Source: Chloroflexota bacterium (GTDB lineage: Bacteria > Chloroflexota > Anaerolineae > Anaerolineales > Villigracilaceae). Taken from it: a stretch of DNA of 64,000 nucleotides. The notes beneath the pieces are model-generated. The model made no database searches. It was given only the letters and a program-made list of their open reading frames with translations, and had not been told where the DNA came from. Each line of letters opens with the position of its first letter. Position 1 is the first letter of the stretch. Positions 1 to 64,000 of the stretch are shown here, piece by piece. Made by a program: the position numbers and the translations under genes. The stretch lies in NCBI GenBank assembly GCA_026390015.1, contig JAPLGS010000107.1, forward strand, positions 62,001-126,000, given 5' to 3'.

Positions 1-2
1 AT

Positions 3-872
3 AATATAACCCCGCGCTCATTGACACAGATCATCTTCAACAAGGCTTACTCAAATCCAGCTACCGGGCAAACTGACGTGAACCTCATAAATTTTATAGA
101 TTTGGATATTGCTAAATACGCAGCCTTTCAAGATCTAATCAGGGAGACTCAACGCTGGTCAGATGTTGAAACGATTGTTTTGAGTGAAACAAATGTTGTC
201 AAGATTACAGTTACATTTATCAGTCCTGAATTAATAGATTCAGTTGTCTTAAATCAGGTTTTACAAGTTAGTGAGATTACCGGGGGGTTTGATGGCTACC
301 TTCTTAATACTCGCCAATCCTTTGCCGCACGTGGTGAATTGTTGTTTTTGATTACTCTAACTGCGACAAATGTCACAGATATAAATATAATTTCTCATAA
401 TTTAATAATGCCTATTAGCCAAATGGTTTTAACTAATTCCTCAGATGTAACCAGTCCGCCCAATCATGACGATCACAACCTGGAACTTCCGATGAATTCA
501 TCATCTGAATTCGCTTTTGGATTCATCTCATATCCATTGGCGGGAGTTAATGGCAATGGATGTAATTGGCTTCTGGATCCCACTTACAATACAAACATCG
601 TTTTATCTATTCCCCATATTACTGTTGACAATGTCAGTAATGGCCCTTATTCCTGGAAATTTTCATATGCCCCTCCGCTAATTGGAATTCTCCCTGAACT
701 TATCCCTAATTATAATAGACCCCCTGATTTCACTAATGGCCGGATAACACCTACACTGTTGCCGCCACGTTTAACGACAAACCTAAGTTTTCCAAATGGC
801 GAAGAACCAGAAGTATATTGGGAAGGCTTCGCGCGATATGTTTGGCACCAGTTAATCGGAGAACCATATTGA
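3..872 (+). CDS. Hypothetical protein, 3' part only
   Basis: The frame is open from the first bases of the window to the TGA at 870-872. The in-frame TTG at 21 has no ribosome binding site, so the gene probably starts upstream and about 290 C-terminal residues are visible. The protein is rich in Asn, Ile, Thr and Pro with alternating hydrophobic residues, as in a secreted or surface beta-rich protein. No TM helix, catalytic motif or repeat is evident and I do not recognise the family. It lies 43 bp upstream of the deacetylase gene on the same strand. Confidence 0.6.
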   Translation, partial: NITPRSLTQIIFNKAYSNPATGQTDVNLINFIDLDIAKYAAFQDLIRETQRWSDVETIVLSETNVVKITVTFISPELIDSVVLNQVLQVSEITGGFDGYLLNTRQSFAARGELLFLITLTATNVTDINIISHNLIMPISQMVLTNSSDVTSPPNHDDHNLELPMNSSSEFAFGFISYPLAGVNGNGCNWLLDPTYNTNIVLSIPHITVDNVSNGPYSWKFSYAPPLIGILPELIPNYNRPPDFTNGRITPTLLPPRLTTNLSFPNGEEPEVYWEGFARYVWHQLIGEPY

Positions 873-915
873 TCGGGATTTCCCAATAATTTGTTTTATA
901 AACAAGTTGATAAAT

Positions 916-1926
916 ATGCCAACCGCATACACCTTTATCCCCTCTCGCGGACATGAATTTCCAGAACATCCTGAACGGCCGGGGAGATTGGATGTTTTGG
1001 AACCTTTGCTGAATTCTTTTGCAGCGGAAAAACTTGAACCACATCAAGCGACCGTTGAGCAAATTGCTCGTGTGCATAATCCACAATTGATCCAAGCTAT
1101 CGAAAAAATTTGTCAGAATGGTCCAGGGATCATAGACCATGCTCCCACTTATGTTACCCAAACATCCTATCAAGATGCTCTCCTGGCGGCTGGCGGTGTG
1201 ATCGCGTGTACGCGCGCGGTTATCAATGGAGATGCAAAGAATGCCTTCGCGATAGTCCGCCCACCGGGGCATCATGCAGAACCAGCGCGCGCGATGGGAT
1301 TTTGCATCTTTAATAATATTGCAATTGGCGCGCGTGAAGCAATGGAAAATGGATTACAGCGCGTGATGGTCATTGACTATGACGCGCATCACGGCAACGG
1401 GACGCAAGCCGCGTTCCTTCATGAAGAACGTGTCGGATTTATATCCACTCATCAATGGGGAATTTATCCGGGCACAGGCTGGATCACAGACTCGCCTCAT
1501 GCGAAGGGACGGCTGGTCAACGTCCCTTTGCATGAGTTTGCAGGCGACGAAACTTTTGCGCGCGTGAGTGATGAAATCTTCAAGCCGATGGTCCGATCAT
1601 TCAGTCCGCAGATGCTATTTATTTCAGCGGGTTTCGATGCGCATTGGAATGACCCGATCACTTCGCTGGGATTATCTACCCGCGGATTTTACAACATGTC
1701 TAATAAACTGGTTGAGATCGCGGAAGAATATTGTGAGGGCAAAATTATCTTTGTACTCGAAGGCGGCTATGACCCGCAAAACGTCGCGCATGGAGCGGCG
1801 GCTGTCTTCGACGCATTGACCAACTCAAAGTTCAGGAATGATGCGCACGACCCGTCACCTTATGCAGATGCGGATCACGAATCCCGCATTCAGGAGATTC
1901 TAAAATGGCACGAAATCCCGCAATAG
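916..1926 (+). CDS. Histone deacetylase family protein (AcuC/HDAC-like amidohydrolase)
   Basis: A 336-residue zinc-dependent deacetylase of the arginase/HDAC fold, the family of acetoin-utilisation AcuC, acetylpolyamine amidohydrolases and class II HDACs. The signatures are present in order: RPPGHHAEP (His119-His120, charge-relay pair), DYDAHHGNGT (Asp156 and His158, zinc ligands), SAGFDAHWNDP (Asp241, zinc ligand) and LEGGYD (catalytic Tyr285). Length matches a single catalytic domain. I take the ATG at 916 rather than the TTG at 907 because the family normally starts just before the first strand (AYTFIP). No strong ribosome binding site is visible. Substrate (lysine, polyamine or small molecule) cannot be told from sequence. 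Confidence 0.9.
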   Translation: MPTAYTFIPSRGHEFPEHPERPGRLDVLEPLLNSFAAEKLEPHQATVEQIARVHNPQLIQAIEKICQNGPGIIDHAPTYVTQTSYQDALLAAGGVIACTRAVINGDAKNAFAIVRPPGHHAEPARAMGFCIFNNIAIGAREAMENGLQRVMVIDYDAHHGNGTQAAFLHEERVGFISTHQWGIYPGTGWITDSPHAKGRLVNVPLHEFAGDETFARVSDEIFKPMVRSFSPQMLFISAGFDAHWNDPITSLGLSTRGFYNMSNKLVEIAEEYCEGKIIFVLEGGYDPQNVAHGAAAVFDALTNSKFRNDAHDPSPYADADHESRIQEILKWHEIPQ

Positions 1927-1985
1927 GAATATTATGATGTAGAATCATTTTGTTGTACATTCGCATAAAATTCGAGGAGCGAAAG

Positions 1986-3038
1986 ATGGATAAAAAAGAA
2001 AGCAAAGGTTTTGTTCAACTTGAATGGGTTTGCCCAAATTGTGATGGGCGAAACCCTGGCCCGATAAAGAGCTGTCAAAGCTGCGGCGCGCCCCAACCTG
2101 ATAATGTGCAATTCCAACGCGCCGCTGATGAGAAGCTCATCACGGATGAAAAAATTCTTGGCGCGGCGAAAGCGGGCGCAGACATCCATTGCGGATTCTG
2201 CGGTACGCGCAATTCTGGTTCTGCGGCAACCTGCTCACAATGCGGCGGCGACTTAAAAGAAGGCAAGGCGCGGGCGGAGGGACAGGCGTTACAAGCGGCG
2301 GCTCCCGCGTTGAAGGCGGTCGCCTGTGCAACTTGCGGGGCTGAGAACTTTGGCAGCGCGCGCGTCTGCAAGGAGTGCGGGGCTCCCATGCAACGAACGG
2401 CGGCAGCAGCGGCGGCAACTCCAGAACTGTCAACAAAAACCCCAGCGCAGCCGTCGAACGGAGCGACTAAAAAAATAAGTTTGGGTGTTTTTCTAATCCT
2501 GATCACAGCCTGTGTCGCCCTTTGGTATTTGTTCGGAGCCACTTCAAAATCTGTTGAAGGAACAGTGCTGAATGCGCAATGGCAAACCTCGGTGGCGGTG
2601 CAGGAAATTCAACCCATGAATTATTCCAATCAAAGTGGTAATCCGCCATCTGATGCTTACAGTCTTTCATGCCGCGATGAAACTCAGGAAGTATGCGAAG
2701 ATAAGACCATTGACAAAGGAAATGGTTTCGCGGAAGTGGTAAAGGAATGTCACACAGACACCACTCAATATTGTGATTACACCGTGGATGAATGGAACAC
2801 CATCCAAACGTATACATTGGACGGCGAAGACAACTCCCCTGTTTATGAAAGCCCCAGCCTTACCAGTAACCAACGCACAGGCAGAACCAATGAAGTACTA
2901 ATCGTAACCTTCAATACCTCTGACGGACAGAAAACTTATTCGCCAGGTTCAGTGACTGAATTCCAGCAATTCAAAATCGGAAGTGTTTGGACGATCAAGC
3001 TGACTGCCTTGGGCGCGGTGATCGGCGTGGAGAGGTAA
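1986..3038 (+). CDS. Membrane protein with three N-terminal zinc ribbons
   Basis: A 350-residue protein. The start at 1986 follows a GAGGAG box 6 bp upstream, giving MDKKESKG. Three CxxC...CxxC ribbons (cores CPNC/CQSC, CGFC/CSQC, CATC/CKEC) occupy about the first 140 residues. An Ala/Pro/Thr-rich linker and one TM helix (ISLGVFLILITACVALWYLF, around residues 162-181) follow, then about 165 residues probably outside the membrane. That outer part has several Cys and resembles no domain I can name. The ribbons would face the cytoplasm and could bind nucleic acid or protein. Function unknown. Confidence 0.75.
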   Translation: MDKKESKGFVQLEWVCPNCDGRNPGPIKSCQSCGAPQPDNVQFQRAADEKLITDEKILGAAKAGADIHCGFCGTRNSGSAATCSQCGGDLKEGKARAEGQALQAAAPALKAVACATCGAENFGSARVCKECGAPMQRTAAAAAATPELSTKTPAQPSNGATKKISLGVFLILITACVALWYLFGATSKSVEGTVLNAQWQTSVAVQEIQPMNYSNQSGNPPSDAYSLSCRDETQEVCEDKTIDKGNGFAEVVKECHTDTTQYCDYTVDEWNTIQTYTLDGEDNSPVYESPSLTSNQRTGRTNEVLIVTFNTSDGQKTYSPGSVTEFQQFKIGSVWTIKLTALGAVIGVER

Positions 3039-3064
3039 AGCAGAAGGCAAAATGTAGAGGGTAA

Positions 3065-3097
3065 AAAACTCCTGACCCAATCAGGAGTTTTCTCTTT
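3065..3097 (+). terminator. Intrinsic terminator after the zinc-ribbon gene
   Basis: A perfect 9-bp stem (3067-3075 with 3081-3089) with a 5-nt loop is followed by TTTCTCTTT. It lies 29 bp after the stop codon and directly before the -10 of the next gene. Confidence 0.85.
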
Positions 3098-3102
3098 ATA
3101 AT
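3097..3102 (+). promoter_or_regulatory. -10 box TATAAT of a probable leaderless promoter
   Basis: TATAAT ends 7 nt before the A of the ATG at 3109, so the expected transcription start falls on the start codon. No Shine-Dalgarno sequence lies between them. The -35 region is weak and overlaps the terminator. Confidence 0.55.
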
Positions 3103-3108
3103 GAACTT

Positions 3109-4323
3109 ATGGATCATTCAGTGGCAATTATCGGCGGCGGCCCCGCGGGGCTGATGGCGGCGGAAGTGTTGAGTGAACAAGGCGTGAAAGTGGACGTGTA
3201 CGACTCCATGCCATCACTTGGGCGGAAGTTTTTACTGGCTGGCAAGAGCGGCTTGAATCTGACACACTCGGAGCCTTTTGAGAAATTCATTTCACGTTAT
3301 GGAAATCAAAAAAAAGAAATTGAAAAATGGTTAATGGATTTCACACCCGATGATCTGCGCGAGTGGGCTCGCGGACTCGGAGTCGAAACCTTCGTTGGCA
3401 CATCAGGCCGCGTGTTTCCCGTGGAGATGAAAGCCAGTCCGCTGTTGAGGGCGTGGCTGAAGCGGCTGGATAAATCAGGAGTCAATTTTTATTTGCGCCA
3501 TCGCTGGGTGGGATGGAATGAAGATAAGTCACTCAAACTCGAAACGCCCGCTGGGATAAAAAATATAAAATCAGACGCTGTCATATTGGCGCTCGGTGGT
3601 GGTAGTTGGGCAAGACTCGGCTCGGACGGCGCGTGGTCCCATTGGCTGAGTCAGGCTGGGGTTAAGGTGAATGCGCTGAAACCATCCAACTGCGGATTTG
3701 ATGTGGCGTGGAGTCCGATCTTCAAGGAAAAATTTGACGGTCAGCCGATCAAATCAGTAATATTATCGTTTGGAGATTTTCATCAGCAGGGCGAGTTTAT
3801 TGTCACAAAAGAAGGCGTTGAGGGAAGTTTGATCTACGCCGCATCGGCCTTGATGCGGGATGAAATTCTTGCCAACGGAAAAGCTGTCATGCTCCTTGAT
3901 CTTGCGCCTGATAAAACAGAATCACAGTTGGTTGAGAAATTATCCAAATCACGCGGATCACGTTCGATGGCAAACCATTTGGAAAAGACCGTTGGGATGA
4001 AAGGTGTGAAGGCGGGATTGCTGCGAGAATTTATCTCGAAAGATGATTTCGGAAATATGGGGCAACTTGCTTTTTATATCAAGCAAGTGCCTGTGCCGTT
4101 GATCGCGGCACGTCCATTGGATGAAGCCATCAGCACCGCGGGCGGTGTGATGTTCGAATCACTGGATGAAAATTTGATGATACGCGAGCTTCCCGGCATT
4201 TTTTGCGCAGGCGAAATGCTCGATTGGGAAGCACCCACTGGCGGATATTTATTGACTGCATGTTTTGCAAGTGGAAGAAAGGCGGGGTTGGGAATGACGA
4301 GTTGGTTGGAGAGCAGGAAATAA
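3109..4323 (+). CDS. NAD(P)/FAD-dependent oxidoreductase, HI0933/BaiN-like flavoprotein
   Basis: A 404-residue flavoprotein. The N-terminus has the FAD Rossmann motif GGGPAG (residues 9-14) and the family-typical SLGRKFLLAGKSGLNLTHSEP. A second nucleotide-contact segment, ILALGGGSWARLGSDG, is in the middle. The C-terminus has the closing FAD motif around GIFCAGEMLDWEAPTGGYL. Length and motifs fit the TIGR03862-type subgroup of the HI0933 family. Relatives include enzymes that reduce activated C=C bonds, but the substrate here is unknown. It is a single-gene unit bracketed by terminators and appears to have a leaderless promoter. Confidence 0.88.
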   Translation: MDHSVAIIGGGPAGLMAAEVLSEQGVKVDVYDSMPSLGRKFLLAGKSGLNLTHSEPFEKFISRYGNQKKEIEKWLMDFTPDDLREWARGLGVETFVGTSGRVFPVEMKASPLLRAWLKRLDKSGVNFYLRHRWVGWNEDKSLKLETPAGIKNIKSDAVILALGGGSWARLGSDGAWSHWLSQAGVKVNALKPSNCGFDVAWSPIFKEKFDGQPIKSVILSFGDFHQQGEFIVTKEGVEGSLIYAASALMRDEILANGKAVMLLDLAPDKTESQLVEKLSKSRGSRSMANHLEKTVGMKGVKAGLLREFISKDDFGNMGQLAFYIKQVPVPLIAARPLDEAISTAGGVMFESLDENLMIRELPGIFCAGEMLDWEAPTGGYLLTACFASGRKAGLGMTSWLESRK

Positions 4324-4354
4324 AAACAGGCTGGTTTGACCAGCCTGTTTTATT
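4322..4354. terminator. Bidirectional terminator between flavoprotein and AOR genes
   Basis: Stem AACAGGCTGG / CCAGCCTGTT with a 5-nt loop, flanked by A-run and T-run. It serves two genes that converge here. Confidence 0.85.
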
Positions 4355-4359
4355 TCCTG

Positions 4360-6510
4360 CTAAATATTTTTCTTCGCCTTCTCAATCACTGCGAGCACTT
4401 CAGGCAGGTCGATCCCCAACTCATGCAATTTTTCTGGCGTTGGGATACTGTTCACATCCCAACCGCGGCGCTGATAAACGGCATCCATCAACTGCTCATA
4501 CTGATTTTCGCGGTAGGTACGCAAATATTCCATCTTCTCTTTTGTGGAAAATCCTTCAGGCTCAATTTCGACCAGCCGCTTGAGCTGGTCATCGTAACGG
4601 TCCTGGCGCGATTCGTATTCCGCCACAGTGACAGGTCCCATTGCGCGGTAAGGCGGAACATCATGCTGTCTTCCAACTCGTCCCATGCGCAGGGCAAAAA
4701 CTTTTTGGAAGTTGTAAACCCGCTCAGATTGACTCAACAAATCTTCAACGCTGGTTGGTTTGCCAGTCACACCCTGATGGATCCAGGTGTAGTTTTCGAC
4801 ATGCTCCTGCACCTTGGCTGGTTCGGGAGTCTGCTTATTGTTTTCTGGTGAAATATCATTCCACGGCAATTTACATAATCCATGCAGACTGAACCACGTG
4901 CGCCACATCGGGAAATAATGCAGGGCTTCCGCTTTATCCTTGAAGGACGGTAAAAGATTCTGCACCTGATCCATAAAGATCAGCCAGGCTTCATCGTGCT
5001 GCGGACCTTTGGTTGCCATTCCATAACCACCCTGCTGAGCAAGTGATTCTTTTGTGAGGTATTCAGAGATTTCCATGCCTTTGATTTCCATGCCAATGTC
5101 GTGCAAAAATTTCGGGTCGGCATTGATTTCGCGCACGAATAATTCCTTCATGTAACGAACACCCTGACCAACGATCACGCCAAAGCCGTCGCCACGCGCC
5201 ATTTGATGAAGAAGTTCCAGCGCGGCAGAGCCGTTCCCAAAGTTTAATTCCAATCCGCCAGCTTGTTCCCTGGTAAGAATGCCTTCTTCATAACATTCCA
5301 TTGCAAAGGCGACACAGTTTGCAAATGAGATACTGTCTACGCCATAGGTATCACAATAGAAATTGAGTTCCAAAACTTTTTGCGGATCAAAGTTGCCAAT
5401 GTTCGAGCCGAGACCGGCGGCGCCTTCATACTCAGGCCCATCTACCAGAACGCATTGACCTGCATACGGGCCAGTCTTCAGCGGGAAGTGATCCACGCCG
5501 TGCGAGCAGCTCATGGTGCATCCCAGCCAGCAGCCGTCGGGCAACCCTTGCGTAAAAGATTCCTTCCAGACTTTCGAATCGATCAAATGCGTATCGGGAT
5601 GCGATCCATAACGATAGTTATGAGTCGGCAGCAGGTCAAAATGATCCATCACTTCCACTATGTTCGCCGTCCCAACTTTACGCATCTGATTCTGCTTGTC
5701 GTCAAAATCAGCAATTTCCTTGTTGATGCGCTGTCCCGCCTTGCGGATGAGCGCCATGTCTGCCACTCCGTTTTTGTCGCCGCCCATGTCGGTGTAGCGC
5801 ACAACGATGGCCTTGATCTTTTTGTCGCGGAAGACGCGCCCCGGGCCGCCGCGCCCAGCCTGCTTGAAACGCGCTTCTTTGCGGCGCACATCATACCAAC
5901 TGGAATTGATCAACGCGTAGCGAATATGTGCGGCTGCCTGACCAGCGGACAGCACCGAAATTCCGCGCCGACCTTTTTCATCGCCTCCATACCGCGCTGT
6001 GAGTTGGTTGCCGATCTCATGCGAATCTACCGCTTCGAGAGCATCTGCCTCGATCGTCACCCTGCCAGTGTCTCCATCAATAAAGATGACCACATCCTCG
6101 GCAGCTTTTCCCTGAATTTCAAGTGCATCGAAACCAGAGAATTTTAAGAAAGGCGCAAAGTAGCCGCCGACATTGCTGTCGATCACATTCTCGGTCAGTG
6201 GACTCAGCGTCACTACCGTAGACTTGCCGCTGCCCGGATAAGCCGTGATCCCGCAAATGGGGCCGTTGGCAATCACCAGTTCATTCAGCGGGTCATTCCA
6301 CTTTGTTTCGGGAGTAACCGCATCCCATAGAAGTTTGAGTGCAAATCCGCGCCCGCCGGTGAACAGATCCTTCATCTGCTGTGTGACGGGTTTTTCGCGG
6401 AATGTGTTGTCCGTCAAATTGATATAAAGGGTTCGTCCCGCATAACCACGTTCCACAGGATGTTTTTCGTAAGTAAATTCACCCAAAAGAGTTGATGAAG
6501 GTGTTGTCAT
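4360..6510 (-). CDS. Aldehyde ferredoxin oxidoreductase family protein (tungsten-type)
   Basis: A 716-residue enzyme of the AOR family, which oxidises aldehydes to acids with ferredoxin at a tungsten bis-pterin centre beside a [4Fe-4S] cluster. The N-terminal pterin-binding domain includes GYAGRTLYINL and FTGGRGFALKLLW. The cluster ligands are probably Cys327, Cys331 and Cys335 (GCWLGCTMSC) plus Cys546 (LHGLCKLPW). The C-terminus RRGWDVNSIPTPEKLHELG is typical of the family. The spacing Cx3Cx3C differs from the Cx2Cx3C of the classic Pyrococcus enzyme. I start at 6510 because AGGAG lies 8 bp upstream; the open frame extends 22 codons further without a site. No ferredoxin or maturation gene is adjacent. 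Substrate unknown. Confidence 0.9.
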   Translation of the reverse strand: MTTPSSTLLGEFTYEKHPVERGYAGRTLYINLTDNTFREKPVTQQMKDLFTGGRGFALKLLWDAVTPETKWNDPLNELVIANGPICGITAYPGSGKSTVVTLSPLTENVIDSNVGGYFAPFLKFSGFDALEIQGKAAEDVVIFIDGDTGRVTIEADALEAVDSHEIGNQLTARYGGDEKGRRGISVLSAGQAAAHIRYALINSSWYDVRRKEARFKQAGRGGPGRVFRDKKIKAIVVRYTDMGGDKNGVADMALIRKAGQRINKEIADFDDKQNQMRKVGTANIVEVMDHFDLLPTHNYRYGSHPDTHLIDSKVWKESFTQGLPDGCWLGCTMSCSHGVDHFPLKTGPYAGQCVLVDGPEYEGAAGLGSNIGNFDPQKVLELNFYCDTYGVDSISFANCVAFAMECYEEGILTREQAGGLELNFGNGSAALELLHQMARGDGFGVIVGQGVRYMKELFVREINADPKFLHDIGMEIKGMEISEYLTKESLAQQGGYGMATKGPQHDEAWLIFMDQVQNLLPSFKDKAEALHYFPMWRTWFSLHGLCKLPWNDISPENNKQTPEPAKVQEHVENYTWIHQGVTGKPTSVEDLLSQSERVYNFQKVFALRMGRVGRQHDVPPYRAMGPVTVAEYESRQDRYDDQLKRLVEIEPEGFSTKEKMEYLRTYRENQYEQLMDAVYQRRGWDVNSIPTPEKLHELGIDLPEVLAVIEKAKKNI

Positions 6511-6571
6511 TTGTACGTCTCCTATGGAAAATAAATGGTAAAGATGCTGTATTAAGCCTCTTGCATAAGTA

Positions 6572-6632
6572 GCCACAGAGACCTTTGAGATAAGACTCTT
6601 AAACCTCGTTTTTTCTCAGTGCTCTCTGTGGC
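6572..6632. repeat. Inverted repeat GCCACAGAGA ... TCTCTGTGGC
   Basis: Perfect 10-bp arms (6572-6581 and 6623-6632) are separated by 41 nt, upstream of the AOR gene. A related string, CTTAGTGACTCAGTGGTAA, occurs near 25581-25599. Both resemble short dispersed intergenic boxes rather than a regulator site. Role unknown. Confidence 0.4.
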
Positions 6633-6841
6633 AGAAGAGACTTTCGCAAGAGATCTATTTATTATCATGGAAAGAACACGAAATGCCAACTGATAATCTT
6701 CCCCTTCTTGCAGTGTCAACAGGCAGGGTTGATCTATAACCGAACTCCGCAAAAGTCACTTGGCTGGTATTCTCAAAGTCGGAAATTCTTAACGCGAATG
6801 GCGCAAATGGAGCAAATGATACGAAAAAAAAAGAAACTTGA

Positions 6842-6891
6842 CCGCAAAAGCATAAACCCAATGTAAGTTTTGCGCTTTTGCGGCTTTTTTA
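6842..6891 (+). terminator. Terminator-like hairpin with long loop
   Basis: A perfect 10-bp stem (CCGCAAAAGC at 6842-6851, GCTTTTGCGG at 6874-6883) with a 22-nt loop is followed by CTTTTTTATT. No intact plus-strand gene precedes it, so it may be the leftover of a lost gene. Confidence 0.5.
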
Positions 6892-6912
6892 TTGGTTTGT
6901 CGGTGAGGTTTC

Positions 6913-7059
6913 AAGGTTTGTTATTGTAATTTCGGAGTTTGTTATTGTAATTTCAAGGTTTGTTATTGTAATTTCAAGGTTTGTTATTGTAATTTCAAGG
7001 TTTGTTATTGTAATTTCGGAGTTTGTTATTGTAATTTCGGGGTTTGTTGGCTTAATTTT
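6913..7059. repeat. 21-bp tandem repeat, seven units
   Basis: Seven head-to-tail units of 21 bp start at 6913, 6934, 6955, 6976, 6997, 7018 and 7039. The core GTTTGTTATTGTAATTTC is identical in the first six. The first bases of each unit alternate between AAG and GGA, and the seventh unit is degenerate. There are no spacers, so it is not a CRISPR array. The reading frame stays open on the plus strand (RFVIVIS per unit), but no start signal or flanking homology supports a protein. Confidence 0.9.
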
Positions 7060-7069
7060 AGGCAGGCGG

Positions 7070-7280
7070 TATGCAAGGCTTGTTTCCAGAACGTTGTAAA
7101 ATGCGATAGAAACACCAGGCGAAAACGATCAAGGGTCGATTCAATCCAATCAATTGCTGGCGCAGCAATATAATTTCTACAACCATATCGGACGGCTGCG
7201 GGTTAGCTCTGAAAGTATGCCGATGATCAAGGCTGAACTGGCGGGTTTTAGCGAGTGTTTGATACGCTTTTGTAGCCAGA
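7070..7280 (-). pseudogene. Possible decayed transposase/integrase fragment
   Basis: One minus-strand frame stays open for about 70 codons and contains VEIILLRQQLIGLNRP. This resembles the ExxxLRxQLxxLxR segment near the N-terminus of many DDE transposases and integrases. No start codon with a ribosome site, no inverted repeat ends and no downstream catalytic part are visible. A chance resemblance is possible. Confidence 0.25.
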
Positions 7281-7375
7281 GTAGGATTTTTCCATTCTAC
7301 TGCTCCCGGAAAATTATGAAGAGAAAAATAACGACGAGACCAGGGCTTTGCAAAAGCGCCCCCATAATTTACAAC

Positions 7376-8119
7376 CTACTTTTCGGCTTGGTTAAATGTA
7401 TTCGCACAGGCTGAATCAGGAGGAACATCTATTGCAGTTCCGAGTTTTTGGACGATCAATTCAAGGTTGACGAACGTATCTCCGACCAAAACATAACGCA
7501 GTAGTCTGCCGTTTTCATCCTTATCTGAAACATCCGCAATCAGGCTGACATCCTTTCCATAGACAAGTTTGGAATTGAATTGGCTGGCACTTTTGCCTGT
7601 AAATTTATTTTCAGGAGCCGCAACGCCGATATAACGAACCACATAGATAAGACCATCGATAAGGATTTTGACAGTGTTACCGTCAACCACTTCCACCACC
7701 CTGCCAGTTTGCGCGGAATTATTGGGAATGCAGCTTTTATTGACAAGTACTTCAGGTGTTAGCTCTTGCGTAAGCGTGATCACAACCATCTCTGTACTGG
7801 AAGTGAGCGCAAATGCAGGAGTTGCAGTTTCTAAGATCTGTGTTGATATTAAGAGGGGCGTATTTGTTGGCAGGAATGTGGGCGTACTCTTAAAGATCAG
7901 AGGAGTCGTGGTCCATTGGGGAGTATTGTTTAGAGTATCAGCATGGGTTGATGAAGGCTTTGGCAAAATCATCGAAACCGCATCAATTAATGATTTGTCG
8001 CCAGGCAGATTTGCAAGCAGATATATGAACACAAAGAGCATGCCAACCAGCAAAAGGCTGACGAGCACTATCAATTTATTGATAATATCCTGTTCCCAAA
8101 AATCACGAAGGCGTTTCAT
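7376..8119 (-). CDS. Membrane-anchored thermonuclease-fold (SNase-like) protein, probably inactive
   Basis: A 247-residue protein with one N-terminal TM anchor (about residues 16-36), a Thr/Pro/Ser-rich linker (about 50-130) and a C-terminal staphylococcal-nuclease-like domain (GRVVEVVDGNTVKI to the end). Set against the usual VDGDT...RLIGIDTPE pattern, the calcium-ligand Asp is Asn148 and the Asp-Thr pair is Ala167-Ala168. The two catalytic arginines (Arg162, Arg205) and Glu170 remain. The domain ends at QAEK, short of the usual GRGLW end. Calcium binding is therefore probably lost (inference). Start supported by AAGGAA 5 bp upstream. It follows the giant multiheme gene by 101 bp on the same strand. 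Confidence 0.8.
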   Translation of the reverse strand: MKRLRDFWEQDIINKLIVLVSLLLVGMLFVFIYLLANLPGDKSLIDAVSMILPKPSSTHADTLNNTPQWTTTPLIFKSTPTFLPTNTPLLISTQILETATPAFALTSSTEMVVITLTQELTPEVLVNKSCIPNNSAQTGRVVEVVDGNTVKILIDGLIYVVRYIGVAAPENKFTGKSASQFNSKLVYGKDVSLIADVSDKDENGRLLRYVLVGDTFVNLELIVQKLGTAIDVPPDSACANTFNQAEK

Positions 8120-8220
8120 TAAATTCCTTACTTCATCATCATCCTGTGTCTATTGAAACAGAAAAAACTGACAGATGAAGTGCTATCGGCAATTGATGTA
8201 TGTATAAACTTTTCTACCCT

Positions 8221-11200
8221 TTATGGATAAGAAAGACCATTGTGGTTTTCGGTGTGGCATGATAAGTAACACGTGCCAGATCCAACAGTATTCCCAGGCA
8301 CATAACCCGTCTGGCCATTAGTAACTATTGGCAGGCTTATATGGCTTGTGTCGAAGTTGACCAAGTGATCTTTCTCGCTGCCGTGTGTATCATGACAGTC
8401 ATAGCAGGAATACTTGTTATGTGTACTGTGTCTTGTAAACCTGGTGTCATTCGCGCTGTTCACATAGGTCTGATAAGAATGGCATTGGAAGCACAATTCA
8501 CCAGTTGAATGGGTAATATCGGCGTTGTTATCATCTGTAATGTAATCTGCCGTACCATTCAAAATGTGCAGGCGCGGAGAGCCATGCGGAGCGTTGGTTA
8601 TTGCGTTTGCATTTGCATGACAGTCTGTGCAATAAACACGGCTGGTGACCGAACAAGGGGCACCACCGCAGGAAGAGTTGGCAGCCCAGGTATTCGCCGG
8701 CCAATTAGTATTTTTACCAGCAGCCTGCACTGGGTGAAAACTTGCAGCATTGGGGCTAAATTCGAGTGCAAGGTCACGCGAATCACTTACACCCAATTTA
8801 GCCAGCCCGGTCGCGGAATAATTTGGCAAAGTGGTGTAGCTTGAATGACACTTTAAACAAAGCTGATATTCATTTGCAGATTTGTTTAGGAAGTTAAATC
8901 TTATCAACGCGCCAGCCGCATCATAAACGGGTTGAACCCCTGTTACGCCAATATTCTGAGGCTTGGTATTGGGAGCTATGCTCGTACCTGTAGAATCTCC
9001 GTGTGGCCCATGGCAATCACCGCATTCCACGTGACGATTTGCGTTGCCGAACTGTGATCCTAAAACTTCATCGGCAGTATGCGGGCCATTGGTCTGGTTA
9101 ACGTTATGTTGGAAGTAACTGGTGGCTGTATTGGAAGGGTATGTGTTGAAAGCGGTTTGAACATTTATTCCCGGGCCGCCAGTGGTGTGGCAATAGTAAC
9201 AGAATCTTTCCTCCTGGCGCATTGGGTCAATCGGGTTCGCGTCACTGACAAATTTCCAGGGTGAAAGCAAGTTCATTTTGTTCGATCCATGACCGCTGTC
9301 GTGGCAATCTAAACAGGAGCCGCGGAACGTGCTGACGAGCGTGTTATGCATCGCAGCCGACCACAATGTGCCATCTAAGGATGGCGCAAGTTTGAGGTCA
9401 CTAAAGGGAGTCTGGTTTCCAGCTTGACCGTCACCATCATGGCAGGAAATGCAGAAGTTTTCGTAATCCGCCGGGTCATCTATGGCATTGAGAGCGAAAT
9501 CAAGCGTATAAACAGTAGCGGGGACATCCGCATCTAACAGGCGGACTTTCCCAGCCATGTGCTGGCTCATTTCGTGGCAGACCTGGCAATCGCCGTCGGT
9601 GATCAGGTCACTGCCGCTGACATGGTGTGAGGCGCGGGTGAAATCTCCGCCGGTTGCGCCTACAATTTGACGGCGCAGTGTACCACGCCCAAGGTCCTGC
9701 ACTGTGGAGTGGCACGCGCGGCAACTCGCCATGAAGCCATCCCCTGTGAGGGGTAATGAATCAGCGCTGTGCTTATGGCAGCTCACACAATCTGACTGGC
9801 TATAGTTCAAAACACCATTATGATTCGCTCCACCTGAATGGCTGACCATCGGGCTACCAGGGTTGGAAGGATTTACATGGCAGGTTACACATAAACGGTT
9901 GGCTGTTGCGCTGACTCCATCGTCATATGAATTTAGGCCGGTGGTGGCTGTAAAAATAATAGGGCCGGTTGTCACGATAGGGTTGGTATTTGATGTCACC
10001 TGTACAAACGGACGTATTGAAAATAAATTAGCGCTGCCATGCGGTTCATGACATTGCGTGCATAACAACTCAAAAGGTGCCTCCACCCGCAAGCCTGCCC
10101 AATCTTTGTTCGAATGAGTGGATACGACCACATTCCCATCGCTGTGACAACTTAGACAGAATACATTGCCAGACAGCGGAGACGCGATCATCTCGGGGTT
10201 TTGGGCTGTATGCGTACGATGGCAGGCGGCGCATATATCGGTTGTAGCCGCGTAGCCGCCATGCGGATCCTGGTTCTTGGCGACGACGGTGATCGTGGCC
10301 ACATCCTGACCGGTTCCCACTGAATTCACCGCGCTGGCTGTGATGGTATGCGTACCGGCTGTTAGATTGCTGTAACCAAAACTTGACCCCGTCCCAAAAA
10401 GACCATCCTTACTTGAAGTCCATCGAATGGTGGAACTGATATCCCCATTGACGGGGATCAACGCCTGACCGGTAAATTGGATCTTGGCTCCCTGGGAAAA
10501 ACTGGAACCATCGATCGGAAATAGAATGGTCACAAGCGGCGCGGAGGCAAGGCTATTGTCGCTGGTCGCCTGGCCTGCACTCGCGGCAGCGCTGACTGCC
10601 GTATCCCCTACCGCCTGCACACGCCAGTAATAAGTTGTGTTCGGTAGTAACCCTGCGGCGTTATAGATGATGGCATTGGCCGCGGTTATATTTACCAATG
10701 AGAAATTATTGTTATCGTTGGATCGAAGAATATAAAAGGCGGTCTCGTTAACCGAGTTATCAGCCCAGTTTAAGGTCATGGATGTCGCTGCGACACCGGT
10801 AAAGTTCAAGGCAGACGGCGCGGCCACTGAAGCAGACATGCTGGCATTCCCTTCAACGACCGCATATACCTTCCAATAATTATTGGCGCTATTCAACAAG
10901 CCTGTTGCGTTAAAGATTGTGGTGTTTGCCGTGACTTGACCAAAGTAGGTATAGTTATTTCCATCGATGGAGGTGTAAATACTAAAACCGTCTTCGCCTG
11001 TGGAGTTGTCGATCCAATTCAAGGTAACAGATGATTTGGTCACATTGGACAAACTCAAATTAGCGGGTGAAGCAAGCGGAACAAAAGCGGGGGTAAAAGT
11101 ATAGATCGTATTGAGCAAAGGTTTCGCAGCTAAAGTCGTTGCATCGGTCACGGTGCTCCACGCAGGGCAGGCGGCAGAACTTTGAGCGGAGATAAAGCTG

Positions 11201-14200
11201 GTATTTGATGTACCCGTTATCCCGATGGAAGCGTTCGCTCCTAGATTCGCATTATTGGGGTAGTACATGAAATCCACCACACCGGTACTCTCGTGCAAAA
11301 CAACACGCGTACTGATACGGCTGACGCTGGCGGTATTCCACTGAAAATTCCACCATTCAAAAGTAAACGTGCGCGTTGGGACAGTGCCCGTTGTTGTATA
11401 AGAAATGGCGCTCCCTGCCGCAGCACCTCCGAGGTCATCCCATAATGGCGCAAGGATCGGACGGGCGGCTGTGTTATCGGCATTGCCTGCGCTGTTATTG
11501 AGAGCATTCAACGGCAGGGAATTTCCGCCGGGCGCGTTGAACGATAGCCAGCCATTTGAACTGACATACACATTGGTATAGCGGGTACCCATATACCAGA
11601 ATTCAAAACCGAGGGGAATGGGGATGGAAACAGCATTATCAGCCAACAGAGACGGAACGCTTGTGCCGCCCAACTGGGCGCTATAAGCAGAAGTGCCACA
11701 ACTGGGCGTATACGCATTCAGCGTTGATCCCGCCATGTCTGTCAAAATACCCACGTTTTCGCCGGAGACGGGAGTGATACCCATTCCAGGTATCGGCAGA
11801 ATCGGCCCGGCATAATTCATCGCATCGAATGCCTGGATCAAGCCATAACCAAAAAATGGATCATGTCCAGGAGCACCCAGATCGAGTGCCGAACCAAACA
11901 ATGCGGATGTCAGGTAATTTTTATCTATAAACTGCGGCTGGCTGGCCAATAAAACAGCAACCCCTGAAACATGCGCAGAAGACATGGATGTACCGGAGGC
12001 CTCTGAATATGTGCCGCCGGGGAATGTGGATCTGACCGCGCTGCCTGGCGCAGATAAACTGATATGATTCCCGTACGAAGAAGATGCCGACAGCGCCAGA
12101 CCGTTATCAACTGAACTGACCGCGATAACTCCCTTATAACCAGCCGGGTAATAAGTTGTATTGTCGCCTTTGTTACCGCTTGCGGCGACAACGATCACAT
12201 TATGCGCGAGAGCATAATCAATGGCGTTCCGTAAAATATCACCGGAGCCCGTGCCGCCAAAGCCAAGATTGATCACGCGCGCGCCCATATCAACCGCGTA
12301 CACGATCCCTTCAGCCACCTTTGCATGAGTGCCGTATCCGCTGTTATCTAAAACTTTAACAGGCAGGATGCGCGCATTTGGCGCAATGCCGGCAATGCCA
12401 ATTCCATTATTACTTTGGGCGCCGATGATGCCCGCCAGGTGCGTGCCGTGCCCCTGATCATCATTGGCGTTATTATTCCCGGCCACCATGTTCCAGCCCT
12501 GCCAATCATCCACGTACCCATTGCTGTCATCGTCAACGCCATTGGTGCTTTTATCCGCGCCGTTTGCATCCAATCCGATTTCAGCAGGATTTCGCCAAAT
12601 GGCACTGGCCAGATCGGGATGGGTCACGTCCACGCCGGTGTCAATAACCGCAACCAATACCTGCGGCATGTTTGGGAACGCATCCCAAGCTCGAGGCGCT
12701 TGAATGGCAGTCAGGTTGGTTTGAGCAGAAAACTCGGGGTCATCCGGTGTGCCCGCCAGAGTTACCAAATAATTGGGGTCAGCGAATTCAACAGTGCTGG
12801 TATTTTGTAACGCAGCCAAAACAGAATCAAGTTGTGACGCATCAACATTTACGATCAGGCTTTCGAGAGAACCGATCGGAGTGCTATCGGTTGTTAAGTT
12901 GATACCAAGGCTTTCGATGACTTGAACGGCTTCTTCACGATTTTGCGGATCGATCTTAACCACAATTTGATTCTCGACATGGGCAGATTCCAACTGTTGA
13001 GAGATGCTCAGTTCTGTCAAAGCCGCATCAGGCGTCGGGCTGGCTGATGCGCCAGCTTCCGTCGCAGGCGCCAAAGGTGGTAATCCATAGAGTACGCGCT
13101 GGGCAGATTCGACTTGATCCACAGGCGGCAAGACAACGCTATTTCCAGTGGTGATAATATGTTCAACATAATCAACCGCGCTTTCGCAGCCCGCCTGGAA
13201 ATTCTTTGAAATAAATTTCCAGCGCAGTGGTTTTCTTTCTTTTAGTGTGGCGCGCATGGCGCTGCTGGTACAACCGGGGCCGGCGTGATAATTTGCCGCT
13301 GAGAGTTTCCAGACCTCCTGCCATTCCATCTGGCTGACAGCCGCCTTGCCCGTTAGATTTTTGGCGATCTGATCGATCTGATGAAAATTTGCCTTGAGCG
13401 CCGCGGCAAACACAGGGATGCTTTTTTCAGTGACTTCAAGATCGATCCTGTTGGGGCAATTGGCGCAGTCAGCGCGCACTTCGATCAAAGTGGAGCCGCG
13501 TAAATAGGCGCGCTCAGAAGAAGAGATGCTCAGGTAATCTTTTTTACAGTTTTTATTATCCAGTTTATTCTGGCATATTTTTTTGAAGTAAAGGTTGTTC
13601 CACATCAAAAGGGTATCAGATCCATTTTCAGTAAGTTGACCAATACCATATTCAGGCGGAACATGCGTCGACGCCTGCGGCCACATCTGGCTTTCCTGGA
13701 TCAGCAAATTCTTAAACATATAAACAGGGATATTTTCTTCCACTGCCGCATTGAAGATGGCATCATCATAACGATTTTGCCAGATGAAAACATAAGGCTG
13801 CGCCGCGGTCATTCCGCATGGGCTGGCATACCCGTTTGGAAGTAAGGAGCTGCCATTACACGCGCTGACATCCACATAGCCGGCGGCGATCAATTTGCCG
13901 GCAAGGTACGTCAACGGCAGATTCATTTGCAGGTCCGCAGCAGTGTCTGGAATGTCTAGCCACGAATAGTCTGAGGTTAGTGTATTCGCAGTTGGAAGAA
14001 TCGTATTTAATGGAGTGGCTGTTGGAACTATTTTGGAAAGACTGTATTCACCATTCTGCCAGGCTATAAATAACTCATTTCCACAAGATTGTAAAATCTC
14101 GTCTGAAACAGGCTCGCCATCATGGGTTACATTAATGGTGCAGGCAGTCTGGGCGGTAATCTTATGAATCAGATTCCATTGCGTGAGGGCATAAACAGAA

Positions 14201-14316
14201 GCGCCTGCTTGAGTATAACTACTGAATAATAAGCCCAATCCCAGGATAACAAATATAGCTGTCCTGGAAACAGACTTGCAGATCTTTAATGTTTTCCTAA
14301 TTAATAAATGGAACAC
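8221..14316 (-). CDS. Giant secreted fusion: lytic-transglycosylase-like, subtilisin protease and 16-heme cytochrome
   Basis: A 2031-residue protein. Order: signal peptide (about 1-42); lysozyme/SLT-like domain (about 195-400, candidate catalytic Glu208 in LLIQESQMWPQAS and the motif YGIGQLTENG); I9-type propeptide (about 447-520); S8 subtilisin domain (about 540-805) with the triad Asp559 (VAVIDTGVD), His623 (GHGTHLAG), Ser777 (GTSMSSAHV) and oxyanion Asn715; beta-sandwich region with GFEFWYMGTRY (about 860-1070); two FN3 domains (about 1085-1250); an Ig-like domain (about 1255-1345); then 15 CXXCH motifs and a final CX3CH (CYLSCH, Cys2016) from residue 1362 on. All catalytic residues look intact. 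It is last in a run of minus-strand cytochrome genes. Inferred role: a wall-spanning or surface electron carrier that remodels peptidoglycan and may be cleaved by its own protease. I know of no characterised protein with this architecture. Confidence 0.92.
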   Translation of the reverse strand: MFHLLIRKTLKICKSVSRTAIFVILGLGLLFSSYTQAGASVYALTQWNLIHKITAQTACTINVTHDGEPVSDEILQSCGNELFIAWQNGEYSLSKIVPTATPLNTILPTANTLTSDYSWLDIPDTAADLQMNLPLTYLAGKLIAAGYVDVSACNGSSLLPNGYASPCGMTAAQPYVFIWQNRYDDAIFNAAVEENIPVYMFKNLLIQESQMWPQASTHVPPEYGIGQLTENGSDTLLMWNNLYFKKICQNKLDNKNCKKDYLSISSSERAYLRGSTLIEVRADCANCPNRIDLEVTEKSIPVFAAALKANFHQIDQIAKNLTGKAAVSQMEWQEVWKLSAANYHAGPGCTSSAMRATLKERKPLRWKFISKNFQAGCESAVDYVEHIITTGNSVVLPPVDQVESAQRVLYGLPPLAPATEAGASASPTPDAALTELSISQQLESAHVENQIVVKIDPQNREEAVQVIESLGINLTTDSTPIGSLESLIVNVDASQLDSVLAALQNTSTVEFADPNYLVTLAGTPDDPEFSAQTNLTAIQAPRAWDAFPNMPQVLVAVIDTGVDVTHPDLASAIWRNPAEIGLDANGADKSTNGVDDDSNGYVDDWQGWNMVAGNNNANDDQGHGTHLAGIIGAQSNNGIGIAGIAPNARILPVKVLDNSGYGTHAKVAEGIVYAVDMGARVINLGFGGTGSGDILRNAIDYALAHNVIVVAASGNKGDNTTYYPAGYKGVIAVSSVDNGLALSASSSYGNHISLSAPGSAVRSTFPGGTYSEASGTSMSSAHVSGVAVLLASQPQFIDKNYLTSALFGSALDLGAPGHDPFFGYGLIQAFDAMNYAGPILPIPGMGITPVSGENVGILTDMAGSTLNAYTPSCGTSAYSAQLGGTSVPSLLADNAVSIPIPLGFEFWYMGTRYTNVYVSSNGWLSFNAPGGNSLPLNALNNSAGNADNTAARPILAPLWDDLGGAAAGSAISYTTTGTVPTRTFTFEWWNFQWNTASVSRISTRVVLHESTGVVDFMYYPNNANLGANASIGITGTSNTSFISAQSSAACPAWSTVTDATTLAAKPLLNTIYTFTPAFVPLASPANLSLSNVTKSSVTLNWIDNSTGEDGFSIYTSIDGNNYTYFGQVTANTTIFNATGLLNSANNYWKVYAVVEGNASMSASVAAPSALNFTGVAATSMTLNWADNSVNETAFYILRSNDNNNFSLVNITAANAIIYNAAGLLPNTTYYWRVQAVGDTAVSAAASAGQATSDNSLASAPLVTILFPIDGSSFSQGAKIQFTGQALIPVNGDISSTIRWTSSKDGLFGTGSSFGYSNLTAGTHTITASAVNSVGTGQDVATITVVAKNQDPHGGYAATTDICAACHRTHTAQNPEMIASPLSGNVFCLSCHSDGNVVVSTHSNKDWAGLRVEAPFELLCTQCHEPHGSANLFSIRPFVQVTSNTNPIVTTGPIIFTATTGLNSYDDGVSATANRLCVTCHVNPSNPGSPMVSHSGGANHNGVLNYSQSDCVSCHKHSADSLPLTGDGFMASCRACHSTVQDLGRGTLRRQIVGATGGDFTRASHHVSGSDLITDGDCQVCHEMSQHMAGKVRLLDADVPATVYTLDFALNAIDDPADYENFCISCHDGDGQAGNQTPFSDLKLAPSLDGTLWSAAMHNTLVSTFRGSCLDCHDSGHGSNKMNLLSPWKFVSDANPIDPMRQEERFCYYCHTTGGPGINVQTAFNTYPSNTATSYFQHNVNQTNGPHTADEVLGSQFGNANRHVECGDCHGPHGDSTGTSIAPNTKPQNIGVTGVQPVYDAAGALIRFNFLNKSANEYQLCLKCHSSYTTLPNYSATGLAKLGVSDSRDLALEFSPNAASFHPVQAAGKNTNWPANTWAANSSCGGAPCSVTSRVYCTDCHANANAITNAPHGSPRLHILNGTADYITDDNNADITHSTGELCFQCHSYQTYVNSANDTRFTRHSTHNKYSCYDCHDTHGSEKDHLVNFDTSHISLPIVTNGQTGYVPGNTVGSGTCYLSCHTENHNGLSYP

Positions 14317-14413
14317 TTTCCAACCTCCACCATAAAAGCACCAATAATATCCAGCAGAATAACTTTGATGATTCTAAATTCGTCAGAATACTTTACTCTT
14401 AAAAGCACCAATT

Positions 14414-14992
14414 TCATTTTTGATTCGATCCCAATTCAAATTCATTAAGCAGTTCATGGAGGTGATCTATTTTCGCGCGGATCTCGGACAGATCTGTTAA
14501 TTCTGGATGTTTTTCTGAGAATCTTGAAATACTCTGCCATATTTCAATCTCAGTGTTTTTAATATTGTTCATCCGCAGGTTTAATCCAGCCAGCATTTCG
14601 GAGCCGATCTCTTCCAGTTCTTTCAACTCATCATTGTTTCGGAATTTAACCGTTCCATTGAGTTTTCCACGGGCAACATCCTTCAGTACCATACCAAGGC
14701 GATATGCAGGCCCGGCAATTCGATGAGTGTAGTAGAGCAGGAAGACCGAGCAAACCGCCAGCCCAAGCAGGTTGATACCCACCAAGATCGGAAGCAATAA
14801 TTCCATTGTGTTCTTTATGCGCAGATGTGCTTGAAAATAAGCCATTGTGAGATCACGGTTGGCAAAAATATAGAATAATATTCCTGAAAAGACCAACAAA
14901 ATACAAAAAATAAATTCCAATCCCATAAGCAGGCGCGGCTGGGAGGTGTTCAAGAGAAAATACCGGTGGCGTTTATAGGGTTTTTGATTCAT
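14414..14992 (-). CDS. Two-TM membrane protein with HAMP-like domain
   Basis: 192 residues. Two TM helices (about 22-45 and 66-88) flank a short extracytoplasmic loop. A HAMP-like linker follows (HRIAGPAYRLGMVLKDVARG...FRNNDELKELEEIGSEML, about 90-140), then a coiled C-terminal tail without kinase, cyclase or methyl-accepting modules. Short TM-HAMP proteins of this type often sit beside multiheme cytochrome genes. Here it lies 7 bp from the pentaheme lipoprotein gene and just before the giant gene, so the three probably share a transcript. Role unknown; it may sense or assemble the complex. Confidence 0.75.
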   Translation of the reverse strand: MNQKPYKRHRYFLLNTSQPRLLMGLEFIFCILLVFSGILFYIFANRDLTMAYFQAHLRIKNTMELLLPILVGINLLGLAVCSVFLLYYTHRIAGPAYRLGMVLKDVARGKLNGTVKFRNNDELKELEEIGSEMLAGLNLRMNNIKNTEIEIWQSISRFSEKHPELTDLSEIRAKIDHLHELLNEFELGSNQK

Positions 14993-14999
14993 AATGCGC

Positions 15000-15506
15000 T
15001 CATTTCAAAAATTCTTTATGGCAGGAGACGCACAATGCTCCATCACCTGATTTTGTAAGCAGGTACTCATATGGGGCAGTGTGGCTTCTATGACAGGTGC
15101 TGGTGCAGGTCATCATCTGGCTGGTATTGGGATCAATAATTCCGTCTCCGACGGGATGTGTGTTTCCCAATGCTTCTGTTGTATGGCACTCGTAGCAAAG
15201 ATCAATTTCGCTTTGCAAAGACAGCCGTTGGACGGGATCTGTGTGATATTGCTTATGACAATCAAGACATAATCCATTCGCATATGGGGCGTGCTTGAAC
15301 ACTTCTTCCGCAGATCTCAATTCTTGATGACAACCGCTTTCAAAACACGGATTGACCGTTTGGGAAATTACAGAATCAGTTGTAACTGAGTCAACATCTG
15401 CGGGCAGTATTTGGGCTGCCGTACAAGCCGTCAGGACGAGGAGCGGTCCCAGGGTCAGAATACGCAATACGAAGATGTAGATGGTTTTATTCACCGCGCA
15501 TTCCAT
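15000..15506 (-). CDS. Pentaheme c-type cytochrome lipoprotein
   Basis: 168 residues. The N-terminus is a lipoprotein signal with lipobox LTAC. Five heme-attachment motifs follow: CFESGCH (Cx4CH), CLDCH, CYECH, CTSTCH (Cx3CH) and CVSCH. Two of the five are non-standard spacings. The Cx4CH and Cx3CH motifs keep the final CH and lie at regular distance from the others, so they are probably real heme sites. The protein should sit on the outer face of the membrane and could pass electrons between the quinol oxidase side and the secreted cytochromes. The ATG at 15506 has no clear ribosome site; a GTG four codons in is an alternative. Confidence 0.82.
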   Translation of the reverse strand: MECAVNKTIYIFVLRILTLGPLLVLTACTAAQILPADVDSVTTDSVISQTVNPCFESGCHQELRSAEEVFKHAPYANGLCLDCHKQYHTDPVQRLSLQSEIDLCYECHTTEALGNTHPVGDGIIDPNTSQMMTCTSTCHRSHTAPYEYLLTKSGDGALCVSCHKEFLK

Positions 15507-15554
15507 TCAATAATATGTACCATTGGTCTCTTGTCATTGGTTATGATGATGGAC

Positions 15555-15608
15555 AATTAGGTAAGGCAGGGCGGGATCGTCAATCCATGGCTGCTGCCTT
15601 ACCTAATT
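15555..15608. repeat. 15-bp perfect inverted repeat between cytochrome genes
   Basis: The arm AATTAGGTAAGGCAG (15555-15569) and its complement (15594-15608) enclose a 24-nt loop. It lies 11 bp beyond the stop of the hexaheme gene and upstream of the pentaheme gene. No U-run follows on either strand, so it is more likely an mRNA processing or stability hairpin, or a weak terminator, within the cytochrome transcript. Confidence 0.7.
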
Positions 15609-15619
15609 ATCACTATTTC

Positions 15620-16573
15620 TTACTTCTGATGACAGACTTCGCAGGTGGCGCGGTTTGTGAGGCGCAGGAGTGCGCTATCAGTCGCGGAAGTATTGCCAGG
15701 TAAAGCACCAGAGTTTGCATGACCCGTCATCACTGCGGAAGATCCGTGCGGAAGATGGCAGGTCTGGCAGACGACAGCATTCGCTGTCCCGGTCTGAGCG
15801 AGAGGCAATTTGAGTCCGCCAAAACCAACAATTTCAGGGTTGACATTGGTACCGCCAGGGCCGGTGTAGCTATAGGACATATCAACGCGGTGGGTATAAC
15901 CACCCGTGGCAACCATTGCGAGGGCAGAGCCTGAACCGGCAGTTGTCTGATGGTAGGAGCTATGGCAGGCAGCGCAAACAGCGCTTTGACCAGCGCCCCA
16001 TTGCTCGGTATCGTAGGATTTGGTCGCACCTTCATCTACTTGGGCAACATTCACAGCCACGCCGTTCACGAAGGCATTGATAATACGGTAGTTGGGTGAT
16101 CCGTGTGGATCGTGGCAGGAGGCGCAGTTCATGTTACCGCCAGCCAGGTTGGCTGTAAGACCACGGTTGACACCATTACCCCAGGCCGCCGCTGTAGTTT
16201 CCTGTACGGCATGATTGGAGGTTGTGGCAACTCCTTTGTAGAAGTTGAAGCCGCCGGCCAGCAGAGGGGCATTGATTAATGTGTTGGCATCGCCGGTTGT
16301 ATCGGTTGGATTTCGGCCTTCCAGCCAGACACCATCGATAACATTGGAATCCGCGCCAGTGCCGGTGGTTCCATGACAGGTTGTGCATAGTGCGTAAGTG
16401 CTGTTGAGGATTAACAGGTTCGGGCCGGTGGCTGTGTGGGTACGATGACAACCGGCGCAAGCGTCGGTTGTGGGTGTAAAACCACCATGCGGGCCGCCAT
16501 TGGCAGAAGCCATTGTTGTTAAGGTCAGGGCAGAAACAAGGGCTACTGCCAAAACGATTAAGAATTTTTTCAT
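15620..16573 (-). CDS. Secreted hexaheme c-type cytochrome
   Basis: 317 residues after choosing the ATG at 16573, which has AGGAGA 7 bp upstream and opens a clear signal peptide (MKKFLIVLAVALVSALTLT, cleavage near ASANGG). Six CXXCH motifs: CAGCH, CTTCH, CASCH, CAACH, CQTCH and CEVCH. The N-terminal block PHGGFTPTTDACAGCHRTH is nearly the same as the start of the heme region in the giant fusion protein (PHGGYAATTDICAACHRTH). Long low-complexity loops separate the hemes. It has its own 169-bp upstream gap and a hairpin behind it, so it may be transcribed separately and strongly. Likely an extracytoplasmic electron carrier. Confidence 0.88.
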   Translation of the reverse strand: MKKFLIVLAVALVSALTLTTMASANGGPHGGFTPTTDACAGCHRTHTATGPNLLILNSTYALCTTCHGTTGTGADSNVIDGVWLEGRNPTDTTGDANTLINAPLLAGGFNFYKGVATTSNHAVQETTAAAWGNGVNRGLTANLAGGNMNCASCHDPHGSPNYRIINAFVNGVAVNVAQVDEGATKSYDTEQWGAGQSAVCAACHSSYHQTTAGSGSALAMVATGGYTHRVDMSYSYTGPGGTNVNPEIVGFGGLKLPLAQTGTANAVVCQTCHLPHGSSAVMTGHANSGALPGNTSATDSALLRLTNRATCEVCHQK

Positions 16574-16742
16574 TAGACATTCTCCTAAATTCATGATTTG
16601 CATATTGCACTTAATATAGGTATACAACATGCACAGATTGCGCAAACTATGTTGACGAGGAACCTCCTTACAAAAGAAAATTCGAATTGTTGTTGATTAA
16701 GCAATGTGAGCAATAGCCTGCCCGCACTGCCGTATGCAATCG

Positions 16743-17960
16743 TTAATAAGACCAAACCTGAACGCGGTTATTCTCGCGATCTACGATATAAATAATATTG
16801 GTACCGAACAACACTACATCATTCGGATAATTGAATTGCCCGTCATCCACGCCCAGATCACCAAAGGCATATAGGAATTCCGGTTGATCGCCGGAGACGC
16901 CATAGACCTTTACATTCTGCCCAACAGCATCCACAATAAAAAGACGATTCCTGTCGTCCAAATATGCGCCGCGCGGCAAGCTGACTGCGCCTTCGCCGGT
17001 GCCGCTGCCAAAAAAATATTGGAATTTTTGTGTAGCATCCCAAACGGAGATGCGGGCATTGTTTCCATCAATTGAATAATATCGGCCTCTGGAATCCACC
17101 AAAGCATCATTGGGATAGAGGAACTGTCCATCGCCTTCGCCATAAGAGCCAAAGGTGGTGAATGTTGGAGAAAAATCTGTCCAGTTTTCCGTGCTGGTTA
17201 CAGAAGCGGGAAATTCAATGATGCTGCTTTTCTCACTGACCACGTTGGTAACCAGCATCCTGCCATCCGCAGTAATAGTAAGCCCCAAAGGTGACCAGCC
17301 ATCGTGTTTGGGAACCGGGAGAGAAACCCAGTCCGTTGCCCCGGCAGGCTGATACCAGGCGCCCTCTTGAAAAATATTGTAGAGATATTTTGTGCCTTGC
17401 GGCAAACCGCCCAACTGACTGGAGATATAGGCACTGAGGGTTAAGTTTGGAGCGATGATGGTGTCGAGATACTCACCATCGCCGGTATAGATAAAGATGG
17501 CATGTTGAAGACGATCTGTCACATACACACGCCCGCTGGCATCTACTGCAAGATAAACAGGAGAACGTTCACCGGGGCTGGTGTTGGGCGGCATAAATTC
17601 CTTGAGCAGTCTTCCGCTATCCGCTTCGATGATCTTAATCAGGCGGTCTCCGCCGGTTTCAGCGACATACAACTTCTTTCCATCCGGCGAAACCGCCGCC
17701 CCCACCGGCAAGTTGACGCCATAAACCGAATATAAATAATGCGGAGGATAATTGATCTCCACCGGCAGTGACATCAACTCAGGCAATGGAGCTGGTTTAA
17801 ATAAATAGCGCAAAAATAATACGGCGCAGAAACAGCTTAAGAACAGGAGCAGGAGTAAAAGCAACAGCAACCGGCGGCGGCGTTTTTCTTCCTTTTCAGG
17901 TTCTTCCACAGAATGTTCAAGAGCGATATCTTCAGACTCAGGAATGGAATTTGTAGTCAT
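16743..17960 (-). CDS. Membrane-anchored NHL-repeat beta-propeller protein
   Basis: 405 residues. A charged cytoplasmic tail (about 1-30, ending in EEKRRRR) and one TM helix (about 31-52) precede a beta-propeller of NHL-type blades. Typical blade pieces are VGAAVSPDGKKLYVAETG, VYLAVDASGRVYVTDRL, DGQFLYPNDALVDSRGRYY and NYPNDVVLFGTNIIYIVDR. NHL propellers are protein-interaction platforms and no active-site residues are evident. It starts 2 bp after the TPR gene, so the two are surely co-transcribed. The propeller faces outside and may hold the multiheme proteins together or take part in their maturation (inference). Confidence 0.82.
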   Translation of the reverse strand: MTTNSIPESEDIALEHSVEEPEKEEKRRRRLLLLLLLLLFLSCFCAVLFLRYLFKPAPLPELMSLPVEINYPPHYLYSVYGVNLPVGAAVSPDGKKLYVAETGGDRLIKIIEADSGRLLKEFMPPNTSPGERSPVYLAVDASGRVYVTDRLQHAIFIYTGDGEYLDTIIAPNLTLSAYISSQLGGLPQGTKYLYNIFQEGAWYQPAGATDWVSLPVPKHDGWSPLGLTITADGRMLVTNVVSEKSSIIEFPASVTSTENWTDFSPTFTTFGSYGEGDGQFLYPNDALVDSRGRYYSIDGNNARISVWDATQKFQYFFGSGTGEGAVSLPRGAYLDDRNRLFIVDAVGQNVKVYGVSGDQPEFLYAFGDLGVDDGQFNYPNDVVLFGTNIIYIVDRENNRVQVWSY

Positions 17961-17962
17961 AA

Positions 17963-18913
17963 TTAACCTTGAGCCTTTAGCGCAGCTTCGATACGCCCCT
18001 GCGCCTGTTGAATTGAAAAATTATTGGGGTCAAGCTGGGCCGCGATCTTAATAGTATTCAACGCATCATCCAGGCGGTTTAGTTGCTCGTAAGTTAACGA
18101 CAGACCAAAATAAAGCGGGGCGAAGTCTGGCAGTCCTTTTCTTGCAGATTCAAGATATTTCTGCGCGGTCTTATAATCTTTGATGGAAAAGGCCTGCATT
18201 CCGCGCGCGTAATCAGCGTGATCAGGCTTGTCAAGTGATGTGTAACTTTTGATCATGCTGGCATAGGCTTCGGTAAAATCGGGAACAAACTGCACTGCTT
18301 TATGAAAAAACTCAATTGCTTTTTCATGTTCATTCATTGCCTGAGTAGACATGCCCGCCTGATAGAGGGCATCGGCATCTGTGGAATTAATTTGCAGCGC
18401 AGATTCAAGTGCAGGAAGGGCCTTCTCTGGTTGACTCAATAGGTTATAATTTTCGCCCAGAAAATAATAAGCCGTCTGTAAAGCGGTATCGCTCATCGCC
18501 ATGGGGCTGTCTTTACGGAGTTCGATGAATTTTTCCAAAGGCTCAATAGCCATTTGCGATTGTCCGGAACGTGTATAAGTGATCCCTGAGATCAGGAGCG
18601 CGCCCGTGTTTTCAGGAAAGGTGATCAATACCTGATCGGTTTGTTCAATGGCCTGGGAATACAATCCCTTGCCCAGATAAAATTCAGCCAATGCCACGCG
18701 CGCCTGCGGGTCTTCGGGGTTATCACGTACAGCGATCTCAAGCTGGTCAATGCTAATATCCAGCGGAGATTTATCGCCCACGCGCACGTAACGATCATTG
18801 TAGTAATAGCCAAAAAACATTAAAGCGATCACAGCAAAAGCCAGACCGGCGGTCCAGATGTATCGTATCAATTCACGGCTGCGAATATTATTCAAACGCT
18901 CAAGAAATTTCAT
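17963..18913 (-). CDS. Membrane-anchored TPR protein
   Basis: 316 residues. One TM helix (about 20-40) is followed by a run of tetratricopeptide repeats from about residue 50 to the end, for example NPEDPQARVALAEFYLGKGL, DADALYQAGMSTQAMNEHEK and FAPLYFGLSLTYEQLNRLDD. TPR membrane proteins are common partners in cytochrome c maturation (CcmH/NrfG-like) and in large complexes. It lies 24 bp after the NapC-like gene and 2 bp before the NHL gene, which points to assembly or scaffolding of this electron-transfer complex (inference). Confidence 0.85.
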   Translation of the reverse strand: MKFLERLNNIRSRELIRYIWTAGLAFAVIALMFFGYYYNDRYVRVGDKSPLDISIDQLEIAVRDNPEDPQARVALAEFYLGKGLYSQAIEQTDQVLITFPENTGALLISGITYTRSGQSQMAIEPLEKFIELRKDSPMAMSDTALQTAYYFLGENYNLLSQPEKALPALESALQINSTDADALYQAGMSTQAMNEHEKAIEFFHKAVQFVPDFTEAYASMIKSYTSLDKPDHADYARGMQAFSIKDYKTAQKYLESARKGLPDFAPLYFGLSLTYEQLNRLDDALNTIKIAAQLDPNNFSIQQAQGRIEAALKAQG

Positions 18914-18937
18914 TAATTAAATCCTCTTTATAAAGTT

Positions 18938-20443
18938 CTACGGATTACCCACGATGCCGCCAGGATGGCAGCGGCTACATAAAACATCCTGATGGCAGGT
19001 ATAACAAACCTGACCACCACGCGCACGGTATTCCTCTGCATGCGTAAAGAGCATATTTTCCGGATGGGAAAGATTATGGCAGGCGCTATTATTACAGAAA
19101 GACTGCCCATGACAGTTGTAGCACTCCTGTTTTTCTTCTTCCTTAACAGAGCGATGGTCAACCGTCCAGCGAAAATCTGCGTGTGATTCTGGAAGACTGC
19201 CGACGATCACCGGTGCTTCAACCAACAGATCATTGCCCCGTCCGACGATTGGAACTGTATGGCACAGGTTACACTCCCCGCTGATAGTCTCTCCATTTGA
19301 CTGGCCCTCGATGACGACATGTTTGTCGTCATGACAACGGAAACAACCCCAAGAAGGAGTATGGCGTTCGTTGTTTGGGTTCGTCTCCCAATTCAAATTC
19401 ATAAATGGGAAATTGGTATTCGAGTACATATTTTTAAGTTCTGCTATTGCAGCAGTTATTATTTTTTCCTTCTCGGTTTTAGATACCGACGCGATGGTTT
19501 GATCAGCATAATATTTAGCCAATCCATCCATGGCAACAAAAGCATCTGCCTCTGAAGAATAAGACACCTGCAACAACTCAACTGCCTTGGCGCGAATAAA
19601 AGGCAGATCACGCGAAATTAGACCATCAGAAATAGCCTTATCCACAGCTTGTTCGGGGTAGGGAATGTAATGAGCCGTACGATTATGACAATCAATACAA
19701 TCCAGTTTGCGAATGTTCCCCTCAGCGCGGGCTTTTTCCACAAAAGCAACCTGTCCCATACCCACCAAATCACGCAAAAAATATTCCTTTAAAGAACCAT
19801 CCGGCTCGCGGACGCCCACCCACGCCATCACTTGTCTTTGCTCATCCAATGCGATGTAAAAAACTTCACTGCTAACATGCCAGTGGATGCCGTCACCGAT
19901 CGCGCCGCTGCTGGTCTGCTTGCCGCCCATTTTTAATATTAATGTGGTTTGTACCAAAGTATTCGTTTCATCATCATCGTAATGACGAATGGTCTTAACA
20001 ATATTATCCTTGAACGTGGTTGGCGCATGACAGCCTTCACACGTTTCACGGGCCGGGCGCAAATTTTGAACAGGGCTCTTGATGGGGCGGGAATAGTCAC
20101 CTGTGATCTCGCCGACCAATTGTCGTGATCCGTCGATCTTCGATTGAATGAACGAAACCGCTCCCGGCCCAATATGACATTGCGCACATTCTACCTTTGC
20201 ATGCGGAGAAGCCTGATAGCGCACCCATTGCGGGTCCATGGAATGGCAAATCGTTCCACAAAACTCGGAGCTCTCACTGTACACAAAGGCTTGTACCCCG
20301 CCAACCAGCAATCCGAGCGCGATAACGATTACGGCCAAAATACCAAGGGACAGTTTTATTCTATGAGAACGCAGGCTCAGGTCGATGGTGATGGTCGGCC
20401 AGCCTTTTTTGATTCTTTCACGGATGGATTTTATAATGCCCAT
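18938..20443 (-). CDS. NapC/NirT-like membrane-anchored decaheme cytochrome c
   Basis: 501 residues from the ATG at 20443. AAGGAAG lies 9 bp upstream and the start is 1 bp after the previous stop. One TM helix (about residues 33-55) is followed by a NapC/NrfH-like start with FCGTICHSM, in which a Cx3CH heme has a nearby Met. Nine further motifs follow: CAQCH, CEGCH, CIDCH, CFRCH, CNLCH, CYNCH, CNNSACH (Cx4CH), CYTCH and CSRCH, so ten potential hemes. NapC/NrfH proteins take electrons from menaquinol and hand them to periplasmic cytochromes. The C-terminal extension, with its cluster of paired CXXCH motifs, is larger than in the tetraheme family. Translationally coupled to the cytochrome b gene. 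Confidence 0.87.
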   Translation of the reverse strand: MGIIKSIRERIKKGWPTITIDLSLRSHRIKLSLGILAVIVIALGLLVGGVQAFVYSESSEFCGTICHSMDPQWVRYQASPHAKVECAQCHIGPGAVSFIQSKIDGSRQLVGEITGDYSRPIKSPVQNLRPARETCEGCHAPTTFKDNIVKTIRHYDDDETNTLVQTTLILKMGGKQTSSGAIGDGIHWHVSSEVFYIALDEQRQVMAWVGVREPDGSLKEYFLRDLVGMGQVAFVEKARAEGNIRKLDCIDCHNRTAHYIPYPEQAVDKAISDGLISRDLPFIRAKAVELLQVSYSSEADAFVAMDGLAKYYADQTIASVSKTEKEKIITAAIAELKNMYSNTNFPFMNLNWETNPNNERHTPSWGCFRCHDDKHVVIEGQSNGETISGECNLCHTVPIVGRGNDLLVEAPVIVGSLPESHADFRWTVDHRSVKEEEKQECYNCHGQSFCNNSACHNLSHPENMLFTHAEEYRARGGQVCYTCHQDVLCSRCHPGGIVGNP

Positions 20444-20444
20444 T

Positions 20445-21335
20445 TTATTGTATGCTTCCTTCGGTATTTTCTTCCAACACAACTTCTTCCACGGTTTCTT
20501 CTTCAGCATGGACCGCTTGCTCCGTGCCGATATTTTTATTAACATCCTCAAGCAAGATCTCGATCTCTAGCGGCCATCGTTTATTTTGAATCACAGCCGA
20601 AGCCTGTTCAAGGCAGGCAAGCTCAATTGGGTGGTCTTCTTTCATATTCTCAATGGTCATATTGCCATTGAAAATGCTTAGATTCACTTTCTTGATGACA
20701 GTATTGTAGAAATGCCAGGTCAGAATCGCAATCACCATCAGAATGGCTTGCCAGCGATGTATGACACGGCTAATGGGTATGATCCAGCCGGCAGGCAGGA
20801 TCAATGTCAACTGAACGGGAAACCACTGCATTATTCCAGTGACGCCCATGATGATCATGCCGCATACCAACGCCCAATATTCCGCTTTTTCTTCAAAGTT
20901 ATATCGATCAAATAGAGGGCGGCGAACAGCGAAACCAAGATTGAATTTGATCATTTGAATTGCATCTGTTACATCGCGCCAGGTGGGGAATATTTTTCCA
21001 AAACGACGATGGACAAAAACCTCATCAACAAAAATTGCGACGTGATAAAGCGCTAGAATGCCAAAGGAAAAAGCCGCAAAATGATGTATCAATCTGGAAG
21101 AATCAATGCCGCCCAACGCATTGAGGGTGAGGTCGCCGGCAAGCGTGTTGTAATAGGTTTGAGCAAGACCCGTTATTGCCAATGCAAAAAAAGAAAGGAT
21201 CAGGATGAAATGCTCAATACGTTGAGCCAGTGGAAACCGAACCACGTATCGTCTTCCCTCTGAATTAACTCTCAAACGCTTAACTGCCTCCAGCGCGTCA
21301 CGATAATAAATATATTGCTTCATTCTCGCAGCCAT
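20445..21335 (-). CDS. Cytochrome b (b561/formate dehydrogenase gamma-like) membrane subunit
   Basis: 296 residues with four main TM helices in the first 220 residues and a charged, Glu-rich tail. Candidate heme b ligands are His in QRIEHF, LIHHF, ALYHV, VIHRW and LTWHFY. The RFPLAQRIEHFILILSFFAL start is typical of the cytochrome b/b6-like family that also covers formate dehydrogenase gamma and Ni-Fe hydrogenase cytochrome b. Placed between two decaheme genes, it probably exchanges electrons between quinone and the heme c subunits. Two ATGs (21335 and 21323) are possible and neither is decisive. Confidence 0.87.
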   Translation of the reverse strand: MAARMKQYIYYRDALEAVKRLRVNSEGRRYVVRFPLAQRIEHFILILSFFALAITGLAQTYYNTLAGDLTLNALGGIDSSRLIHHFAAFSFGILALYHVAIFVDEVFVHRRFGKIFPTWRDVTDAIQMIKFNLGFAVRRPLFDRYNFEEKAEYWALVCGMIIMGVTGIMQWFPVQLTLILPAGWIIPISRVIHRWQAILMVIAILTWHFYNTVIKKVNLSIFNGNMTIENMKEDHPIELACLEQASAVIQNKRWPLEIEILLEDVNKNIGTEQAVHAEEETVEEVVLEENTEGSIQ

Positions 21336-21371
21336 CCCAGATGAGACTTCTCAGTTTTGGAATTTTCCATC

Positions 21372-22610
21372 TTACTTTCCTGTTTCCTGGGATTCGGATA
21401 TTTGCACAGATTTACTGAAACGTTTCTTCAATTTATCTGCCACACGGCGGCGGGCATCAATTACAATATACACAACGAATCCACCGATAAAGATCGGGAT
21501 AAAATACCCATAAAAGGCTGTGATCGCAAACAACAAAGGGGTAGTTTCCCAGGTTGAAGAATAATGACGTAGCCATGCCTGTGGGAATGTAATGCCAGCA
21601 TCAGGGTGACATTGTTGACAGGTCTTTTGCAGATTAGCTGGATACACAGATGACAATTCATTTTCAGGAGATTGAATATTATGAACACCATGACAGTCGT
21701 AACAAGTAGCTTTTGTGATTTTTAGATCGCCTGCTTTAAGTGAAGCCTCAACCGTGCGTCCATGAAAATCGTCAAGATAAGTCTGGAAGACATTCGCCGA
21801 GATATTGTATTTATCCATTAACTCTTTATCAGCATGACAATTTCCACACAAATTGATCGAGCCTGCCTTAAAATCAATATGATCTGGTCCTTCCACTTCA
21901 TGGCTGCCATGACAATTGTTACAGGTAGGCACATCAGGATTAGAATCCGCCTCGAGCGCCTGCCCATGAACACTGGTCTTGTAAGTACTGTAGACTGACT
22001 TGTGGCATTGACTGCAAATTTGAGCGATCTTTGTGCGCGGCTCATTCGGGGAGGTAATATTATGGCCGCCATGGCAATCGACACAGATCGGTGCAAAGCG
22101 ATTCCCGCGTTCCAACACGCGGGTGTGTTCACTGTCAGTTATTTCCTGAAATTTTCCCTGATGACATTTATGGCAGGATGAATTTATTTCGATGGCGATG
22201 GCGCGTTCATCAGGATAGGATGAGATGTCAAAGATCTGCGTACTTTGTCCACTCGCATCGAATATCTGCAAATGACATACATCACAAGATTGTGACTGTG
22301 AATTTTTGTGAGGATACTCCTGTTGAGCATCATGGCAGGACCGGCAGCCATCAAAATGATCGGAACCTTCATGCTCCTTAGGATCGTAATATAGAGAAAT
22401 TATCTTGCCATCAGCAAATCGCCCTGCCATTTCAGGGTTTGAATGGCAGCCAAGGCAATCTCCGGTTTGATGCGGGCTGCGTCTCGCGGGAGAGGCGGTT
22501 GGTGTCGGTTCCTGAGCAAGAACGGGCGCGGAAATCGCGCCGTCAAATAGAAACCATCCCAGAATGGCAACGCCAACCAGCAAGAATACATAAAAACGAT
22601 ATCGCATCAT
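21372..22610 (-). CDS. Decaheme c-type cytochrome with C-terminal membrane anchor
   Basis: 412 residues from the ATG at 22610. An N-terminal signal/anchor (about 5-28) leads into ten CXXCH motifs: CLGCH, CRSCH, CDVCH, CHKCH, CVDCH, CSQCH, CNNCH, CGNCH, CYDCH and CQQCH. A C-terminal TM helix follows (TPLLFAITAFYGYFIPIFIG...YIVID) and then a short basic cytoplasmic tail. This layout resembles the heme subunits of membrane quinol:cytochrome complexes. It is the first cytochrome gene in the run and is followed 36 bp later by cytochrome b, suggesting that the two form one complex. The start codon overlaps the stop of a small upstream frame (ATGA). Confidence 0.87.
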   Translation of the reverse strand: MMRYRFYVFLLVGVAILGWFLFDGAISAPVLAQEPTPTASPARRSPHQTGDCLGCHSNPEMAGRFADGKIISLYYDPKEHEGSDHFDGCRSCHDAQQEYPHKNSQSQSCDVCHLQIFDASGQSTQIFDISSYPDERAIAIEINSSCHKCHQGKFQEITDSEHTRVLERGNRFAPICVDCHGGHNITSPNEPRTKIAQICSQCHKSVYSTYKTSVHGQALEADSNPDVPTCNNCHGSHEVEGPDHIDFKAGSINLCGNCHADKELMDKYNISANVFQTYLDDFHGRTVEASLKAGDLKITKATCYDCHGVHNIQSPENELSSVYPANLQKTCQQCHPDAGITFPQAWLRHYSSTWETTPLLFAITAFYGYFIPIFIGGFVVYIVIDARRRVADKLKKRFSKSVQISESQETGK

Positions 22611-22882
22611 ACTTTCAACCGCGAATTTGAAAATGAGTGAATCAATCCCACCAGATTTCCGCTTAAGTAATCTGTAATTCCGCACTTGGAAAAGTCGAAT
22701 TTAAAGCGAATAATGGCCAGCGATTCTATTTGGATGGTTTCAGGATAATTTGTGGAATCGCTGTTAATCAAACGTGCATTAATCACATTCTTGTATTCAC
22801 TTAATACGCTTGCAATCACACCTGATAAAAGTAAGCAATGCGCCGATATCGGCATGGTGGGGAGTGATTGAATGGTTTCCAT
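22607..22882 (-). CDS. Possible small protein upstream of the decaheme gene
   Basis: A 91-codon frame from ATG 22882 (a GTG at 22957 would add 25 hydrophobic residues) ends in TGA overlapping the ATG of the decaheme gene. The 4-nt ATGA overlap and its position at the head of the run are the only support. No ribosome site or recognisable motif is visible. It could be a leader frame whose translation is coupled to the cytochrome, or chance. Confidence 0.3.
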   Translation of the reverse strand: METIQSLPTMPISAHCLLLSGVIASVLSEYKNVINARLINSDSTNYPETIQIESLAIIRFKFDFSKCGITDYLSGNLVGLIHSFSNSRLKV

Positions 22883-22977
22883 AATGATCAATTGTCTTTG
22901 TGAATATTTACTCAAACTATCTATATATATTAATGCAAGGATAAGGAAAACTAGCACACCTAATTAGATAATTACGT

Positions 22978-23023
22978 AAACCCAAACGGGTAGTTTTTCT
23001 TAACGAAAAACTACCCGTTTGGG
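22978..23023 (-). terminator. Strong hairpin terminator after the response-regulator gene
   Basis: A perfect 19-bp stem (22981-22999 with 23005-23023) with a 5-nt loop lies 27 bp past the stop at 23050. A short TTT follows on the minus strand. It separates the sensor/regulator pair from the cytochrome genes, which therefore need their own promoter in 22880-22980. Confidence 0.75.
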
Positions 23024-23049
23024 CAGGAGTGAATCTTAGGGGATTTCTC

Positions 23050-23694
23050 TTACAACTTGGGGGTTAAATTGTGCCGTACTGCATACGTTGCGGCTTCAGC
23101 TCGATTGTTATAATTCAATTTTTGTAATATATTTTTGATGTGATACTTAACTGTATTCTCACTTATATCCAACTGGGAAGCAATGGCTTTATTAGCAAGT
23201 CCCTGCCCAAGATACCCAAGTAATTCAACTTCGCGCACAGTCAGGTTTTCATCAAGCGCCTCGTTAAAAGTGCTTTGTTGAGCAACATAATTTATCAGCC
23301 TTGCTGTAATGGAACTTGATATTGGCGGTTCTCCCCTCTCAAATCCCTGTAACAATTTTATGAATTCGTCCGAATTCAGGCTTTTTAATAAATACCCTTT
23401 GGCGCCTGCGCGCAAGGCTTCAAAAAGTTTTTGGTCTTCCTGGGAAACGGTGAGCATCACTACTTTTATCTCAGGGAAAGCATCTGTAATTTTACGGGTA
23501 GCCTCTATCCCGTTCATAACCGGCATATCTATATCCATGAGGATCACGTCGGGCATTAATCTTCTGGCTTCGATGACAGCCTCCTGTCCATTGCTCGCCT
23601 CACCGAGCACCTGCATCCCGGCAGCTTTTAATAAACTGACAATTCCATCGCGGAATAATGCATGATCATCTACAACTAAAATACGCAATGACAT
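23050..23694 (-). CDS. NarL/FixJ-family response regulator
   Basis: 214 residues. A receiver domain (about 1-120) has the phospho-acceptor Asp54 (VILMDIDMP), the acidic pair Asp9-Asp10 and a conserved Lys near residue 104 (GAKGYLLKS). A LuxR-type helix-turn-helix (about 148-205) has LTVREVELLGYLGQGLANKA and DISENTVKYHIKNILQKL. The start overlaps the kinase stop by one base (TGATG), so the pair is translationally coupled. It most likely controls the adjacent cytochrome genes in response to the heme-bearing sensor (inference from position). Confidence 0.93.
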   Translation of the reverse strand: MSLRILVVDDHALFRDGIVSLLKAAGMQVLGEASNGQEAVIEARRLMPDVILMDIDMPVMNGIEATRKITDAFPEIKVVMLTVSQEDQKLFEALRAGAKGYLLKSLNSDEFIKLLQGFERGEPPISSSITARLINYVAQQSTFNEALDENLTVREVELLGYLGQGLANKAIASQLDISENTVKYHIKNILQKLNYNNRAEAATYAVRHNLTPKL

Positions 23695-25148
23695 CAGGAT
23701 TCTCCTTTGCCTGCCAATGGCAACCTAACGATCACTTGTGTTCCCAGTCCCTTTTCCGAATGCACCTCGAACGAGGCTCCGATCGCGTCAGCGCGCTCGC
23801 GCATGGAGTCAAGACCATAATGAGGTTTACGATCTGACGAATCTTCAGCAGGATCAAACCCCGTTCCATTGTCATGGATCGTAACTGTAAGAATCTTCTG
23901 TTCATGCACTTGAAGGGTCACTACGGCGCTTGTCGCTCCAGCGTGCTTGCGGACGTTAGCCAGCGCCTCCTGAACAATGCGTAAAATGTGCACATCGCTG
24001 CCGGCCGGCAGTTGAATACGCTCCATATCTCCACTAATAATCACTTCAGTTGGAAGTTCACTATATCGTTCAAAATTGATAACATACTCAATCAGAATCA
24101 GGCCAATATCTTGTCCTTTTTTTATGTTCGTTTTTAGATCAAGGATGGCCTGCCGAAGATCGGCAAAGACAACGCCGGCGGCTTCATCCAATTGACGAAG
24201 TTCAGTGACTGCATCCGTTAATTTATTTTGCTCAATAAGCAACCGCACCGCAAAGGCTTTATTTCTAACATATCCCAATATCTGGGCAGTGCTGCTATGT
24301 AATTCACTGGCCAGGCGATGACGTTCATCCAGAACTACCCCATACCGGGCATCAGTCATCATTTCCTTTATTTTTAATTCTTCCTCTAATTTTTCGGCTG
24401 TGCTATTAAAAGTCATGATCAGATCATCGATCTCATCATGACTGGCATTCAAAGGAATGCGAACAGATAGATCACCAAGCGCATATTGTTCCAAAGGACC
24501 ACGCAGCAATTCAACCCGCTTTACGATCAAATTATTAGCAATAAGATAAAGTAAGATCGCAAACAGCAAGGTAAATATGGAGGAATAAACCAGATCGATC
24601 AGCATGTCACTATAAACATGAGTTGTTGATCCTACCAATGAATAATCTATAATGATCACACCCAGTATCTTTTCTGAAGGCGCATGACACTGATGACAGG
24701 CCTGCTCGTTGAAAATGGGAGTACTACTGCGAAGGATCGTTCCTTTAAAATCAACAGTATCCAGAATTATGCTATTTTTTTGTACTACTCCATCCGGCTG
24801 ATGGCATTCAACGCAGCCGGGGGAAGTCAATGTTATACCAGGCTGAAAATCATCAGGTTGAGCTGTCATTTTAAGCTGAGCGTTCCCATTAAATATGGCA
24901 ATTCTCAGAATGTTTTGCTGATTCCCAATATCCACCAATGCGTTTTGTAACATTTCCCGATCATTATTTATCATGGCGTGCCTCAACCCACCCCTGACCA
25001 ACTCCCCCAACTCACCCGCCGACCGTTCAATATTCTCCAACAAGACAGTTTTTTCACGATAATAATGCAGGATCGAATAACCCAAAAAGGAGACAAAAAT
25101 TGGCAAAGCCAATCCCAATGCGACTTTCCAGCGAAGACTTCGGAACAT
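23694..25148 (-). CDS. NarX-type sensor histidine kinase with two c-type heme motifs
   Basis: 484 residues. Order: TM1 (about 8-28); extracytoplasmic sensor with CVECH (Cys112-His116) and CHQCH (Cys151-His155); TM2 (about 184-206); HAMP (about 207-262); HisKA_3-like dimerisation with His284 in ERHRLASELHSSTAQ; HATPase with EALANVRKHAGA, IHDNGTGFDP and HYGLDSMRERA. The residue after the phospho-His is Leu-His-Ser where Leu-His-Asp is usual. Two covalent hemes in the sensor would make it respond to redox potential, oxygen, NO or electron flow through the neighbouring cytochromes (inference). Comparable heme-c sensor kinases are known in Geobacter-like bacteria. Confidence 0.9.
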   Translation of the reverse strand: MFRSLRWKVALGLALPIFVSFLGYSILHYYREKTVLLENIERSAGELGELVRGGLRHAMINNDREMLQNALVDIGNQQNILRIAIFNGNAQLKMTAQPDDFQPGITLTSPGCVECHQPDGVVQKNSIILDTVDFKGTILRSSTPIFNEQACHQCHAPSEKILGVIIIDYSLVGSTTHVYSDMLIDLVYSSIFTLLFAILLYLIANNLIVKRVELLRGPLEQYALGDLSVRIPLNASHDEIDDLIMTFNSTAEKLEEELKIKEMMTDARYGVVLDERHRLASELHSSTAQILGYVRNKAFAVRLLIEQNKLTDAVTELRQLDEAAGVVFADLRQAILDLKTNIKKGQDIGLILIEYVINFERYSELPTEVIISGDMERIQLPAGSDVHILRIVQEALANVRKHAGATSAVVTLQVHEQKILTVTIHDNGTGFDPAEDSSDRKPHYGLDSMRERADAIGASFEVHSEKGLGTQVIVRLPLAGKGES

Positions 25149-25599
25149 TTAACCTCGAAAATAAATCAACAGGCTTTCGGATAGTTCTAAAAAATAATAT
25201 GTAAGATTTACCAGATCTGTTAATCTGGCAAATTCTAAAACGCCTCTTTTTATTCCAGTATGAATTTTGTATCGTTCAGGCTGGTAATTCAGGTGGTTAC
25301 TTCTTGGATAAAACACAAAAGACAATTGCCAGTGTTTAAAAGATATGCCTCTTTGAGAAGAGTTCTTGATTCGAATTTACGCTATCGCAAATTAAATAGA
25401 TTGAGCATTAACAGTCATTATAACTTGAGTCTAGGATTGCAAATTACACAGGGCTCTGATTCTTTTACACTCTTAAGATCGGGATAGTGATTAGTGCTGA
25501 AAACGCTGATTCTGACTATTTTTTTACGAAGGCTTGTAATGGTCAGCAAGGGGTGGGAAAATAAGGGCGAAACTCCGCGTCTTAGTGACTCAGTGGTAA
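25149..25599. other. Intergenic region without a supported gene
   Basis: A low-coding stretch between the divergent heme-sensor kinase and phoB. A 75-codon plus-strand frame (25260-25487) has no ribosome site and no recognisable motif. The minus-strand promoter for the kinase must lie near 25150-25250, but I see no clear -35/-10 pair. Confidence 0.5.
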
Positions 25600-25716
25600 A
25601 GGTTTTTGTTCAATCGTTATCTGACCAATATATTTCCTGGAAGCTACAAGGTCGAATTAACATTGGACGATAACATTGTCCTTGATAAAACAATTGTAGT
25701 TGAGATTCTCCATTGA
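25600..25716 (+). pseudogene. 3' remnant of a lost gene
   Basis: The frame is open from 25600 to the TGA at 25714-25716. It encodes a tail containing PGSYKVELTLDDNIVLDKTI, which looks like the last strands of an Ig-like or regulator-associated domain (the common GxYxVELxLD pattern). An in-frame TAA at 25597 cuts it from any upstream coding. An intact terminator follows at once, so this is probably the end of a gene whose body was deleted. Confidence 0.4.
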
Positions 25717-25754
25717 AAAAAGAGCCTGCCCAACACGGCAGGCTCTTTTCTTTA
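25716..25754. terminator. Terminator between the gene remnant and phoB
   Basis: A 13-bp stem (25718-25730 with 25737-25749) with a 6-nt loop, flanked by A-run and T-rich sequence, so it can work in both directions. It ends next to the Pho-box hexamers of phoB. Confidence 0.85.
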
Positions 25755-25793
25755 ACCTCCCATTAACAGACAATAATTCCTTTATGGTATATT
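25752..25793 (+). promoter_or_regulatory. Pho-box-like array and -10 of phoB
   Basis: Hexamers TTAACC (25752), TTAACA (25763) and TAATTC (25774) repeat with exact 11-bp period, like Pho boxes of the PhoP/PhoB class. TATATT at 25788-25793 ends 8 nt before the ATG at 25801 and there is no Shine-Dalgarno, so the mRNA is probably leaderless and autoregulated. Confidence 0.6.
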
Positions 25794-25800
25794 CCCATCA

Positions 25801-26511
25801 ATGCCTGAAACAATTCTGATCGTTGAAGATGAACTCTCTTTACAAGAGACACTCGCGTATAACTTGAAAAAAGAAGGTTATACCGTGGAAACTGTTGGGG
25901 ATGGACGCTCTGCACTTGAAACTGCACGGCGCTTGAAACCTGACCTGATCGTGCTCGATATCATGCTGCCAGAAATGGATGGCTTCGAAGTGGCGCGCAT
26001 TCTCCGCAAGGAAATGTCCGCCGCCATTTTGATGCTGACTGCGCGTGACGATGAAATTGACCGTGTAGTCGGTCTCGAAGTCGGCGCGGATGATTACATG
26101 AGCAAACCATTTTCGATGCGCGAGTTGATGGCGCGAGTCAAATCACAGCTTAGGCGCGCACGTTTACTGCGCGAAGAAATGGGAAAATCTAAAGGAGTAA
26201 ACTCTCCGCATGAAAAATTAACCTTTGATAATCTCATCATTGACCTCACCCGCCGCGAAGTGCTTCTCAATGGTGAGCCGATTCAGATCAAGCCAAAAGA
26301 ATATGAGCTGCTGCTCTTCCTCGCCGAACATCGCCGACAAATGCTCTCGCGCGAATTTATCCTGGAGCGAGTCTGGGGCTGGGAATTCATTGGCGACAGC
26401 CGCACCGTGGATGTGCATGTTAGATGGCTGCGCCAAAAGATCGAAGTGGATTCTTCCAACCCGCTGCGCATTGTCACGGTCAGAGGCGGCGGGTATAGAT
26501 TTGAAGGGTAG
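25801..26511 (+). CDS. phoB: OmpR/PhoB-family response regulator of the phosphate island
   Basis: 236 residues. The receiver domain has acidic residues in VEDE, phospho-acceptor Asp53 ([13 protein letters not shown]), the TARD switch region and Lys in MSKPF. The C-terminal winged helix (about 140-234) has [20 protein letters not shown] and the recognition region [17 protein letters not shown], ending in [10 protein letters not shown]. Followed 33 bp later by a PhoR-type kinase and within 7 kb by pst genes, which supports control of the Pho regulon. PhoP would be the equivalent name in Gram-positives. Confidence 0.92.
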
Positions 26512-26544
26512 AAAAATGTCAAAGTTCGAAAGCCAAAGGTCGGG

Positions 26545-27789
26545 ATGAATTCATTTTCGTTGGTATTGGTTATCGTTTTATTTATTGTTGCCGCGTGGTT
26601 TGCCTGGCGATATTATGATTTAAAACGGCGCATGAATACTTATGCCCAACTTATTCGCAGCCAGGATAACTTTCCCACCGATGCAAAAGGATTTGAAAAT
26701 CTATCCAATGCCATCGCCTCATTACATTCAACCTTCGATCTTCAACTATCTACTTTAGACTCTGATAATGCCCGCCTTTCCACCGTGCTTGAACAACTCA
26801 CCGACGGCGTGATCATCGCAGACTCGAATGGACTGATCCAATTTGCGAACCCCGCCGCGCAAAAACTTTTTGAAACATCAAATGCGATCGGGCACAGTGT
26901 CACCGAAATTGTGCGCAACCACCAGCTCGTGGATGCGTGGCGGCGCTGTCAGCAAACGAATGAAATGCAAAGCGAGTCAATTGAATTGCCTGCGCGCCGT
27001 TTATTTTTGCAGATCATCGCCATCCCCGATACCCACGCGAGCGGAAGCCTGCTGCTGGTGCAGGATCTGACCCGCGTACGCAGACTCGAAACCGTGCGAC
27101 GGGATTTCATCTCAAATGTTTCGCATGAACTGCGGACTCCGCTTGCTTCGCTCAAAGCGCTAACCGAAACGCTGCAAGACGGCGCTCTCTCGGACCCGGA
27201 GGCTGGTCCGCGTTTCTTAGGCAGGATCAGCACCGAAGTAGACGCGCTGACGCAGATGGCGCAGGAATTGCTCGACCTCTCGCGCATCGAATCAGGTCAA
27301 GTGGAATTGATCCTCGCGCCGCTGACACCGCAGAGTTTGATCCACTCTGCGGCTGACCGCATGAAAATGCAAGCCGAACGCGCAGGATTAAAATTATCAA
27401 TTAAGTGTGAGGATGACATGCCGAACATCCGCGCGGATAAATCACGGCTGGAGCAGGTGCTGGTCAATTTGATCCACAACGCGGTCAAGTTTACAAAGCC
27501 CGGGGGAGAGATTTCCATCGAAACAAGCACAGCTCCCTTTGGGGAATCAACTAACGGCGGAGTCAGATTCGCTGTGCGGGATTCGGGAGTCGGAATCCCA
27601 GCGGAGAGTCTGTCGCGTATCTTTGAAAGATTCTACAGAGTCGACAAATCCCGCACAGGTTCAGGCACGGGACTTGGGCTTTCAATTTCAAAACACATCA
27701 TCGAAGCGCACAGTGGGAAAATTTGGGCGGAGAGCGATGAAGGGCATGGAAGTGTTTTCTATTTTGTAATTCCCCTCGTAAAAAATTAA
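26545..27789 (+). CDS. phoR: PhoR-type sensor histidine kinase
   Basis: 414 residues. One N-terminal TM helix (about 5-22), a linker, a PAS domain (about 76-175) and a HisKA domain with phospho-His194 (FISNVSHELRTPLASLKA) lead to a HATPase with VLVNLIHNAVKFTKPGG, VRDSGVGIPAESL and GTGLGLSISKHIIEAH. The short membrane part without a large outer sensor fits PhoR, which senses phosphate through the Pst system and PhoU. Its end overlaps ppk1 tail to tail by 4 bp. Confidence 0.92.
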   Translation: MNSFSLVLVIVLFIVAAWFAWRYYDLKRRMNTYAQLIRSQDNFPTDAKGFENLSNAIASLHSTFDLQLSTLDSDNARLSTVLEQLTDGVIIADSNGLIQFANPAAQKLFETSNAIGHSVTEIVRNHQLVDAWRRCQQTNEMQSESIELPARRLFLQIIAIPDTHASGSLLLVQDLTRVRRLETVRRDFISNVSHELRTPLASLKALTETLQDGALSDPEAGPRFLGRISTEVDALTQMAQELLDLSRIESGQVELILAPLTPQSLIHSAADRMKMQAERAGLKLSIKCEDDMPNIRADKSRLEQVLVNLIHNAVKFTKPGGEISIETSTAPFGESTNGGVRFAVRDSGVGIPAESLSRIFERFYRVDKSRTGSGTGLGLSISKHIIEAHSGKIWAESDEGHGSVFYFVIPLVKN

Positions 27790-29900
27790 CTCATAAATTT
27801 TTCCTGCACATCAACAATATCTTTGCCAGCTTCAGGCGCGAGACGGATGTACGTTCCGTCGGATTGAAGAATGCGGGCGCGGGTATTGTCTTTCAAATAA
27901 GTATCCAAAACGTGATGGCGTAAATATTTTATGTGATCCTTGCTTTCGATCGGGAAGACAACTTCAACGCGATGATTGAGATTACGCGTCATCAGGTCTG
28001 CGCTGCCGAGATATATATTTTCCTTTCCATCGTTGTGGAAATAAAATAAACGGCTGTGTTCAAGATAACGTCCGACAATGCTGATGACGCGAACATTTTC
28101 ACTGACACCTTTTATGCCGGGGCGCAGACAACACATGCCGCGCACCAGAAGTTCCACCTGCACGCCCACCTGTGATGCCTGATACAAAAGCTGAATCATG
28201 TGCGGGTCAACCAGCGAATTAAGTTTAAAGATTAGTTGGGCTTTGCGTCCCTGCTGTGCATGTTCAATTTCACGCAGGATCATTTTCTCGAGTTTCTTTC
28301 GCAGGCTAACAGGAGCAACTAATAGTTTGCGATATTCCTGTTTTGTAGAATATCCTGTTAAATAATTAAAGAGATCGGTCGCATCCGCGCCAATGTTTTC
28401 ATCACAGGTAAAAATTCCGATGTCTTCATAAATACGGGAAGTGTTCGCATTGTAATTCCCTGTGGCAAGATGCAAATAACGGCGAATGCCCTCACCCTCC
28501 TGACGAACAACCATGGTGACTTTGCAATGGGTCTTCAAACCAACGAGACCATAGACCACATGCACCCCCACTTCTTCCAACGCGCGCGCCCAACTGATAT
28601 TTGATTCTTCATCGAAGCGCGCCTTGAGTTCAACCAGCACGGCAACTTCCTTGCCGCGCTCGGCGGCTTCGAGGAGCGCTTCGACTACAGGCGCATTCGA
28701 GCCAACGCGATAAAGAGTTTGTTTGATCGCCAGCACCTGCGGATCACGCGCGGCGGCGTTGATGAAATCAACAACAGGGTTAAACGAATCATATGGATGA
28801 TGGATCAGGATATTTTCATTCTTGATGGCTTCAAATATTTCGCCTGCGGTTGCGGCATTGCGGAACGCAGCGGGAATCCGCGGCTTATAAACCGCATCTT
28901 TCAGATCGTGCCGTTCCACATTGCTGTATAACTGCCACAATCCACTTAGGCCAAACGGACTTTCCAAAGCGTAAACATCATGACGGGTTACTTCAAGATT
29001 ATCCACCAGCAGTTCGCGGATATTCTCAGGCATGGATTCATAGACAGCCACCTGCACCACCGAGCCGAATTTGCGTTTGCGGATATTCTGCTGCATGGTT
29101 TCCAACAGATCATCTGCTTCGAGTTCCTGAATTTCGATGTCGGCGTCGCGCACAATGCGGAAGGGATGCGCGGCAGTCACTTCCATGCCGGGGAAGAGAT
29201 CATCAAGATTGGCGGCGATAACCTGTTCAAGCCAGACAAAATAATGCTGATGCGGAATTGTCCCATCTTTGCGGACACTGCCCGAAGAACGCTTGATCGG
29301 CAGAAGGCGCGGCAAAGTATCTGGCACTTTCAAACGCGCAAATTTTTCATTGCCCTTTTTGTCGCGGATCACGATGGCCAGGTTCAAACTTAAATTAGAA
29401 ATGTGCGGAAACGGATGGCCCGGGTCAAGTGCGAGCGGCGTTAGCACGGGGTAAATCACGTCCTTGAAATACGCATCTGCGCGGACTTTTTGTGTTGCGC
29501 TTAATTTTTGATACTCAATAATATGAATACCCGATTTATCCAGCTTGGGCAAAAGTTTTCGTTGATAACAGCGCTGTGCCTCTATCATTAATTCCAGGGC
29601 CAACTTGCGAATTGCCGCCAATTGATCCGGCGGAGTCAACCCGTCAGGAGAAACTTCCATGATCCGCGCTTCCACCTGTTTACGGATGCCTGAGACTCGC
29701 ACCATAAAGAACTCGTCCATGTTCGAGCCGAAGATGGCCAGGAATTTTGCGCGTTCAAGCAAAGGCTTGGATTCGTCCCAGGCTTCTTCGAGCACGCGGC
29801 GCTGAAATTCGAGCAGACTCAGCTCACGGTTTATATAAAGAGCGGGAGAGGTTAGGTCAACGGGAACGTTATCGGGTGGATTTATTTTTTGATCAGCCAT
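27786..29900 (-). CDS. ppk1: Polyphosphate kinase 1
   Basis: 704 residues, normal family length. The N-terminal domain has the family start LYINRELSLLEFQRRVLEEA. The catalytic core includes KARFDEESNISWARALEEVG and two His, His458 (GLKTHCKV, probable phospho-His) and His477 (YLHLATGNYN). It makes polyphosphate from ATP reversibly. It starts 21 bp after sixA, so the two form a minus-strand unit set against the Pho regulators. Phosphate storage thus sits with phosphate uptake. Confidence 0.97.
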   Translation of the reverse strand: MADQKINPPDNVPVDLTSPALYINRELSLLEFQRRVLEEAWDESKPLLERAKFLAIFGSNMDEFFMVRVSGIRKQVEARIMEVSPDGLTPPDQLAAIRKLALELMIEAQRCYQRKLLPKLDKSGIHIIEYQKLSATQKVRADAYFKDVIYPVLTPLALDPGHPFPHISNLSLNLAIVIRDKKGNEKFARLKVPDTLPRLLPIKRSSGSVRKDGTIPHQHYFVWLEQVIAANLDDLFPGMEVTAAHPFRIVRDADIEIQELEADDLLETMQQNIRKRKFGSVVQVAVYESMPENIRELLVDNLEVTRHDVYALESPFGLSGLWQLYSNVERHDLKDAVYKPRIPAAFRNAATAGEIFEAIKNENILIHHPYDSFNPVVDFINAAARDPQVLAIKQTLYRVGSNAPVVEALLEAAERGKEVAVLVELKARFDEESNISWARALEEVGVHVVYGLVGLKTHCKVTMVVRQEGEGIRRYLHLATGNYNANTSRIYEDIGIFTCDENIGADATDLFNYLTGYSTKQEYRKLLVAPVSLRKKLEKMILREIEHAQQGRKAQLIFKLNSLVDPHMIQLLYQASQVGVQVELLVRGMCCLRPGIKGVSENVRVISIVGRYLEHSRLFYFHNDGKENIYLGSADLMTRNLNHRVEVVFPIESKDHIKYLRHHVLDTYLKDNTRARILQSDGTYIRLAPEAGKDIVDVQEKFMS

Positions 29901-29921
29901 ATATTTTTCTTTCTTCGATCT

Positions 29922-30428
29922 TTATTTTTCGCCGATCTCAACCAGAATAGCGGGCGTAAGCAACCATTCTAACGTAGCTTTGCGGGAATGGTGAAGATCA
30001 TCGGCGGAGAGTCGGCACACGCCGCCTTTTTTGAGGGTCATATCCACACTTGCATTTTCAGCCGCCAACAAACTGACCAGGGCGGTTAGTTGAGGTTCAT
30101 GCCCAACCAATGCAATACTGTTTGCGTTGTATTTTTCATTCATCTCAGCGATCAACAAATCAGGATCACCCATCGGGACAAGATTGTCGCTGAAAGCGAT
30201 ATCAGCTTTGACCTTGAAAATATCCGCGAGAATTTCAGCGGTCTCTTTCGCGCGAATGTACGGGCTGGACAGGATCAAGTCAAAGTCTGCGCCGAGAGTT
30301 CGTAATCCTTTCGCGATCTGACGCATTTTCTTTTTACCTTTGTCTGTGAGCGGACGCTCGCTATCCTGTTCATATTTGGGCGTGCCTTCGTCTACAGCAA
30401 TGGAATGGCGAATGATGTACAAGTTCAC
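29922..30428 (-). CDS. sixA: SixA-like phosphohistidine phosphatase
   Basis: 168 residues of the histidine-phosphatase superfamily. RHSIA contains the catalytic His8, SSPYIRAKETAEIL matches the second motif and VGHEPQLTALVSLL contains the second His. Small size and HSxA fit the SixA subgroup, which removes phosphate from phospho-His domains. Linked here to ppk1 rather than to a phosphorelay. In many bacteria SixA/CHAD-type genes accompany polyphosphate genes (family knowledge). Confidence 0.88.
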   Translation of the reverse strand: MNLYIIRHSIAVDEGTPKYEQDSERPLTDKGKKKMRQIAKGLRTLGADFDLILSSPYIRAKETAEILADIFKVKADIAFSDNLVPMGDPDLLIAEMNEKYNANSIALVGHEPQLTALVSLLAAENASVDMTLKKGGVCRLSADDLHHSRKATLEWLLTPAILVEIGEK

Positions 30429-30508
30429 GGTTTACTCTCCTGGCTATGACTGAAAATATTTTATCAATAATATCATCCTCAGGAGCCCTGTGAAGGGAGA
30501 AAAAAACG

Positions 30509-30562
30509 TTAACAAGTTGTTAAGTGTTTCTTAGGTCATTCTTCAAAAGATTGATGTATGAT
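30509..30562 (+). promoter_or_regulatory. Pho-box-like array and -10 before a 35-residue ORF
   Basis: TTAACA (30509), TTAAGT (30520) and TTAGGT (30531) have exact 11-bp period, and TATGAT at 30557-30562 fits a -10. The site lies between the divergent sixA and the small ORF, so it might act on both. Confidence 0.6.
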
Positions 30563-30585
30563 AGGCACATAGAAACGGAGCGTAT

Positions 30586-30693
30586 ATGGAAACAATTCTA
30601 CCCTCAGTTATTTTCCTGTCCATGATCATCGTCTTCAGCCTGGACGCGACTCGCAAACGCCGCGAATTCCTGAAGAACCAAAAACCCACCTAA
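30586..30693 (+). CDS. Small membrane peptide, 35 residues
   Basis: The frame METILPSVIFLSMIIVFSLD continues with TRKRREFLKNQKPT and stops at TAA. It has one hydrophobic helix (about residues 4-19) then a basic tail, as in small single-span membrane proteins. A GGAG box lies 6 bp upstream of the ATG. The Pho-box promoter lies before it and a strong terminator 30 bp after it. This complete transcription unit around a short frame makes it likely to be expressed when phosphate is low. Function unknown. Confidence 0.6.
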   Translation: METILPSVIFLSMIIVFSLDATRKRREFLKNQKPT

Positions 30694-30722
30694 TTGTATT
30701 TCTTCTCCTCACCTCCTTGAGG

Positions 30723-30754
30723 AAACCACCCGCTTTGGCGGGTGGTTTTTGTTA
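30723..30754 (+). terminator. Terminator of the small membrane peptide gene
   Basis: An 11-bp stem (30723-30733 with 30738-30748) with loop TTTG is followed by TTGTTAAT. Confidence 0.85.
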
Positions 30755-30773
30755 ATATAACCCATACAATTTC

Positions 30774-30801
30774 TTAAACCAATATTCACAGGTTCTTAAT
30801 A
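30774..30801 (+). promoter_or_regulatory. Pho-box-like array upstream of the PHP gene
   Basis: TTAAAC (30774), TTCACA (30785) and TTAATA (30796) repeat at 11 bp. The hexamers are more degenerate than at the other sites and the -10 is unclear (TTGTAT at 30816 is possible). Confidence 0.4.
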
Positions 30802-30839
30802 GCCAGTGGGTAAACTTGTATTTGAAACAAGGAGAAAAC

Positions 30840-31550
30840 ATGGGACTCGCAGATTTGCATTTACACACAATTTATAGTTACGACGGTACCGCATCGCTCG
30901 CTGCCGTTTTATCCCGCGCAAAACAACTGGGGCTGGATGTGATCGCCATTACTGATCATGATGAAATTGCGGGAGCGCTCAAGGCGATGGAACTCGCCTC
31001 AGCCTACGGCGTGGAATTGATCCCCGGAATCGAAATCACCACCGCTGACGGCGACCTGCTGGCATATTTCATCACAGAAAAAGTGGAAGCTGGCCTATCA
31101 CTGGTCGAAACCGTTTTACGGGTGCGTGAACTCGGCGGCGTTTGCGTTGCGCCTCATCCAATGGCGGGCGGCATGGGAATGAAGAGCTTGAAGGCACGCA
31201 CCATTTTAAAAGCCTTGCGCAATCCTCAAGTTGCTGAAACCTTAATTGGAATTGAAGTTTATAACGCCACCGCCTTGGACAGGATCAGCAATCATTACGC
31301 CCGCATCCTCGCAAGCCGCCTCGAAATTGCCCATGTTGGCAACAGTGACGCGCATGTCGTGGATGCGATTGGTCTCGGCTCAACGGAATTCGAAGGCAAC
31401 AGCGCCGCGGATTTGTTGACCGCGTTGAAGAACAAAACCACCAAGGTCCGCAAGCAAAAGGAATGGAGCGCATTCAGGATTTTGGGAAGTTGGGGAATCC
31501 GTTATATGGGAAGTGCGTTTATCCGCATGACCGGTTTGGCGCGCGCATAA
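30840..31550 (+). CDS. PHP-domain metal-dependent phosphoesterase
   Basis: 236 residues from the ATG at 30840, which has AAGGAGA 4-5 bp upstream. Motifs: DLHLHT (His7, His9), ITDHDE (Asp39, His40), PGIEITT, VAPHPMAGGMG and GNSDAHVVDAIG, the metal ligands of the PHP fold. Stand-alone PHP proteins of this size act on nucleoside bisphosphates, short oligonucleotides or similar phosphomonoesters. Position in the Pho island and an upstream Pho-like box suggest phosphate scavenging from nucleotides (inference). SurE follows 29 bp later. Confidence 0.87.
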   Translation: MGLADLHLHTIYSYDGTASLAAVLSRAKQLGLDVIAITDHDEIAGALKAMELASAYGVELIPGIEITTADGDLLAYFITEKVEAGLSLVETVLRVRELGGVCVAPHPMAGGMGMKSLKARTILKALRNPQVAETLIGIEVYNATALDRISNHYARILASRLEIAHVGNSDAHVVDAIGLGSTEFEGNSAADLLTALKNKTTKVRKQKEWSAFRILGSWGIRYMGSAFIRMTGLARA

Positions 31551-31579
31551 GTAAAGTTAAAAAAGGAAAAAATTAGACA

Positions 31580-32404
31580 ATGAAAAATATTTTAGTAACC
31601 AATGATGACGGCATACTTGCGCCCGGGCTTTTGGCTCTGGCAAATGAAATGCGTACTCTTGGCAAAGTAACCATCCTCGCACCTGACCGAAACTGGTCTG
31701 GCAGCGGACATGTAAAAACATTAGACCGCGCTTTGCGTCTGAGAGAGTTTCATCTTGAAGATGGAACTCAGGCGCTGGCAAGCGATGGCGCGCCATCCGA
31801 TTGCGTCGCACTGGCAATGCTCGGCTATTTCAAAGAGAAATTTGATCTGGTCGTTTCTGGCATCAACGTTGGCGCAAACCTCGGGCATGATGTCACTTAT
31901 TCGGGAACAGTCACCGCCGCAATGGAGGCCGTGATCGCAGGCATACCAGGCATTGCAATTTCGCTCGAAATGCCCGAAGGACATGTCGGCGCAATTGATT
32001 TTCAACCTGCCGCATACGCCGCAGGGATCGCAGTCCGAAACGTGATCACACATGGATTGCCCGAAGATACATTATTGAACGTCAACGTGCCTTTTCTCAA
32101 AGCGGAAGATATTCACGGTTTTCGGATCACACGTCAGGGACTGCGCGTATATCACAGCCGCCTCGACGAACGCATTGATCCACGCGGACGCCCCTACTAC
32201 TGGATCGGTGGCGACGCGCCGACGGGCGTCTCAGAATCAGGGACAGATGTCGGGGCGCTGGCTGCGGGGTTTGTCTCGGTCACGCCTTTGCAATTGGATC
32301 TGACTGCCTATCGCGCCATTTCCGACTTGAACACATGGAACTGGCATTCCCAACCTTATGAATTATCGTTGCTTACACCTTCTGTTGCAGCGGCAGAAAA
32401 GTAA
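31580..32404 (+). CDS. surE: 5'/3'-nucleotidase SurE
   Basis: 274 residues. The N-terminal NILVTNDDG has the metal-binding Asp9-Asp10, LAPDRNWSGSGH follows, and SGINVGANLGHDVTYSGTV is the SurE signature. SurE removes phosphate from nucleoside monophosphates. AAGGAA precedes the ATG. Together with the PHP gene it would release phosphate from nucleotides under Pho control. A strong terminator closes the unit. Confidence 0.95.
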   Translation: MKNILVTNDDGILAPGLLALANEMRTLGKVTILAPDRNWSGSGHVKTLDRALRLREFHLEDGTQALASDGAPSDCVALAMLGYFKEKFDLVVSGINVGANLGHDVTYSGTVTAAMEAVIAGIPGIAISLEMPEGHVGAIDFQPAAYAAGIAVRNVITHGLPEDTLLNVNVPFLKAEDIHGFRITRQGLRVYHSRLDERIDPRGRPYYWIGGDAPTGVSESGTDVGALAAGFVSVTPLQLDLTAYRAISDLNTWNWHSQPYELSLLTPSVAAAEK

Positions 32405-32444
32405 GCCGCGTTTATTCGCCTCCTCCTTAATGGTCTTCCTTGCG

Positions 32445-32483
32445 AAAATACTGCCCGTCAGAAATGACGGGCAGTATTTTTTC
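32445..32483 (+). terminator. Terminator after surE
   Basis: A perfect 16-bp stem (32445-32460 with 32465-32480), loop GAAA and T-run. It abuts the Pho box of pstS with no gap. Confidence 0.9.
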
Positions 32484-32537
32484 TTAACAAGATGTTAACT
32501 TATTCTTCCATTGTCCTTAAGAGGGGTTAGGTATCAT
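32484..32537 (+). promoter_or_regulatory. Pho-box-like array and -10 of pstS
   Basis: TTAACA (32484), TTAACT (32495), TTCCAT (32506) and TTAAGA (32517) form four steps of 11 bp. TATCAT (32532-32537) is a likely -10, 26 bp from the start of the third hexamer. The same offset from a hexamer to the -10 is seen at the 30.5-kb promoter. Confidence 0.65.
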
Positions 32538-32571
32538 CTCATCGTTGTATAAAAACCATAGGAGAAAAGAA

Positions 32572-33642
32572 ATGTTAAAAACTGTTCGTTCATTATTATT
32601 TGTTGTAGTGGCCATGAGCCTCTTGCTCGCCGCATGTGGCAGCCAAGCCACCCAAGCCCCGGTTGTGGTGGAATCCACCGCCACCCAAATCCCTGTCGTC
32701 GTTGAACCCACTGTCGCCCCGACCCAGGACCCAATAGCGATGTTTGCCCCTGGCGCTGTCACTGGTGACATCATCACGGCTGGTTCCTCGACCGTGTTCC
32801 CACTTTCAGAACGCATGGCTGAACTCTTCCAACAGGAAGGCTACACCGGCAACCTGACCGTTGATAGCATTGGTTCCGGTGCTGGTTTCGAACGCTTCTG
32901 CAAGACCGGTGAAACCGATGTGGCGAATGCATCCCGCAAGATCAAGGATGCTGAAGCAGAAAATTGCAAAGCCCTCGCCACTCCCCGCACCCCGATCGCT
33001 TTCCGCGTAGGTACCGATGCATTGACCGTGGTCGTTAGCGCTGAAAATGATTTCGTCACTTCACTTACGCTTGAACAACTTGGCAAGATCTTCACTGCCC
33101 AGTACACCAAATGGAATGAAGTCGATCCTTCCTACCCTGCCGAAGCCATTTTAGTCTACGGCCCAGGCGCTGACAGCGGCACATTCGATTACTTCAACGA
33201 AAAAGCTGTTGCTCCTCTTTATTTCAACAAAGATGGCAAACCTGATACCGCTGCTGGTAAAGCCGCCCTGCTCGGCGCTGCTGGCGCTCAGTTCTCGGAA
33301 GACGACAACGTGCTCGTTCAAGGCGTGGAAGGCTCCAAGTTCGCCATTGGTTATTTTGGATTTGCTTACTTCAATGAAAACAAAGGCAAGCTGAAGGCTG
33401 TCGCTGTTGAAGGCGTTGAACCTTCCCAGGCTACCGTTGATGATGGTACTTACCCTATCTCCCGCCCGCTCTTCATCTACTCTGATGCAAATATTCTGAA
33501 AGAGAAACCTCAAGTAGCCGCGTTCATCTACTTCTACCTGAACAACGTCAATAATGAAATCAGCGATGTGGGTTACTTCCCCGCTCCCGCCGCTGATCTT
33601 CAGGCTTCGATCGATGCCTGGATGTCCGCCACAGGCCAGTAA
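32572..33642 (+). CDS. pstS: Phosphate ABC transporter substrate-binding lipoprotein PstS
   Basis: 356 residues from the ATG at 32572 behind GGAGAAA. Lipobox LLAAC, then a Thr/Pro/Val-rich linker and a PstS fold with ITAGSSTVFPLSERM (phosphate loop), DSIGSGAGFERFCKTGETD and VANASRKIKD. It binds phosphate outside the membrane and delivers it to PstCA. First gene of the main pst cluster. Confidence 0.95.
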   Translation: MLKTVRSLLFVVVAMSLLLAACGSQATQAPVVVESTATQIPVVVEPTVAPTQDPIAMFAPGAVTGDIITAGSSTVFPLSERMAELFQQEGYTGNLTVDSIGSGAGFERFCKTGETDVANASRKIKDAEAENCKALATPRTPIAFRVGTDALTVVVSAENDFVTSLTLEQLGKIFTAQYTKWNEVDPSYPAEAILVYGPGADSGTFDYFNEKAVAPLYFNKDGKPDTAAGKAALLGAAGAQFSEDDNVLVQGVEGSKFAIGYFGFAYFNENKGKLKAVAVEGVEPSQATVDDGTYPISRPLFIYSDANILKEKPQVAAFIYFYLNNVNNEISDVGYFPAPAADLQASIDAWMSATGQ

Positions 33643-33660
33643 GAAATAAACTAAATAATC

Positions 33661-33691
33661 ATGGGCTGGTTTCTAAAAGAGGCCAGCCCAT
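33661..33691 (+). promoter_or_regulatory. Intercistronic hairpin between pstS and pstC
   Basis: Stem ATGGGCTGG / CCAGCCCAT (9 bp) with a 13-nt loop and no T-run. It is placed as in other pst operons, where it raises the ratio of binding protein to permease by stopping part of the transcripts or by protecting the pstS end. Confidence 0.6.
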
Positions 33692-33699
33692 TCATGCTG

Positions 33700-33705
33700 T
33701 ATAAG
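33700..33705 (+). promoter_or_regulatory. Possible internal -10 for pstC
   Basis: TATAAG ends 8 nt before the ATG at 33713, the same geometry as the other putative leaderless promoters here, and no Shine-Dalgarno precedes that ATG. Confidence 0.35.
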
Positions 33706-33712
33706 TAAGCCT

Positions 33713-34657
33713 ATGAAACAAGAAAACACAATTATGGAAAATCAACTTTTCCGCCCGCTCGATCTAAAAAAGAAAATACGTCCTGGCGAAAGTGTCATTC
33801 AAGCCCTGCTGTTCATTGCAGGGTTTTTATCCATTTTCATCACGCTGGCCATCGTCTACGAATTGGGCAAGGAAGCCTGGCTGTTCTTTGGAAATCCTGA
33901 TGTAACCTTTGCGAAGTTTTTTGGCACAACAGAATGGTCCCCAGGGATTGGAAAGTATGGGATCTGGCCTTTGGTGACTTCGACTCTTATCACAAGCACC
34001 ATCGCGATATTTGTCTCACTGCCGCTTGGGCTGGCAGTTGCCCTGTTTCTAAGTGAATATGCCTCCCCGAAAGCACGGTCAGCGTTAAAACCCATCCTCG
34101 AGATTCTGGCTGGAATCCCAACCGTTGTCTACGGATATTTTGCCCTGCTCTTTATGACTCCGCTTCTGCAAAGTATATTTGGCAAGCAGACGGTTGAAGT
34201 GTACAACATGGCATCCGCTGGCCTTGTGATGGGAATCATGATCCTGCCGCTGATCTCATCAATGAGTGAAGATGCATTGAGCGCAGTTCCGCGCGCGCTG
34301 CGCGAAGGCGCGTATGCCATGGGTGCCACGAAGTTCGAGACCAGCATACAAGTCGTGCTGCCTGCCGCATTATCCGGCATCGGGGCGGCATTGATTATCG
34401 GTATTTCCCGCGCTGTAGGCGAGACCATGATCGTTGCGATCGCCGCAGGTTCAGGTCCCAACTTCACATTCAATCCATTCAAGGCCGCTGAAACCATGAC
34501 AGGTCACATCGCCCGTATCAGCGGCGGTGACTTGAGCTATAACTCGATCGATTACACCAGTCTGTTCGCGATCGCGTTGATGCTGTTTTTAGTTACGTTG
34601 ATCTTGAATCTCATCAGCCAGGGAATTATTAACAAGTTCCGCCAGAGGTATGAATGA
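33713..34657 (+). CDS. pstC: Phosphate ABC transporter permease PstC
   Basis: 314 residues with six TM helices. The permease loop is MSEDALSAVPRALREGAYAMGATKFET, here cited as EDALSAVPRALREGAYAMGA. GISRAVGETMIVAIAAG and ILAGIPTVVYGYFAL are typical of PstC. An in-frame ATG at 33734 is an alternative start. The end overlaps pstA by 4 bp. Confidence 0.95.
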   Translation: MKQENTIMENQLFRPLDLKKKIRPGESVIQALLFIAGFLSIFITLAIVYELGKEAWLFFGNPDVTFAKFFGTTEWSPGIGKYGIWPLVTSTLITSTIAIFVSLPLGLAVALFLSEYASPKARSALKPILEILAGIPTVVYGYFALLFMTPLLQSIFGKQTVEVYNMASAGLVMGIMILPLISSMSEDALSAVPRALREGAYAMGATKFETSIQVVLPAALSGIGAALIIGISRAVGETMIVAIAAGSGPNFTFNPFKAAETMTGHIARISGGDLSYNSIDYTSLFAIALMLFLVTLILNLISQGIINKFRQRYE

Positions 34658-35892
34658 ATCCAAAGCGTGACCATTATCCCGAAGGCGAGGCCTTACATTA
34701 TTCACTCAACAGACGTTATCGCCGCGCGTCTATTTGGCAAACGCTATTCTTCTCTGCGCTGGTGATCGCCATCTTAAGCCTGGCCGCCCTGCTCTACAAT
34801 GTCATAGATGGCGCATTCGGCTATGTGGCATTTGAATATAAGAATGACCCGTCCGAATTCAGCGCTAAACCTTTGGACGATCTGAGCAAACAGGAATTAC
34901 TGGATATTCTCAAAGCCAATCTTTCGTCAGGGGCATTCACTAAATTGGAAAATGAAAAACCAATGGATACGCGGTCCAAGTCAGTTCTATACACATTGCT
35001 ATTGGAACGTCTGATCCAAATTGACACAAAACAAACCTGGTCGATGACCGATTCAATATTTCGCAGTGCAAAGATCAAAGCCGAAGTTGCGGAAAAATAT
35101 CCGGAAGCAAAACTAGAATTTCGTTCATGGCTTACGCCGGTCTTCCTGACCACGCCCATGTCTTCCAAAGCAGAGTTCGCAGGTGTGCGCACCGCCATCC
35201 TCGGTTCATTATGGATGGTGGGAATCGCGATTCTGTTCGCGCTGCCAATCGGCACGGGCGCGGCCATCTATCTTCAGGAATACGCTAGCAAGAATTTCCT
35301 GACCCGAATCATTCAAACCAACATCAACAACCTGGCGGGCGTGCCGAGTATTGTGTACGGAATGTTGGGACTCGCGATCTTTGTTCGGGCGTTGGAGCCG
35401 TTTACCAGCGGGAGCCTGTTCGGCGTCACAGATTCGAACGGACGGACTATCTTATCCGCAGGGCTGACAATGGGGACGCTCGTTCTGCCGCTGATCATCA
35501 TCAACGCACAGGAAGCCATCAAATCTGTGCCTGATTCGTTACGTCAGGCCGCGTTTGGAGTGGGCGCCACCAGATGGCAAACAGTCTGGCATCATGTTTT
35601 ACCCAATGCCCTGCCAGGAATTCTCACAGGAAGTATTTTGGCGGTCTCGCGAGCCATAGGTGAAACCGCGCCGCTTATTGTGGTGGGCGCATCCACATTT
35701 ATCAGTATCGATCCTGACGGACCGTTCTCAAAATTCACCGCCTTGCCGATCCAGATCTATCAATGGACAACGCGCGCGCAATCCGAATTCCACTCCATCG
35801 CAGCTGCCGCCATCATTGTGCTGCTCATCCTGCTGCTCACCTTGAACGCCACAGCGATCCTATTACGCAACCGCGTCCAAAGAAAGTATTAA
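34654..35892 (+). CDS. pstA: Phosphate ABC transporter permease PstA with enlarged loop
   Basis: 412 residues, longer than the usual 280-300. After the first TM helix (about 25-50) there is an insert of about 110 residues outside the membrane (FEYKNDPSEF to PVFLTTPMSS). The transport core follows: AGVRTAILGSLWMVGIAILF, INNLAGVPSIVYGMLGLAIF, SVPDSLRQAAFGVGATRWQT and SRAIGETAPLIVVGA. The ATG lies within the end of pstC (ATGA overlap). Confidence 0.95.
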   Translation: MNPKRDHYPEGEALHYSLNRRYRRASIWQTLFFSALVIAILSLAALLYNVIDGAFGYVAFEYKNDPSEFSAKPLDDLSKQELLDILKANLSSGAFTKLENEKPMDTRSKSVLYTLLLERLIQIDTKQTWSMTDSIFRSAKIKAEVAEKYPEAKLEFRSWLTPVFLTTPMSSKAEFAGVRTAILGSLWMVGIAILFALPIGTGAAIYLQEYASKNFLTRIIQTNINNLAGVPSIVYGMLGLAIFVRALEPFTSGSLFGVTDSNGRTILSAGLTMGTLVLPLIIINAQEAIKSVPDSLRQAAFGVGATRWQTVWHHVLPNALPGILTGSILAVSRAIGETAPLIVVGASTFISIDPDGPFSKFTALPIQIYQWTTRAQSEFHSIAAAAIIVLLILLLTLNATAILLRNRVQRKY

Positions 35893-35906
35893 CACGGAAG
35901 TGACTC

Positions 35907-36695
35907 ATGGAAAATATTCAAACACCAGAAATCGCAATTGAGACAAAAAATCTTTTCATCTTTTATGGTAGCTTTGCCGCAGTCAGCGAAGTGAACATGA
36001 AGATAGAAAAACAAAAGGTCACGGCCATCATCGGACCTTCGGGATGCGGAAAATCCACATTGATACGGGCTTTCAACCGCATGAATGATTTTGTTCCCAG
36101 CAGTTATGTGACAGGCGAAATCCTTTTGCAGGGACAGAATCTATATGGCAGGGATATTGACCCTGTGGAAGTGCGCCGCAAGATCGGAATGGTTTTTCAA
36201 AAGCCGAACCCATTCCCGAAATCCATTTATGAAAATATTGCCTGGGGCGCGAACATCAACGGTTTTAAAGGCAACATGGACGAACTCGTCGAGCAATCCC
36301 TGCGCGGTGCGGCGCTTTGGGATGAAGTGAAAGATAAACTAAAAAAGAGCGCCTACGAACTTTCAGGCGGACAGCAGCAGCGTCTATGCATCGCGCGCAC
36401 GATCGCCATTCAACCTGAAATTATTTTGATGGACGAACCCGCCTCCGCGCTTGACCCGATCTCCACGCTTCGTATTGAAGAACTCATGCAGGAACTCAAG
36501 AAAAACTACACGATCATCATTGTCACGCACAACATGCAGCAAGCCGCTCGCGTATCTGACTACACCGCCATGATGATGCTGGAGAAAGACGGTTCGCGCT
36601 CAGGCACGGTGATAGAATTTTCGGAAACAAAAAAAATATTCACCAACCCCAAAGACAAGCGCACCGAAGATTATGTAACAGGCAGGTTCGGATAA
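35907..36695 (+). CDS. pstB: Phosphate ABC transporter ATPase PstB (copy 1)
   Basis: 262 residues. Walker [11 protein letters not shown]-loop [12 protein letters not shown], signature LSGGQQQRL, Walker [13 protein letters not shown] and switch His in [13 protein letters not shown] are all canonical. It energises the PstSCA transporter. Fourteen bp after pstA. Confidence 0.97.
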
Positions 36696-36696
36696 C

Positions 36697-37188
36697 ATGT
36701 CAAAACCAAAAGTATTATTTCTTTGCACAGGTAATTCGGCGCGCAGTCAGCTAGCGGAAGGACTCTTACGCGCATTAGCGGGGGAGCAGTTCGAAGTTTT
36801 CAGCGCAGGCACAGAACCAAAGGACAGAATCCTGCCCGAGGTCCAGGAAGTGATGCGCGAAGTTGGGATCGATATTTCGAGTCAATGGTCCAAGTCGGTG
36901 ACGGAATATTTGGGCAAGGTCAACTTCGGATATGTCATCACCGTGTGTTCAGATGCCGAGGAGAATTGTCCGGCAGTGTTTCTCACCATGGGCGCGCACG
37001 AACACTGGCCGTTCGACGACCCCGCAAAATTTGATGAAAAACAGCGCCTCGCATCCACCCGACAGGTTCGTGATCAAATTGAAGATCGCATGCGCCTTTG
37101 GTTGGTTCAACATGGTATTACGCCACAGGCACTATCGTCAGATGGAATTGTCAGTAGTAAAATAAGAAACACAAATCGCCCGAGGTAA
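36697..37188 (+). CDS. Arsenate reductase / low-MW protein tyrosine phosphatase family
   Basis: 163 residues. The P-loop CTGNSARS (Cys10 to Arg16, Cx5R) begins at the N-terminus. A downstream segment with VCSDAEENCPAV supplies the extra Cys expected in thioredoxin-linked ArsC, and PFDDPA is the Asp-bearing general-acid loop. It sits between pstB and phoU with gaps of 1-2 bp, so it belongs to the pst operon. Arsenate enters through Pst as a phosphate mimic, which gives a reason to co-express a reductase. A true phosphatase role is the alternative. Confidence 0.85.
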   Translation: MSKPKVLFLCTGNSARSQLAEGLLRALAGEQFEVFSAGTEPKDRILPEVQEVMREVGIDISSQWSKSVTEYLGKVNFGYVITVCSDAEENCPAVFLTMGAHEHWPFDDPAKFDEKQRLASTRQVRDQIEDRMRLWLVQHGITPQALSSDGIVSSKIRNTNRPR

Positions 37189-37190
37189 TT

Positions 37191-37871
37191 ATGATCCGAA
37201 AAACATTCGAACACGAAATACAACAGGTAAAAGATGAAGTACTTCTGCTGGGCAGCATGGTGGAACATGCCATCATCGCTTCGGTGGATGTTTTAAAGAA
37301 ACGCGATATCAAAGGCGCGGAAAGAATCATCGCTGAAGATGCGGAGATCAATAAAAAACGATTCGCGATCGAGAATCAATTGATGATCCTGATCGCCACA
37401 CAGCAGCCCATGGCGCATGACCTGCGCCTGCTGGCATCCACGATGGAAATCATTTCCGAGTTGGAACGCATGGGAGATTACGCCAAGGGCATCGCGAGCA
37501 TCAACATCCGCATGGGTGAAGAGACCTTGCTCAAGCCGCTGATCGACATCCCACGCATGGCGCAGATCGGCGCGGACATGCTGCATCGTTCGCTGACGGC
37601 CTTCGTAAAAGAGGATGTGGAAGCCGCGAAAATGATTCCCGCTGAAGACGACGAAGTGGACGCGCTTTACAATCAGATCTACCACGAACTGATGTTGTTC
37701 ATTATTCAAGACCCCAGATCCATTGAACGTGCCAACTGGCTTTTATGGGTGGCGCACAATTTGGAACGCGTGGCAGACCGCGTAACCAATATCTGCGAAC
37801 GGACGATCTTCATTGCCACAGGGGAGATGTCTGAGATCAAAGATACAAAAGAAGAGATTGGAAAGCAATAA
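37191..37871 (+). CDS. phoU: Phosphate signalling protein PhoU
   Basis: 226 residues, all-helical, with two PhoU repeats. The E/DxxxD metal-binding helix regions are ASTMEIISELERMGDYAKGI and LLWVAHNLERVADRVTNICE. PhoU links Pst occupancy to PhoR and limits uptake. Last gene of the pst operon, closed by a terminator. Confidence 0.96.
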   Translation: MIRKTFEHEIQQVKDEVLLLGSMVEHAIIASVDVLKKRDIKGAERIIAEDAEINKKRFAIENQLMILIATQQPMAHDLRLLASTMEIISELERMGDYAKGIASINIRMGEETLLKPLIDIPRMAQIGADMLHRSLTAFVKEDVEAAKMIPAEDDEVDALYNQIYHELMLFIIQDPRSIERANWLLWVAHNLERVADRVTNICERTIFIATGEMSEIKDTKEEIGKQ

Positions 37872-37873
37872 GG

Positions 37874-37909
37874 AAAAAGTGGACACATATAACTTGTGTC
37901 CACTTTTTG
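37874..37909. terminator. Bidirectional terminator between phoU and pstB copy 2
   Basis: A 14-bp perfect stem (37874-37887 with 37895-37908), 7-nt loop, A-run and T-run. It serves the converging phoU and pstB genes. Confidence 0.85.
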
Positions 37910-37957
37910 GATTAACGGAGCGCAGAGAATTGTCTGCGGTCCTTTTCACAAGGGCTA

Positions 37958-38716
37958 TTATCCCATTCTTCCAGTGATATAGGCTTCTGTCAATTCCTCT
38001 TTGGGTCTTGTGAACATTTGATTCGTTGGGGCAAACTCCACCAGCTCGCCCAGCCAGAACAAGCCTGTGAAATCTGAAACGCGGGCGGCTTGCTGCATAT
38101 TGTGCGTCACAATGACAATCGTGTAATCCTCTTTTAATTCGGCGATCAATTCTTCCACACGCAGGGTTGCGATCGGATCGAGTGCAGAGGTGGACTCATC
38201 CATCAGGATCACTTCAGGCTGAACAGCCACAACGCGCGCAATGCACAATCTCTGCTGCTGCCCGAGGGATAATCCCAACGCATCGGATCTCAAATCGTCT
38301 TTTACTTCATCCCACAATGCGGCGCGTTCCAAACTGCGCTGAACAACTTCATCGATATTCACATCCATCCCCATCACCCGCGGACCGAAAGCGACGTTAT
38401 CAAAAATGGACTGCGGAAATGGATTCGGCTTTTGAAAGACCATGCCCACCCGCTGACGCAAATTAACCACATCCATTTTTTCATCGTAAATATCCTCACC
38501 TTTGAGCAATATCTTTCCATCCACGCGCGTGCCCGCGATCGTATCGTTCATGCGGTTCAAACATCTCAGAAATGTGGATTTTCCGCAGCCAGATGGCCCG
38601 ATCAATGCGGTTACTTTTTGCGGCTGGATCTCAAGATTAATTCCTGAAAGCGCTTTTGATTTGCCATAATAAAAATCAAGTTGTTGGACTGAAAAAGCGG
38701 AGTGGTCTGTGGACAT
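37958..38716 (-). CDS. pstB: Phosphate ABC transporter ATPase PstB (copy 2)
   Basis: 252 residues. Walker [11 protein letters not shown]-loop [12 protein letters not shown] and switch His in [13 protein letters not shown] are canonical. The signature is LSLGQQQRL, and Walker B is [12 protein letters not shown] with Ser where Pro is usual but the catalytic Glu kept. It is the only pst gene on this strand, alone between the two transporter sets, and may serve either permease pair. Confidence 0.93.
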
Positions 38717-38862
38717 GGGGTGATTGTATCAAAGAAAAAGATGCGGGATGAAAACACAGCCCGCAGGTTGTGTATTAATAAGTAAACTTTTTGTTCAAAA
38801 TTGAGAGTAAAAATCGAAACTTTTGTTTACCAAATTATGCGACACTATGTAATTCTTTCGGC

Positions 38863-38868
38863 TATAAT
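38863..38868 (+). promoter_or_regulatory. -10 box TATAAT of a probable leaderless promoter for the second pst set
   Basis: CGGCTATAAT is followed by 7 nt and the ATG at 38876. No Shine-Dalgarno is present. The same ten bases occur before tRNA-Pro and ligA. No Pho-box repeat is seen here. Confidence 0.55.
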
Positions 38869-38875
38869 CCATTTA

Positions 38876-39751
38876 ATGAAACGCATCCTGATCCTCTTCC
38901 TTGTTGCAACTTTCATCTTCACCTCATGCAGTAAATCCAACAATTCATCGGTTTCTGATTCGCCCGCGAATTATATTGAGAACAAAGGCTCCGATACCAT
39001 TGTCAACCTTGCGCTGGCATGGGCGGAGAAATATCAGGGTGAGCACCAGAACATCCGCATATCGGTGACGGGCGGCGGGTCGGGGACGGGGATCGCGGCA
39101 CTGGTGAATGGCACAGTCGATATCGCCAACGCGTCACGCAAAATAAAGGATGAAGAAACATCCGAAGCGCAATCGAATGGGATCACACCCGTTGAACACA
39201 TCATCGCGCGGGATGCGATCGCCGTGATCGTGAATCCTGAAAATCCTGTCAGCGAATTAACGCTGCAACAGATCTCGGATATTTATAGCGGTAAATACAA
39301 AAACTGGAATGAAGTCGGCGGGGAAGACCGCCCCATCGTGCGGCTGTCACGCGAAACAAATTCAGGCACGCATGTATATTTTTTGGAAACCGTTTTACGC
39401 TTGGGGAACAAGGAAGACAAAACACTTTTTTCGACAAGCACGTTATTACTGCCTTCATCGGAAGGGATCATTTCAGAAGTGCGCGATAACCCGAATGCGA
39501 TTGGATATGACGGACTCGGTTATGTGCCCAAAGATCTGAAAATGATCGCCATTGCAAAAAAAGTAGGCGAACCTTATGTTTTACCATCCATTGATACTGT
39601 GAACGATAAATCCTATGCCATCGCGCGCGATCTTTATATGTACACCAATGGCGCGCCTGTTGGCGTCATTAAAGATTATCTCGATTGGATCCTTTCCGAC
39701 GAAGCACAGCAGATCGTCGCGGATCTGGGTTTTGTGCCTGCGATAAAATAA
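38876..39751 (+). CDS. pstS: PstS-like phosphate-binding lipoprotein (second set)
   Basis: 291 residues from ATG 38876. Lipobox FTSC, a short linker, then a PstS fold with GSDTIVNLALAWAEKY, VTGGGSGTGIAALVNGTVD, ANASRKIKDEE and RETNSGTHVYF. It is shorter than the first PstS and clearly different in sequence, so it is a paralogue or an acquired set, not a recent copy. Permease genes follow. Confidence 0.9.
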   Translation: MKRILILFLVATFIFTSCSKSNNSSVSDSPANYIENKGSDTIVNLALAWAEKYQGEHQNIRISVTGGGSGTGIAALVNGTVDIANASRKIKDEETSEAQSNGITPVEHIIARDAIAVIVNPENPVSELTLQQISDIYSGKYKNWNEVGGEDRPIVRLSRETNSGTHVYFLETVLRLGNKEDKTLFSTSTLLLPSSEGIISEVRDNPNAIGYDGLGYVPKDLKMIAIAKKVGEPYVLPSIDTVNDKSYAIARDLYMYTNGAPVGVIKDYLDWILSDEAQQIVADLGFVPAIK

Positions 39752-39805
39752 AAAATATAGTCATTGCGATGGCATAAGCCCGAGGCAATGATACGATGGA
39801 GAATT

Positions 39806-40702
39806 ATGGAAAAATCTTTATCCTGGCCTGAATTCATTATCACCAGATTGATTCAATCTTCTGGTTATTCAGCCATCTTATTTGTTGCGCTTATTTTTTT
39901 CTTTCTTTTGCGCGAAGGCTTGCCCGCGCTCGGCGAAGTCGATATATCCTCACTTCTCAATTTTCGCTGGTATCCAATTGAAAGCTATTTCGGCATCCTG
40001 CCGCTCATCAGCGGATCGTTGATCGTGACGCTCGGCGCGGCGCTCATCGCAGTTCCGTTTGGGATCGGCACAGCAGTTTATATCTCCGAGGTCGCTCCGC
40101 GCTGGATGCGTGAAATTTTAAAACCGCTGGTGGAATTACTTGGCGGACTTCCTTCTGTCGTTTTGGGATTTCTTGGGATTCTGGTGCTGGCCCCATTTCT
40201 ACGCGTCTTTCTTAACCTGCCAACTGGTCTGACAGCCTTTACAGGGTCTCTCCTTTTGGGAGGGATCGCAGTTCCGACCGTGGTATCAGTGGCCGAAGAT
40301 GCGCTGGACTCAGTTCCGCGCGCCTATCGCGAAGGGGCCTGGGCGTTGGGCGCGACTCGTTGGCAAACGATCTGGCGTGTGACATTACCCGCCGCGAAGT
40401 CAGGCGTATTGACCGCTGTCATGCTCGGCGTGGGACGCGCCATCGGCGAGACGATGACCGTCATGATGGTCACTGGCAACGCGCCAGTTCTCGCGACTGG
40501 ACTTGGCAGTCTCTTCGCGCCCGTCCGCACGATGACCGCCACCATCGCCGCAGAAATGGGTGAAGTTGCAAATGGCAGCACTCATTATCATGTCCTGTTT
40601 TTTATCGGGATAGTGTTATTCATCATCTCTTTGATCGTGAACGTTATCGCATCCTCTGTTGTCTTCCGCGCCAAGAAGAGAGCGGAAAGAATATTGTCTT
40701 AA
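39806..40702 (+). CDS. pstC: Phosphate ABC transporter permease PstC (second set)
   Basis: 298 residues from ATG 39806 behind GGAG; the frame is open further upstream without a ribosome site. Six TM helices, LLGGLPSVVLGFLGILVLAP, SVPRAYREGAWALGATRWQT and GRAIGETMTVMMVTG identify the family. About 54 bp after pstS. Confidence 0.92.
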   Translation: MEKSLSWPEFIITRLIQSSGYSAILFVALIFFFLLREGLPALGEVDISSLLNFRWYPIESYFGILPLISGSLIVTLGAALIAVPFGIGTAVYISEVAPRWMREILKPLVELLGGLPSVVLGFLGILVLAPFLRVFLNLPTGLTAFTGSLLLGGIAVPTVVSVAEDALDSVPRAYREGAWALGATRWQTIWRVTLPAAKSGVLTAVMLGVGRAIGETMTVMMVTGNAPVLATGLGSLFAPVRTMTATIAAEMGEVANGSTHYHVLFFIGIVLFIISLIVNVIASSVVFRAKKRAERILS

Positions 40703-40776
40703 CTATGATTGTGGTTTCGATACAGGCAAAAAGCACATTCGCCCTACTCAACCACCAGATTATATAAAACACATTG

Positions 40777-41637
40777 ATGAAACTATTCGCTCAAAACCGT
40801 CACATAGTCCAGCGACTTGGATTTATCGCCATCACAATAATGGCGCTCGTTACCGTCCTGCCGATCATTGGCACGGTCGCATTCATTCTTATGAAAGGCG
40901 GATCAGCCATTTCATTGGAATTCCTTTCGGGTTTTCCGCATGACGGAATGCGCACAGGCGGAATTCTGCCCGCCATCATCGGCACGCTTTATCTGACTCT
41001 TGGGACTGCGCTTTTCTCCGTCCCTTTGGGAATTGCCGCCGCCATTTATCTTTCTGAATACGCACGCGATAACCAGTTGACCAGACTCATCCGTCTTGCA
41101 ATTATTAACCTCGCGGGCATTCCTTCGGTAGTCTATGGCTTGTTCGGTTTGGGATTGTTCGTGTTATTCCTGAAATTTGGAACTTCCATTCTTGCGGCTT
41201 CGCTCACGCTTTCGATCATGACCCTGCCTGTCATCATCAGCACGTCCGAAGAAGCATTGCGCGCCGTGCCGCAAGCCTTCCGCACAGTCAGCATATCCCT
41301 CGGCGCGACACGCTGGCAAACGATTAGCCGCATCATTTTGAAGGAAGCCCTGCCGGGTATTCTGACAGGCATCATCCTTGGTTTGGAACGCGCCGCGGGC
41401 GAGACCGCTCCGATATTATTCACAGGTGCCGCGTTTTTCCTTCCACAACTTCCACACTCACCATTTGATGCGACCATGGCTTTGCCATATCACTTGTTTG
41501 TTATTTCCACACAAGTGCCTGAAATGCCGATCCAGATCCAATATGGGACAGCGCTGGTATTGCTGGTTTTTGTATTAACCATGAATGTTATCGCAACGGT
41601 CATCCGTTCGCGTGCGAGAGCAAAAAGACAATGGTAG
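40777..41637 (+). CDS. pstA: Phosphate ABC transporter permease PstA (second set)
   Basis: 286 residues from ATG 40777, of normal PstA length and without the insert seen in the first PstA. Typical segments are INLAGIPSVVYGLFGLGLFV, AVPQAFRTVSISLGATRWQT and ERAAGETAPILFTGAAFF. No ribosome site is evident. TATAAA lies 9 nt upstream, so an internal leaderless promoter is possible. It overlaps the next gene by 7 bp. Confidence 0.92.
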   Translation: MKLFAQNRHIVQRLGFIAITIMALVTVLPIIGTVAFILMKGGSAISLEFLSGFPHDGMRTGGILPAIIGTLYLTLGTALFSVPLGIAAAIYLSEYARDNQLTRLIRLAIINLAGIPSVVYGLFGLGLFVLFLKFGTSILAASLTLSIMTLPVIISTSEEALRAVPQAFRTVSISLGATRWQTISRIILKEALPGILTGIILGLERAAGETAPILFTGAAFFLPQLPHSPFDATMALPYHLFVISTQVPEMPIQIQYGTALVLLVFVLTMNVIATVIRSRARAKRQW

Positions 41638-42389
41638 ATAAAATAATCATAGAAAACTTATCGCTCCAATATTCCGACGGCACCGAGTCATTGCGAAACA
41701 TCAGCATGGGAATTCCTCAGAACGCTGTGACAGTTTTATTCGGTCCAGCGGGCGGTGGAAAATCCACATTGCTGCGCTGTCTTAATCGCCTGAATGATCT
41801 GACCGAGATCAAAGCCAGTTCGGGGCGCATCCTGATGGATGGCGAAAATATCCTCGACCCGAAGACAGATGTCATCGCTTTACGGCGCAGAGTGGGCATG
41901 GTCTTCGCGCGGCCTGTCACCCTGCCGATGAGCATCCGCGAAAATATTATTTATGGGCTGGAGCTTGCGGGGGAAAAACGAAAATCCAAATTGGATGAAG
42001 CCGTGGAACGAAGTTTAAAACTGTCTGCGATTTGGGATGAAATTAAAGATCGTTTGGATGAACCCGCCAGCGCGTTATCAGGTGGTCAACAACAGCGCGT
42101 TTGTCTGGCGCGTGTGATCGCTTTGCAGCCAGAAGTAATTCTGTTGGATGAACCCACCTCTGGCCTCGACCCAATCTCGACGGGCAAAGTGGAAGCCGCG
42201 CTTTTTGAATTAAAAAAAGAATATACCGTTATTCTTGTGCCGCATTCCGTTCAACAAGCCGCGCGCACCGCCGATCACGCCGCGTTCTTTTTGACTGGCG
42301 AACTCATTGAATATGCTGATGGAAAAAACCTGTTCACGAATCCCAAACAGAAGAAAACCGAAGATTACGTCATGGGCCGGTTTGGTTAA
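41631..42389 (+). CDS. pstB: Divergent PstB-like ATPase (copy 3)
   Basis: 252 residues. Walker A is GPAGGGKST, the signature LSGGQQQRV and Walker B ILLDEPTSGLDP. The Q-loop reads MVFARPVTLPMS, with Ala where PstB has Gln, and the switch region is VPHSVQQAARTAD rather than VTHNMQQ. Catalytic Glu and switch His are kept. It belongs with the second PstSCA set by overlap and order. The altered Q-loop may change coupling to the permease (inference), though a PstB subfamily with this form may exist. Confidence 0.9.
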   Translation: MVDKIIIENLSLQYSDGTESLRNISMGIPQNAVTVLFGPAGGGKSTLLRCLNRLNDLTEIKASSGRILMDGENILDPKTDVIALRRRVGMVFARPVTLPMSIRENIIYGLELAGEKRKSKLDEAVERSLKLSAIWDEIKDRLDEPASALSGGQQQRVCLARVIALQPEVILLDEPTSGLDPISTGKVEAALFELKKEYTVILVPHSVQQAARTADHAAFFLTGELIEYADGKNLFTNPKQKKTEDYVMGRFG

Positions 42390-42421
42390 CTCCGACTGCT
42401 GTCGGCGCCGCTTAATCAGAA

Positions 42422-43696
42422 TTACCAAGCTCTTTTCATATTCGCATTCTCGCGCGGCCTGCGCCCCACCTTCGACATATCCAGCCACTCGCCATGAATT
42501 TTGACGCGCACAACATCAGCCGTAAAATCTGATGCGGTTGTACCATTGTTGATGAACAGATACGAACCGACCGCGTAAATATCTGCGGGGACTCCCAGCT
42601 TTTCGAATTTGCGGATTTTTTCTGGATTGAATCCACCTGAGACAACGATCTTCACATTGCGACAATATTCGCGCGCTGTTTTCTGCCAAACCTTTGGCAG
42701 GCTCCAGTTTTCTGACGCAGAATCCAACGCCTGACGAATGTTAAACACCAGCCGTGGATTCACACCCAAGTCCAAGCTTGGGTCGCCAAGCGGCAGGACA
42801 GATACATCGCGCAGCGTTCCGCTGGTATCCAAACGCACGCCATATAATTTATATTTTTCCGCTTCTTCCTTATTGCCAGCATCTACCAATTCACGATATT
42901 TTATAAACATGGCATTCAGCACCCGCAATGTATCGCGGACAGAATCATTATTGAAATCGACCAACGCGATGCGTGGAATAGGCGCGGGCAAGATCCGCGA
43001 GAATTCCATCATCGCCTCGGCAGTGTCACCTAGGAAGGATGCGATCGCGGCGTGAGCCACCGTCCCGCCGCCTGCGCCGCCCCACCAATCTCCCTGCGCA
43101 TCGGTCGAAACAAAGGGGCCTAACTTTTGGGAATAATCCATGTTGAATCTCTGCACAGCGATATTGTAGGCATATCCATCCGAAGCCTGGACTTCGTGCA
43201 GATCAAAACGAGCGGGGAAAAACAAAACTGGTTTGCCGTGCGCGGCGGTTAAAGTTTCATACACATTGGTTGCCACACGGCTTGAGCGAGTTAAGTTCAT
43301 CGGATTGCCGTCCGACGACTCAGTAATATCCCCATCCTGCACAGCCCAAACTTCCAATTCATTTGCGGTTTCGATGAAGCGCTCATTGTCCCAATATCCC
43401 GCACAATGGCGGATCATCTCCAGCGCTTTGTCCACACCAACGATCACCGTCGTTCCCAGGCGGCGCGTGAACCATTGCATTTCCACTTCAATATCGCCCA
43501 CGGAAATATTCTCCGCTGAAAACCCTGCAGGCAGATTATGAAATTGTCCGTTATATGAATATCCTTCTTTGGAGAGCGCGATCAACATGCGGTTGATGTT
43601 CTCGAAATATTTATCCGAATACCAGCCGCGGCGCATGCGTTCAACATCTAATTTAAAAGTTTCGTTTGTTAGGCGTTTGCCATCAAAAGTGGACAT
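42422..43696 (-). CDS. pncB: Nicotinate phosphoribosyltransferase, archaeal-type
   Basis: 424 residues. The ribosyl-phosphate-binding half has YGVRLDTSGTLRDV and the C-terminal part has IVVSGGFNPEKIRKFEKLGV followed by DIYAVGSYL, typical of the NAPRTase/QAPRTase fold in the archaeal-like branch. It converts nicotinate and PRPP to nicotinate mononucleotide. The nicotinamidase gene lies 11 bp upstream, so the pair forms a nicotinamide salvage operon. Confidence 0.88.
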   Translation of the reverse strand: MSTFDGKRLTNETFKLDVERMRRGWYSDKYFENINRMLIALSKEGYSYNGQFHNLPAGFSAENISVGDIEVEMQWFTRRLGTTVIVGVDKALEMIRHCAGYWDNERFIETANELEVWAVQDGDITESSDGNPMNLTRSSRVATNVYETLTAAHGKPVLFFPARFDLHEVQASDGYAYNIAVQRFNMDYSQKLGPFVSTDAQGDWWGGAGGGTVAHAAIASFLGDTAEAMMEFSRILPAPIPRIALVDFNNDSVRDTLRVLNAMFIKYRELVDAGNKEEAEKYKLYGVRLDTSGTLRDVSVLPLGDPSLDLGVNPRLVFNIRQALDSASENWSLPKVWQKTAREYCRNVKIVVSGGFNPEKIRKFEKLGVPADIYAVGSYLFINNGTTASDFTADVVRVKIHGEWLDMSKVGRRPRENANMKRAW

Positions 43697-43707
43697 TCTT
43701 TTATCCT

Positions 43708-44724
43708 TTAGTCTGGGAAATTAATATCATCAATCGATCTGACAACTTTCATCCCTGAATTCGCAAAGCGGATATACGCTTCATTCGCCGCGTCGGTATG
43801 ATCCACCACCCCAGGCACGACCACAGGCGATGAGCAGTCTTCGAGTAGATAAACTTTTTTTGCGAGGTCAGGATCTGCGGCTTGAATATCATCGAGCAAA
43901 TCTGAAACTGTCCACGCTACACAGTGACTCTTGGCCTGTCCCGCGATATACAATCTATCCACATTCTGTAATTGCTGAATAAATTTTGGATTACGAACAC
44001 CAAGAGTCTCGCCCATCGGACCTGTCAACACTTCGGGGCCAAGGACTGAATAATTTTCTGTGAAGGGTTTGTCACCTTTGATCTCAAAATCAGGCTGAGC
44101 GAGTCTTGCAATGGAGTGAAAAAAAATAGCTTCCTCAATGGACGGCACAAGTGCGTGACCGATGCCGCCGAGCATGGCGTGATACGGCCATATGGTCAGC
44201 GCATATTTGCCTTTGCGTTCCAATTCTTCGGCGTAATGGATCATCATGTGCTGTCCATATTCGGGCGCGATCTGATAATTTGGAGCGAGCGCGGGATTGA
44301 AATTCCATTTATTTTCGCGCAGTTCTTCGACATGAATATCAGTGTACGGAGCGGGATGATTTCCATCCTTATCCACAAAAAAAATTGGATGAAAAATTTG
44401 CTGGGAAAGATGCGTGTCCATTGTGGCGCTGATGTGCGAGATGTTCCCCAGGTTGCGATAAATAAATTCACACAAGCGGATGTTATCGTCTACTGCGCCA
44501 TATCCACTGCGGGCACCGACGAAGAGTTCAAAGTTGGGGATGCAGAATGTGTTTTGCGCGTCAACGATCAAAAGGGAGATTCTGCCCTTCGAAGCGGAAG
44601 CAGGCCCGAGATTATGTTGATGTGCCCAGTCGCGTGCTTGATCTGCGCGGGCGGCGTAATCCACTTTCCAGATTTCACCCACGCGGGATGAGTCAAAAAA
44701 AGTAGGAATGGGGAGAGTGTTCAT
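43708..44724 (-). CDS. Nicotinamidase-like cysteine hydrolase
   Basis: 338 residues of the isochorismatase-like hydrolase family. Catalytic Asp55 is in LLIVDAQNTFC and nucleophile Cys268 in AGQAKSHCVAWTVSDLL. It is longer than the 180-220 residues of PncA, with an extended N-terminus and an insertion. Nicotinamidase function is inferred from the adjoining nicotinate phosphoribosyltransferase gene; NadD, the next enzyme of the route, is coded at 59 kb. Confidence 0.82.
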   Translation of the reverse strand: MNTLPIPTFFDSSRVGEIWKVDYAARADQARDWAHQHNLGPASASKGRISLLIVDAQNTFCIPNFELFVGARSGYGAVDDNIRLCEFIYRNLGNISHISATMDTHLSQQIFHPIFFVDKDGNHPAPYTDIHVEELRENKWNFNPALAPNYQIAPEYGQHMMIHYAEELERKGKYALTIWPYHAMLGGIGHALVPSIEEAIFFHSIARLAQPDFEIKGDKPFTENYSVLGPEVLTGPMGETLGVRNPKFIQQLQNVDRLYIAGQAKSHCVAWTVSDLLDDIQAADPDLAKKVYLLEDCSSPVVVPGVVDHTDAANEAYIRFANSGMKVVRSIDDINFPD

Positions 44725-44751
44725 TCCCTTAGTATAACCTGCGGGTGGCGA

Positions 44752-45576
44752 TTACTTAACTTTACGTCGAAATAAGATCGAAACAACGATGAGATATCCA
44801 AAGTATCCGATCATTTCTGTCAGGGCAGGGTTGCCATTGTAACCGAAGAGCGTTTTGAGCAGTTGACCTGTGACGGAATTTTCGTCAATGAGCGCGTTGA
44901 CATCCCAAACATTTTCGATGATGGCCGGGATCCAGCCGATCTCATTGAATTCATGAATGCCGTGCGCCACAAGACCCGCAGCGAAGAGGATTAACAATAA
45001 CCCTGTGACTTGAAAGAAGCGGCGTAGGTCAAGGCGGAGCGTGCTGGCAAGCAATGACCAACCTAACAAAACCGCGGTGCTTATACCGAGTAATGTGCCC
45101 GACAGGGCTTGAATGGTATTTGAATCGGATTGCCCGTTATTGCCCGCGAAGAATGCGGCGGCGAGAAAAAGAGCAAGCTCCACGCCTTCACGCACAACCG
45201 CGATAAATGCCATCCAAAACATGGCGCGTTTCCCTGACGCATATTGTGCGGCGGCTTTGTTCACGCCATCTTCCAGTTCGCCTTTGAGGGTACTTGCCTG
45301 GCGGCTCATCCAGAAGATCATCCAGGTAAGAATACCTGCCGCGAGGAACATGGTAAACCCTTCATAAATTTTTTCAACATTGCCTTCAAGGTTCAAGCCA
45401 AAAACAGTAAGAAGTACGGCGGCCAAAACACTGACACCAACTGCGCTCAGGACTCCGAGCCATAAGGATAAAAGCAGATCTACACGCTGGATCCTGCGAA
45501 GCGCGCCCAATAAAATTCCAATGATGAGCGCTGCTTCCAATCCTTCGCGCAGAGACAGTAGATAAGAGGAGACCAT
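44752..45576 (-). CDS. FTR1/EfeU-type iron permease
   Basis: 274 residues with seven TM helices. The two iron-binding REGxE motifs are present: REGLE at residues 10-14 and REGVE near 130. The family brings Fe into the cell, in EfeUOB together with a peroxidase and a cupredoxin; neither partner gene is nearby. It may support the iron demand of the multiheme proteins (inference only). Confidence 0.88.
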   Translation of the reverse strand: MVSSYLLSLREGLEAALIIGILLGALRRIQRVDLLLSLWLGVLSAVGVSVLAAVLLTVFGLNLEGNVEKIYEGFTMFLAAGILTWMIFWMSRQASTLKGELEDGVNKAAAQYASGKRAMFWMAFIAVVREGVELALFLAAAFFAGNNGQSDSNTIQALSGTLLGISTAVLLGWSLLASTLRLDLRRFFQVTGLLLILFAAGLVAHGIHEFNEIGWIPAIIENVWDVNALIDENSVTGQLLKTLFGYNGNPALTEMIGYFGYLIVVSILFRRKVK

Positions 45577-45597
45577 GGTACCTCACGAAAAGCTTGG

Positions 45598-45630
45598 ATT
45601 AAAAAAACAGCCTTTTGCACCGGCTGTTCA
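45598..45630 (-). terminator. Terminator of the helicase-loader operon
   Basis: On the minus strand AACAGCC pairs with GGCTGTT (45606-45612 with 45622-45628), followed by a T-run. It lies about 85 bp past the DnaC-like stop and just before the FTR1 gene. Confidence 0.75.
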
Positions 45631-45712
45631 TTTTAAAAATTGTATCATTGAGGGGAAAGGTTGACAAGATATTTATCATATTATTAATAAATATTAATTG
45701 ACCCTTTATGAG

Positions 45713-47236
45713 TTATTTCTTCTTGTGCGGATTCGCTTTGCCTGCCTTCGTTTCACGGCGATATGGCGGCATATCGATCACCAGTATTTTACAGCGAGAT
45801 GTATCAAGTAATTTTTGCCATAAACTGGGATAGCTTATTGCAAATGTGTTTGTATCCATCGAAGAGGTTAATACGGTTGGCAAATGCGAGTGATATCGAT
45901 AATTCAAAATGCTGTGTAATTTATCTTCTGTCCAAACCGAATTTTTTTGACTTTCCTTGATGTCATCCAATATTAATAAGGGTGTCGTGCGGATCTCGCG
46001 GATGCGCCGATTGAATGTAACGTCAGAATCTTTAGTGAATGTTTCTTTTAGATAATCGAGCAGCGAAGATACATCTATAAGGATGGCTTGCCCGCCGTAG
46101 GTAATGCGGTCATGCCCAATCGCTGCCGCTAAATGGGTTTTTCCACAATATGATTCACCTAAAAATATAAGCCAGCCTTTTGGGTCTTTTACAAAATTAA
46201 TTGCAGCGTTGAATGCCGCGTGTAATGTCTTGATGTCATTTTGTGTAACGGTTTTCTTGGTGACGACTCTCTCTTTCGTGCGGCTTCGATATCCTGTTTC
46301 TTTTTCCGTTACGACCGTTGTGACAATTTCTTTTCCCAGGTCATTATCTCTGGGCTCAAAACTTTCAAAAGTCATTTCTGCAATATCAGGCCATGAAAGC
46401 ATCGAGAGACCAGGGTTGCTTGTCTCTTCGGGTCTGCGATAATCAGGCGCTTTGATCTTGATATGATTTACAAATCCATCATCCTGTAAACGCGAGCGAA
46501 TACGCCCTTCGATTTGATCGAGCATTAAATTAGTAGTGATGACCGTCGGCAGTTTGTTGGTGTAACGATAATTAATGATCTGAAATAATTTTTCCTGCGC
46601 CCAACCTGTGGCATTCTGCGTGCCGAAATCATCCATGATCAATAAATTTGCGTTACGGATTTCTTCGAAACGCTGTTCAAAAGTTATCTCAGGATCGGCA
46701 TACGCGAAACGCAGCGAATCAAGCAGATCTGGCACGGTGATAAACAAGGTCGGAATTCCATGGTTGACTGAATGGTTTGCGATTGCCGCCGCGAGGTGAG
46801 TCTTTCCACAGCCATATCCGCCTTCAAGCAAAAGCCAGCCAGTTTGTAATTGCGCAAAACTTTCAGAAATTTCGTACGCTTCATGCAGGCTTTCCGCTTC
46901 CTGCGGAGTCATGAATTTCGCTTTTTTATTTCCTGAAGGAATAAAGTTTTCAAAAGATAAATGGCTTAACCGATCTAAATTGCTTAAGGCGAATAAACGG
47001 CTGCGCGCGCCTTGCGCCACATCCTTCGCGCGGCAGAGGCACGATTCCAATTTGCCAAATCTTTCATGCCCGAGCGGCAGATCCATGCGCACATAACCAA
47101 CCCCACCACAGTGCGGGCAGTTCGGGTCGCCCAGTGTTTTTACCGAATTCTCAATCTCGGTTGATGAATTCGGAGAAGTCGCTGTCGGTGTATCGTTTTG
47201 CATCTTTGACAATGTCTTGCTGATCTTTTCTTTCAT
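45713..47236 (-). CDS. DnaC/DnaI-like protein with two AAA+ modules
   Basis: 507 residues. An N-terminal zinc-ribbon-like part has Cys40/Cys43 (CPHC) and Cys66/Cys68. Module 1: Walker A GGYGCGKTH (about 139-147), Walker B LLIMDDFG (about 198-205), and RIRSRL with the likely arginine finger Arg249. Module 2: Walker A GESYCGKTH (about 360-368), Walker B LLILDDI (about 420-426), and WQKLLD with Lys474 where module 1 has Arg. DnaC/DnaI loaders normally have one module. It overlaps the DnaD-like gene by 86 bp and lies downstream of dnaB. Probable role: loading DnaB at the origin or at restart sites. Confidence 0.88.
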   Translation of the reverse strand: MKEKISKTLSKMQNDTPTATSPNSSTEIENSVKTLGDPNCPHCGGVGYVRMDLPLGHERFGKLESCLCRAKDVAQGARSRLFALSNLDRLSHLSFENFIPSGNKKAKFMTPQEAESLHEAYEISESFAQLQTGWLLLEGGYGCGKTHLAAAIANHSVNHGIPTLFITVPDLLDSLRFAYADPEITFEQRFEEIRNANLLIMDDFGTQNATGWAQEKLFQIINYRYTNKLPTVITTNLMLDQIEGRIRSRLQDDGFVNHIKIKAPDYRRPEETSNPGLSMLSWPDIAEMTFESFEPRDNDLGKEIVTTVVTEKETGYRSRTKERVVTKKTVTQNDIKTLHAAFNAAINFVKDPKGWLIFLGESYCGKTHLAAAIGHDRITYGGQAILIDVSSLLDYLKETFTKDSDVTFNRRIREIRTTPLLILDDIKESQKNSVWTEDKLHSILNYRYHSHLPTVLTSSMDTNTFAISYPSLWQKLLDTSRCKILVIDMPPYRRETKAGKANPHKKK

Positions 47237-47807
47237 CTTTCCCTTTTTCCTTCCAGCGCGTCAAAATGGCTTCCACATATTTCCAGTTGCGAACATTCCT
47301 GCTGACAGCAATTTCAAACGCTTCTTCAAACCACACACTTGGAAAATTTTTTTCCGCTTCACGCAGCATGTCTGATAATAAAGGCGTGAGCGCTCCAATG
47401 TTTTCTTCGTACAGTTTAAAAATATTTGACTTGCTCATTGGCGCAAAAAATATCTTTGCTGATTCTCGCCATTGACCTTTCGCAAACGCCTCAGCAGCCA
47501 GACGTCCGCGCGGAGAATTGAGAAAGTAAAACACATCCGTTTCATGCTGCGACCTGAGCATGGTCCCGCGCTGGATAGATTTTCCCAGCCCGATCTGAAT
47601 CTCCTCAAGCCCCATCCCCAGCGACTCAGCTTCGAAATCAGTTTCGCACAAAGCGTGGAAATGTCCTTCGATATGTTCGATGCGCCAGATCGCGTATAGA
47701 GTCACCTTCAACTCTGCGATGTCGTTTATCTCTTTTAATAGCTGAATAAACGAATCGGGTAATTGAGTGAAAGTTTCAGTGGAGTTAAAGCCGTTGAAGT
47801 TGGACAT
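47151..47807 (-). CDS. DnaD-domain protein
   Basis: 218 residues. The C-terminal part carries the DnaB_2/DnaD domain: NIFKLYEENIGALTPLLSDM, then FEIAVSRNVRNWKYVEAILTRW with the conserved YxxxILxxW end (about residues 128-190). The N-terminal part resembles a winged-helix region. DnaD remodels origin DNA and helps load helicase. It lies between dnaB and the DnaC-like gene in one operon, which supports this role. Confidence 0.87.
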   Translation of the reverse strand: MSNFNGFNSTETFTQLPDSFIQLLKEINDIAELKVTLYAIWRIEHIEGHFHALCETDFEAESLGMGLEEIQIGLGKSIQRGTMLRSQHETDVFYFLNSPRGRLAAEAFAKGQWRESAKIFFAPMSKSNIFKLYEENIGALTPLLSDMLREAEKNFPSVWFEEAFEIAVSRNVRNWKYVEAILTRWKEKGKDERKDQQDIVKDAKRYTDSDFSEFINRD

Positions 47808-47831
47808 AATTTTTACATCATCGCAATGACG

Positions 47832-49214
47832 TTACTCATTGGGCCTGAATACCTTTGTAGCTGCATTCTCAAACTTGGCCAGCGCACTGCGGAAGATCAA
47901 CTCCACGCTGCCGACGGGGCCATTACGGTGTTTGGCGATAATGATTTCGGCGATATTTTGTTTATCGGTATCCTTTTCATACTGATCGGGACGATAGATG
48001 AACATCACGATATCGGCATCCTGTTCAAGCGAACCCGATTCTCTCAGGTCTGAAAGAACAGGTTTTTTATCGGTACGCTGTTCCACTGCGCGGCTTAGCT
48101 GTGCGGCTGTCAGCACAGGAACATTTAACTCGCGCGCCAATACTTTCAAACTGCGCGAGATGTGCGAGACTTCCTGCACACGGTTATCGTTGCGCGAATC
48201 CCCGCCCATCAGCTGAAGATAATCGATGATGATCAGGTCAATGCCAAATTCCATGTGCAGGCGGCGGCATTTTGTACGCAGCTGCAGAGGCGTAATGGCG
48301 GGCGTATCATCAAGATAAATATGCGTATCAGAAAACACTTCAATGGCATGTGTAAAAAGCGGCCATTCATTTTCCTGTAACTTGCCGTTGCGCAGACGCT
48401 GCGAGTCGATGCCTGTTTCCTGCGCGATCAATCGCTGAACCACCTGCTCATTAGACATTTCCAATGAAAAGATGGCGACATGTTTTTTATGGGTCAGCGC
48501 TGCATTCTTGGCAACGGAAAGCAAAAAGCCTGTTTTACCCTGACCCGGACGACCTGCGATAATAAGCAAGTCTGAAGGCTGTAGGCCGGTAAGTAATCTA
48601 TCAAGGTCAATGAAACCGGTTGGCACACCGTGAATTTCCTCGGGGCGTTTGGCGAGGTCATCAATGCGATCGTAATAGTCACTCAATACGGCAGAGATCG
48701 GCTGAAGGTCGTGTTTGAGGCGGCGTTCGCTGACATTGAAGACAGCTTTCTCAGCCTCATTCATTACCTCATCAACCGTTGACGATTCGTTATAAGCGAT
48801 GGACGCGATCTTGTTCGCAGCAGTGATCATCTTGCGGCGAACGGAATGTCCCTCGACGATACGTCCATAAGATTCCGCGTTGAGCGAGGATGGCACCTGA
48901 TTGATCAGCGAAGTGATATAAGCCGAGCCGCCAACATCCGCCAGCAGGCTGGAACGATCCAATTCTTCAGAGAGTGTCAGCAGGTCAACGGGAATTCGCT
49001 GTTCATGCAGCCGTGTGAACGCTTCCCAGATCCATTTATTACGGTGGATGTAAAAATCATCCGCCGCGAGGAATTGGGCAACATCGTAATAGGCTTCAGG
49101 ATTAATCAGCACCGCCCCTACGACGGCTTCCTCTGCTTCTCGGCTGTGTGGAACTACCGATGGCGTCTGGCTGGCGGGGGCGGCGGATTCTGTTTCGGGG
49201 AAATAATCTGTCAT
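47832..49214 (-). CDS. dnaB: Replicative DNA helicase DnaB
   Basis: 460 residues. The N-terminal DnaB domain (PHSREAEEAVVGAVLINPEA) is followed by the RecA-like core with Walker A GRPGQGKT, FSLEMSNEQVVQRL, Walker B IDLIIIDYLQLM and LSRAVEQRTDKKPVLSDLRE. It is the hexameric helicase at the replication fork. The loader genes follow directly. Confidence 0.97.
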   Translation of the reverse strand: MTDYFPETESAAPASQTPSVVPHSREAEEAVVGAVLINPEAYYDVAQFLAADDFYIHRNKWIWEAFTRLHEQRIPVDLLTLSEELDRSSLLADVGGSAYITSLINQVPSSLNAESYGRIVEGHSVRRKMITAANKIASIAYNESSTVDEVMNEAEKAVFNVSERRLKHDLQPISAVLSDYYDRIDDLAKRPEEIHGVPTGFIDLDRLLTGLQPSDLLIIAGRPGQGKTGFLLSVAKNAALTHKKHVAIFSLEMSNEQVVQRLIAQETGIDSQRLRNGKLQENEWPLFTHAIEVFSDTHIYLDDTPAITPLQLRTKCRRLHMEFGIDLIIIDYLQLMGGDSRNDNRVQEVSHISRSLKVLARELNVPVLTAAQLSRAVEQRTDKKPVLSDLRESGSLEQDADIVMFIYRPDQYEKDTDKQNIAEIIIAKHRNGPVGSVELIFRSALAKFENAATKVFRPNE

Positions 49215-49229
49215 TGAGAGGGTTCAGCT

Positions 49230-49793
49230 TTAGGGTGAGGATGATCCTGGTTTGTCATCTGGATTGTTAATATCAAGCTTGTCGATAAAATCTTTGAAGA
49301 TAGATAATCTATCGTTGCCTTCATCAGTCAATGGGGCTGGCGGATTTTTTTTATTAGCAGGGGTGGTCGTATCGGGCATATCCTGATCGGGAATCTGGCC
49401 TGCCATTTCCATTACATCCGGGTGAACCAAAATGGGCACGTGCGCGCGGACAGCGATCGCGATCGCGTCGGACGGGCGCGAGTCTATGTTGATCTCAGCG
49501 CCATCAGCTTCAGCCACAATATTTCCATAGAAGGTATTATCCTGTACGCTGACGATCTCGACCCGCGTGATACGTGCATTGAAGGAAGAAAAAACATTCA
49601 TCAGCAGGTCGTGCGTGAGCGGGCGTGCTTTTTCAACTTCCTGTAATGCTACCGTAATGGCTTCTGCTTCATAAGGCCCAACCCAAATTGCAAGGTAGCG
49701 CTCTGTGTTTGTTTGCTTAAGAACAACCACGCGTGAAGGTGTCATTAAATGTACTCGGATGCTATCAATAGTTACTTCAATCATATCTGACAT
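49230..49793 (-). CDS. Bifunctional nuclease family (DUF151/BFN) protein
   Basis: 187 residues. The BFN domain spans about 1-135, with LAIWVGPYEAEAITVAL, RPLTHDLLMNVFSSF and DSRPSDAIAIAVRAHVPI. A low-complexity Asp/Pro-rich tail follows. Family members have DNase/RNase activity in plants; the bacterial role is unclear. It lies 15 bp before dnaB on the same strand, so the two are probably co-transcribed. Confidence 0.88.
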   Translation of the reverse strand: MSDMIEVTIDSIRVHLMTPSRVVVLKQTNTERYLAIWVGPYEAEAITVALQEVEKARPLTHDLLMNVFSSFNARITRVEIVSVQDNTFYGNIVAEADGAEINIDSRPSDAIAIAVRAHVPILVHPDVMEMAGQIPDQDMPDTTTPANKKNPPAPLTDEGNDRLSIFKDFIDKLDINNPDDKPGSSSP

Positions 49794-49842
49794 GGGAAAC
49801 TCCAGTGCCCTATTTTAGCATAAATAAATCTGTCGTTTCGAT

Positions 49843-49871
49843 TTGCCAGAATTATAAAACACGGCTATAAT
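49843..49871 (+). promoter_or_regulatory. Promoter of tRNA-Pro
   Basis: TTGCCA at 49843-49848, a 17-bp spacer and TATAAT at 49866-49871, 15 nt before the tRNA. This is the clearest -35/-10 pair in the window. Confidence 0.7.
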
Positions 49872-49885
49872 CCGCTTCGCTCAAT

Positions 49886-49961
<76 letters not shown>

Positions 49962-49970
49962 AGCAATGAT

Positions 49971-50005
49971 AAAACCGTCCAGCCAAAAGGACGGTTTTAT
50001 TTTTA
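49971..50005 (+). terminator. Terminator of tRNA-Pro
   Basis: A 10-bp stem AAAACCGTCC / GGACGGTTTT (49971-49980 with 49989-49998), then ATTTTTAA. Confidence 0.85.
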
Positions 50006-50012
50006 AAATATT

Positions 50013-50375
50013 ATGGAAACGAACGAACCAATCAGTTCCCCGCCCATCAATTCGCAATCCATCCTCAGCCTTGTTTTTGGGATTCTTACCATCCTGTTTA
50101 TGTGCATGGGGTTGATTCCATTTCCCTTCACAAGCATCATTTGTTTTCCAGTAAGTTTTCTATTTGGGATTCTTGCGCTGGTTTTTGGGATGATCTCCTT
50201 AAATCAAATTCGCAGGCGAAATGAAGCCGGCCGCCCCATGGCATGGATCGGGATCATGGCCGGAGGATTTATTTTGATGTGCGTGATCTGTATGATCATC
50301 GCAATTGCCGCACTTTTCATCTTTGCTCCCAACTCAATTCACCTGCCTCCTTTTATTCAAAATTTTAATATTTAG
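50013..50375 (+). CDS. Small DUF4190-like membrane protein
   Basis: 120 residues. A Pro/Ser-rich start and then three hydrophobic segments (about 18-33, 42-64 and 77-105). SLVFGILTILFMCMGLIP, LFGILALVFGMISLNQIRRR and GRPMAWIGIMAGG match the DUF4190 pattern. Function unknown. It begins 8 bp after the tRNA terminator and has no strong ribosome site. Confidence 0.7.
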   Translation: METNEPISSPPINSQSILSLVFGILTILFMCMGLIPFPFTSIICFPVSFLFGILALVFGMISLNQIRRRNEAGRPMAWIGIMAGGFILMCVICMIIAIAALFIFAPNSIHLPPFIQNFNI

Positions 50376-50423
50376 TCTTCTGGCAACTTGCGAATCTATC
50401 TTCTCTCGGTTATCCTTGCGGGT

Positions 50424-50517
50424 GGGAGTGGTTAGGTCCCGGTGGGTCTCCTGGTCTTCAACACCTGTGGTGGGTCGCGTTGCGAGCCGCGGTGGGTTCG
50501 ACTCCCATCCACTCCCG
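50424..50517 (+). tRNA. selC: Selenocysteine tRNA (anticodon UCA)
   Basis: 94 nt. An 8-bp acceptor GGGAGTGG / CCACTCCC, T-arm GTGGGTTCGACTCCCAT (5-bp stem), anticodon stem CTGGT / ACCTG with one T-T mismatch, loop CTTCAAC with anticodon TCA, and a long GC-rich variable arm. The 8+5 bp acceptor-T stack and UCA are diagnostic of tRNA-Sec. Discriminator G, then CCT instead of CCA. The D-arm pairs less regularly than in E. coli (GG/CC and CCC/GGG with an internal loop). Possible promoter: TTGCGA at 50388 and TTATCC at 50410. No selA, selB, selD or selenoprotein gene was recognised in the window. Confidence 0.85.
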
Positions 50518-50527
50518 CCTATATTTG

Positions 50528-50570
50528 GACGATGGACAACAGACCATTAACCGTTTTGTTGTCCATCGTC
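50528..50570 (+). other. Hairpin after the selenocysteine tRNA
   Basis: A 13-bp perfect stem (50528-50540 with 50558-50570) with a 17-nt loop and no T-run. It may define the 3' end of the tRNA-Sec transcript or be a small mobile repeat. Confidence 0.5.
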
Positions 50571-50597
50571 AATTATTGATAGTAAAAAAGGTATATC

Positions 50598-51782
50598 ATG
50601 TCAATTCCCGAAACTGAAATATTAACAAATCTTGTAGCGCGCATCTTTCGTATTGAAGATGTAACCAGCGAAGACCCGCGCAAGGGATTTTTTCTGCGGT
50701 ATCGCGGTCAACTACTGGATGAAGATTCAGCGTCACTCTACGACCGTTTGGCTGATGCGCTCAGCCCATACGGAATCATCCCTTTATTCAAGCTCGAAGA
50801 CAGCCGCCAGGTGATCTACCTTGCGCCGAAACCACCCGAGCCTAAAAAAGATAATATCAACACGAACATTATCCTTTTCGTGTTGACCGTACTTAGCGTC
50901 CTGCTGGCCGGCGCGCAGCCCGAAGGTCCCTTCCCTGCGGATATTGGCGGGCAAATACTCATGCTTTTCAAGAGTATTCTCACAGGTTGGCCATTCGCAG
51001 TGAGTCTGCTGGGCATTTTGCTGGCGCATGAGTTTGGTCATTATTTCATGAGCCGCTATCACAAGACTCCCGCGACATTGCCTTATTTTATTCCGTTGCC
51101 GCCTCCGCTCGGTTTGCTTGGGACAATGGGCGCCGCGATCATCATGCGCGGAATCCCAAAGAACAAACGCGTTCTATTTGACATCGGCGTCGCGGGTCCC
51201 ATCGCGGGGCTTGTCGTGGCGCTCCCTGTTTTATTTTTAGGGTTATCACTTTCCAAACTTGGCACCGTACAAGCAGATCCAAATAGATTTATCGAGGGCA
51301 ACTCTCTGATCTATCTATTCGCAAAATTTGTCATGTTTGGGAAACTACTCCCCGCGCCTGTTGAGGCTCAGGGAATTTTATACTGGGTCAAATATTTCTT
51401 CACGGGTCAGCCAGCTCCCATTGGCGGCGTGGATGTCTTCATCCATCCTGTGGCATTCGCGGCTTGGGCAGGGCTGCTCGTGACCGCCTTGAACCTCATC
51501 CCCGCAGGCACATTGGATGGCGGGCATGTGATCTACGGATTATTTGGAAGCAAGGCTAGAAAAGCATTTCCTTTCATTATCGGATTGCTGATCGTTGGCG
51601 GATATTTTTGGAATGGCTGGTGGCTTTGGGCGATCCTCCTATATTGGCTGGGACGAGTAAACGCGGAGCCATTGGATCAGATCACCACGCTCGACCCGCC
51701 CCGCCGACTGCTCGGGTTTGCAATGATCATTGTCTTCTTTTTGGTATTGATGCCAGTCCCATTCATGACACTTGCAAAATGA
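50598..51782 (+). CDS. Site-2 protease family (M50) membrane metalloprotease
   Basis: 394 residues. The zinc motif HEFGH (His144, Glu145, His148) lies in a TM helix, and the third ligand region is NLIPAGTLDGGHVIYGLFG. A soluble N-terminal part of about 85 residues precedes the first TM, as in the plant EGY-like and cyanobacterial branch. Such enzymes cut TM segments of regulators. Its stop overlaps the start of the next gene (ATGA), so an extracellular lipoprotein is coupled to it. Confidence 0.92.
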   Translation: MSIPETEILTNLVARIFRIEDVTSEDPRKGFFLRYRGQLLDEDSASLYDRLADALSPYGIIPLFKLEDSRQVIYLAPKPPEPKKDNINTNIILFVLTVLSVLLAGAQPEGPFPADIGGQILMLFKSILTGWPFAVSLLGILLAHEFGHYFMSRYHKTPATLPYFIPLPPPLGLLGTMGAAIIMRGIPKNKRVLFDIGVAGPIAGLVVALPVLFLGLSLSKLGTVQADPNRFIEGNSLIYLFAKFVMFGKLLPAPVEAQGILYWVKYFFTGQPAPIGGVDVFIHPVAFAAWAGLLVTALNLIPAGTLDGGHVIYGLFGSKARKAFPFIIGLLIVGGYFWNGWWLWAILLYWLGRVNAEPLDQITTLDPPRRLLGFAMIIVFFLVLMPVPFMTLAK

Positions 51783-53149
51783 AGAAATTTTTTTCGCTGC
51801 TATTCATTACAGCCATTCTCTTAGCGGCATGTTCCGCAAACAACGCGACATCCACAGCCAGACCGACCGCCACTGCGAACTCCACGAAAACCCCAAAGGT
51901 AGAATCAACTGTCGAAACAACCAGCAGACTCAATGTCAATGAAAAAGCATTGAACGAGCTGGAGATCACAGTCTGGACTCCGTGGTATGGCATTGAGTCG
52001 AGTCTATTCGATTCATTCGTCAAAGAGTTCAATTCTAAAAACAAGTGGGGCATCAAAGTTACAGCGCAAAGTCAAATCAACTTTTCCAATTTATATGAAA
52101 CCGTAACCGCCTCTTTGCCAACCGCAGAAAAACCTGATCTGGTAATCGCATTGCCCGAACATGCCTTGGGATGGAATGCGGATGGCGTGGTGACAGACCT
52201 GACGCCTTATGTGGAAGACCCCATCTATGGAATTGACTCTACCGATTTTGAACCCGTATTTTGGGATCAGGATGTAACCGATGGCGTACGCGTTGCCATC
52301 CCCGCGCAACGCAGCGCGCGTTTTTTACTTTGGAATGAAACCTGGGCGAGTGAACTGGGATTTGATTCTCCGCCCGCTGCACCCGAGGATTTTCGCCAGC
52401 AAGCCTGCCGCGCACAGCAATCGATGCTAAAGGATGAATCAGCGCAAAATGATTTCATGGGCGGCTGGATCGTGGATACCGCACCAACCACCGCTTACGC
52501 CTGGCTGCTTGCTTTTGAAGGCGGTGTATTGGAAAGCAATGATTATCGTTTCTCCACGCCGAATAATATTGATGCTTTCAAATTCCTGCGCGAACTTTCT
52601 GAAAAAAACTGCGCCTGGCAGACAGTTGAAACCACTCCGGTCACATCATTCGTAAACCACGAAGCCATTTTCATTTCAGCCAGCCTCGAAGATCTTCCGA
52701 CGGTCACGCGCGCTTTTGCCGGCGCAAATAATACTGACTCGTGGAAAGTGATCCCATTCCCCGGAGAAAATGAGGATGCGTTGGTCGTTTACGGTTCTTC
52801 TTATGTCATCCTGAAATCAACTAATGAGGAACAACTCGCGGCGTGGTTATTCGTGCGCTGGCTATTGGAGAATGAACAGGATGCGCGCTGGGTGGAGACG
52901 ACTCATCTTTTTCCGCTTCGCACTTCAACCATTAACCTGCTTGCTGATTATAAAAAAACTCACCCGCAATGGGCGCAGGCCATCACATTCCTACCGCTGG
53001 GCGAGGGGCAACCTCAATTGGCTTCCTGGCGCAAAGTGAAGACCATGCTCGGCGATGGGTTTGCTCAAATGTATCGAGTCAACCTGCCAAGCGGTGAAGT
53101 GGCGAAGATATTGGCGCAGATGGAATCCACTGCGCGAGATCTAAAGTAA
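51779..53149 (+). CDS. Extracellular solute-binding lipoprotein (family 1, MalE-like)
   Basis: 456 residues from the ATG at 51779. Lipobox LLAAC, a Thr/Ser-rich linker, then a type-1 solute-binding fold with ELEITVWTPWYGIESSLFD, FVKEFNSKNKWGIKV and VVYGSSYVILKSTNEEQLAA. The fold binds sugars or related solutes for ABC importers, but no permease or ATPase gene is adjacent. The frame is open 57 codons upstream inside the protease gene; that part is a shadow. Confidence 0.87.
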   Translation: MKKFFSLLFITAILLAACSANNATSTARPTATANSTKTPKVESTVETTSRLNVNEKALNELEITVWTPWYGIESSLFDSFVKEFNSKNKWGIKVTAQSQINFSNLYETVTASLPTAEKPDLVIALPEHALGWNADGVVTDLTPYVEDPIYGIDSTDFEPVFWDQDVTDGVRVAIPAQRSARFLLWNETWASELGFDSPPAAPEDFRQQACRAQQSMLKDESAQNDFMGGWIVDTAPTTAYAWLLAFEGGVLESNDYRFSTPNNIDAFKFLRELSEKNCAWQTVETTPVTSFVNHEAIFISASLEDLPTVTRAFAGANNTDSWKVIPFPGENEDALVVYGSSYVILKSTNEEQLAAWLFVRWLLENEQDARWVETTHLFPLRTSTINLLADYKKTHPQWAQAITFLPLGEGQPQLASWRKVKTMLGDGFAQMYRVNLPSGEVAKILAQMESTARDLK

Positions 53150-53165
53150 TAGCGCAAGGAATACC

Positions 53166-54344
53166 ATGAAACAATTTAAATGGCAGATCATTCTCATTGT
53201 GGCGGCAATTGCCGTCTTTTTTGCATGGCCGTATTTCAATAACGTCACCATACCCGGTGATGGATTTTCCACCTTCGGCGCAGATACGGTCCGCGCTCAA
53301 GTGACGCAGATCATCGAAGAAGGCCAGATCGATATGGGCGGGCATACTCAAACCTATCAGATCGCGCGCGTGAATATCCTTGAAGGTGAATACGCCGGCA
53401 TCATCATGGAAATTGATTATGGCAAGCGTCAGGTGCGGTCGGATGATTACCTGCTGGCTGTGGGTGATAAAGTTGTGGTCTCCATCAGCAAAACACCTGA
53501 GAATGTGATCAACGCATATTTTGTAGACTTCGTACGCACGACGCCGATATTATGGTTGACAGGGATTTTCGCAGCAGCCATCATCCTCATCAGCCGCTGG
53601 AAGGGTGTGCGCGCGTTACTCAGCACAGTTTTCAGTTTATATATCATTATCGGTTATATCATTCCGCATATTCTGGTCGGCGAAGATCCACTGCGCGTTA
53701 GCATTATCGGCTCGATCATTCTCCTGGGAGTCACTCTCTATCTCACCTACGGCTGGACTTTGAAAACGCACGCGGCAGTAATCAGCATGGTGATCGTTTT
53801 GCTGCTAACAGGCGCACTCTCCGCTTTATTTGTGGTGTTCACAAAATTGAATGGCACAGGCGATGAGAACGTGATGTTCCTGATGCAGTTGATGGAAACA
53901 CCGATCAACCTGCGCGGATTATTACTCGGCGGAATGATCATCGGCGCGCTGGGTGTATTGGATGATCTCGTCACTACGCAAGCTGCGGCAGTTTTTGAAC
54001 TTCATCACGCGAATCCAAATTTTAGATTCCGCGATCTGTACAACTCCGCTATGCGCATTGGGCAGGATCATGTTGCGGCGACGGTCAATACACTTGTGCT
54101 GGCTTATGCGGGCGCTTCCCTGCCCATGTTGTTGATGTTCTCGCTCGCGAAGGGAGATTATGCGTACCTGGTCAACTTTTCTTTCATCGCCGAAGAAATC
54201 GTGCGGACGCTGGTCGGCTCACTGGGGCTGATCGCGGCAGTGCCGCTCACAACCGCCATTGCCATCTTCTTCGCTACCAGAGCTGAGTCGCTTGGGAAAT
54301 GGGAACAGTTTCTCGGTCCCGAAGGAGACGGCCATTCTCATTGA
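53166..54344 (+). CDS. YibE/F family membrane protein
   Basis: 392 residues. N-terminal TM, an outer beta domain of about 90 residues (VRAQVTQIIEEGQ...GDKVVVSISKTP), then seven or eight TM helices with LLLGGMIIGALGVLDDLVTT and RIGQDHVAATVNTLVLAYAG, the YibE/F signatures. The family is thought to be a transporter, with unknown substrate. It follows the solute-binding gene by 16 bp and likely shares its transcript. Confidence 0.9.
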   Translation: MKQFKWQIILIVAAIAVFFAWPYFNNVTIPGDGFSTFGADTVRAQVTQIIEEGQIDMGGHTQTYQIARVNILEGEYAGIIMEIDYGKRQVRSDDYLLAVGDKVVVSISKTPENVINAYFVDFVRTTPILWLTGIFAAAIILISRWKGVRALLSTVFSLYIIIGYIIPHILVGEDPLRVSIIGSIILLGVTLYLTYGWTLKTHAAVISMVIVLLLTGALSALFVVFTKLNGTGDENVMFLMQLMETPINLRGLLLGGMIIGALGVLDDLVTTQAAAVFELHHANPNFRFRDLYNSAMRIGQDHVAATVNTLVLAYAGASLPMLLMFSLAKGDYAYLVNFSFIAEEIVRTLVGSLGLIAAVPLTTAIAIFFATRAESLGKWEQFLGPEGDGHSH

Positions 54345-54401
54345 GTGCAACCTTCTCTCATCTCCTGCGTAAGCTAGGTAGAAAGTACACAAGGAGCATG
54401 C

Positions 54402-55004
54402 GTGAACGAAGAAATGGCCTGGGTAACTCAGGCTCAACAAGGCAGTGACGAGGCGTTTACCAAACTCGTCGAAACCTATCAAACCCCTGTTTACAACCTG
54501 TGCTATCGCATGTTGGGTGAACCTGATCTGGCAGAAGATGCCGCGCAGGAAACTTTTTTGCGCGCCTATCAACACCTGCATCGTTACGATCAAAAAAGAT
54601 CTTTTGCCACGTGGCTGCTTTCCATCGCGGCACACTATTGCATCGACAGACTTCGTCGCCGCAAATTCTCCATGTTTTCAATGGATGCGGAAGATGACGA
54701 AGGCAACTCGTATGAATTACCCGACCCCGATTCTCCCGACCCCGAGGCTGAAACCGTCCAAGGACAGACTCGTGACCGAATCCAATCCATGCTAAAAGAC
54801 CTGGACAACACCGATCGCGCCGCGATCATCATGAGGTATTGGTATGATTATTCCGAAGCAGAGATCGCCGAGTCGTTGCGGCTGACAGTCAGCGCAGTCA
54901 AGAGCCGTTTACATCGCGCCCGCAAGGAACTGGCGGGTTTATGGCAGGAAGAAGAAACCCGTACCGAGAACGAAAGGAGGCCCTATGAATCACCAGCCTT
55001 TTGA
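54402..55004 (+). CDS. ECF-type RNA polymerase sigma factor
   Basis: 200 residues. Region 2 (about 20-85) has LVETYQTPVYNLCYRMLGEP and AEDAAQETFLRAYQHL; region 4 (about 125-180) has DLDNTDRAAIIMRYWYDYSE and AEIAESLRLTVSAVKSRLHR. Start is GTG at 54402, placed 5 bp after AAGGAG; the ATG 4 bp earlier is out of frame. Its end overlaps the next gene by 20 bp. Confidence 0.95.
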   Translation: MNEEMAWVTQAQQGSDEAFTKLVETYQTPVYNLCYRMLGEPDLAEDAAQETFLRAYQHLHRYDQKRSFATWLLSIAAHYCIDRLRRRKFSMFSMDAEDDEGNSYELPDPDSPDPEAETVQGQTRDRIQSMLKDLDNTDRAAIIMRYWYDYSEAEIAESLRLTVSAVKSRLHRARKELAGLWQEEETRTENERRPYESPAF

Positions 55005-55518
55005 AGAATGGCTATTGAACGACAAAAATCTAACCTCTACTGAAAAGCGGGAGCTCAATTCACATCTGCGGATGTGCACACATTGCACCGCTCTTTCTGC
55101 AACAGGGCTGGCACTACGTTCTGCAAATGTGATCGCACCTGCGGCTGGTTTCTCAGTACGTTTCCAACAACGACTCGCCGCGCAAAAGATCGCAGAACGC
55201 CGCAAAAAACTTTGGGGAATGTTCGTGTTGATATTAAGCGGGCTAAGCCTGCTCGGATGGTTTGCCGCGCCATTTTTTTACACCATTATCACATCCCCTG
55301 TGGAATGGATCACGGTAATCATCGGTTATTTTCTATTTGCCATAACCTCCCTTCATGCACTAACTGAGGTGTTGGCGGTGTTCGTACGTGTTGCGCCGGG
55401 GTTCATCCCGCCGTATGTTTGGATGGTTCTAGTATCCGCGCTGGCTGGGTTTGGCCTTTTGTGGATCATTTCAATTTGGCGGTTTAGTAACCGCGCCCCG
55501 CAAGGAGTTTCAGCATGA
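54985..55518 (+). CDS. Anti-sigma factor with zinc-finger start and TM helices
   Basis: 177 residues. An HxxxCxxC motif (HLRMCTHC, about residues 27-34) as in zf-HC2 anti-sigma factors, then three TM helices. Overlap with the ECF sigma gene supports its pairing. It probably holds the sigma factor until a membrane signal arrives. The next gene overlaps by 4 bp. Confidence 0.85.
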   Translation: MNHQPFEEWLLNDKNLTSTEKRELNSHLRMCTHCTALSATGLALRSANVIAPAAGFSVRFQQRLAAQKIAERRKKLWGMFVLILSGLSLLGWFAAPFFYTIITSPVEWITVIIGYFLFAITSLHALTEVLAVFVRVAPGFIPPYVWMVLVSALAGFGLLWIISIWRFSNRAPQGVSA

Positions 55519-56579
55519 AAACAAAATTAACAACCTTTATTCTTTTACTGGCACTTTTGCTTGTGCCAACCAGCAACGCTTTTGCACAAAGTCCAAATGG
55601 CGATGTGTTCCTGTTGGGACAAAACTACACACTAAAAAGCGACAAGACACTCGATGGAAGCATAGCCGTGATCGGCGGCAATGTCACGATTGAAAAAGGT
55701 GCCACAGTGAATGGAGAAGCCGTGGTGGTCGGCGGCAACCTTTCTATTGATGGAGAAGTAAATGGAGATGTAGTTCTTGTTGGCGGGAATCTGACAGTGA
55801 CCAGTAATATCAATGGCAATATTGTCGTGGTTGGAGGTCAGCTTCTATTGACCAAGACTGCTGTCGTAAAAGGCGATGTAACAACCATCGGCGGTCAAGT
55901 CAAGAAGGATCCTGGCGCGGAAGTAAGCGGCAACATTGTCAACAATGCTCCGCCGATCACAATACCCGATATCCCAAATGTGCCAAACATTCCCAACATC
56001 CCCAGCGTGCCGAATATCCCCAATCCTCCAGCAGTCAACGTAAACGTGAATCCGTTTTGGGAATTAGCGGGTGTTCTAGGACGCGCAATAGCCATTGCCC
56101 TAATAGGCATGTTGCTGACGCTATTCCTCCAGCCTCAATTGGAACGTGTCGCGGACTCGATAGCCCGGCAACCTTTATTGGCGGGAAGTTTTGGTTTGCT
56201 AACGGTCGTCGTCGCTCCGCTTGCCATTGTGATCATGGCTGTCACGATCCTTCTCATTCCAGTGGCGCTGATCGCGGTGCTACTCCTTCCGCTGGCGTGG
56301 CTGTTCGGTATGATCGCGCTCGGTCAGGAAGTTGGAGAACGCTTCACGAAAGCCATCCACCAGACCTGGGCGCCCGTGCTGACAACCGGCTTCGGCACAT
56401 TCCTGCTCGTACTGGTTGGCGGATTTGTTGGAATGATCCCCTGCTTTGGCTGGTTGTTATCCTTCCTGATCACACTCATCGCGATCGGCGGCGTGACAAT
56501 GACCCTGTTTGGAACTCGCTCAGCGCCCGGTAAAATGGCAACCAATCCACAGGTCGAAATAATTCCGCCCGCTTCGTAA
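55515..56579 (+). CDS. Secreted polymer-forming (bactofilin-like) membrane protein
   Basis: 354 residues. Signal peptide (cut near NAFAQ), then a beta-helix-like part with repeats such as LDGSIAVIGGNVTIEKGATV, VNGEAVVVGGNLSIDGEV and INGNIVVVGGQL (about 40-140). A Pro/Asn/Ile linker follows, then four TM helices (about 180-340). It is probably the main target or partner of the ECF pair with which it forms an operon. Function unknown; an envelope role is likely. Confidence 0.8.
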   Translation: MKTKLTTFILLLALLLVPTSNAFAQSPNGDVFLLGQNYTLKSDKTLDGSIAVIGGNVTIEKGATVNGEAVVVGGNLSIDGEVNGDVVLVGGNLTVTSNINGNIVVVGGQLLLTKTAVVKGDVTTIGGQVKKDPGAEVSGNIVNNAPPITIPDIPNVPNIPNIPSVPNIPNPPAVNVNVNPFWELAGVLGRAIAIALIGMLLTLFLQPQLERVADSIARQPLLAGSFGLLTVVVAPLAIVIMAVTILLIPVALIAVLLLPLAWLFGMIALGQEVGERFTKAIHQTWAPVLTTGFGTFLLVLVGGFVGMIPCFGWLLSFLITLIAIGGVTMTLFGTRSAPGKMATNPQVEIIPPAS

Positions 56580-56602
56580 ATTCCGTCCCAAAATCCGCAT
56601 GA

Positions 56603-56608
56603 TATAAT
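56603..56608 (+). promoter_or_regulatory. -10 box TATAAT before the C45 peptidase gene
   Basis: TATAAT with TTCCGT 16 bp upstream. The expected transcription start (about 56614) falls on the left arm of the following hairpin. Confidence 0.45.
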
Positions 56609-56612
56609 TTGG

Positions 56613-56642
56613 CCGCCCCGAGGAGAACCTCGGGGCGGTTTT
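56613..56642 (+). terminator. GC-rich hairpin, terminator or 5' leader stem
   Basis: An 11-bp stem CCGCCCCGAGG / CCTCGGGGCGG with loop AGAA, then TTTTC. It can end the sigma-factor operon. Because a -10 lies just upstream, it would also form the 5' end of the next mRNA. Confidence 0.7.
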
Positions 56643-56656
56643 CATTCGGAGAAAAA

Positions 56657-57766
56657 ATGTTCAAGCACGAAATACCAAACACACCCATCCACAACACTCC
56701 CCCACCGCTCATTGAAGTTTCAGGCACACACCGCGAAATGGGACGCCAGATCGGCGAAGCCATGCAGCCTCAAATTCAAAACAGCATTGCAAACGCGCAC
56801 GTATTGATCGACGCGGCGTACGGTGATCTTGAACTTACCTGGCAGGGCGCGCAGATCCAGTCGCGCAAATATCTGCCTTTCGCCGAAGAGCGGTATCCGC
56901 AATATGTGGATGAAATGCGCGGCATTGCCGAAGGCGCAAACGTCTCGTTTGACGATATTGTTGTGCTCAACGTAATGGAAGCGGTCACGACCGATGCGCT
57001 GCATCTCACGCGTTGTACCAGCATGGCGGTCAATGAGGAATGCACAGCCGATGGTCACATCCTCGCCGCACATAATGAGGATTGGATTCCTGAGGATGAG
57101 AATGACACTTATGTCATCTCTGCAAAACCTGACAAGGAACCCCCGTTTCTCGCCATGACGTATGGCGGGCTGCTGCCCAATGTGGGATTCAACGCCTATG
57201 GCATTTGCCAACTAATAGACTCCGTCTACCCGAGTGACTCGCGCGTCGGCATCCCGCGCCTGGTGGTTGCGCGCGCCGTATTATCATCCAAGCGCATTTC
57301 GGGAGCAATTGGCCGCACACTTGTTCAGCACCGCGCGGCAGGCTACAACCACTTGCTTGTCCATGAAAGCGGCGAGATCTACTCCATCGAAGTATCTGCG
57401 CGCAATTTTGAGATCCTATACGCGCACGATGGATATATGGTGCATACGAATCACTATATTGATCCGAAAATGAAGAAGATCGAGAAAGATCCTGAAGAAT
57501 TACTATCATCACGCGTGCGCTATTTCCGCGCTTCGCGTTTATTACGCCAGAGCAAGCAACATTCCATTAAGAGTTTGCAAGCCATTCAGAAAGATCACGT
57601 TAACATCCCGAACTCGATCTGCAATCACAACATCGAAGGGCTTGACCCACTTGATCGCGAAAAGACCATCAACGCAATGGTGATCGACTTAACTCTGCGC
57701 GAAATGCACATCGTATGGGGCAATCCCTGCGAGAACGCTTATCACACCTACCATTTGAATGCATAA
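56657..57766 (+). CDS. C45-family peptidase / acyl-CoA:6-APA acyltransferase-like
   Basis: 369 residues from ATG 56657 (GGAGA 6 bp upstream). An Ntn-hydrolase fold: the expected self-cleavage point precedes Cys120 (LTRCTSMAV), with HILAAHNEDW and AMTYGGLLPNVGFNAYGI downstream. Relatives mature by autocatalytic cleavage and hydrolyse or transfer amide-bound acyl groups. Single-gene unit. Substrate unknown. Confidence 0.85.
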   Translation: MFKHEIPNTPIHNTPPPLIEVSGTHREMGRQIGEAMQPQIQNSIANAHVLIDAAYGDLELTWQGAQIQSRKYLPFAEERYPQYVDEMRGIAEGANVSFDDIVVLNVMEAVTTDALHLTRCTSMAVNEECTADGHILAAHNEDWIPEDENDTYVISAKPDKEPPFLAMTYGGLLPNVGFNAYGICQLIDSVYPSDSRVGIPRLVVARAVLSSKRISGAIGRTLVQHRAAGYNHLLVHESGEIYSIEVSARNFEILYAHDGYMVHTNHYIDPKMKKIEKDPEELLSSRVRYFRASRLLRQSKQHSIKSLQAIQKDHVNIPNSICNHNIEGLDPLDREKTINAMVIDLTLREMHIVWGNPCENAYHTYHLNA

Positions 57767-57789
57767 GTACAAGTTGAAGGTTGAAGGTT

Positions 57790-57826
57790 GAAAAAGAGCC
57801 TGCTCATGTGAGCAGGCTCTTTTCTT
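57790..57826. terminator. Bidirectional terminator between C45 peptidase and MFS genes
   Basis: A 15-bp palindromic stem (57792-57806 with 57809-57823), A-run and T-run. The arm AAAAGAGCCTGC is the same as in the terminator at 25.7 kb. Confidence 0.9.
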
Positions 57827-57829
57827 GAT

Positions 57830-58981
57830 TTATATTTTTTGGAGTTCAGGTTCTTTTAGAAGCAAAGCCAGCGGCGAAGCGAGCAGTACCATGCCCGTGG
57901 TCATAGTCAACACAAAGGGGAAACCATACAATTCAGCCAGATGACCGGTGAAAAGCAATCCCAACGCTCCGGAAGAAAAGATGAATCCAAGCGCAAGCCC
58001 GGAAGCCAGTGCCATTCCGCCGGGAATGATGCGCTGGGCAAAGACGACCATAATGCTATGCACCGCGCCGGTAAACGCTCCAGCGAGAGGCACAAGGATA
58101 AACAACCACCACGACCAGCCGATTAAGCTGGCAATATAAATCGGAAAGGCGGCCAAAAACAAAACACCCGCGGCCACATATCGCTTTGGATAGCGATCTC
58201 CAAAATAACCGCCGAGAACATTCCCAAGAGCAGAGCCGCCCATGAATAGGCCTGCCATACTTCCATAGACCGTTGCTCCCTGACCAAGATCCTTGATGTA
58301 TTTTGGGATGAGATTCACCATATTGGCCTGCGCCCATGATTGCAAAGTAGCAACCAATGCCAAAACAATTATGAACAATATTCCAACTTGCATTCGATTG
58401 GAATGTTGTCCCTGAGTTGGCTTGGGATGCGGATGATTGGCGCGCAATTGATACATTACTGAAAATCCGATCGGGATGGAAACAAGCGGAATGATGAGCA
58501 TACCCGGCAATTTATAGGTGTACAAAATAAGCCCGGTAATAATGGGCCCGATAAAATGCCCAAGCTGACCAGCGGTAAAGAAGATGGATGTGGAAGTTGT
58601 CTCGCGTCCCTTTAAGAGATCACGCCCGCGCAAGGTGGCTTGCACCGCGCCAACAGGATGAAATGCTGAAGAACCCAGCGCCGCGATGATCAGACACGCC
58701 AGTCCGGTGTTGCCCGGAATAAGCAATGCCGCAGAATAGAAAACCGTCATCCAAAGTACACCGCCGGCGGCCAGCCAGCGCGGACCGGTTCGGTCAGAGA
58801 TCCAGCCGAAGAATGGTTGAGTCAGCGCGGAGGTCCAGATGTAGATGGTAGAGAACAACGCGATCTGCGATTCGCTCAAGCCGAGATAGGTCAGCAAAAC
58901 TGGCCGGCTGGCGTTGAATGTATCCACTATAAAATGGCTGAAGGCTACAGATGAAAAAAGAGAATCAAGAATTAATGACAT
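57830..58981 (-). CDS. MFS transporter, Fsr (fosmidomycin resistance)-like
   Basis: 383 residues with twelve TM helices. GWISDRTGPRWLAAGGVLW is the loop 2-3 motif, GSSAFHPVGAVQATLRGRD is typical of the Fsr branch, and the second-half repeat GGYFGDRYPKRYVAAGVLF is present. It should act as a proton-driven exporter; the substrate cannot be told. NadD lies 8 bp upstream. Confidence 0.87.
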   Translation of the reverse strand: MSLILDSLFSSVAFSHFIVDTFNASRPVLLTYLGLSESQIALFSTIYIWTSALTQPFFGWISDRTGPRWLAAGGVLWMTVFYSAALLIPGNTGLACLIIAALGSSAFHPVGAVQATLRGRDLLKGRETTSTSIFFTAGQLGHFIGPIITGLILYTYKLPGMLIIPLVSIPIGFSVMYQLRANHPHPKPTQGQHSNRMQVGILFIIVLALVATLQSWAQANMVNLIPKYIKDLGQGATVYGSMAGLFMGGSALGNVLGGYFGDRYPKRYVAAGVLFLAAFPIYIASLIGWSWWLFILVPLAGAFTGAVHSIMVVFAQRIIPGGMALASGLALGFIFSSGALGLLFTGHLAELYGFPFVLTMTTGMVLLASPLALLLKEPELQKI

Positions 58982-58989
58982 GATTTTTT

Positions 58990-59601
58990 TTATTTTCCAC
59001 GATAAAGATGATTAGACTCGATATATTCGTACACAGATGGATGGACATAGTACCGAAATTGAGCGCCTTCCGAAACACGGCGCCGTAATTCGCGCGAAGA
59101 AAGATTTAATAGCAGCGCATCAATAAAAGTGACTTTATCTGTCAACCCGGGAATTTGAGATTCAAGCGCGGGCATGTCGAAGAAGTCGCCAGGGCGGCGC
59201 ATCACGCTGATTTTGGAAACAGCAGTTACCAGTTCAGAATTGAGGTGCCAGGTCGGCAGATCCCGAAGCGAATCGCCTCCGATCAAAAGAAAGATTTCCG
59301 CATCTGGCTGTTGTCGAGCAAGATGGCGAATCGTGTTGATCGTGTAGTGCGGGCCGGGCCGGTCGATCTCAAGCCGCGAGAGTTCAAAAATTGGATTGTC
59401 GGAGATCATGCGTTGAACCATTTCGAGACGATGCGGAAGCGGCGTAATGGGTTGATCCTGTTTATGCGGTGGGTCGGGATTAAGCACCCAAAGCAGGCGA
59501 GTTAACCCAAATTGATGCGCGGCTTCACTCGCAAGAATCAGATGCCCAATGTGCGGCGGATCAAACGTGCCGCCAAAGAAACCTATTTTTGTTTTTGACA
59601 T
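58990..59601 (-). CDS. nadD: Nicotinate-nucleotide adenylyltransferase
   Basis: 203 residues. GGTFDPPHIGHLILA (nucleotide-binding HxGH), LLWVLNPDPPHK, LLIGGDSLRDLPTW and LNLSSRELRRRVSEG define NadD. It makes deamido-NAD from nicotinate mononucleotide, the step after the phosphoribosyltransferase at 42 kb. TATACT at 59607-59612 ends 6 nt before the ATG, so a leaderless transcript is possible. Confidence 0.95.
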   Translation of the reverse strand: MSKTKIGFFGGTFDPPHIGHLILASEAAHQFGLTRLLWVLNPDPPHKQDQPITPLPHRLEMVQRMISDNPIFELSRLEIDRPGPHYTINTIRHLARQQPDAEIFLLIGGDSLRDLPTWHLNSELVTAVSKISVMRRPGDFFDMPALESQIPGLTDKVTFIDALLLNLSSRELRRRVSEGAQFRYYVHPSVYEYIESNHLYRGK

Positions 59602-59760
59602 TACTTAGTATATCGCAATGTCAATTATGCTCAGGTTCTGTGGTGGTATACTCCGCAAAACTATTAATACGAATTACACTAATTTATGAATTTCTCGAAC
59701 TGGTTTTAAGATAATTCGCATTGAAAAATAACGGAAGAAAAATATCCTGGAGGAATAAGC

Positions 59761-60939
59761 ATGTCACAAAATTTTGACGTGATCGTGATCGGGGCCGGTG
59801 TAATAGGTGTCAGCACCGCATTTCATCTGGCAGAACGCGGATTGAAACCCATCATCCTGGAACGCAAACAGATCGGCTATGGCGCCACAGGCAGCTCAAG
59901 CGGACTTGTGCGAATGCACTACGACCTCGAAGTGGAATCACGGCTGGCGTGGGAAAGTTTTCAATACTTTCGCAATTGGGGTGACCGCGTGGGCGGTGAG
60001 TGCGGATTTCGCCGCACAGGATTTTTGCACATAGAACCCACCCATCACGAAGCTCAGTTACACAAAAATGTTGAAATGCAGCAACGCATCGGAATTCCAA
60101 CCAGCATTATCACGGGCGCAGATGTAAAAAAAATCGCGCCATATTTCAAAACGGATGATATTGCATTCGCGGCTTATGAGCCCGAGTCAGGATATGCCGA
60201 CGCAACACTAACTGCGAATTCTTTTTTGACAGCCGCAAAGGAACTCGGTGCAGTCTATATGCAGGATTGCGAAGTGACTGCTGTGCAAATTTCTGGCGGA
60301 AAAGTTACAGGCGTACAAACCACACGCGGAGATTTTTCTGCGCCGATCATTATCAACGCGGCTGGCGCTTGGGCTGGCAAATTGAGCGACCTGTTTGGAG
60401 TATCCATTCCGCTCGGCACATGGACTCATGATGTAGTTCACATCCGCCGCCCTGCTCATATCGTTGATCATCTGGCTGTCATTGACAGCTCGCTCGGTAT
60501 GTATTTCCGTCCTGATTCGGGCAATCTAACATTGGTTGCGCTTGAAGATGACACCCGCTTCGATGAGCCCGCGGAAAAAGAACTAGGCTATGTCGCAAGA
60601 GATTTCGTCGACCGCGCAATAGACCGCATTTGCATGCGCATCCCTGCGATGGAAGAAGGCTCGCTGCATTCCTCACATGTCGGCCGTGATGGGATAACTC
60701 CTGACCAACGTGCGATCATCGGTCAGACGGGACCTGAGGGATATTTCCTCGCGACAGGTTTTAGTGGAACTGGTTTCAAAATCGCTCCGGCAGTGGGGCT
60801 CTGCATAAGCGAATTAATTCTCGATGGAAGATCAAAGACAATTGACATCTCGGGTTTTGATCCCATGCGCTTTGCACGCGGCGAACAACTCAAAGGCGAA
60901 AACGATTACGGTTTCATCTGGCGCAGCGCATCAACTTAA
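59761..60939 (+). CDS. FAD-dependent oxidoreductase, DAO/sarcosine-oxidase-like
   Basis: 392 residues. N-terminal FAD motif VIGAGVIGVSTAFHLAERG, then GYGATGSSSGLVRMHYD as in the sarcosine/glycine oxidase branch, and the C-terminal GYFLATGFSGTGFKIAPAVG. It oxidises an amine or amino acid. GGAGGA precedes the ATG. Single gene; substrate unknown. Confidence 0.9.
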   Translation: MSQNFDVIVIGAGVIGVSTAFHLAERGLKPIILERKQIGYGATGSSSGLVRMHYDLEVESRLAWESFQYFRNWGDRVGGECGFRRTGFLHIEPTHHEAQLHKNVEMQQRIGIPTSIITGADVKKIAPYFKTDDIAFAAYEPESGYADATLTANSFLTAAKELGAVYMQDCEVTAVQISGGKVTGVQTTRGDFSAPIIINAAGAWAGKLSDLFGVSIPLGTWTHDVVHIRRPAHIVDHLAVIDSSLGMYFRPDSGNLTLVALEDDTRFDEPAEKELGYVARDFVDRAIDRICMRIPAMEEGSLHSSHVGRDGITPDQRAIIGQTGPEGYFLATGFSGTGFKIAPAVGLCISELILDGRSKTIDISGFDPMRFARGEQLKGENDYGFIWRSAST

Positions 60940-60999
60940 GTACATCCCGCGAGTTCGTTGTAGAAAAAAAAAAACTGCGGGACGTTTATGACATTCGGC

Positions 61000-61005
61000 T
61001 ATAAT
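61000..61005 (+). promoter_or_regulatory. -10 box TATAAT of a probable leaderless ligA promoter
   Basis: CGGCTATAAT, 6 nt, then the ATG at 61012, without a Shine-Dalgarno. Same ten bases as upstream of the second pstS and of tRNA-Pro. Confidence 0.6.
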
Positions 61006-61011
61006 AAAAAA

Positions 61012-63042
61012 ATGGCAGATAAACTTCTCCCCCGTTACGAAGAACTCAAGGCGCAAGTCAACCTTCACAATTACCGCTATCATGTTTTGGATGCGCCCAT
61101 CATCAGCGACCTGGAATATGACCGACTGCTCAATGAAATTAAGACGATCGAAGCCGACCACCCGCAGTGGATCACATCTGACAGCCCTACACAGCGCGCC
61201 GGTGCCCGGCCTGCTGACCGCTTCGAAAAGATTCGCCACCCTGCTTCCATTCTCTCGCTCGCCAACGCTTTTGGCAGAGAGGATGCGCGCGCCTGGCTTG
61301 AACGAATCATAAAAATAGATGATCGTGTAGAAAAAGCAAAGTTTGTGGTCGAACCTAAAATTGACGGGTTGTCGGTCGTGCTACATTATCGCGATGGCAT
61401 GTTCTTGCAAGGCGCAACCCGCGGCGACGGCGAGGTGGGAGAAGACATCACTTCCAATTTGCGGACGATACGTGCGATACCTTTGAAGATTCCAGTGGAC
61501 AGTGATCCGTCATCAGTGATCAGTATTCCAAAATATTTAGTTGTAAGAGGGGAAGCCTTTATCCCAAACAAAGAATTTGACGAATTGAATCGCAAGCTGG
61601 AAGAAGCGGGTGAGAAGACTTATTTGAATCCCAGAAATACCGCGGCTGGATCGCTGCGTCAACTTGATCCGAAGCTCACCGCATCCCGCCCGTTGACTTT
61701 GCTCGTGTACCAAATTGTTTATTCAGAAGGCGGCGAAGTCCCAACTTCACAATGGGAAATTTTGGAATATCTAAAGGCGCTGGGTTTTCCTATCACTGAT
61801 GTAGCTAAAAAATTCAATGATCTTAACTCCGCGGTCACATATACTGAGACGTGGAATGAAGGCCGCGATAACCTGGCGTACGAAGCAGATGGCATGGTCA
61901 TCAAAATTGATGACTTAACTCTCGCCGCTGAATTGGGGTTTGTCGGAAAGGATCCGCGCGGCACGATTGCTTTCAAATTCCCTGCGCGCGAAGTGACAAC
62001 CACATTAAATGAAATTGGTGTTGCCGTCGGACGCACAGGCGTGTTGACTCCTTATGCCATGCTTGATCCTGTTGAAATTGGCGGCGTGGTTGTGGAACGC
62101 GCCACTTTACACAATTTTGATTTCATCGCTGAAAAAGATATCCGCGTTGGGGATCGTGTTCTGATCAAACGCGCGGGTGAAGTGATTCCTTATGTCATCG
62201 GTCCCGTTGTGGATGCACGCTCTGGCAGCGAGAAAACATACATGCCGCCCACGAAATGTCCAGCGTGCGAGCAGACGGTGGAACATTTAGATAGCGAGGT
62301 GGCCTGGTATTGCGTCAACGCCGCCTGCCCCGCGCAGTTGGTGCGGAACATCGAGCACTTCGTCTCACGCGGCGCAATGGATATTATTGGACTCGGAATC
62401 AAAATCGTGGAACAGCTGATCGAGTCAAGTCTGGTCAAAGATGTAGCAGACTTGTTCACGTTGAATAAAGAACAACTGCTTGAGCTGGAAGGTTTCGCAG
62501 AAAAAAAGGCGGAGAATCTGCTCAAGTCGCTGGAGCAGGCTAAAGGTCAAAGCTTGAATCGTTTGATCGTGGCGTTGGGAATTCACGGAGTTGGAGAAGT
62601 CACGGCGGGCGATCTATCCCGCGCGTTTGGAGATCTATCCGAATTATCCAAAATCAGCATGCATGAACTCCAGCAGATCGAAGGTGTGGGGCCGAACATT
62701 GCCGAGTCAATTGTAGATTGGTTCTCTCAGCCCGCGAATCAAAAATTATTAAAAAAACTTAGGGCCGCGGATGTGTGGCCGGTCGCAAAGAAAGATGAAA
62801 AGAAAAAAGATGGCGCGCTAACTGGATTCACTTTTGTGGTGACGGGCACGCTGCCCACTTTGAGCCGTGACGGGGTGAAGGAATTTATTGAACAGAACGG
62901 CGGTAAAGTGACTGATAGCATCAGCAAAAAGACGAGCTATCTTGTGCTTGGTGAAAATCCCGGCTCGAAAGCAGAGAAGGCGCAGACGCTGGGTGTGAAG
63001 ATCATCAACGAAGCTGAGTTGCGAAAACTTGTTAGCGGATAA
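61012..63042 (+). CDS. ligA: NAD-dependent DNA ligase LigA
   Basis: 676 residues from ATG 61012. Adenylation domain with Lys116 in EPKIDGLS and GEAFIPNKEF; OB domain with VGRTGVLTPYAMLDPVEIGG; four-Cys zinc finger CPACEQTVEHL...WYCVNAACPAQL; helix-hairpin-helix region; C-terminal BRCT (GALTGFTFVVTGTLPTLSRD). Normal family length. It seals nicks using NAD. Confidence 0.98.
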   Translation: MADKLLPRYEELKAQVNLHNYRYHVLDAPIISDLEYDRLLNEIKTIEADHPQWITSDSPTQRAGARPADRFEKIRHPASILSLANAFGREDARAWLERIIKIDDRVEKAKFVVEPKIDGLSVVLHYRDGMFLQGATRGDGEVGEDITSNLRTIRAIPLKIPVDSDPSSVISIPKYLVVRGEAFIPNKEFDELNRKLEEAGEKTYLNPRNTAAGSLRQLDPKLTASRPLTLLVYQIVYSEGGEVPTSQWEILEYLKALGFPITDVAKKFNDLNSAVTYTETWNEGRDNLAYEADGMVIKIDDLTLAAELGFVGKDPRGTIAFKFPAREVTTTLNEIGVAVGRTGVLTPYAMLDPVEIGGVVVERATLHNFDFIAEKDIRVGDRVLIKRAGEVIPYVIGPVVDARSGSEKTYMPPTKCPACEQTVEHLDSEVAWYCVNAACPAQLVRNIEHFVSRGAMDIIGLGIKIVEQLIESSLVKDVADLFTLNKEQLLELEGFAEKKAENLLKSLEQAKGQSLNRLIVALGIHGVGEVTAGDLSRAFGDLSELSKISMHELQQIEGVGPNIAESIVDWFSQPANQKLLKKLRAADVWPVAKKDEKKKDGALTGFTFVVTGTLPTLSRDGVKEFIEQNGGKVTDSISKKTSYLVLGENPGSKAEKAQTLGVKIINEAELRKLVSG

Positions 63043-63121
63043 TTTTTATCTGCTGCCTTGGCAGTAGACAGAAACTTTCCGCTCGACTAAACTTATACTA
63101 TTCTGATTTCGGAGGCATTAC

Positions 63122-64000
63122 ATGGATTTCGACAATACCAATGACTCTTTGACCCGTCGCGTTCGGGCATTTACCGAACGGGTTGCAAGGCTGGAAGAGC
63201 ACGATCTATACTATTTCAACATGCCAGTGGAAGAAATTTTACCCGGCAATAAAGTATTCCTGCGCGGACGTGAAATGGGTATGTACGCATCTTATAGCTA
63301 TCTGGGCCTGGTCGGCCACCCGCGCATCAACGAAGCCGCCAAGAAGGCAGTAGACAAATTCGGCACAGGCACCAATGGCGTGCGCATGCTGGCTGGCACG
63401 TTGACCCTCCACAAGGAACTTGAAGAGACGATCGCGAATTTTAAACACGCCGAAGCCGCGGTAACCTACTCGTCGGGATATGTTACCAACCTGACAGTCA
63501 TCTCAGGCTTGATGGGGCGCGGTGATTACGTATTTTCGGATAAATTAAACCACGCATCCATTGTGGATGGTTGTTTGATGTCTGGAGCCGAATTCCGCCG
63601 TTTCAGACACAACGATATGGAACATCTCGAAGGTTTGCTCAAAAGCGCGCCAGCGGATGTGACCAAAATGGTAGTCGCAGACTCTGTATTCAGTATGGAT
63701 GGCGACATCATTGATCTGCCGAAGGTGCTTGAGTTGACAAAGAAATATAACGCCTGGCTCATGATCGATGAAGCACATTCGGTCGGCGTTCTGGGAAAGA
63801 CCGGTACTGGTATTGAAGAACATTTCGGCCTTGGCGATGTGATCGACATTAAGATGGGTACGTTGAGCAAAACAATTCCTTCCATCGGTGGATACGTGGC
63901 GGCCAAAAAGGATATCATCACTTATCTAAGTCACGCCAGCCGCGCTTATATATTTTCTGCCGCGCTGCCTCCCGCTCAAGCCGCGGCTGCAAATGAGGCA
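63122..64000 (+). CDS. Alpha-oxoamine synthase family PLP enzyme, 5' part
   Basis: The frame opens at ATG 63122, 6 bp after GGAGG, and runs off the window at codon 293 without a stop. Motifs: YLGLVGHPRINEAAKKAV, GTGTNGVRMLAGTLTLHKEL, MIDEAHSVGVLGKTGTG and LSKTIPSIGGY with PLP Lys250. The family covers 8-amino-7-oxononanoate synthase, 2-amino-3-ketobutyrate CoA ligase, serine palmitoyltransferase and relatives. The N-terminal extension of about 40 residues before the core fits the serine-palmitoyltransferase-like or AONS-like branches. The exact reaction cannot be set from this part. Confidence 0.9.
   Translation, partial: MDFDNTNDSLTRRVRAFTERVARLEEHDLYYFNMPVEEILPGNKVFLRGREMGMYASYSYLGLVGHPRINEAAKKAVDKFGTGTNGVRMLAGTLTLHKELEETIANFKHAEAAVTYSSGYVTNLTVISGLMGRGDYVFSDKLNHASIVDGCLMSGAEFRRFRHNDMEHLEGLLKSAPADVTKMVVADSVFSMDGDIIDLPKVLELTKKYNAWLMIDEAHSVGVLGKTGTGIEEHFGLGDVIDIKMGTLSKTIPSIGGYVAAKKDIITYLSHASRAYIFSAALPPAQAAAANEA

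Follow-up and report, generated by a model that had tools for sequence, protein, structure and literature searches.

A lytic-transglycosylase-like domain, a subtilase domain and a 16-heme tail in one reading frame at the end of a cytochrome operon of a Chloroflexota bacterium

Closest described systems

The ANME proteins MHC-A, MHC-B and MHC-C are described as multiheme cytochromes of very large size in which envelope-related domains are part of the chain; in one class of them a peptidase-M6-like domain stands at the N-terminus, and MHC-A and MHC-B have been proposed as electron carriers through the S-layer (Chadwick et al. 2022, PMC9012536). In the parts of that paper covered here, MHC-A and MHC-B are archaeal proteins with S-layer domains and C-terminal transmembrane helices and MHC-C contains a pectin-lyase-like domain, whereas neither a lytic transglycosylase (LT) nor a subtilase is mentioned. 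In the fusion protein described below the layer concerned would instead be peptidoglycan; no S-layer domain was matched in Pfam up to E 0.1, a search that remote forms may escape, and no C-terminal transmembrane helix was found in the hydropathy scan. In Geobacter, the subtilisin-like protease OzpA is tied to the secreted multiheme cytochrome OmcZ, which contains Ig domains, and this resembles the fusion; as far as the covered parts of the two papers describe them, these are products of two separate genes, with 8 hemes and a CX14CH motif (PMC9473688, PMC11208441). The present protein was found to differ in its single chain, its CX3CH motif and its added LT domain, no CX14CH motif was found in its heme tail, and no sequence similarity of that tail to OmcZ was detected.

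For the Gram-positive Thermincola, a chain of multiheme cytochromes (ImdcA-PdcA-CwcA-OcwA) has been described as taking electrons out across the peptidoglycan, and the pathway includes a hexaheme, OmcS-like wall protein, a likeness to the present operon; the word "transglycosylase", however, is absent from the paper, "protease" occurs only as an inhibitor in the methods and no fused enzyme is mentioned in the covered parts (PMC7911101). For the Anaerolineales, the absence of porin-cytochrome complexes has been remarked on and large multiheme cytochromes of varying heme number are reported, which are similar by description, but "peptidase", "protease" and "fused" are absent from the main text (PMC7399161). 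No LT-S8-multiheme fusion was found among the literature matches listed, which comprised titles and abstract openings, with subscription journals mostly outside. The ANME envelope-domain cytochromes and the Geobacter OzpA/OmcZ pair are the nearest precedents.

Domains of the fusion protein

The fusion gene was found on the minus strand at 8221..14316 of the window, which is the whole stretch of 64,000 nucleotides that was analysed, and all features given below lie on the same strand. The gene codes for 2031 aa, with a GTG start at 14316, a GGAGG 7 bases 5′ of it and a stop at 8221, and was assigned from the reading frame, Pfam and motif reading and from the same build in other genomes. An earlier note on this DNA had described one polypeptide with a signal sequence and LT-like, S8, FN3/Ig-like and heme parts, and these were all seen in the single frame. 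The signal sequence (about residues 1-33, 14218..14316) was the only hydrophobic stretch above threshold in the whole protein in the hydropathy scan.

The LT-like domain (residues 111-400, 13117..13986) was assigned from its AF2 model (pLDDT 90.5), its fold match to MltF and an invariant Glu. The match to MltF was the best fold match (Z 15.0, rmsd 2.5, 158 aligned), and the best 29 fold matches ranked by VIA were lytic transglycosylases, by title or, for LtgA, as a known enzyme of this kind; the best Foldseek match of the model had E 3.1e-3, with none below 0.001. GH23-type lytic transglycosylases contain the catalytic Glu in an ES motif followed by G-x-G-Q/H and YNAG motifs, and the fusion protein was found to contain ESQMWP..GIGQ and NYHAGPG. 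The catalytic Glu208 was invariant in 33/33 aligned family sequences (33 of the 37 rows found), and eight Cys were also invariant in this alignment. The predicted fold and the catalytic Glu are thus shared with MltF, MltE and Slt-type enzymes, whereas the domain was left unmatched by sequence to any solved lytic transglycosylase in the PDB up to E 1 and by Pfam SLT up to E 0.1, contains the eight invariant Cys and is fused to S8 and hemes. Since Pfam SLT gave no match, the label "wall-lytic" of the earlier note rests on the predicted fold and Glu208. The domain search and structure prediction which that note proposed returned the S8, prodomain, linker and heme parts and, by AF2, the LT fold, but no SLT in Pfam.

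The subtilase prodomain (residues 443-515, 12772..12990) was found to be of the fervidolysin type (PF22148, Fervidolysin_NPro-like, E 6.6e-5, above its cut-off); it corresponds to the I9 propeptide of the earlier note, the I9 model itself being unmatched in Pfam up to E 0.1. It is followed by the Peptidase S8 domain (PF00082, E 5.9e-54) at residues 553-825 (11842..12660), in which Asp559, His623, Asn715 and Ser777 were located by alignment. The claimed triad Asp559/His623/Ser777 and Glu208 were present in sequence and alignment. Among the fused S8 domains, Ser and His were kept in 19/19 and Asp in all 18 that cover that part, and the oxyanion Asn was replaced in 2/19 (L052, G793). The variable linker (residues 826-1345, 10282..11841) contained, by Pfam, two fn3 stretches and one Ig/PKD-like stretch (PKD/Big_7 at 1260-1344, weak and below its cut-off). 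It was mostly missing from the relative G007.

The 16-heme tail (residues 1349-2031, 8224..10272) was found to contain, as had been claimed, 15 CXXCH motifs, spread over 1362 to 1971, and a single CX3CH at 2016, and five Paired_CXXCH_1 stretches were found in the protein by Pfam. A total of 22 non-motif His were invariant in six 16-heme tails, a number that would allow each of the 16 hemes bis-His ligation; as no heme need be short of a His ligand, a reductase role of the tail is not favoured. For the tail, AF2 gave a model with a pLDDT of 37.2, which lends no structural support to the reading as a wire. A 4-row tail profile found no relative in the PDB at E 0.01, and a 19-row profile matched 28 sequences up to E 10, the matches being centred on CXXCH and of value as leads only. 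The best of these CXXCH-centred leads was 7tfs_A ("Cytochrome c", E 9.1e-8), presumably OmcE, followed by a lead to 6r2q_A (E 9.9e-7), labelled cystathionine beta-synthase and taken here to be the MtrA chain of the MtrCAB complex. No relative of the fusion protein was found in a scan of viral contigs, and a phage origin was rejected on this ground.

The fusion in relatives and its operon

Among 19 heme-family matches in 152 family genomes, 11 had all three parts, in the order LT, S8, hemes, within a single frame, and seven of the remaining eight end at contig ends. The 16-heme build was found in one frame in five other genomes, the same order with 8 hemes in four frames and with a 5-heme tail in one. 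The survey of related genomes suggested in the earlier note thus recovered the order in one frame in other assemblies; of the two objections raised there, an assembly join or frameshift failed because the S8-heme junction recurs in other assemblies, and constant separation failed because the family relatives do not always split the parts. Since the build recurs in other genomes, the fusion is beyond chance. It is not fixed: tails occur with S8 only (G346, G793 and L052, the last being the same DNA as the G629 contig), with LT only (G080, LT and 8 hemes), with a separate LT gene adjoining the heme gene (G102) or with neither. Ten further tail proteins outside the family, with their own start, contained neither LT nor S8; the surrounding DNA that was examined yielded no S8 gene, and S8 and LT profiles at E 1e-5 found no match around L053, G177, L055, G338, L056 and G103. 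The heme tail, and not the enzymes, is what the class sample has in common. A tail fragment of G019, on another contig, was rejected as a 16-heme member, as its tail is nearer to 8-heme tails (0.57-0.66) than to 16-heme tails (0.53-0.55).

Identity to the relatives falls to 36% in the LT domain and to 45% in the prodomain and S8 domain. The dN/dS values against the nearest relative were 0.05-0.11 for the LT, S8 and heme parts (about 0.08 and 0.11 for the enzyme domains), which indicates selection against change in each module. With the catalytic residues kept across such divergent relatives, the proposal that they are intact and not decaying was borne out. In the S8 tree, the fused domains fell on one side of a branch against five unfused sequences, which were met as matches and are not a full sampling (support 93/91), and the split was recovered in 95% of 200 bootstrap trees. 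A badly cut row of the own genome (branch 4.48) was left out of this tree and G793 was included; with that row and without G793, two label changes were needed. In the LT tree, where the LT-heme row of G080 was labelled fused and the separate LT of G102 alone, the fused rows needed two label changes, as low a number occurring in 0/500 shuffles; several long branches make any count of fusion events provisional. G114 and G110 contig 534 take different positions in the LT and S8 trees, a hint that heads may have been exchanged.

The fusion gene was found to be the end of a conserved operon. It begins with a histidine kinase with HAMP, a Mcp40H-20-type sensor and two CXXCH (23694..25148, from domains and heme motifs), followed by a response regulator with a LuxR-type output domain (23050..23694, domain search), a c-type cytochrome with 10 hemes and a hydrophobic stretch at its C-terminus (21372..22685, motifs and hydropathy), a cytochrome b561-like (formate dehydrogenase gamma-like) subunit (20445..21335, domain search) and a NapC/NrfH-like cytochrome with 10 heme motifs (18938..20551, domain search and motifs). 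These are followed by a TPR protein (17963..18913) and an NHL-repeat protein (16743..17960), each with an N-terminal hydrophobic stretch (domain search and hydropathy), and by a hexaheme c-type cytochrome whose N-terminus is signal-like (15620..16645, motifs and hydropathy). Next to the fusion gene lie a 5-heme paired-CXXCH protein with a lipobox-like start seen by eye (15000..15506, motifs and hydropathy) and a 192-aa protein with two hydrophobic stretches by hydropathy (14414..14992), for which no Pfam family was found at E 0.001. An SNase-like gene (PF00565) with an N-terminal hydrophobic stretch by hydropathy lies downstream (7376..8119). Promoter-like sites numbered 52 against 32.8 in shuffles, and terminator-like sites 25 against 19.3. 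The single sequence of the hexaheme neighbour gave no match to OmcS or OmcE at E values up to 1; its 14-row profile matched 6r2q_A (E 1.4e-8) and OmcS 6ef8 (E 6.4e-8, high bias) in the PDB.

In all 14 family genomes in which the contig bearing the tail, or its LT head, has readable upstream genes, an NHL and/or hexaheme-type gene was found upstream. The operon-type NapC gene and the heme tail were found to co-occur (13/14 against 5/138, Fisher p 5e-14, relatedness ignored), and G103 contained operon-type genes and lacked a fusion-type heme tail. The gene content suggests that the operon is made for the export of electrons. Omp85 was absent from 8/8 genomes searched (control 7/14), by which the cells look monoderm; they would thus lack an outer membrane and, as monoderm bacteria, would be without porin-cytochrome complexes.

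Possible role and other readings

The protein is read here, with a probability of about one half, as a secreted, wall-associated multiheme cytochrome which closes an extracellular-electron-transfer operon in a bacterium that lacks an outer membrane. Electrons would pass from quinol through the cytochrome b, the NapC-like protein, the decaheme cytochrome and the small secreted cytochromes; the 16-heme tail would receive them from these and conduct them across the peptidoglycan or past it. The idea of the earlier note that the enzyme heads help the heme tail through the wall is plausible: the N-terminal LT domain may loosen glycan strands at the export site, so that the long chain passes or lodges in the wall. 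S8 enzymes usually cut themselves at the prodomain, and the S8 domain here would do the same; because the prodomain lies between LT and S8, one such cut would detach the LT head, with S8 and the hemes still joined, and wall cutting would stop. Linkers, or other products of the operon, may be further targets of the S8 domain for trimming. Relatives which keep the tail and operon genes in the absence of enzyme domains speak against a strict view that all three parts are needed. More tentatively, the protein may be a self-installing conduit, which cuts a gap in the peptidoglycan and frees its head at the prodomain by its own protease, while the 16-heme wire (8-heme in relatives) stays in the wall and serves the operon's small hexaheme cytochromes, which are possibly OmcS-like, as their base or tip.

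Less probable than the wall-associated reading is that the S8 domain acts mainly as a maturase in cis: it would cut the FN3/Ig linkers and set the heme tail free, as an extracellular wire that is released or polymerises, much as OzpA trims OmcZ but within one molecule, and LT would only aid export. OzpA is described, in the covered part of the source, as removing from OmcZ a C-terminal part that contains Ig domains (PMC9473688), the linkers separating S8 from the hemes were found to be the least conserved part across the family, and the S8-heme fusions that lack LT are in keeping with it. Against this, G080 joins LT to hemes and has no S8, the ten tail proteins outside the family also have none in the protein or in the nearby DNA examined, none of the 28 PDB sequences that the tail profile matched (E ≤ 10) was identified as OmcZ, and the tail contains no CX14CH.

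It is unlikely that LT and S8 form a wall-remodelling, nutrient-scavenging or neighbour-lysing pair, to which the heme tail was added later as anchor, sensor or passenger. The LT and S8 genes adjoin in G032, of another family, with no heme gene within the 15 kb examined, so that the LT-S8 link is not cytochrome-specific and the two may serve another role, and an LT match outside the fusion was found in 22/24 other genomes of the same genus; however, the gene follows redox genes in all 14 readable family genomes, and it is the tail, not the enzymes, that the class sample shares. Still less likely, the enzyme domains are binding modules (a wall anchor and a protein anchor) with fold and residues kept and catalysis unimportant. 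The loss of enzyme domains from proteins that retain the tail and the two replaced oxyanion Asn would agree with this, whereas the invariant Glu, the S8 Ser and His and the low dN/dS of both domains argue against it. An assembly join, frameshift or fused reading of separate genes, for which the 177-contig draft genome containing the window might give occasion, is refuted by the independent assemblies, each with the same order in a single open frame.

The wall-associated cytochrome reading makes the family a testable candidate for how electrons cross the wall where an outer membrane is lacking, the candidate being a heme wire which bears wall- and protein-cutting domains of its own and whose gene lies in a defined operon that includes a heme-sensor kinase. 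The relatives without one or both enzymes, or with 8 in place of 16 hemes, are a ready set for assigning roles to the domains. If the self-installing conduit is true, it would be a wall-crossing counterpart of the porin-cytochrome complexes.

Layout and enzyme domains of the fusion protein

The minus strand was found to contain a single open frame of 2031 codons (8221-14316), with a GTG start codon and GGAGG seven bases ahead. The signal sequence at the N-terminus was the sole hydrophobic stretch over the threshold, followed by a helical lytic-transglycosylase-like (LT) domain at residues 111-400. Pfam placed a fervidolysin-type prodomain at residues 443-515, a subtilase (S8) domain at residues 553-825 and, in a linker of about 500 residues, two FN3 domains and one Ig/PKD-like domain, followed by the heme tail, whose 15 CXXCH motifs and final CX3CH fell between residues 1362 and 2021. 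Every residue named in an earlier note on this protein was confirmed at its position.

The wall-lytic domain with Glu208 proposed in that note was supported by its predicted fold and its acid, and not by sequence matching. No SLT match was found in the window protein in Pfam up to E 0.1, and a 33-sequence profile of the LT domain found no PDB relative up to E 1. The predicted fold had a mean pLDDT of 90.5, and its top Foldseek matches were MltF (E 3.1e-3, probability 1.00), none being under 0.001. In VIA-align the model matched MltF with Z 15.0 (rmsd 2.5, 158 aligned), followed by MltC (14.0), MltE (13.7), Slt (12.8) and goose lysozyme (10.2); since about 13 can be attained by unrelated helical models, weight was placed on the uniformity of the highest-ranked rows and on the catalytic Glu. 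The 29 top rows were lytic transglycosylases, going by title or, for LtgA, as a known enzyme of this type. Glu208 (column E109) was invariant in 33 of 33 aligned LT sequences, as were eight Cys; the alignment contained 33 of the 37 collected sequences, 13 from fused and 20 from non-fused genes. From the fold matches and the invariant Glu208, residues 111-400 were assigned as a predicted lytic-transglycosylase-like domain with the expected acid, a putative enzyme.

In the fused S8 domains (n=19), Ser and His were conserved in all 19, and Asp in all 18 with that part present. Seventeen had the oxyanion Asn, the exceptions being L052 (identical DNA to the G629 contig) and G793. In the S8 tree one branch, with support of 93/91 and recovered in 95% of 200 bootstrap trees, set the fused domains apart from five unfused S8 domains. 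Between the window and its closest relative, G139, dN/dS was 0.079 for LT, 0.112 for S8 and 0.054 and 0.071 for the heme halves, whose dS was high (3.0 and 4.0); for G016, 4 of 8 dS values were not computable.

Occurrence of the fusion and of its tail

A profile built from four tails gave 19 matches in 18 of the 152 genomes of the same family (E 1e-40). The complete set of LT, S8 and 16 hemes was found in a single ORF in six of these (window, G016, G022, G007, G139 and G110 contig 360), followed by LT and S8 with 8 hemes in four (G068, G075, G098 and G110 contig 534) and with a 5-heme tail in one (G105). Both enzymes and hemes thus shared one ORF in 11 of the 19 matches, and since the same ORF recurs in other family genomes, the earlier claim of a single-gene fusion stands against an assembly artefact. 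G080 contained LT and 8 hemes without S8. S8 and hemes with the 5' part beyond the contig were found in four (G072, G073, G114 and G138), and in G073 and G114 an LT reading frame ran off the edge of a separate contig. G019 contained LT and S8 at a contig edge and the tail on a different contig, and in G160 a tail alone was truncated by the contig edge. In G102 (L088:1-4132) an 18-heme frame with its 5' end cut was followed downstream by a short gene resembling a 192-aa membrane protein of the window and by a separate LT gene; here the LT-cytochrome link exists without fusion.

Within the set of six proteins with 16 hemes, the lowest identity to the window protein was 36% for LT (G007) and 45% for prodomain and S8 (G110). 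The linkers were the most variable part, and of that entire region G007 retained one Ig-like domain. The identity of LT and of prodomain-S8 to the window protein was 83% and 80% in G139 and 38% and 51% in G022, whereas the last four hemes (residues 1885-2031; 8224-8664) were 63% identical to G022 and 51% to G139; those of G139 and G016 were 75% alike. Since these hemes are nearer to G022 and the rest of the protein is nearer to G139, the distal heme tip was likely exchanged by recombination.

Counting the window's own genome, the tail was matched in 5 of 400 genomes of the phylum sample and, with a wider profile, in 16 of 396 of the class sample. A genome-contig scan by two short peptide patterns, whose result perhaps misses the window's own record, gave 10 loci, every title being Chloroflexi or a sub-group. 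Tail proteins from outside the family showed no LT. Of those with a start of their own, the proteins of G346, G793 and L052 (3' end cut) had S8 and lacked LT, and neither enzyme was present in ten (G177, L053, two in G637, two in G547, G786, G832, G808 and G670). A 5-heme relative in G338 contained DUF11 repeats and a 19-heme protein (L055) a Laminin_G_3 domain in the enzymes' place; the tail genes of G542, G690 and G809 were cut at the 5' end, and G575 and G696 lay outside this companion survey. From these differing companions, the tail is general among the class-sample matches, and the enzymes seem to be heads added to it.

Neighbouring genes and the cell envelope

Upstream on the same strand, the fusion gene was found to be accompanied by genes for a regulator of LuxR type, two cytochromes (one with 10 hemes and a C-terminal hydrophobic stretch, the other of b561 type), a NapC/NrfH-like protein with 10 hemes, a TPR and an NHL protein, each with an N-terminal hydrophobic stretch, and a 5-heme protein. 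Three further proteins are encoded in this upstream stretch. A histidine kinase (23694-25148) with a Mcp40H-20-type sensor and two CXXCH motifs is possibly a heme redox sensor and may control the operon. The hexaheme cytochrome (15620-16645) had a signal-like start, and the profile of its 14-member family matched the filament protein OmcS (6ef8) along most of its length, with E 6.4e-8 and high bias; the cytochrome is possibly a wire subunit. The 192-aa membrane protein (14414-14992) had two hydrophobic stretches and matched no Pfam family at E 0.001; its gene is likewise adjacent to that of the 5-heme protein in G075, G098 and G080. An SNase-like membrane protein was encoded downstream. Between its gene and that of an aldehyde ferredoxin oxidoreductase lay a tandem array of 6.7 copies of a 21-base unit (6909-7048), and a selenocysteine tRNA gene was present at 50424-50519.

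An NHL and/or hexaheme-type gene was found upstream in all 14 family genomes in which the contig carrying the tail, or its LT head, gave readable upstream genes; the contigs of the other four (G072, G102, G138 and G160) were cut there. Of the 14 family genomes with the NapC-like gene (E below 1e-200), 13 had the tail, against 5 of the 138 without that gene (co-occurrence, Fisher p 5e-14, in a test that treats related genomes as independent). G103 was the exception, with the operon genes and no tail of the fusion type. A search for Omp85 gave no match in any of 8 genomes, with the control positive in 7 of 14 named genomes, which is consistent with a monoderm cell.

Precedents and proposed mode of action

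As far as the retrieved text of the sources extends, the nearest idea is that of the ANME multiheme cytochromes carrying S-layer, peptidase-M6-like or pectin-lyase-like domains (PMC9012536), and the nearest protease-cytochrome link is the trimming of OmcZ by OzpA; Thermincola has a wall cytochrome, with which that text reports no enzymes. Anaerolineales are described there with large multiheme cytochromes and without porin-cytochrome complexes (PMC7399161), in a paper whose main text lacks the words peptidase, protease and fused. Since such precedents exist and no LT-S8-multiheme protein was found among the matches listed by full-text searches, the protein is regarded as an envelope-linked multiheme cytochrome of a known kind, with an enzyme set not found reported among those matches.

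Quinol electrons would pass from the membrane cytochromes through the small secreted cytochromes to the heme tail. Across the six 16-heme tails 22 spare His were invariant, enough to give each of the 16 hemes bis-His ligation, which is what would be expected of a carrier and not of a reductase. At the site of export, glycan strands would be opened by the LT head. Because S8 enzymes normally cleave behind their prodomain, the same cut would separate LT from S8 and hemes in one step, and S8 may then free the tail, by analogy with OzpA and OmcZ.

In genome G032, whose order is the same, unfused genes for LT and S8 lay 2 bases apart (L046:6420-11293), and the 15 kb of DNA covered there contained no heme gene. 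Each link is thus able to exist alone, as shown by LT with hemes but no S8, S8 with hemes but no LT, the separate LT beside a heme gene (G102) and the LT-S8 pair (G032). Of these, the G032 pair weighs most heavily against a role confined to electrons.
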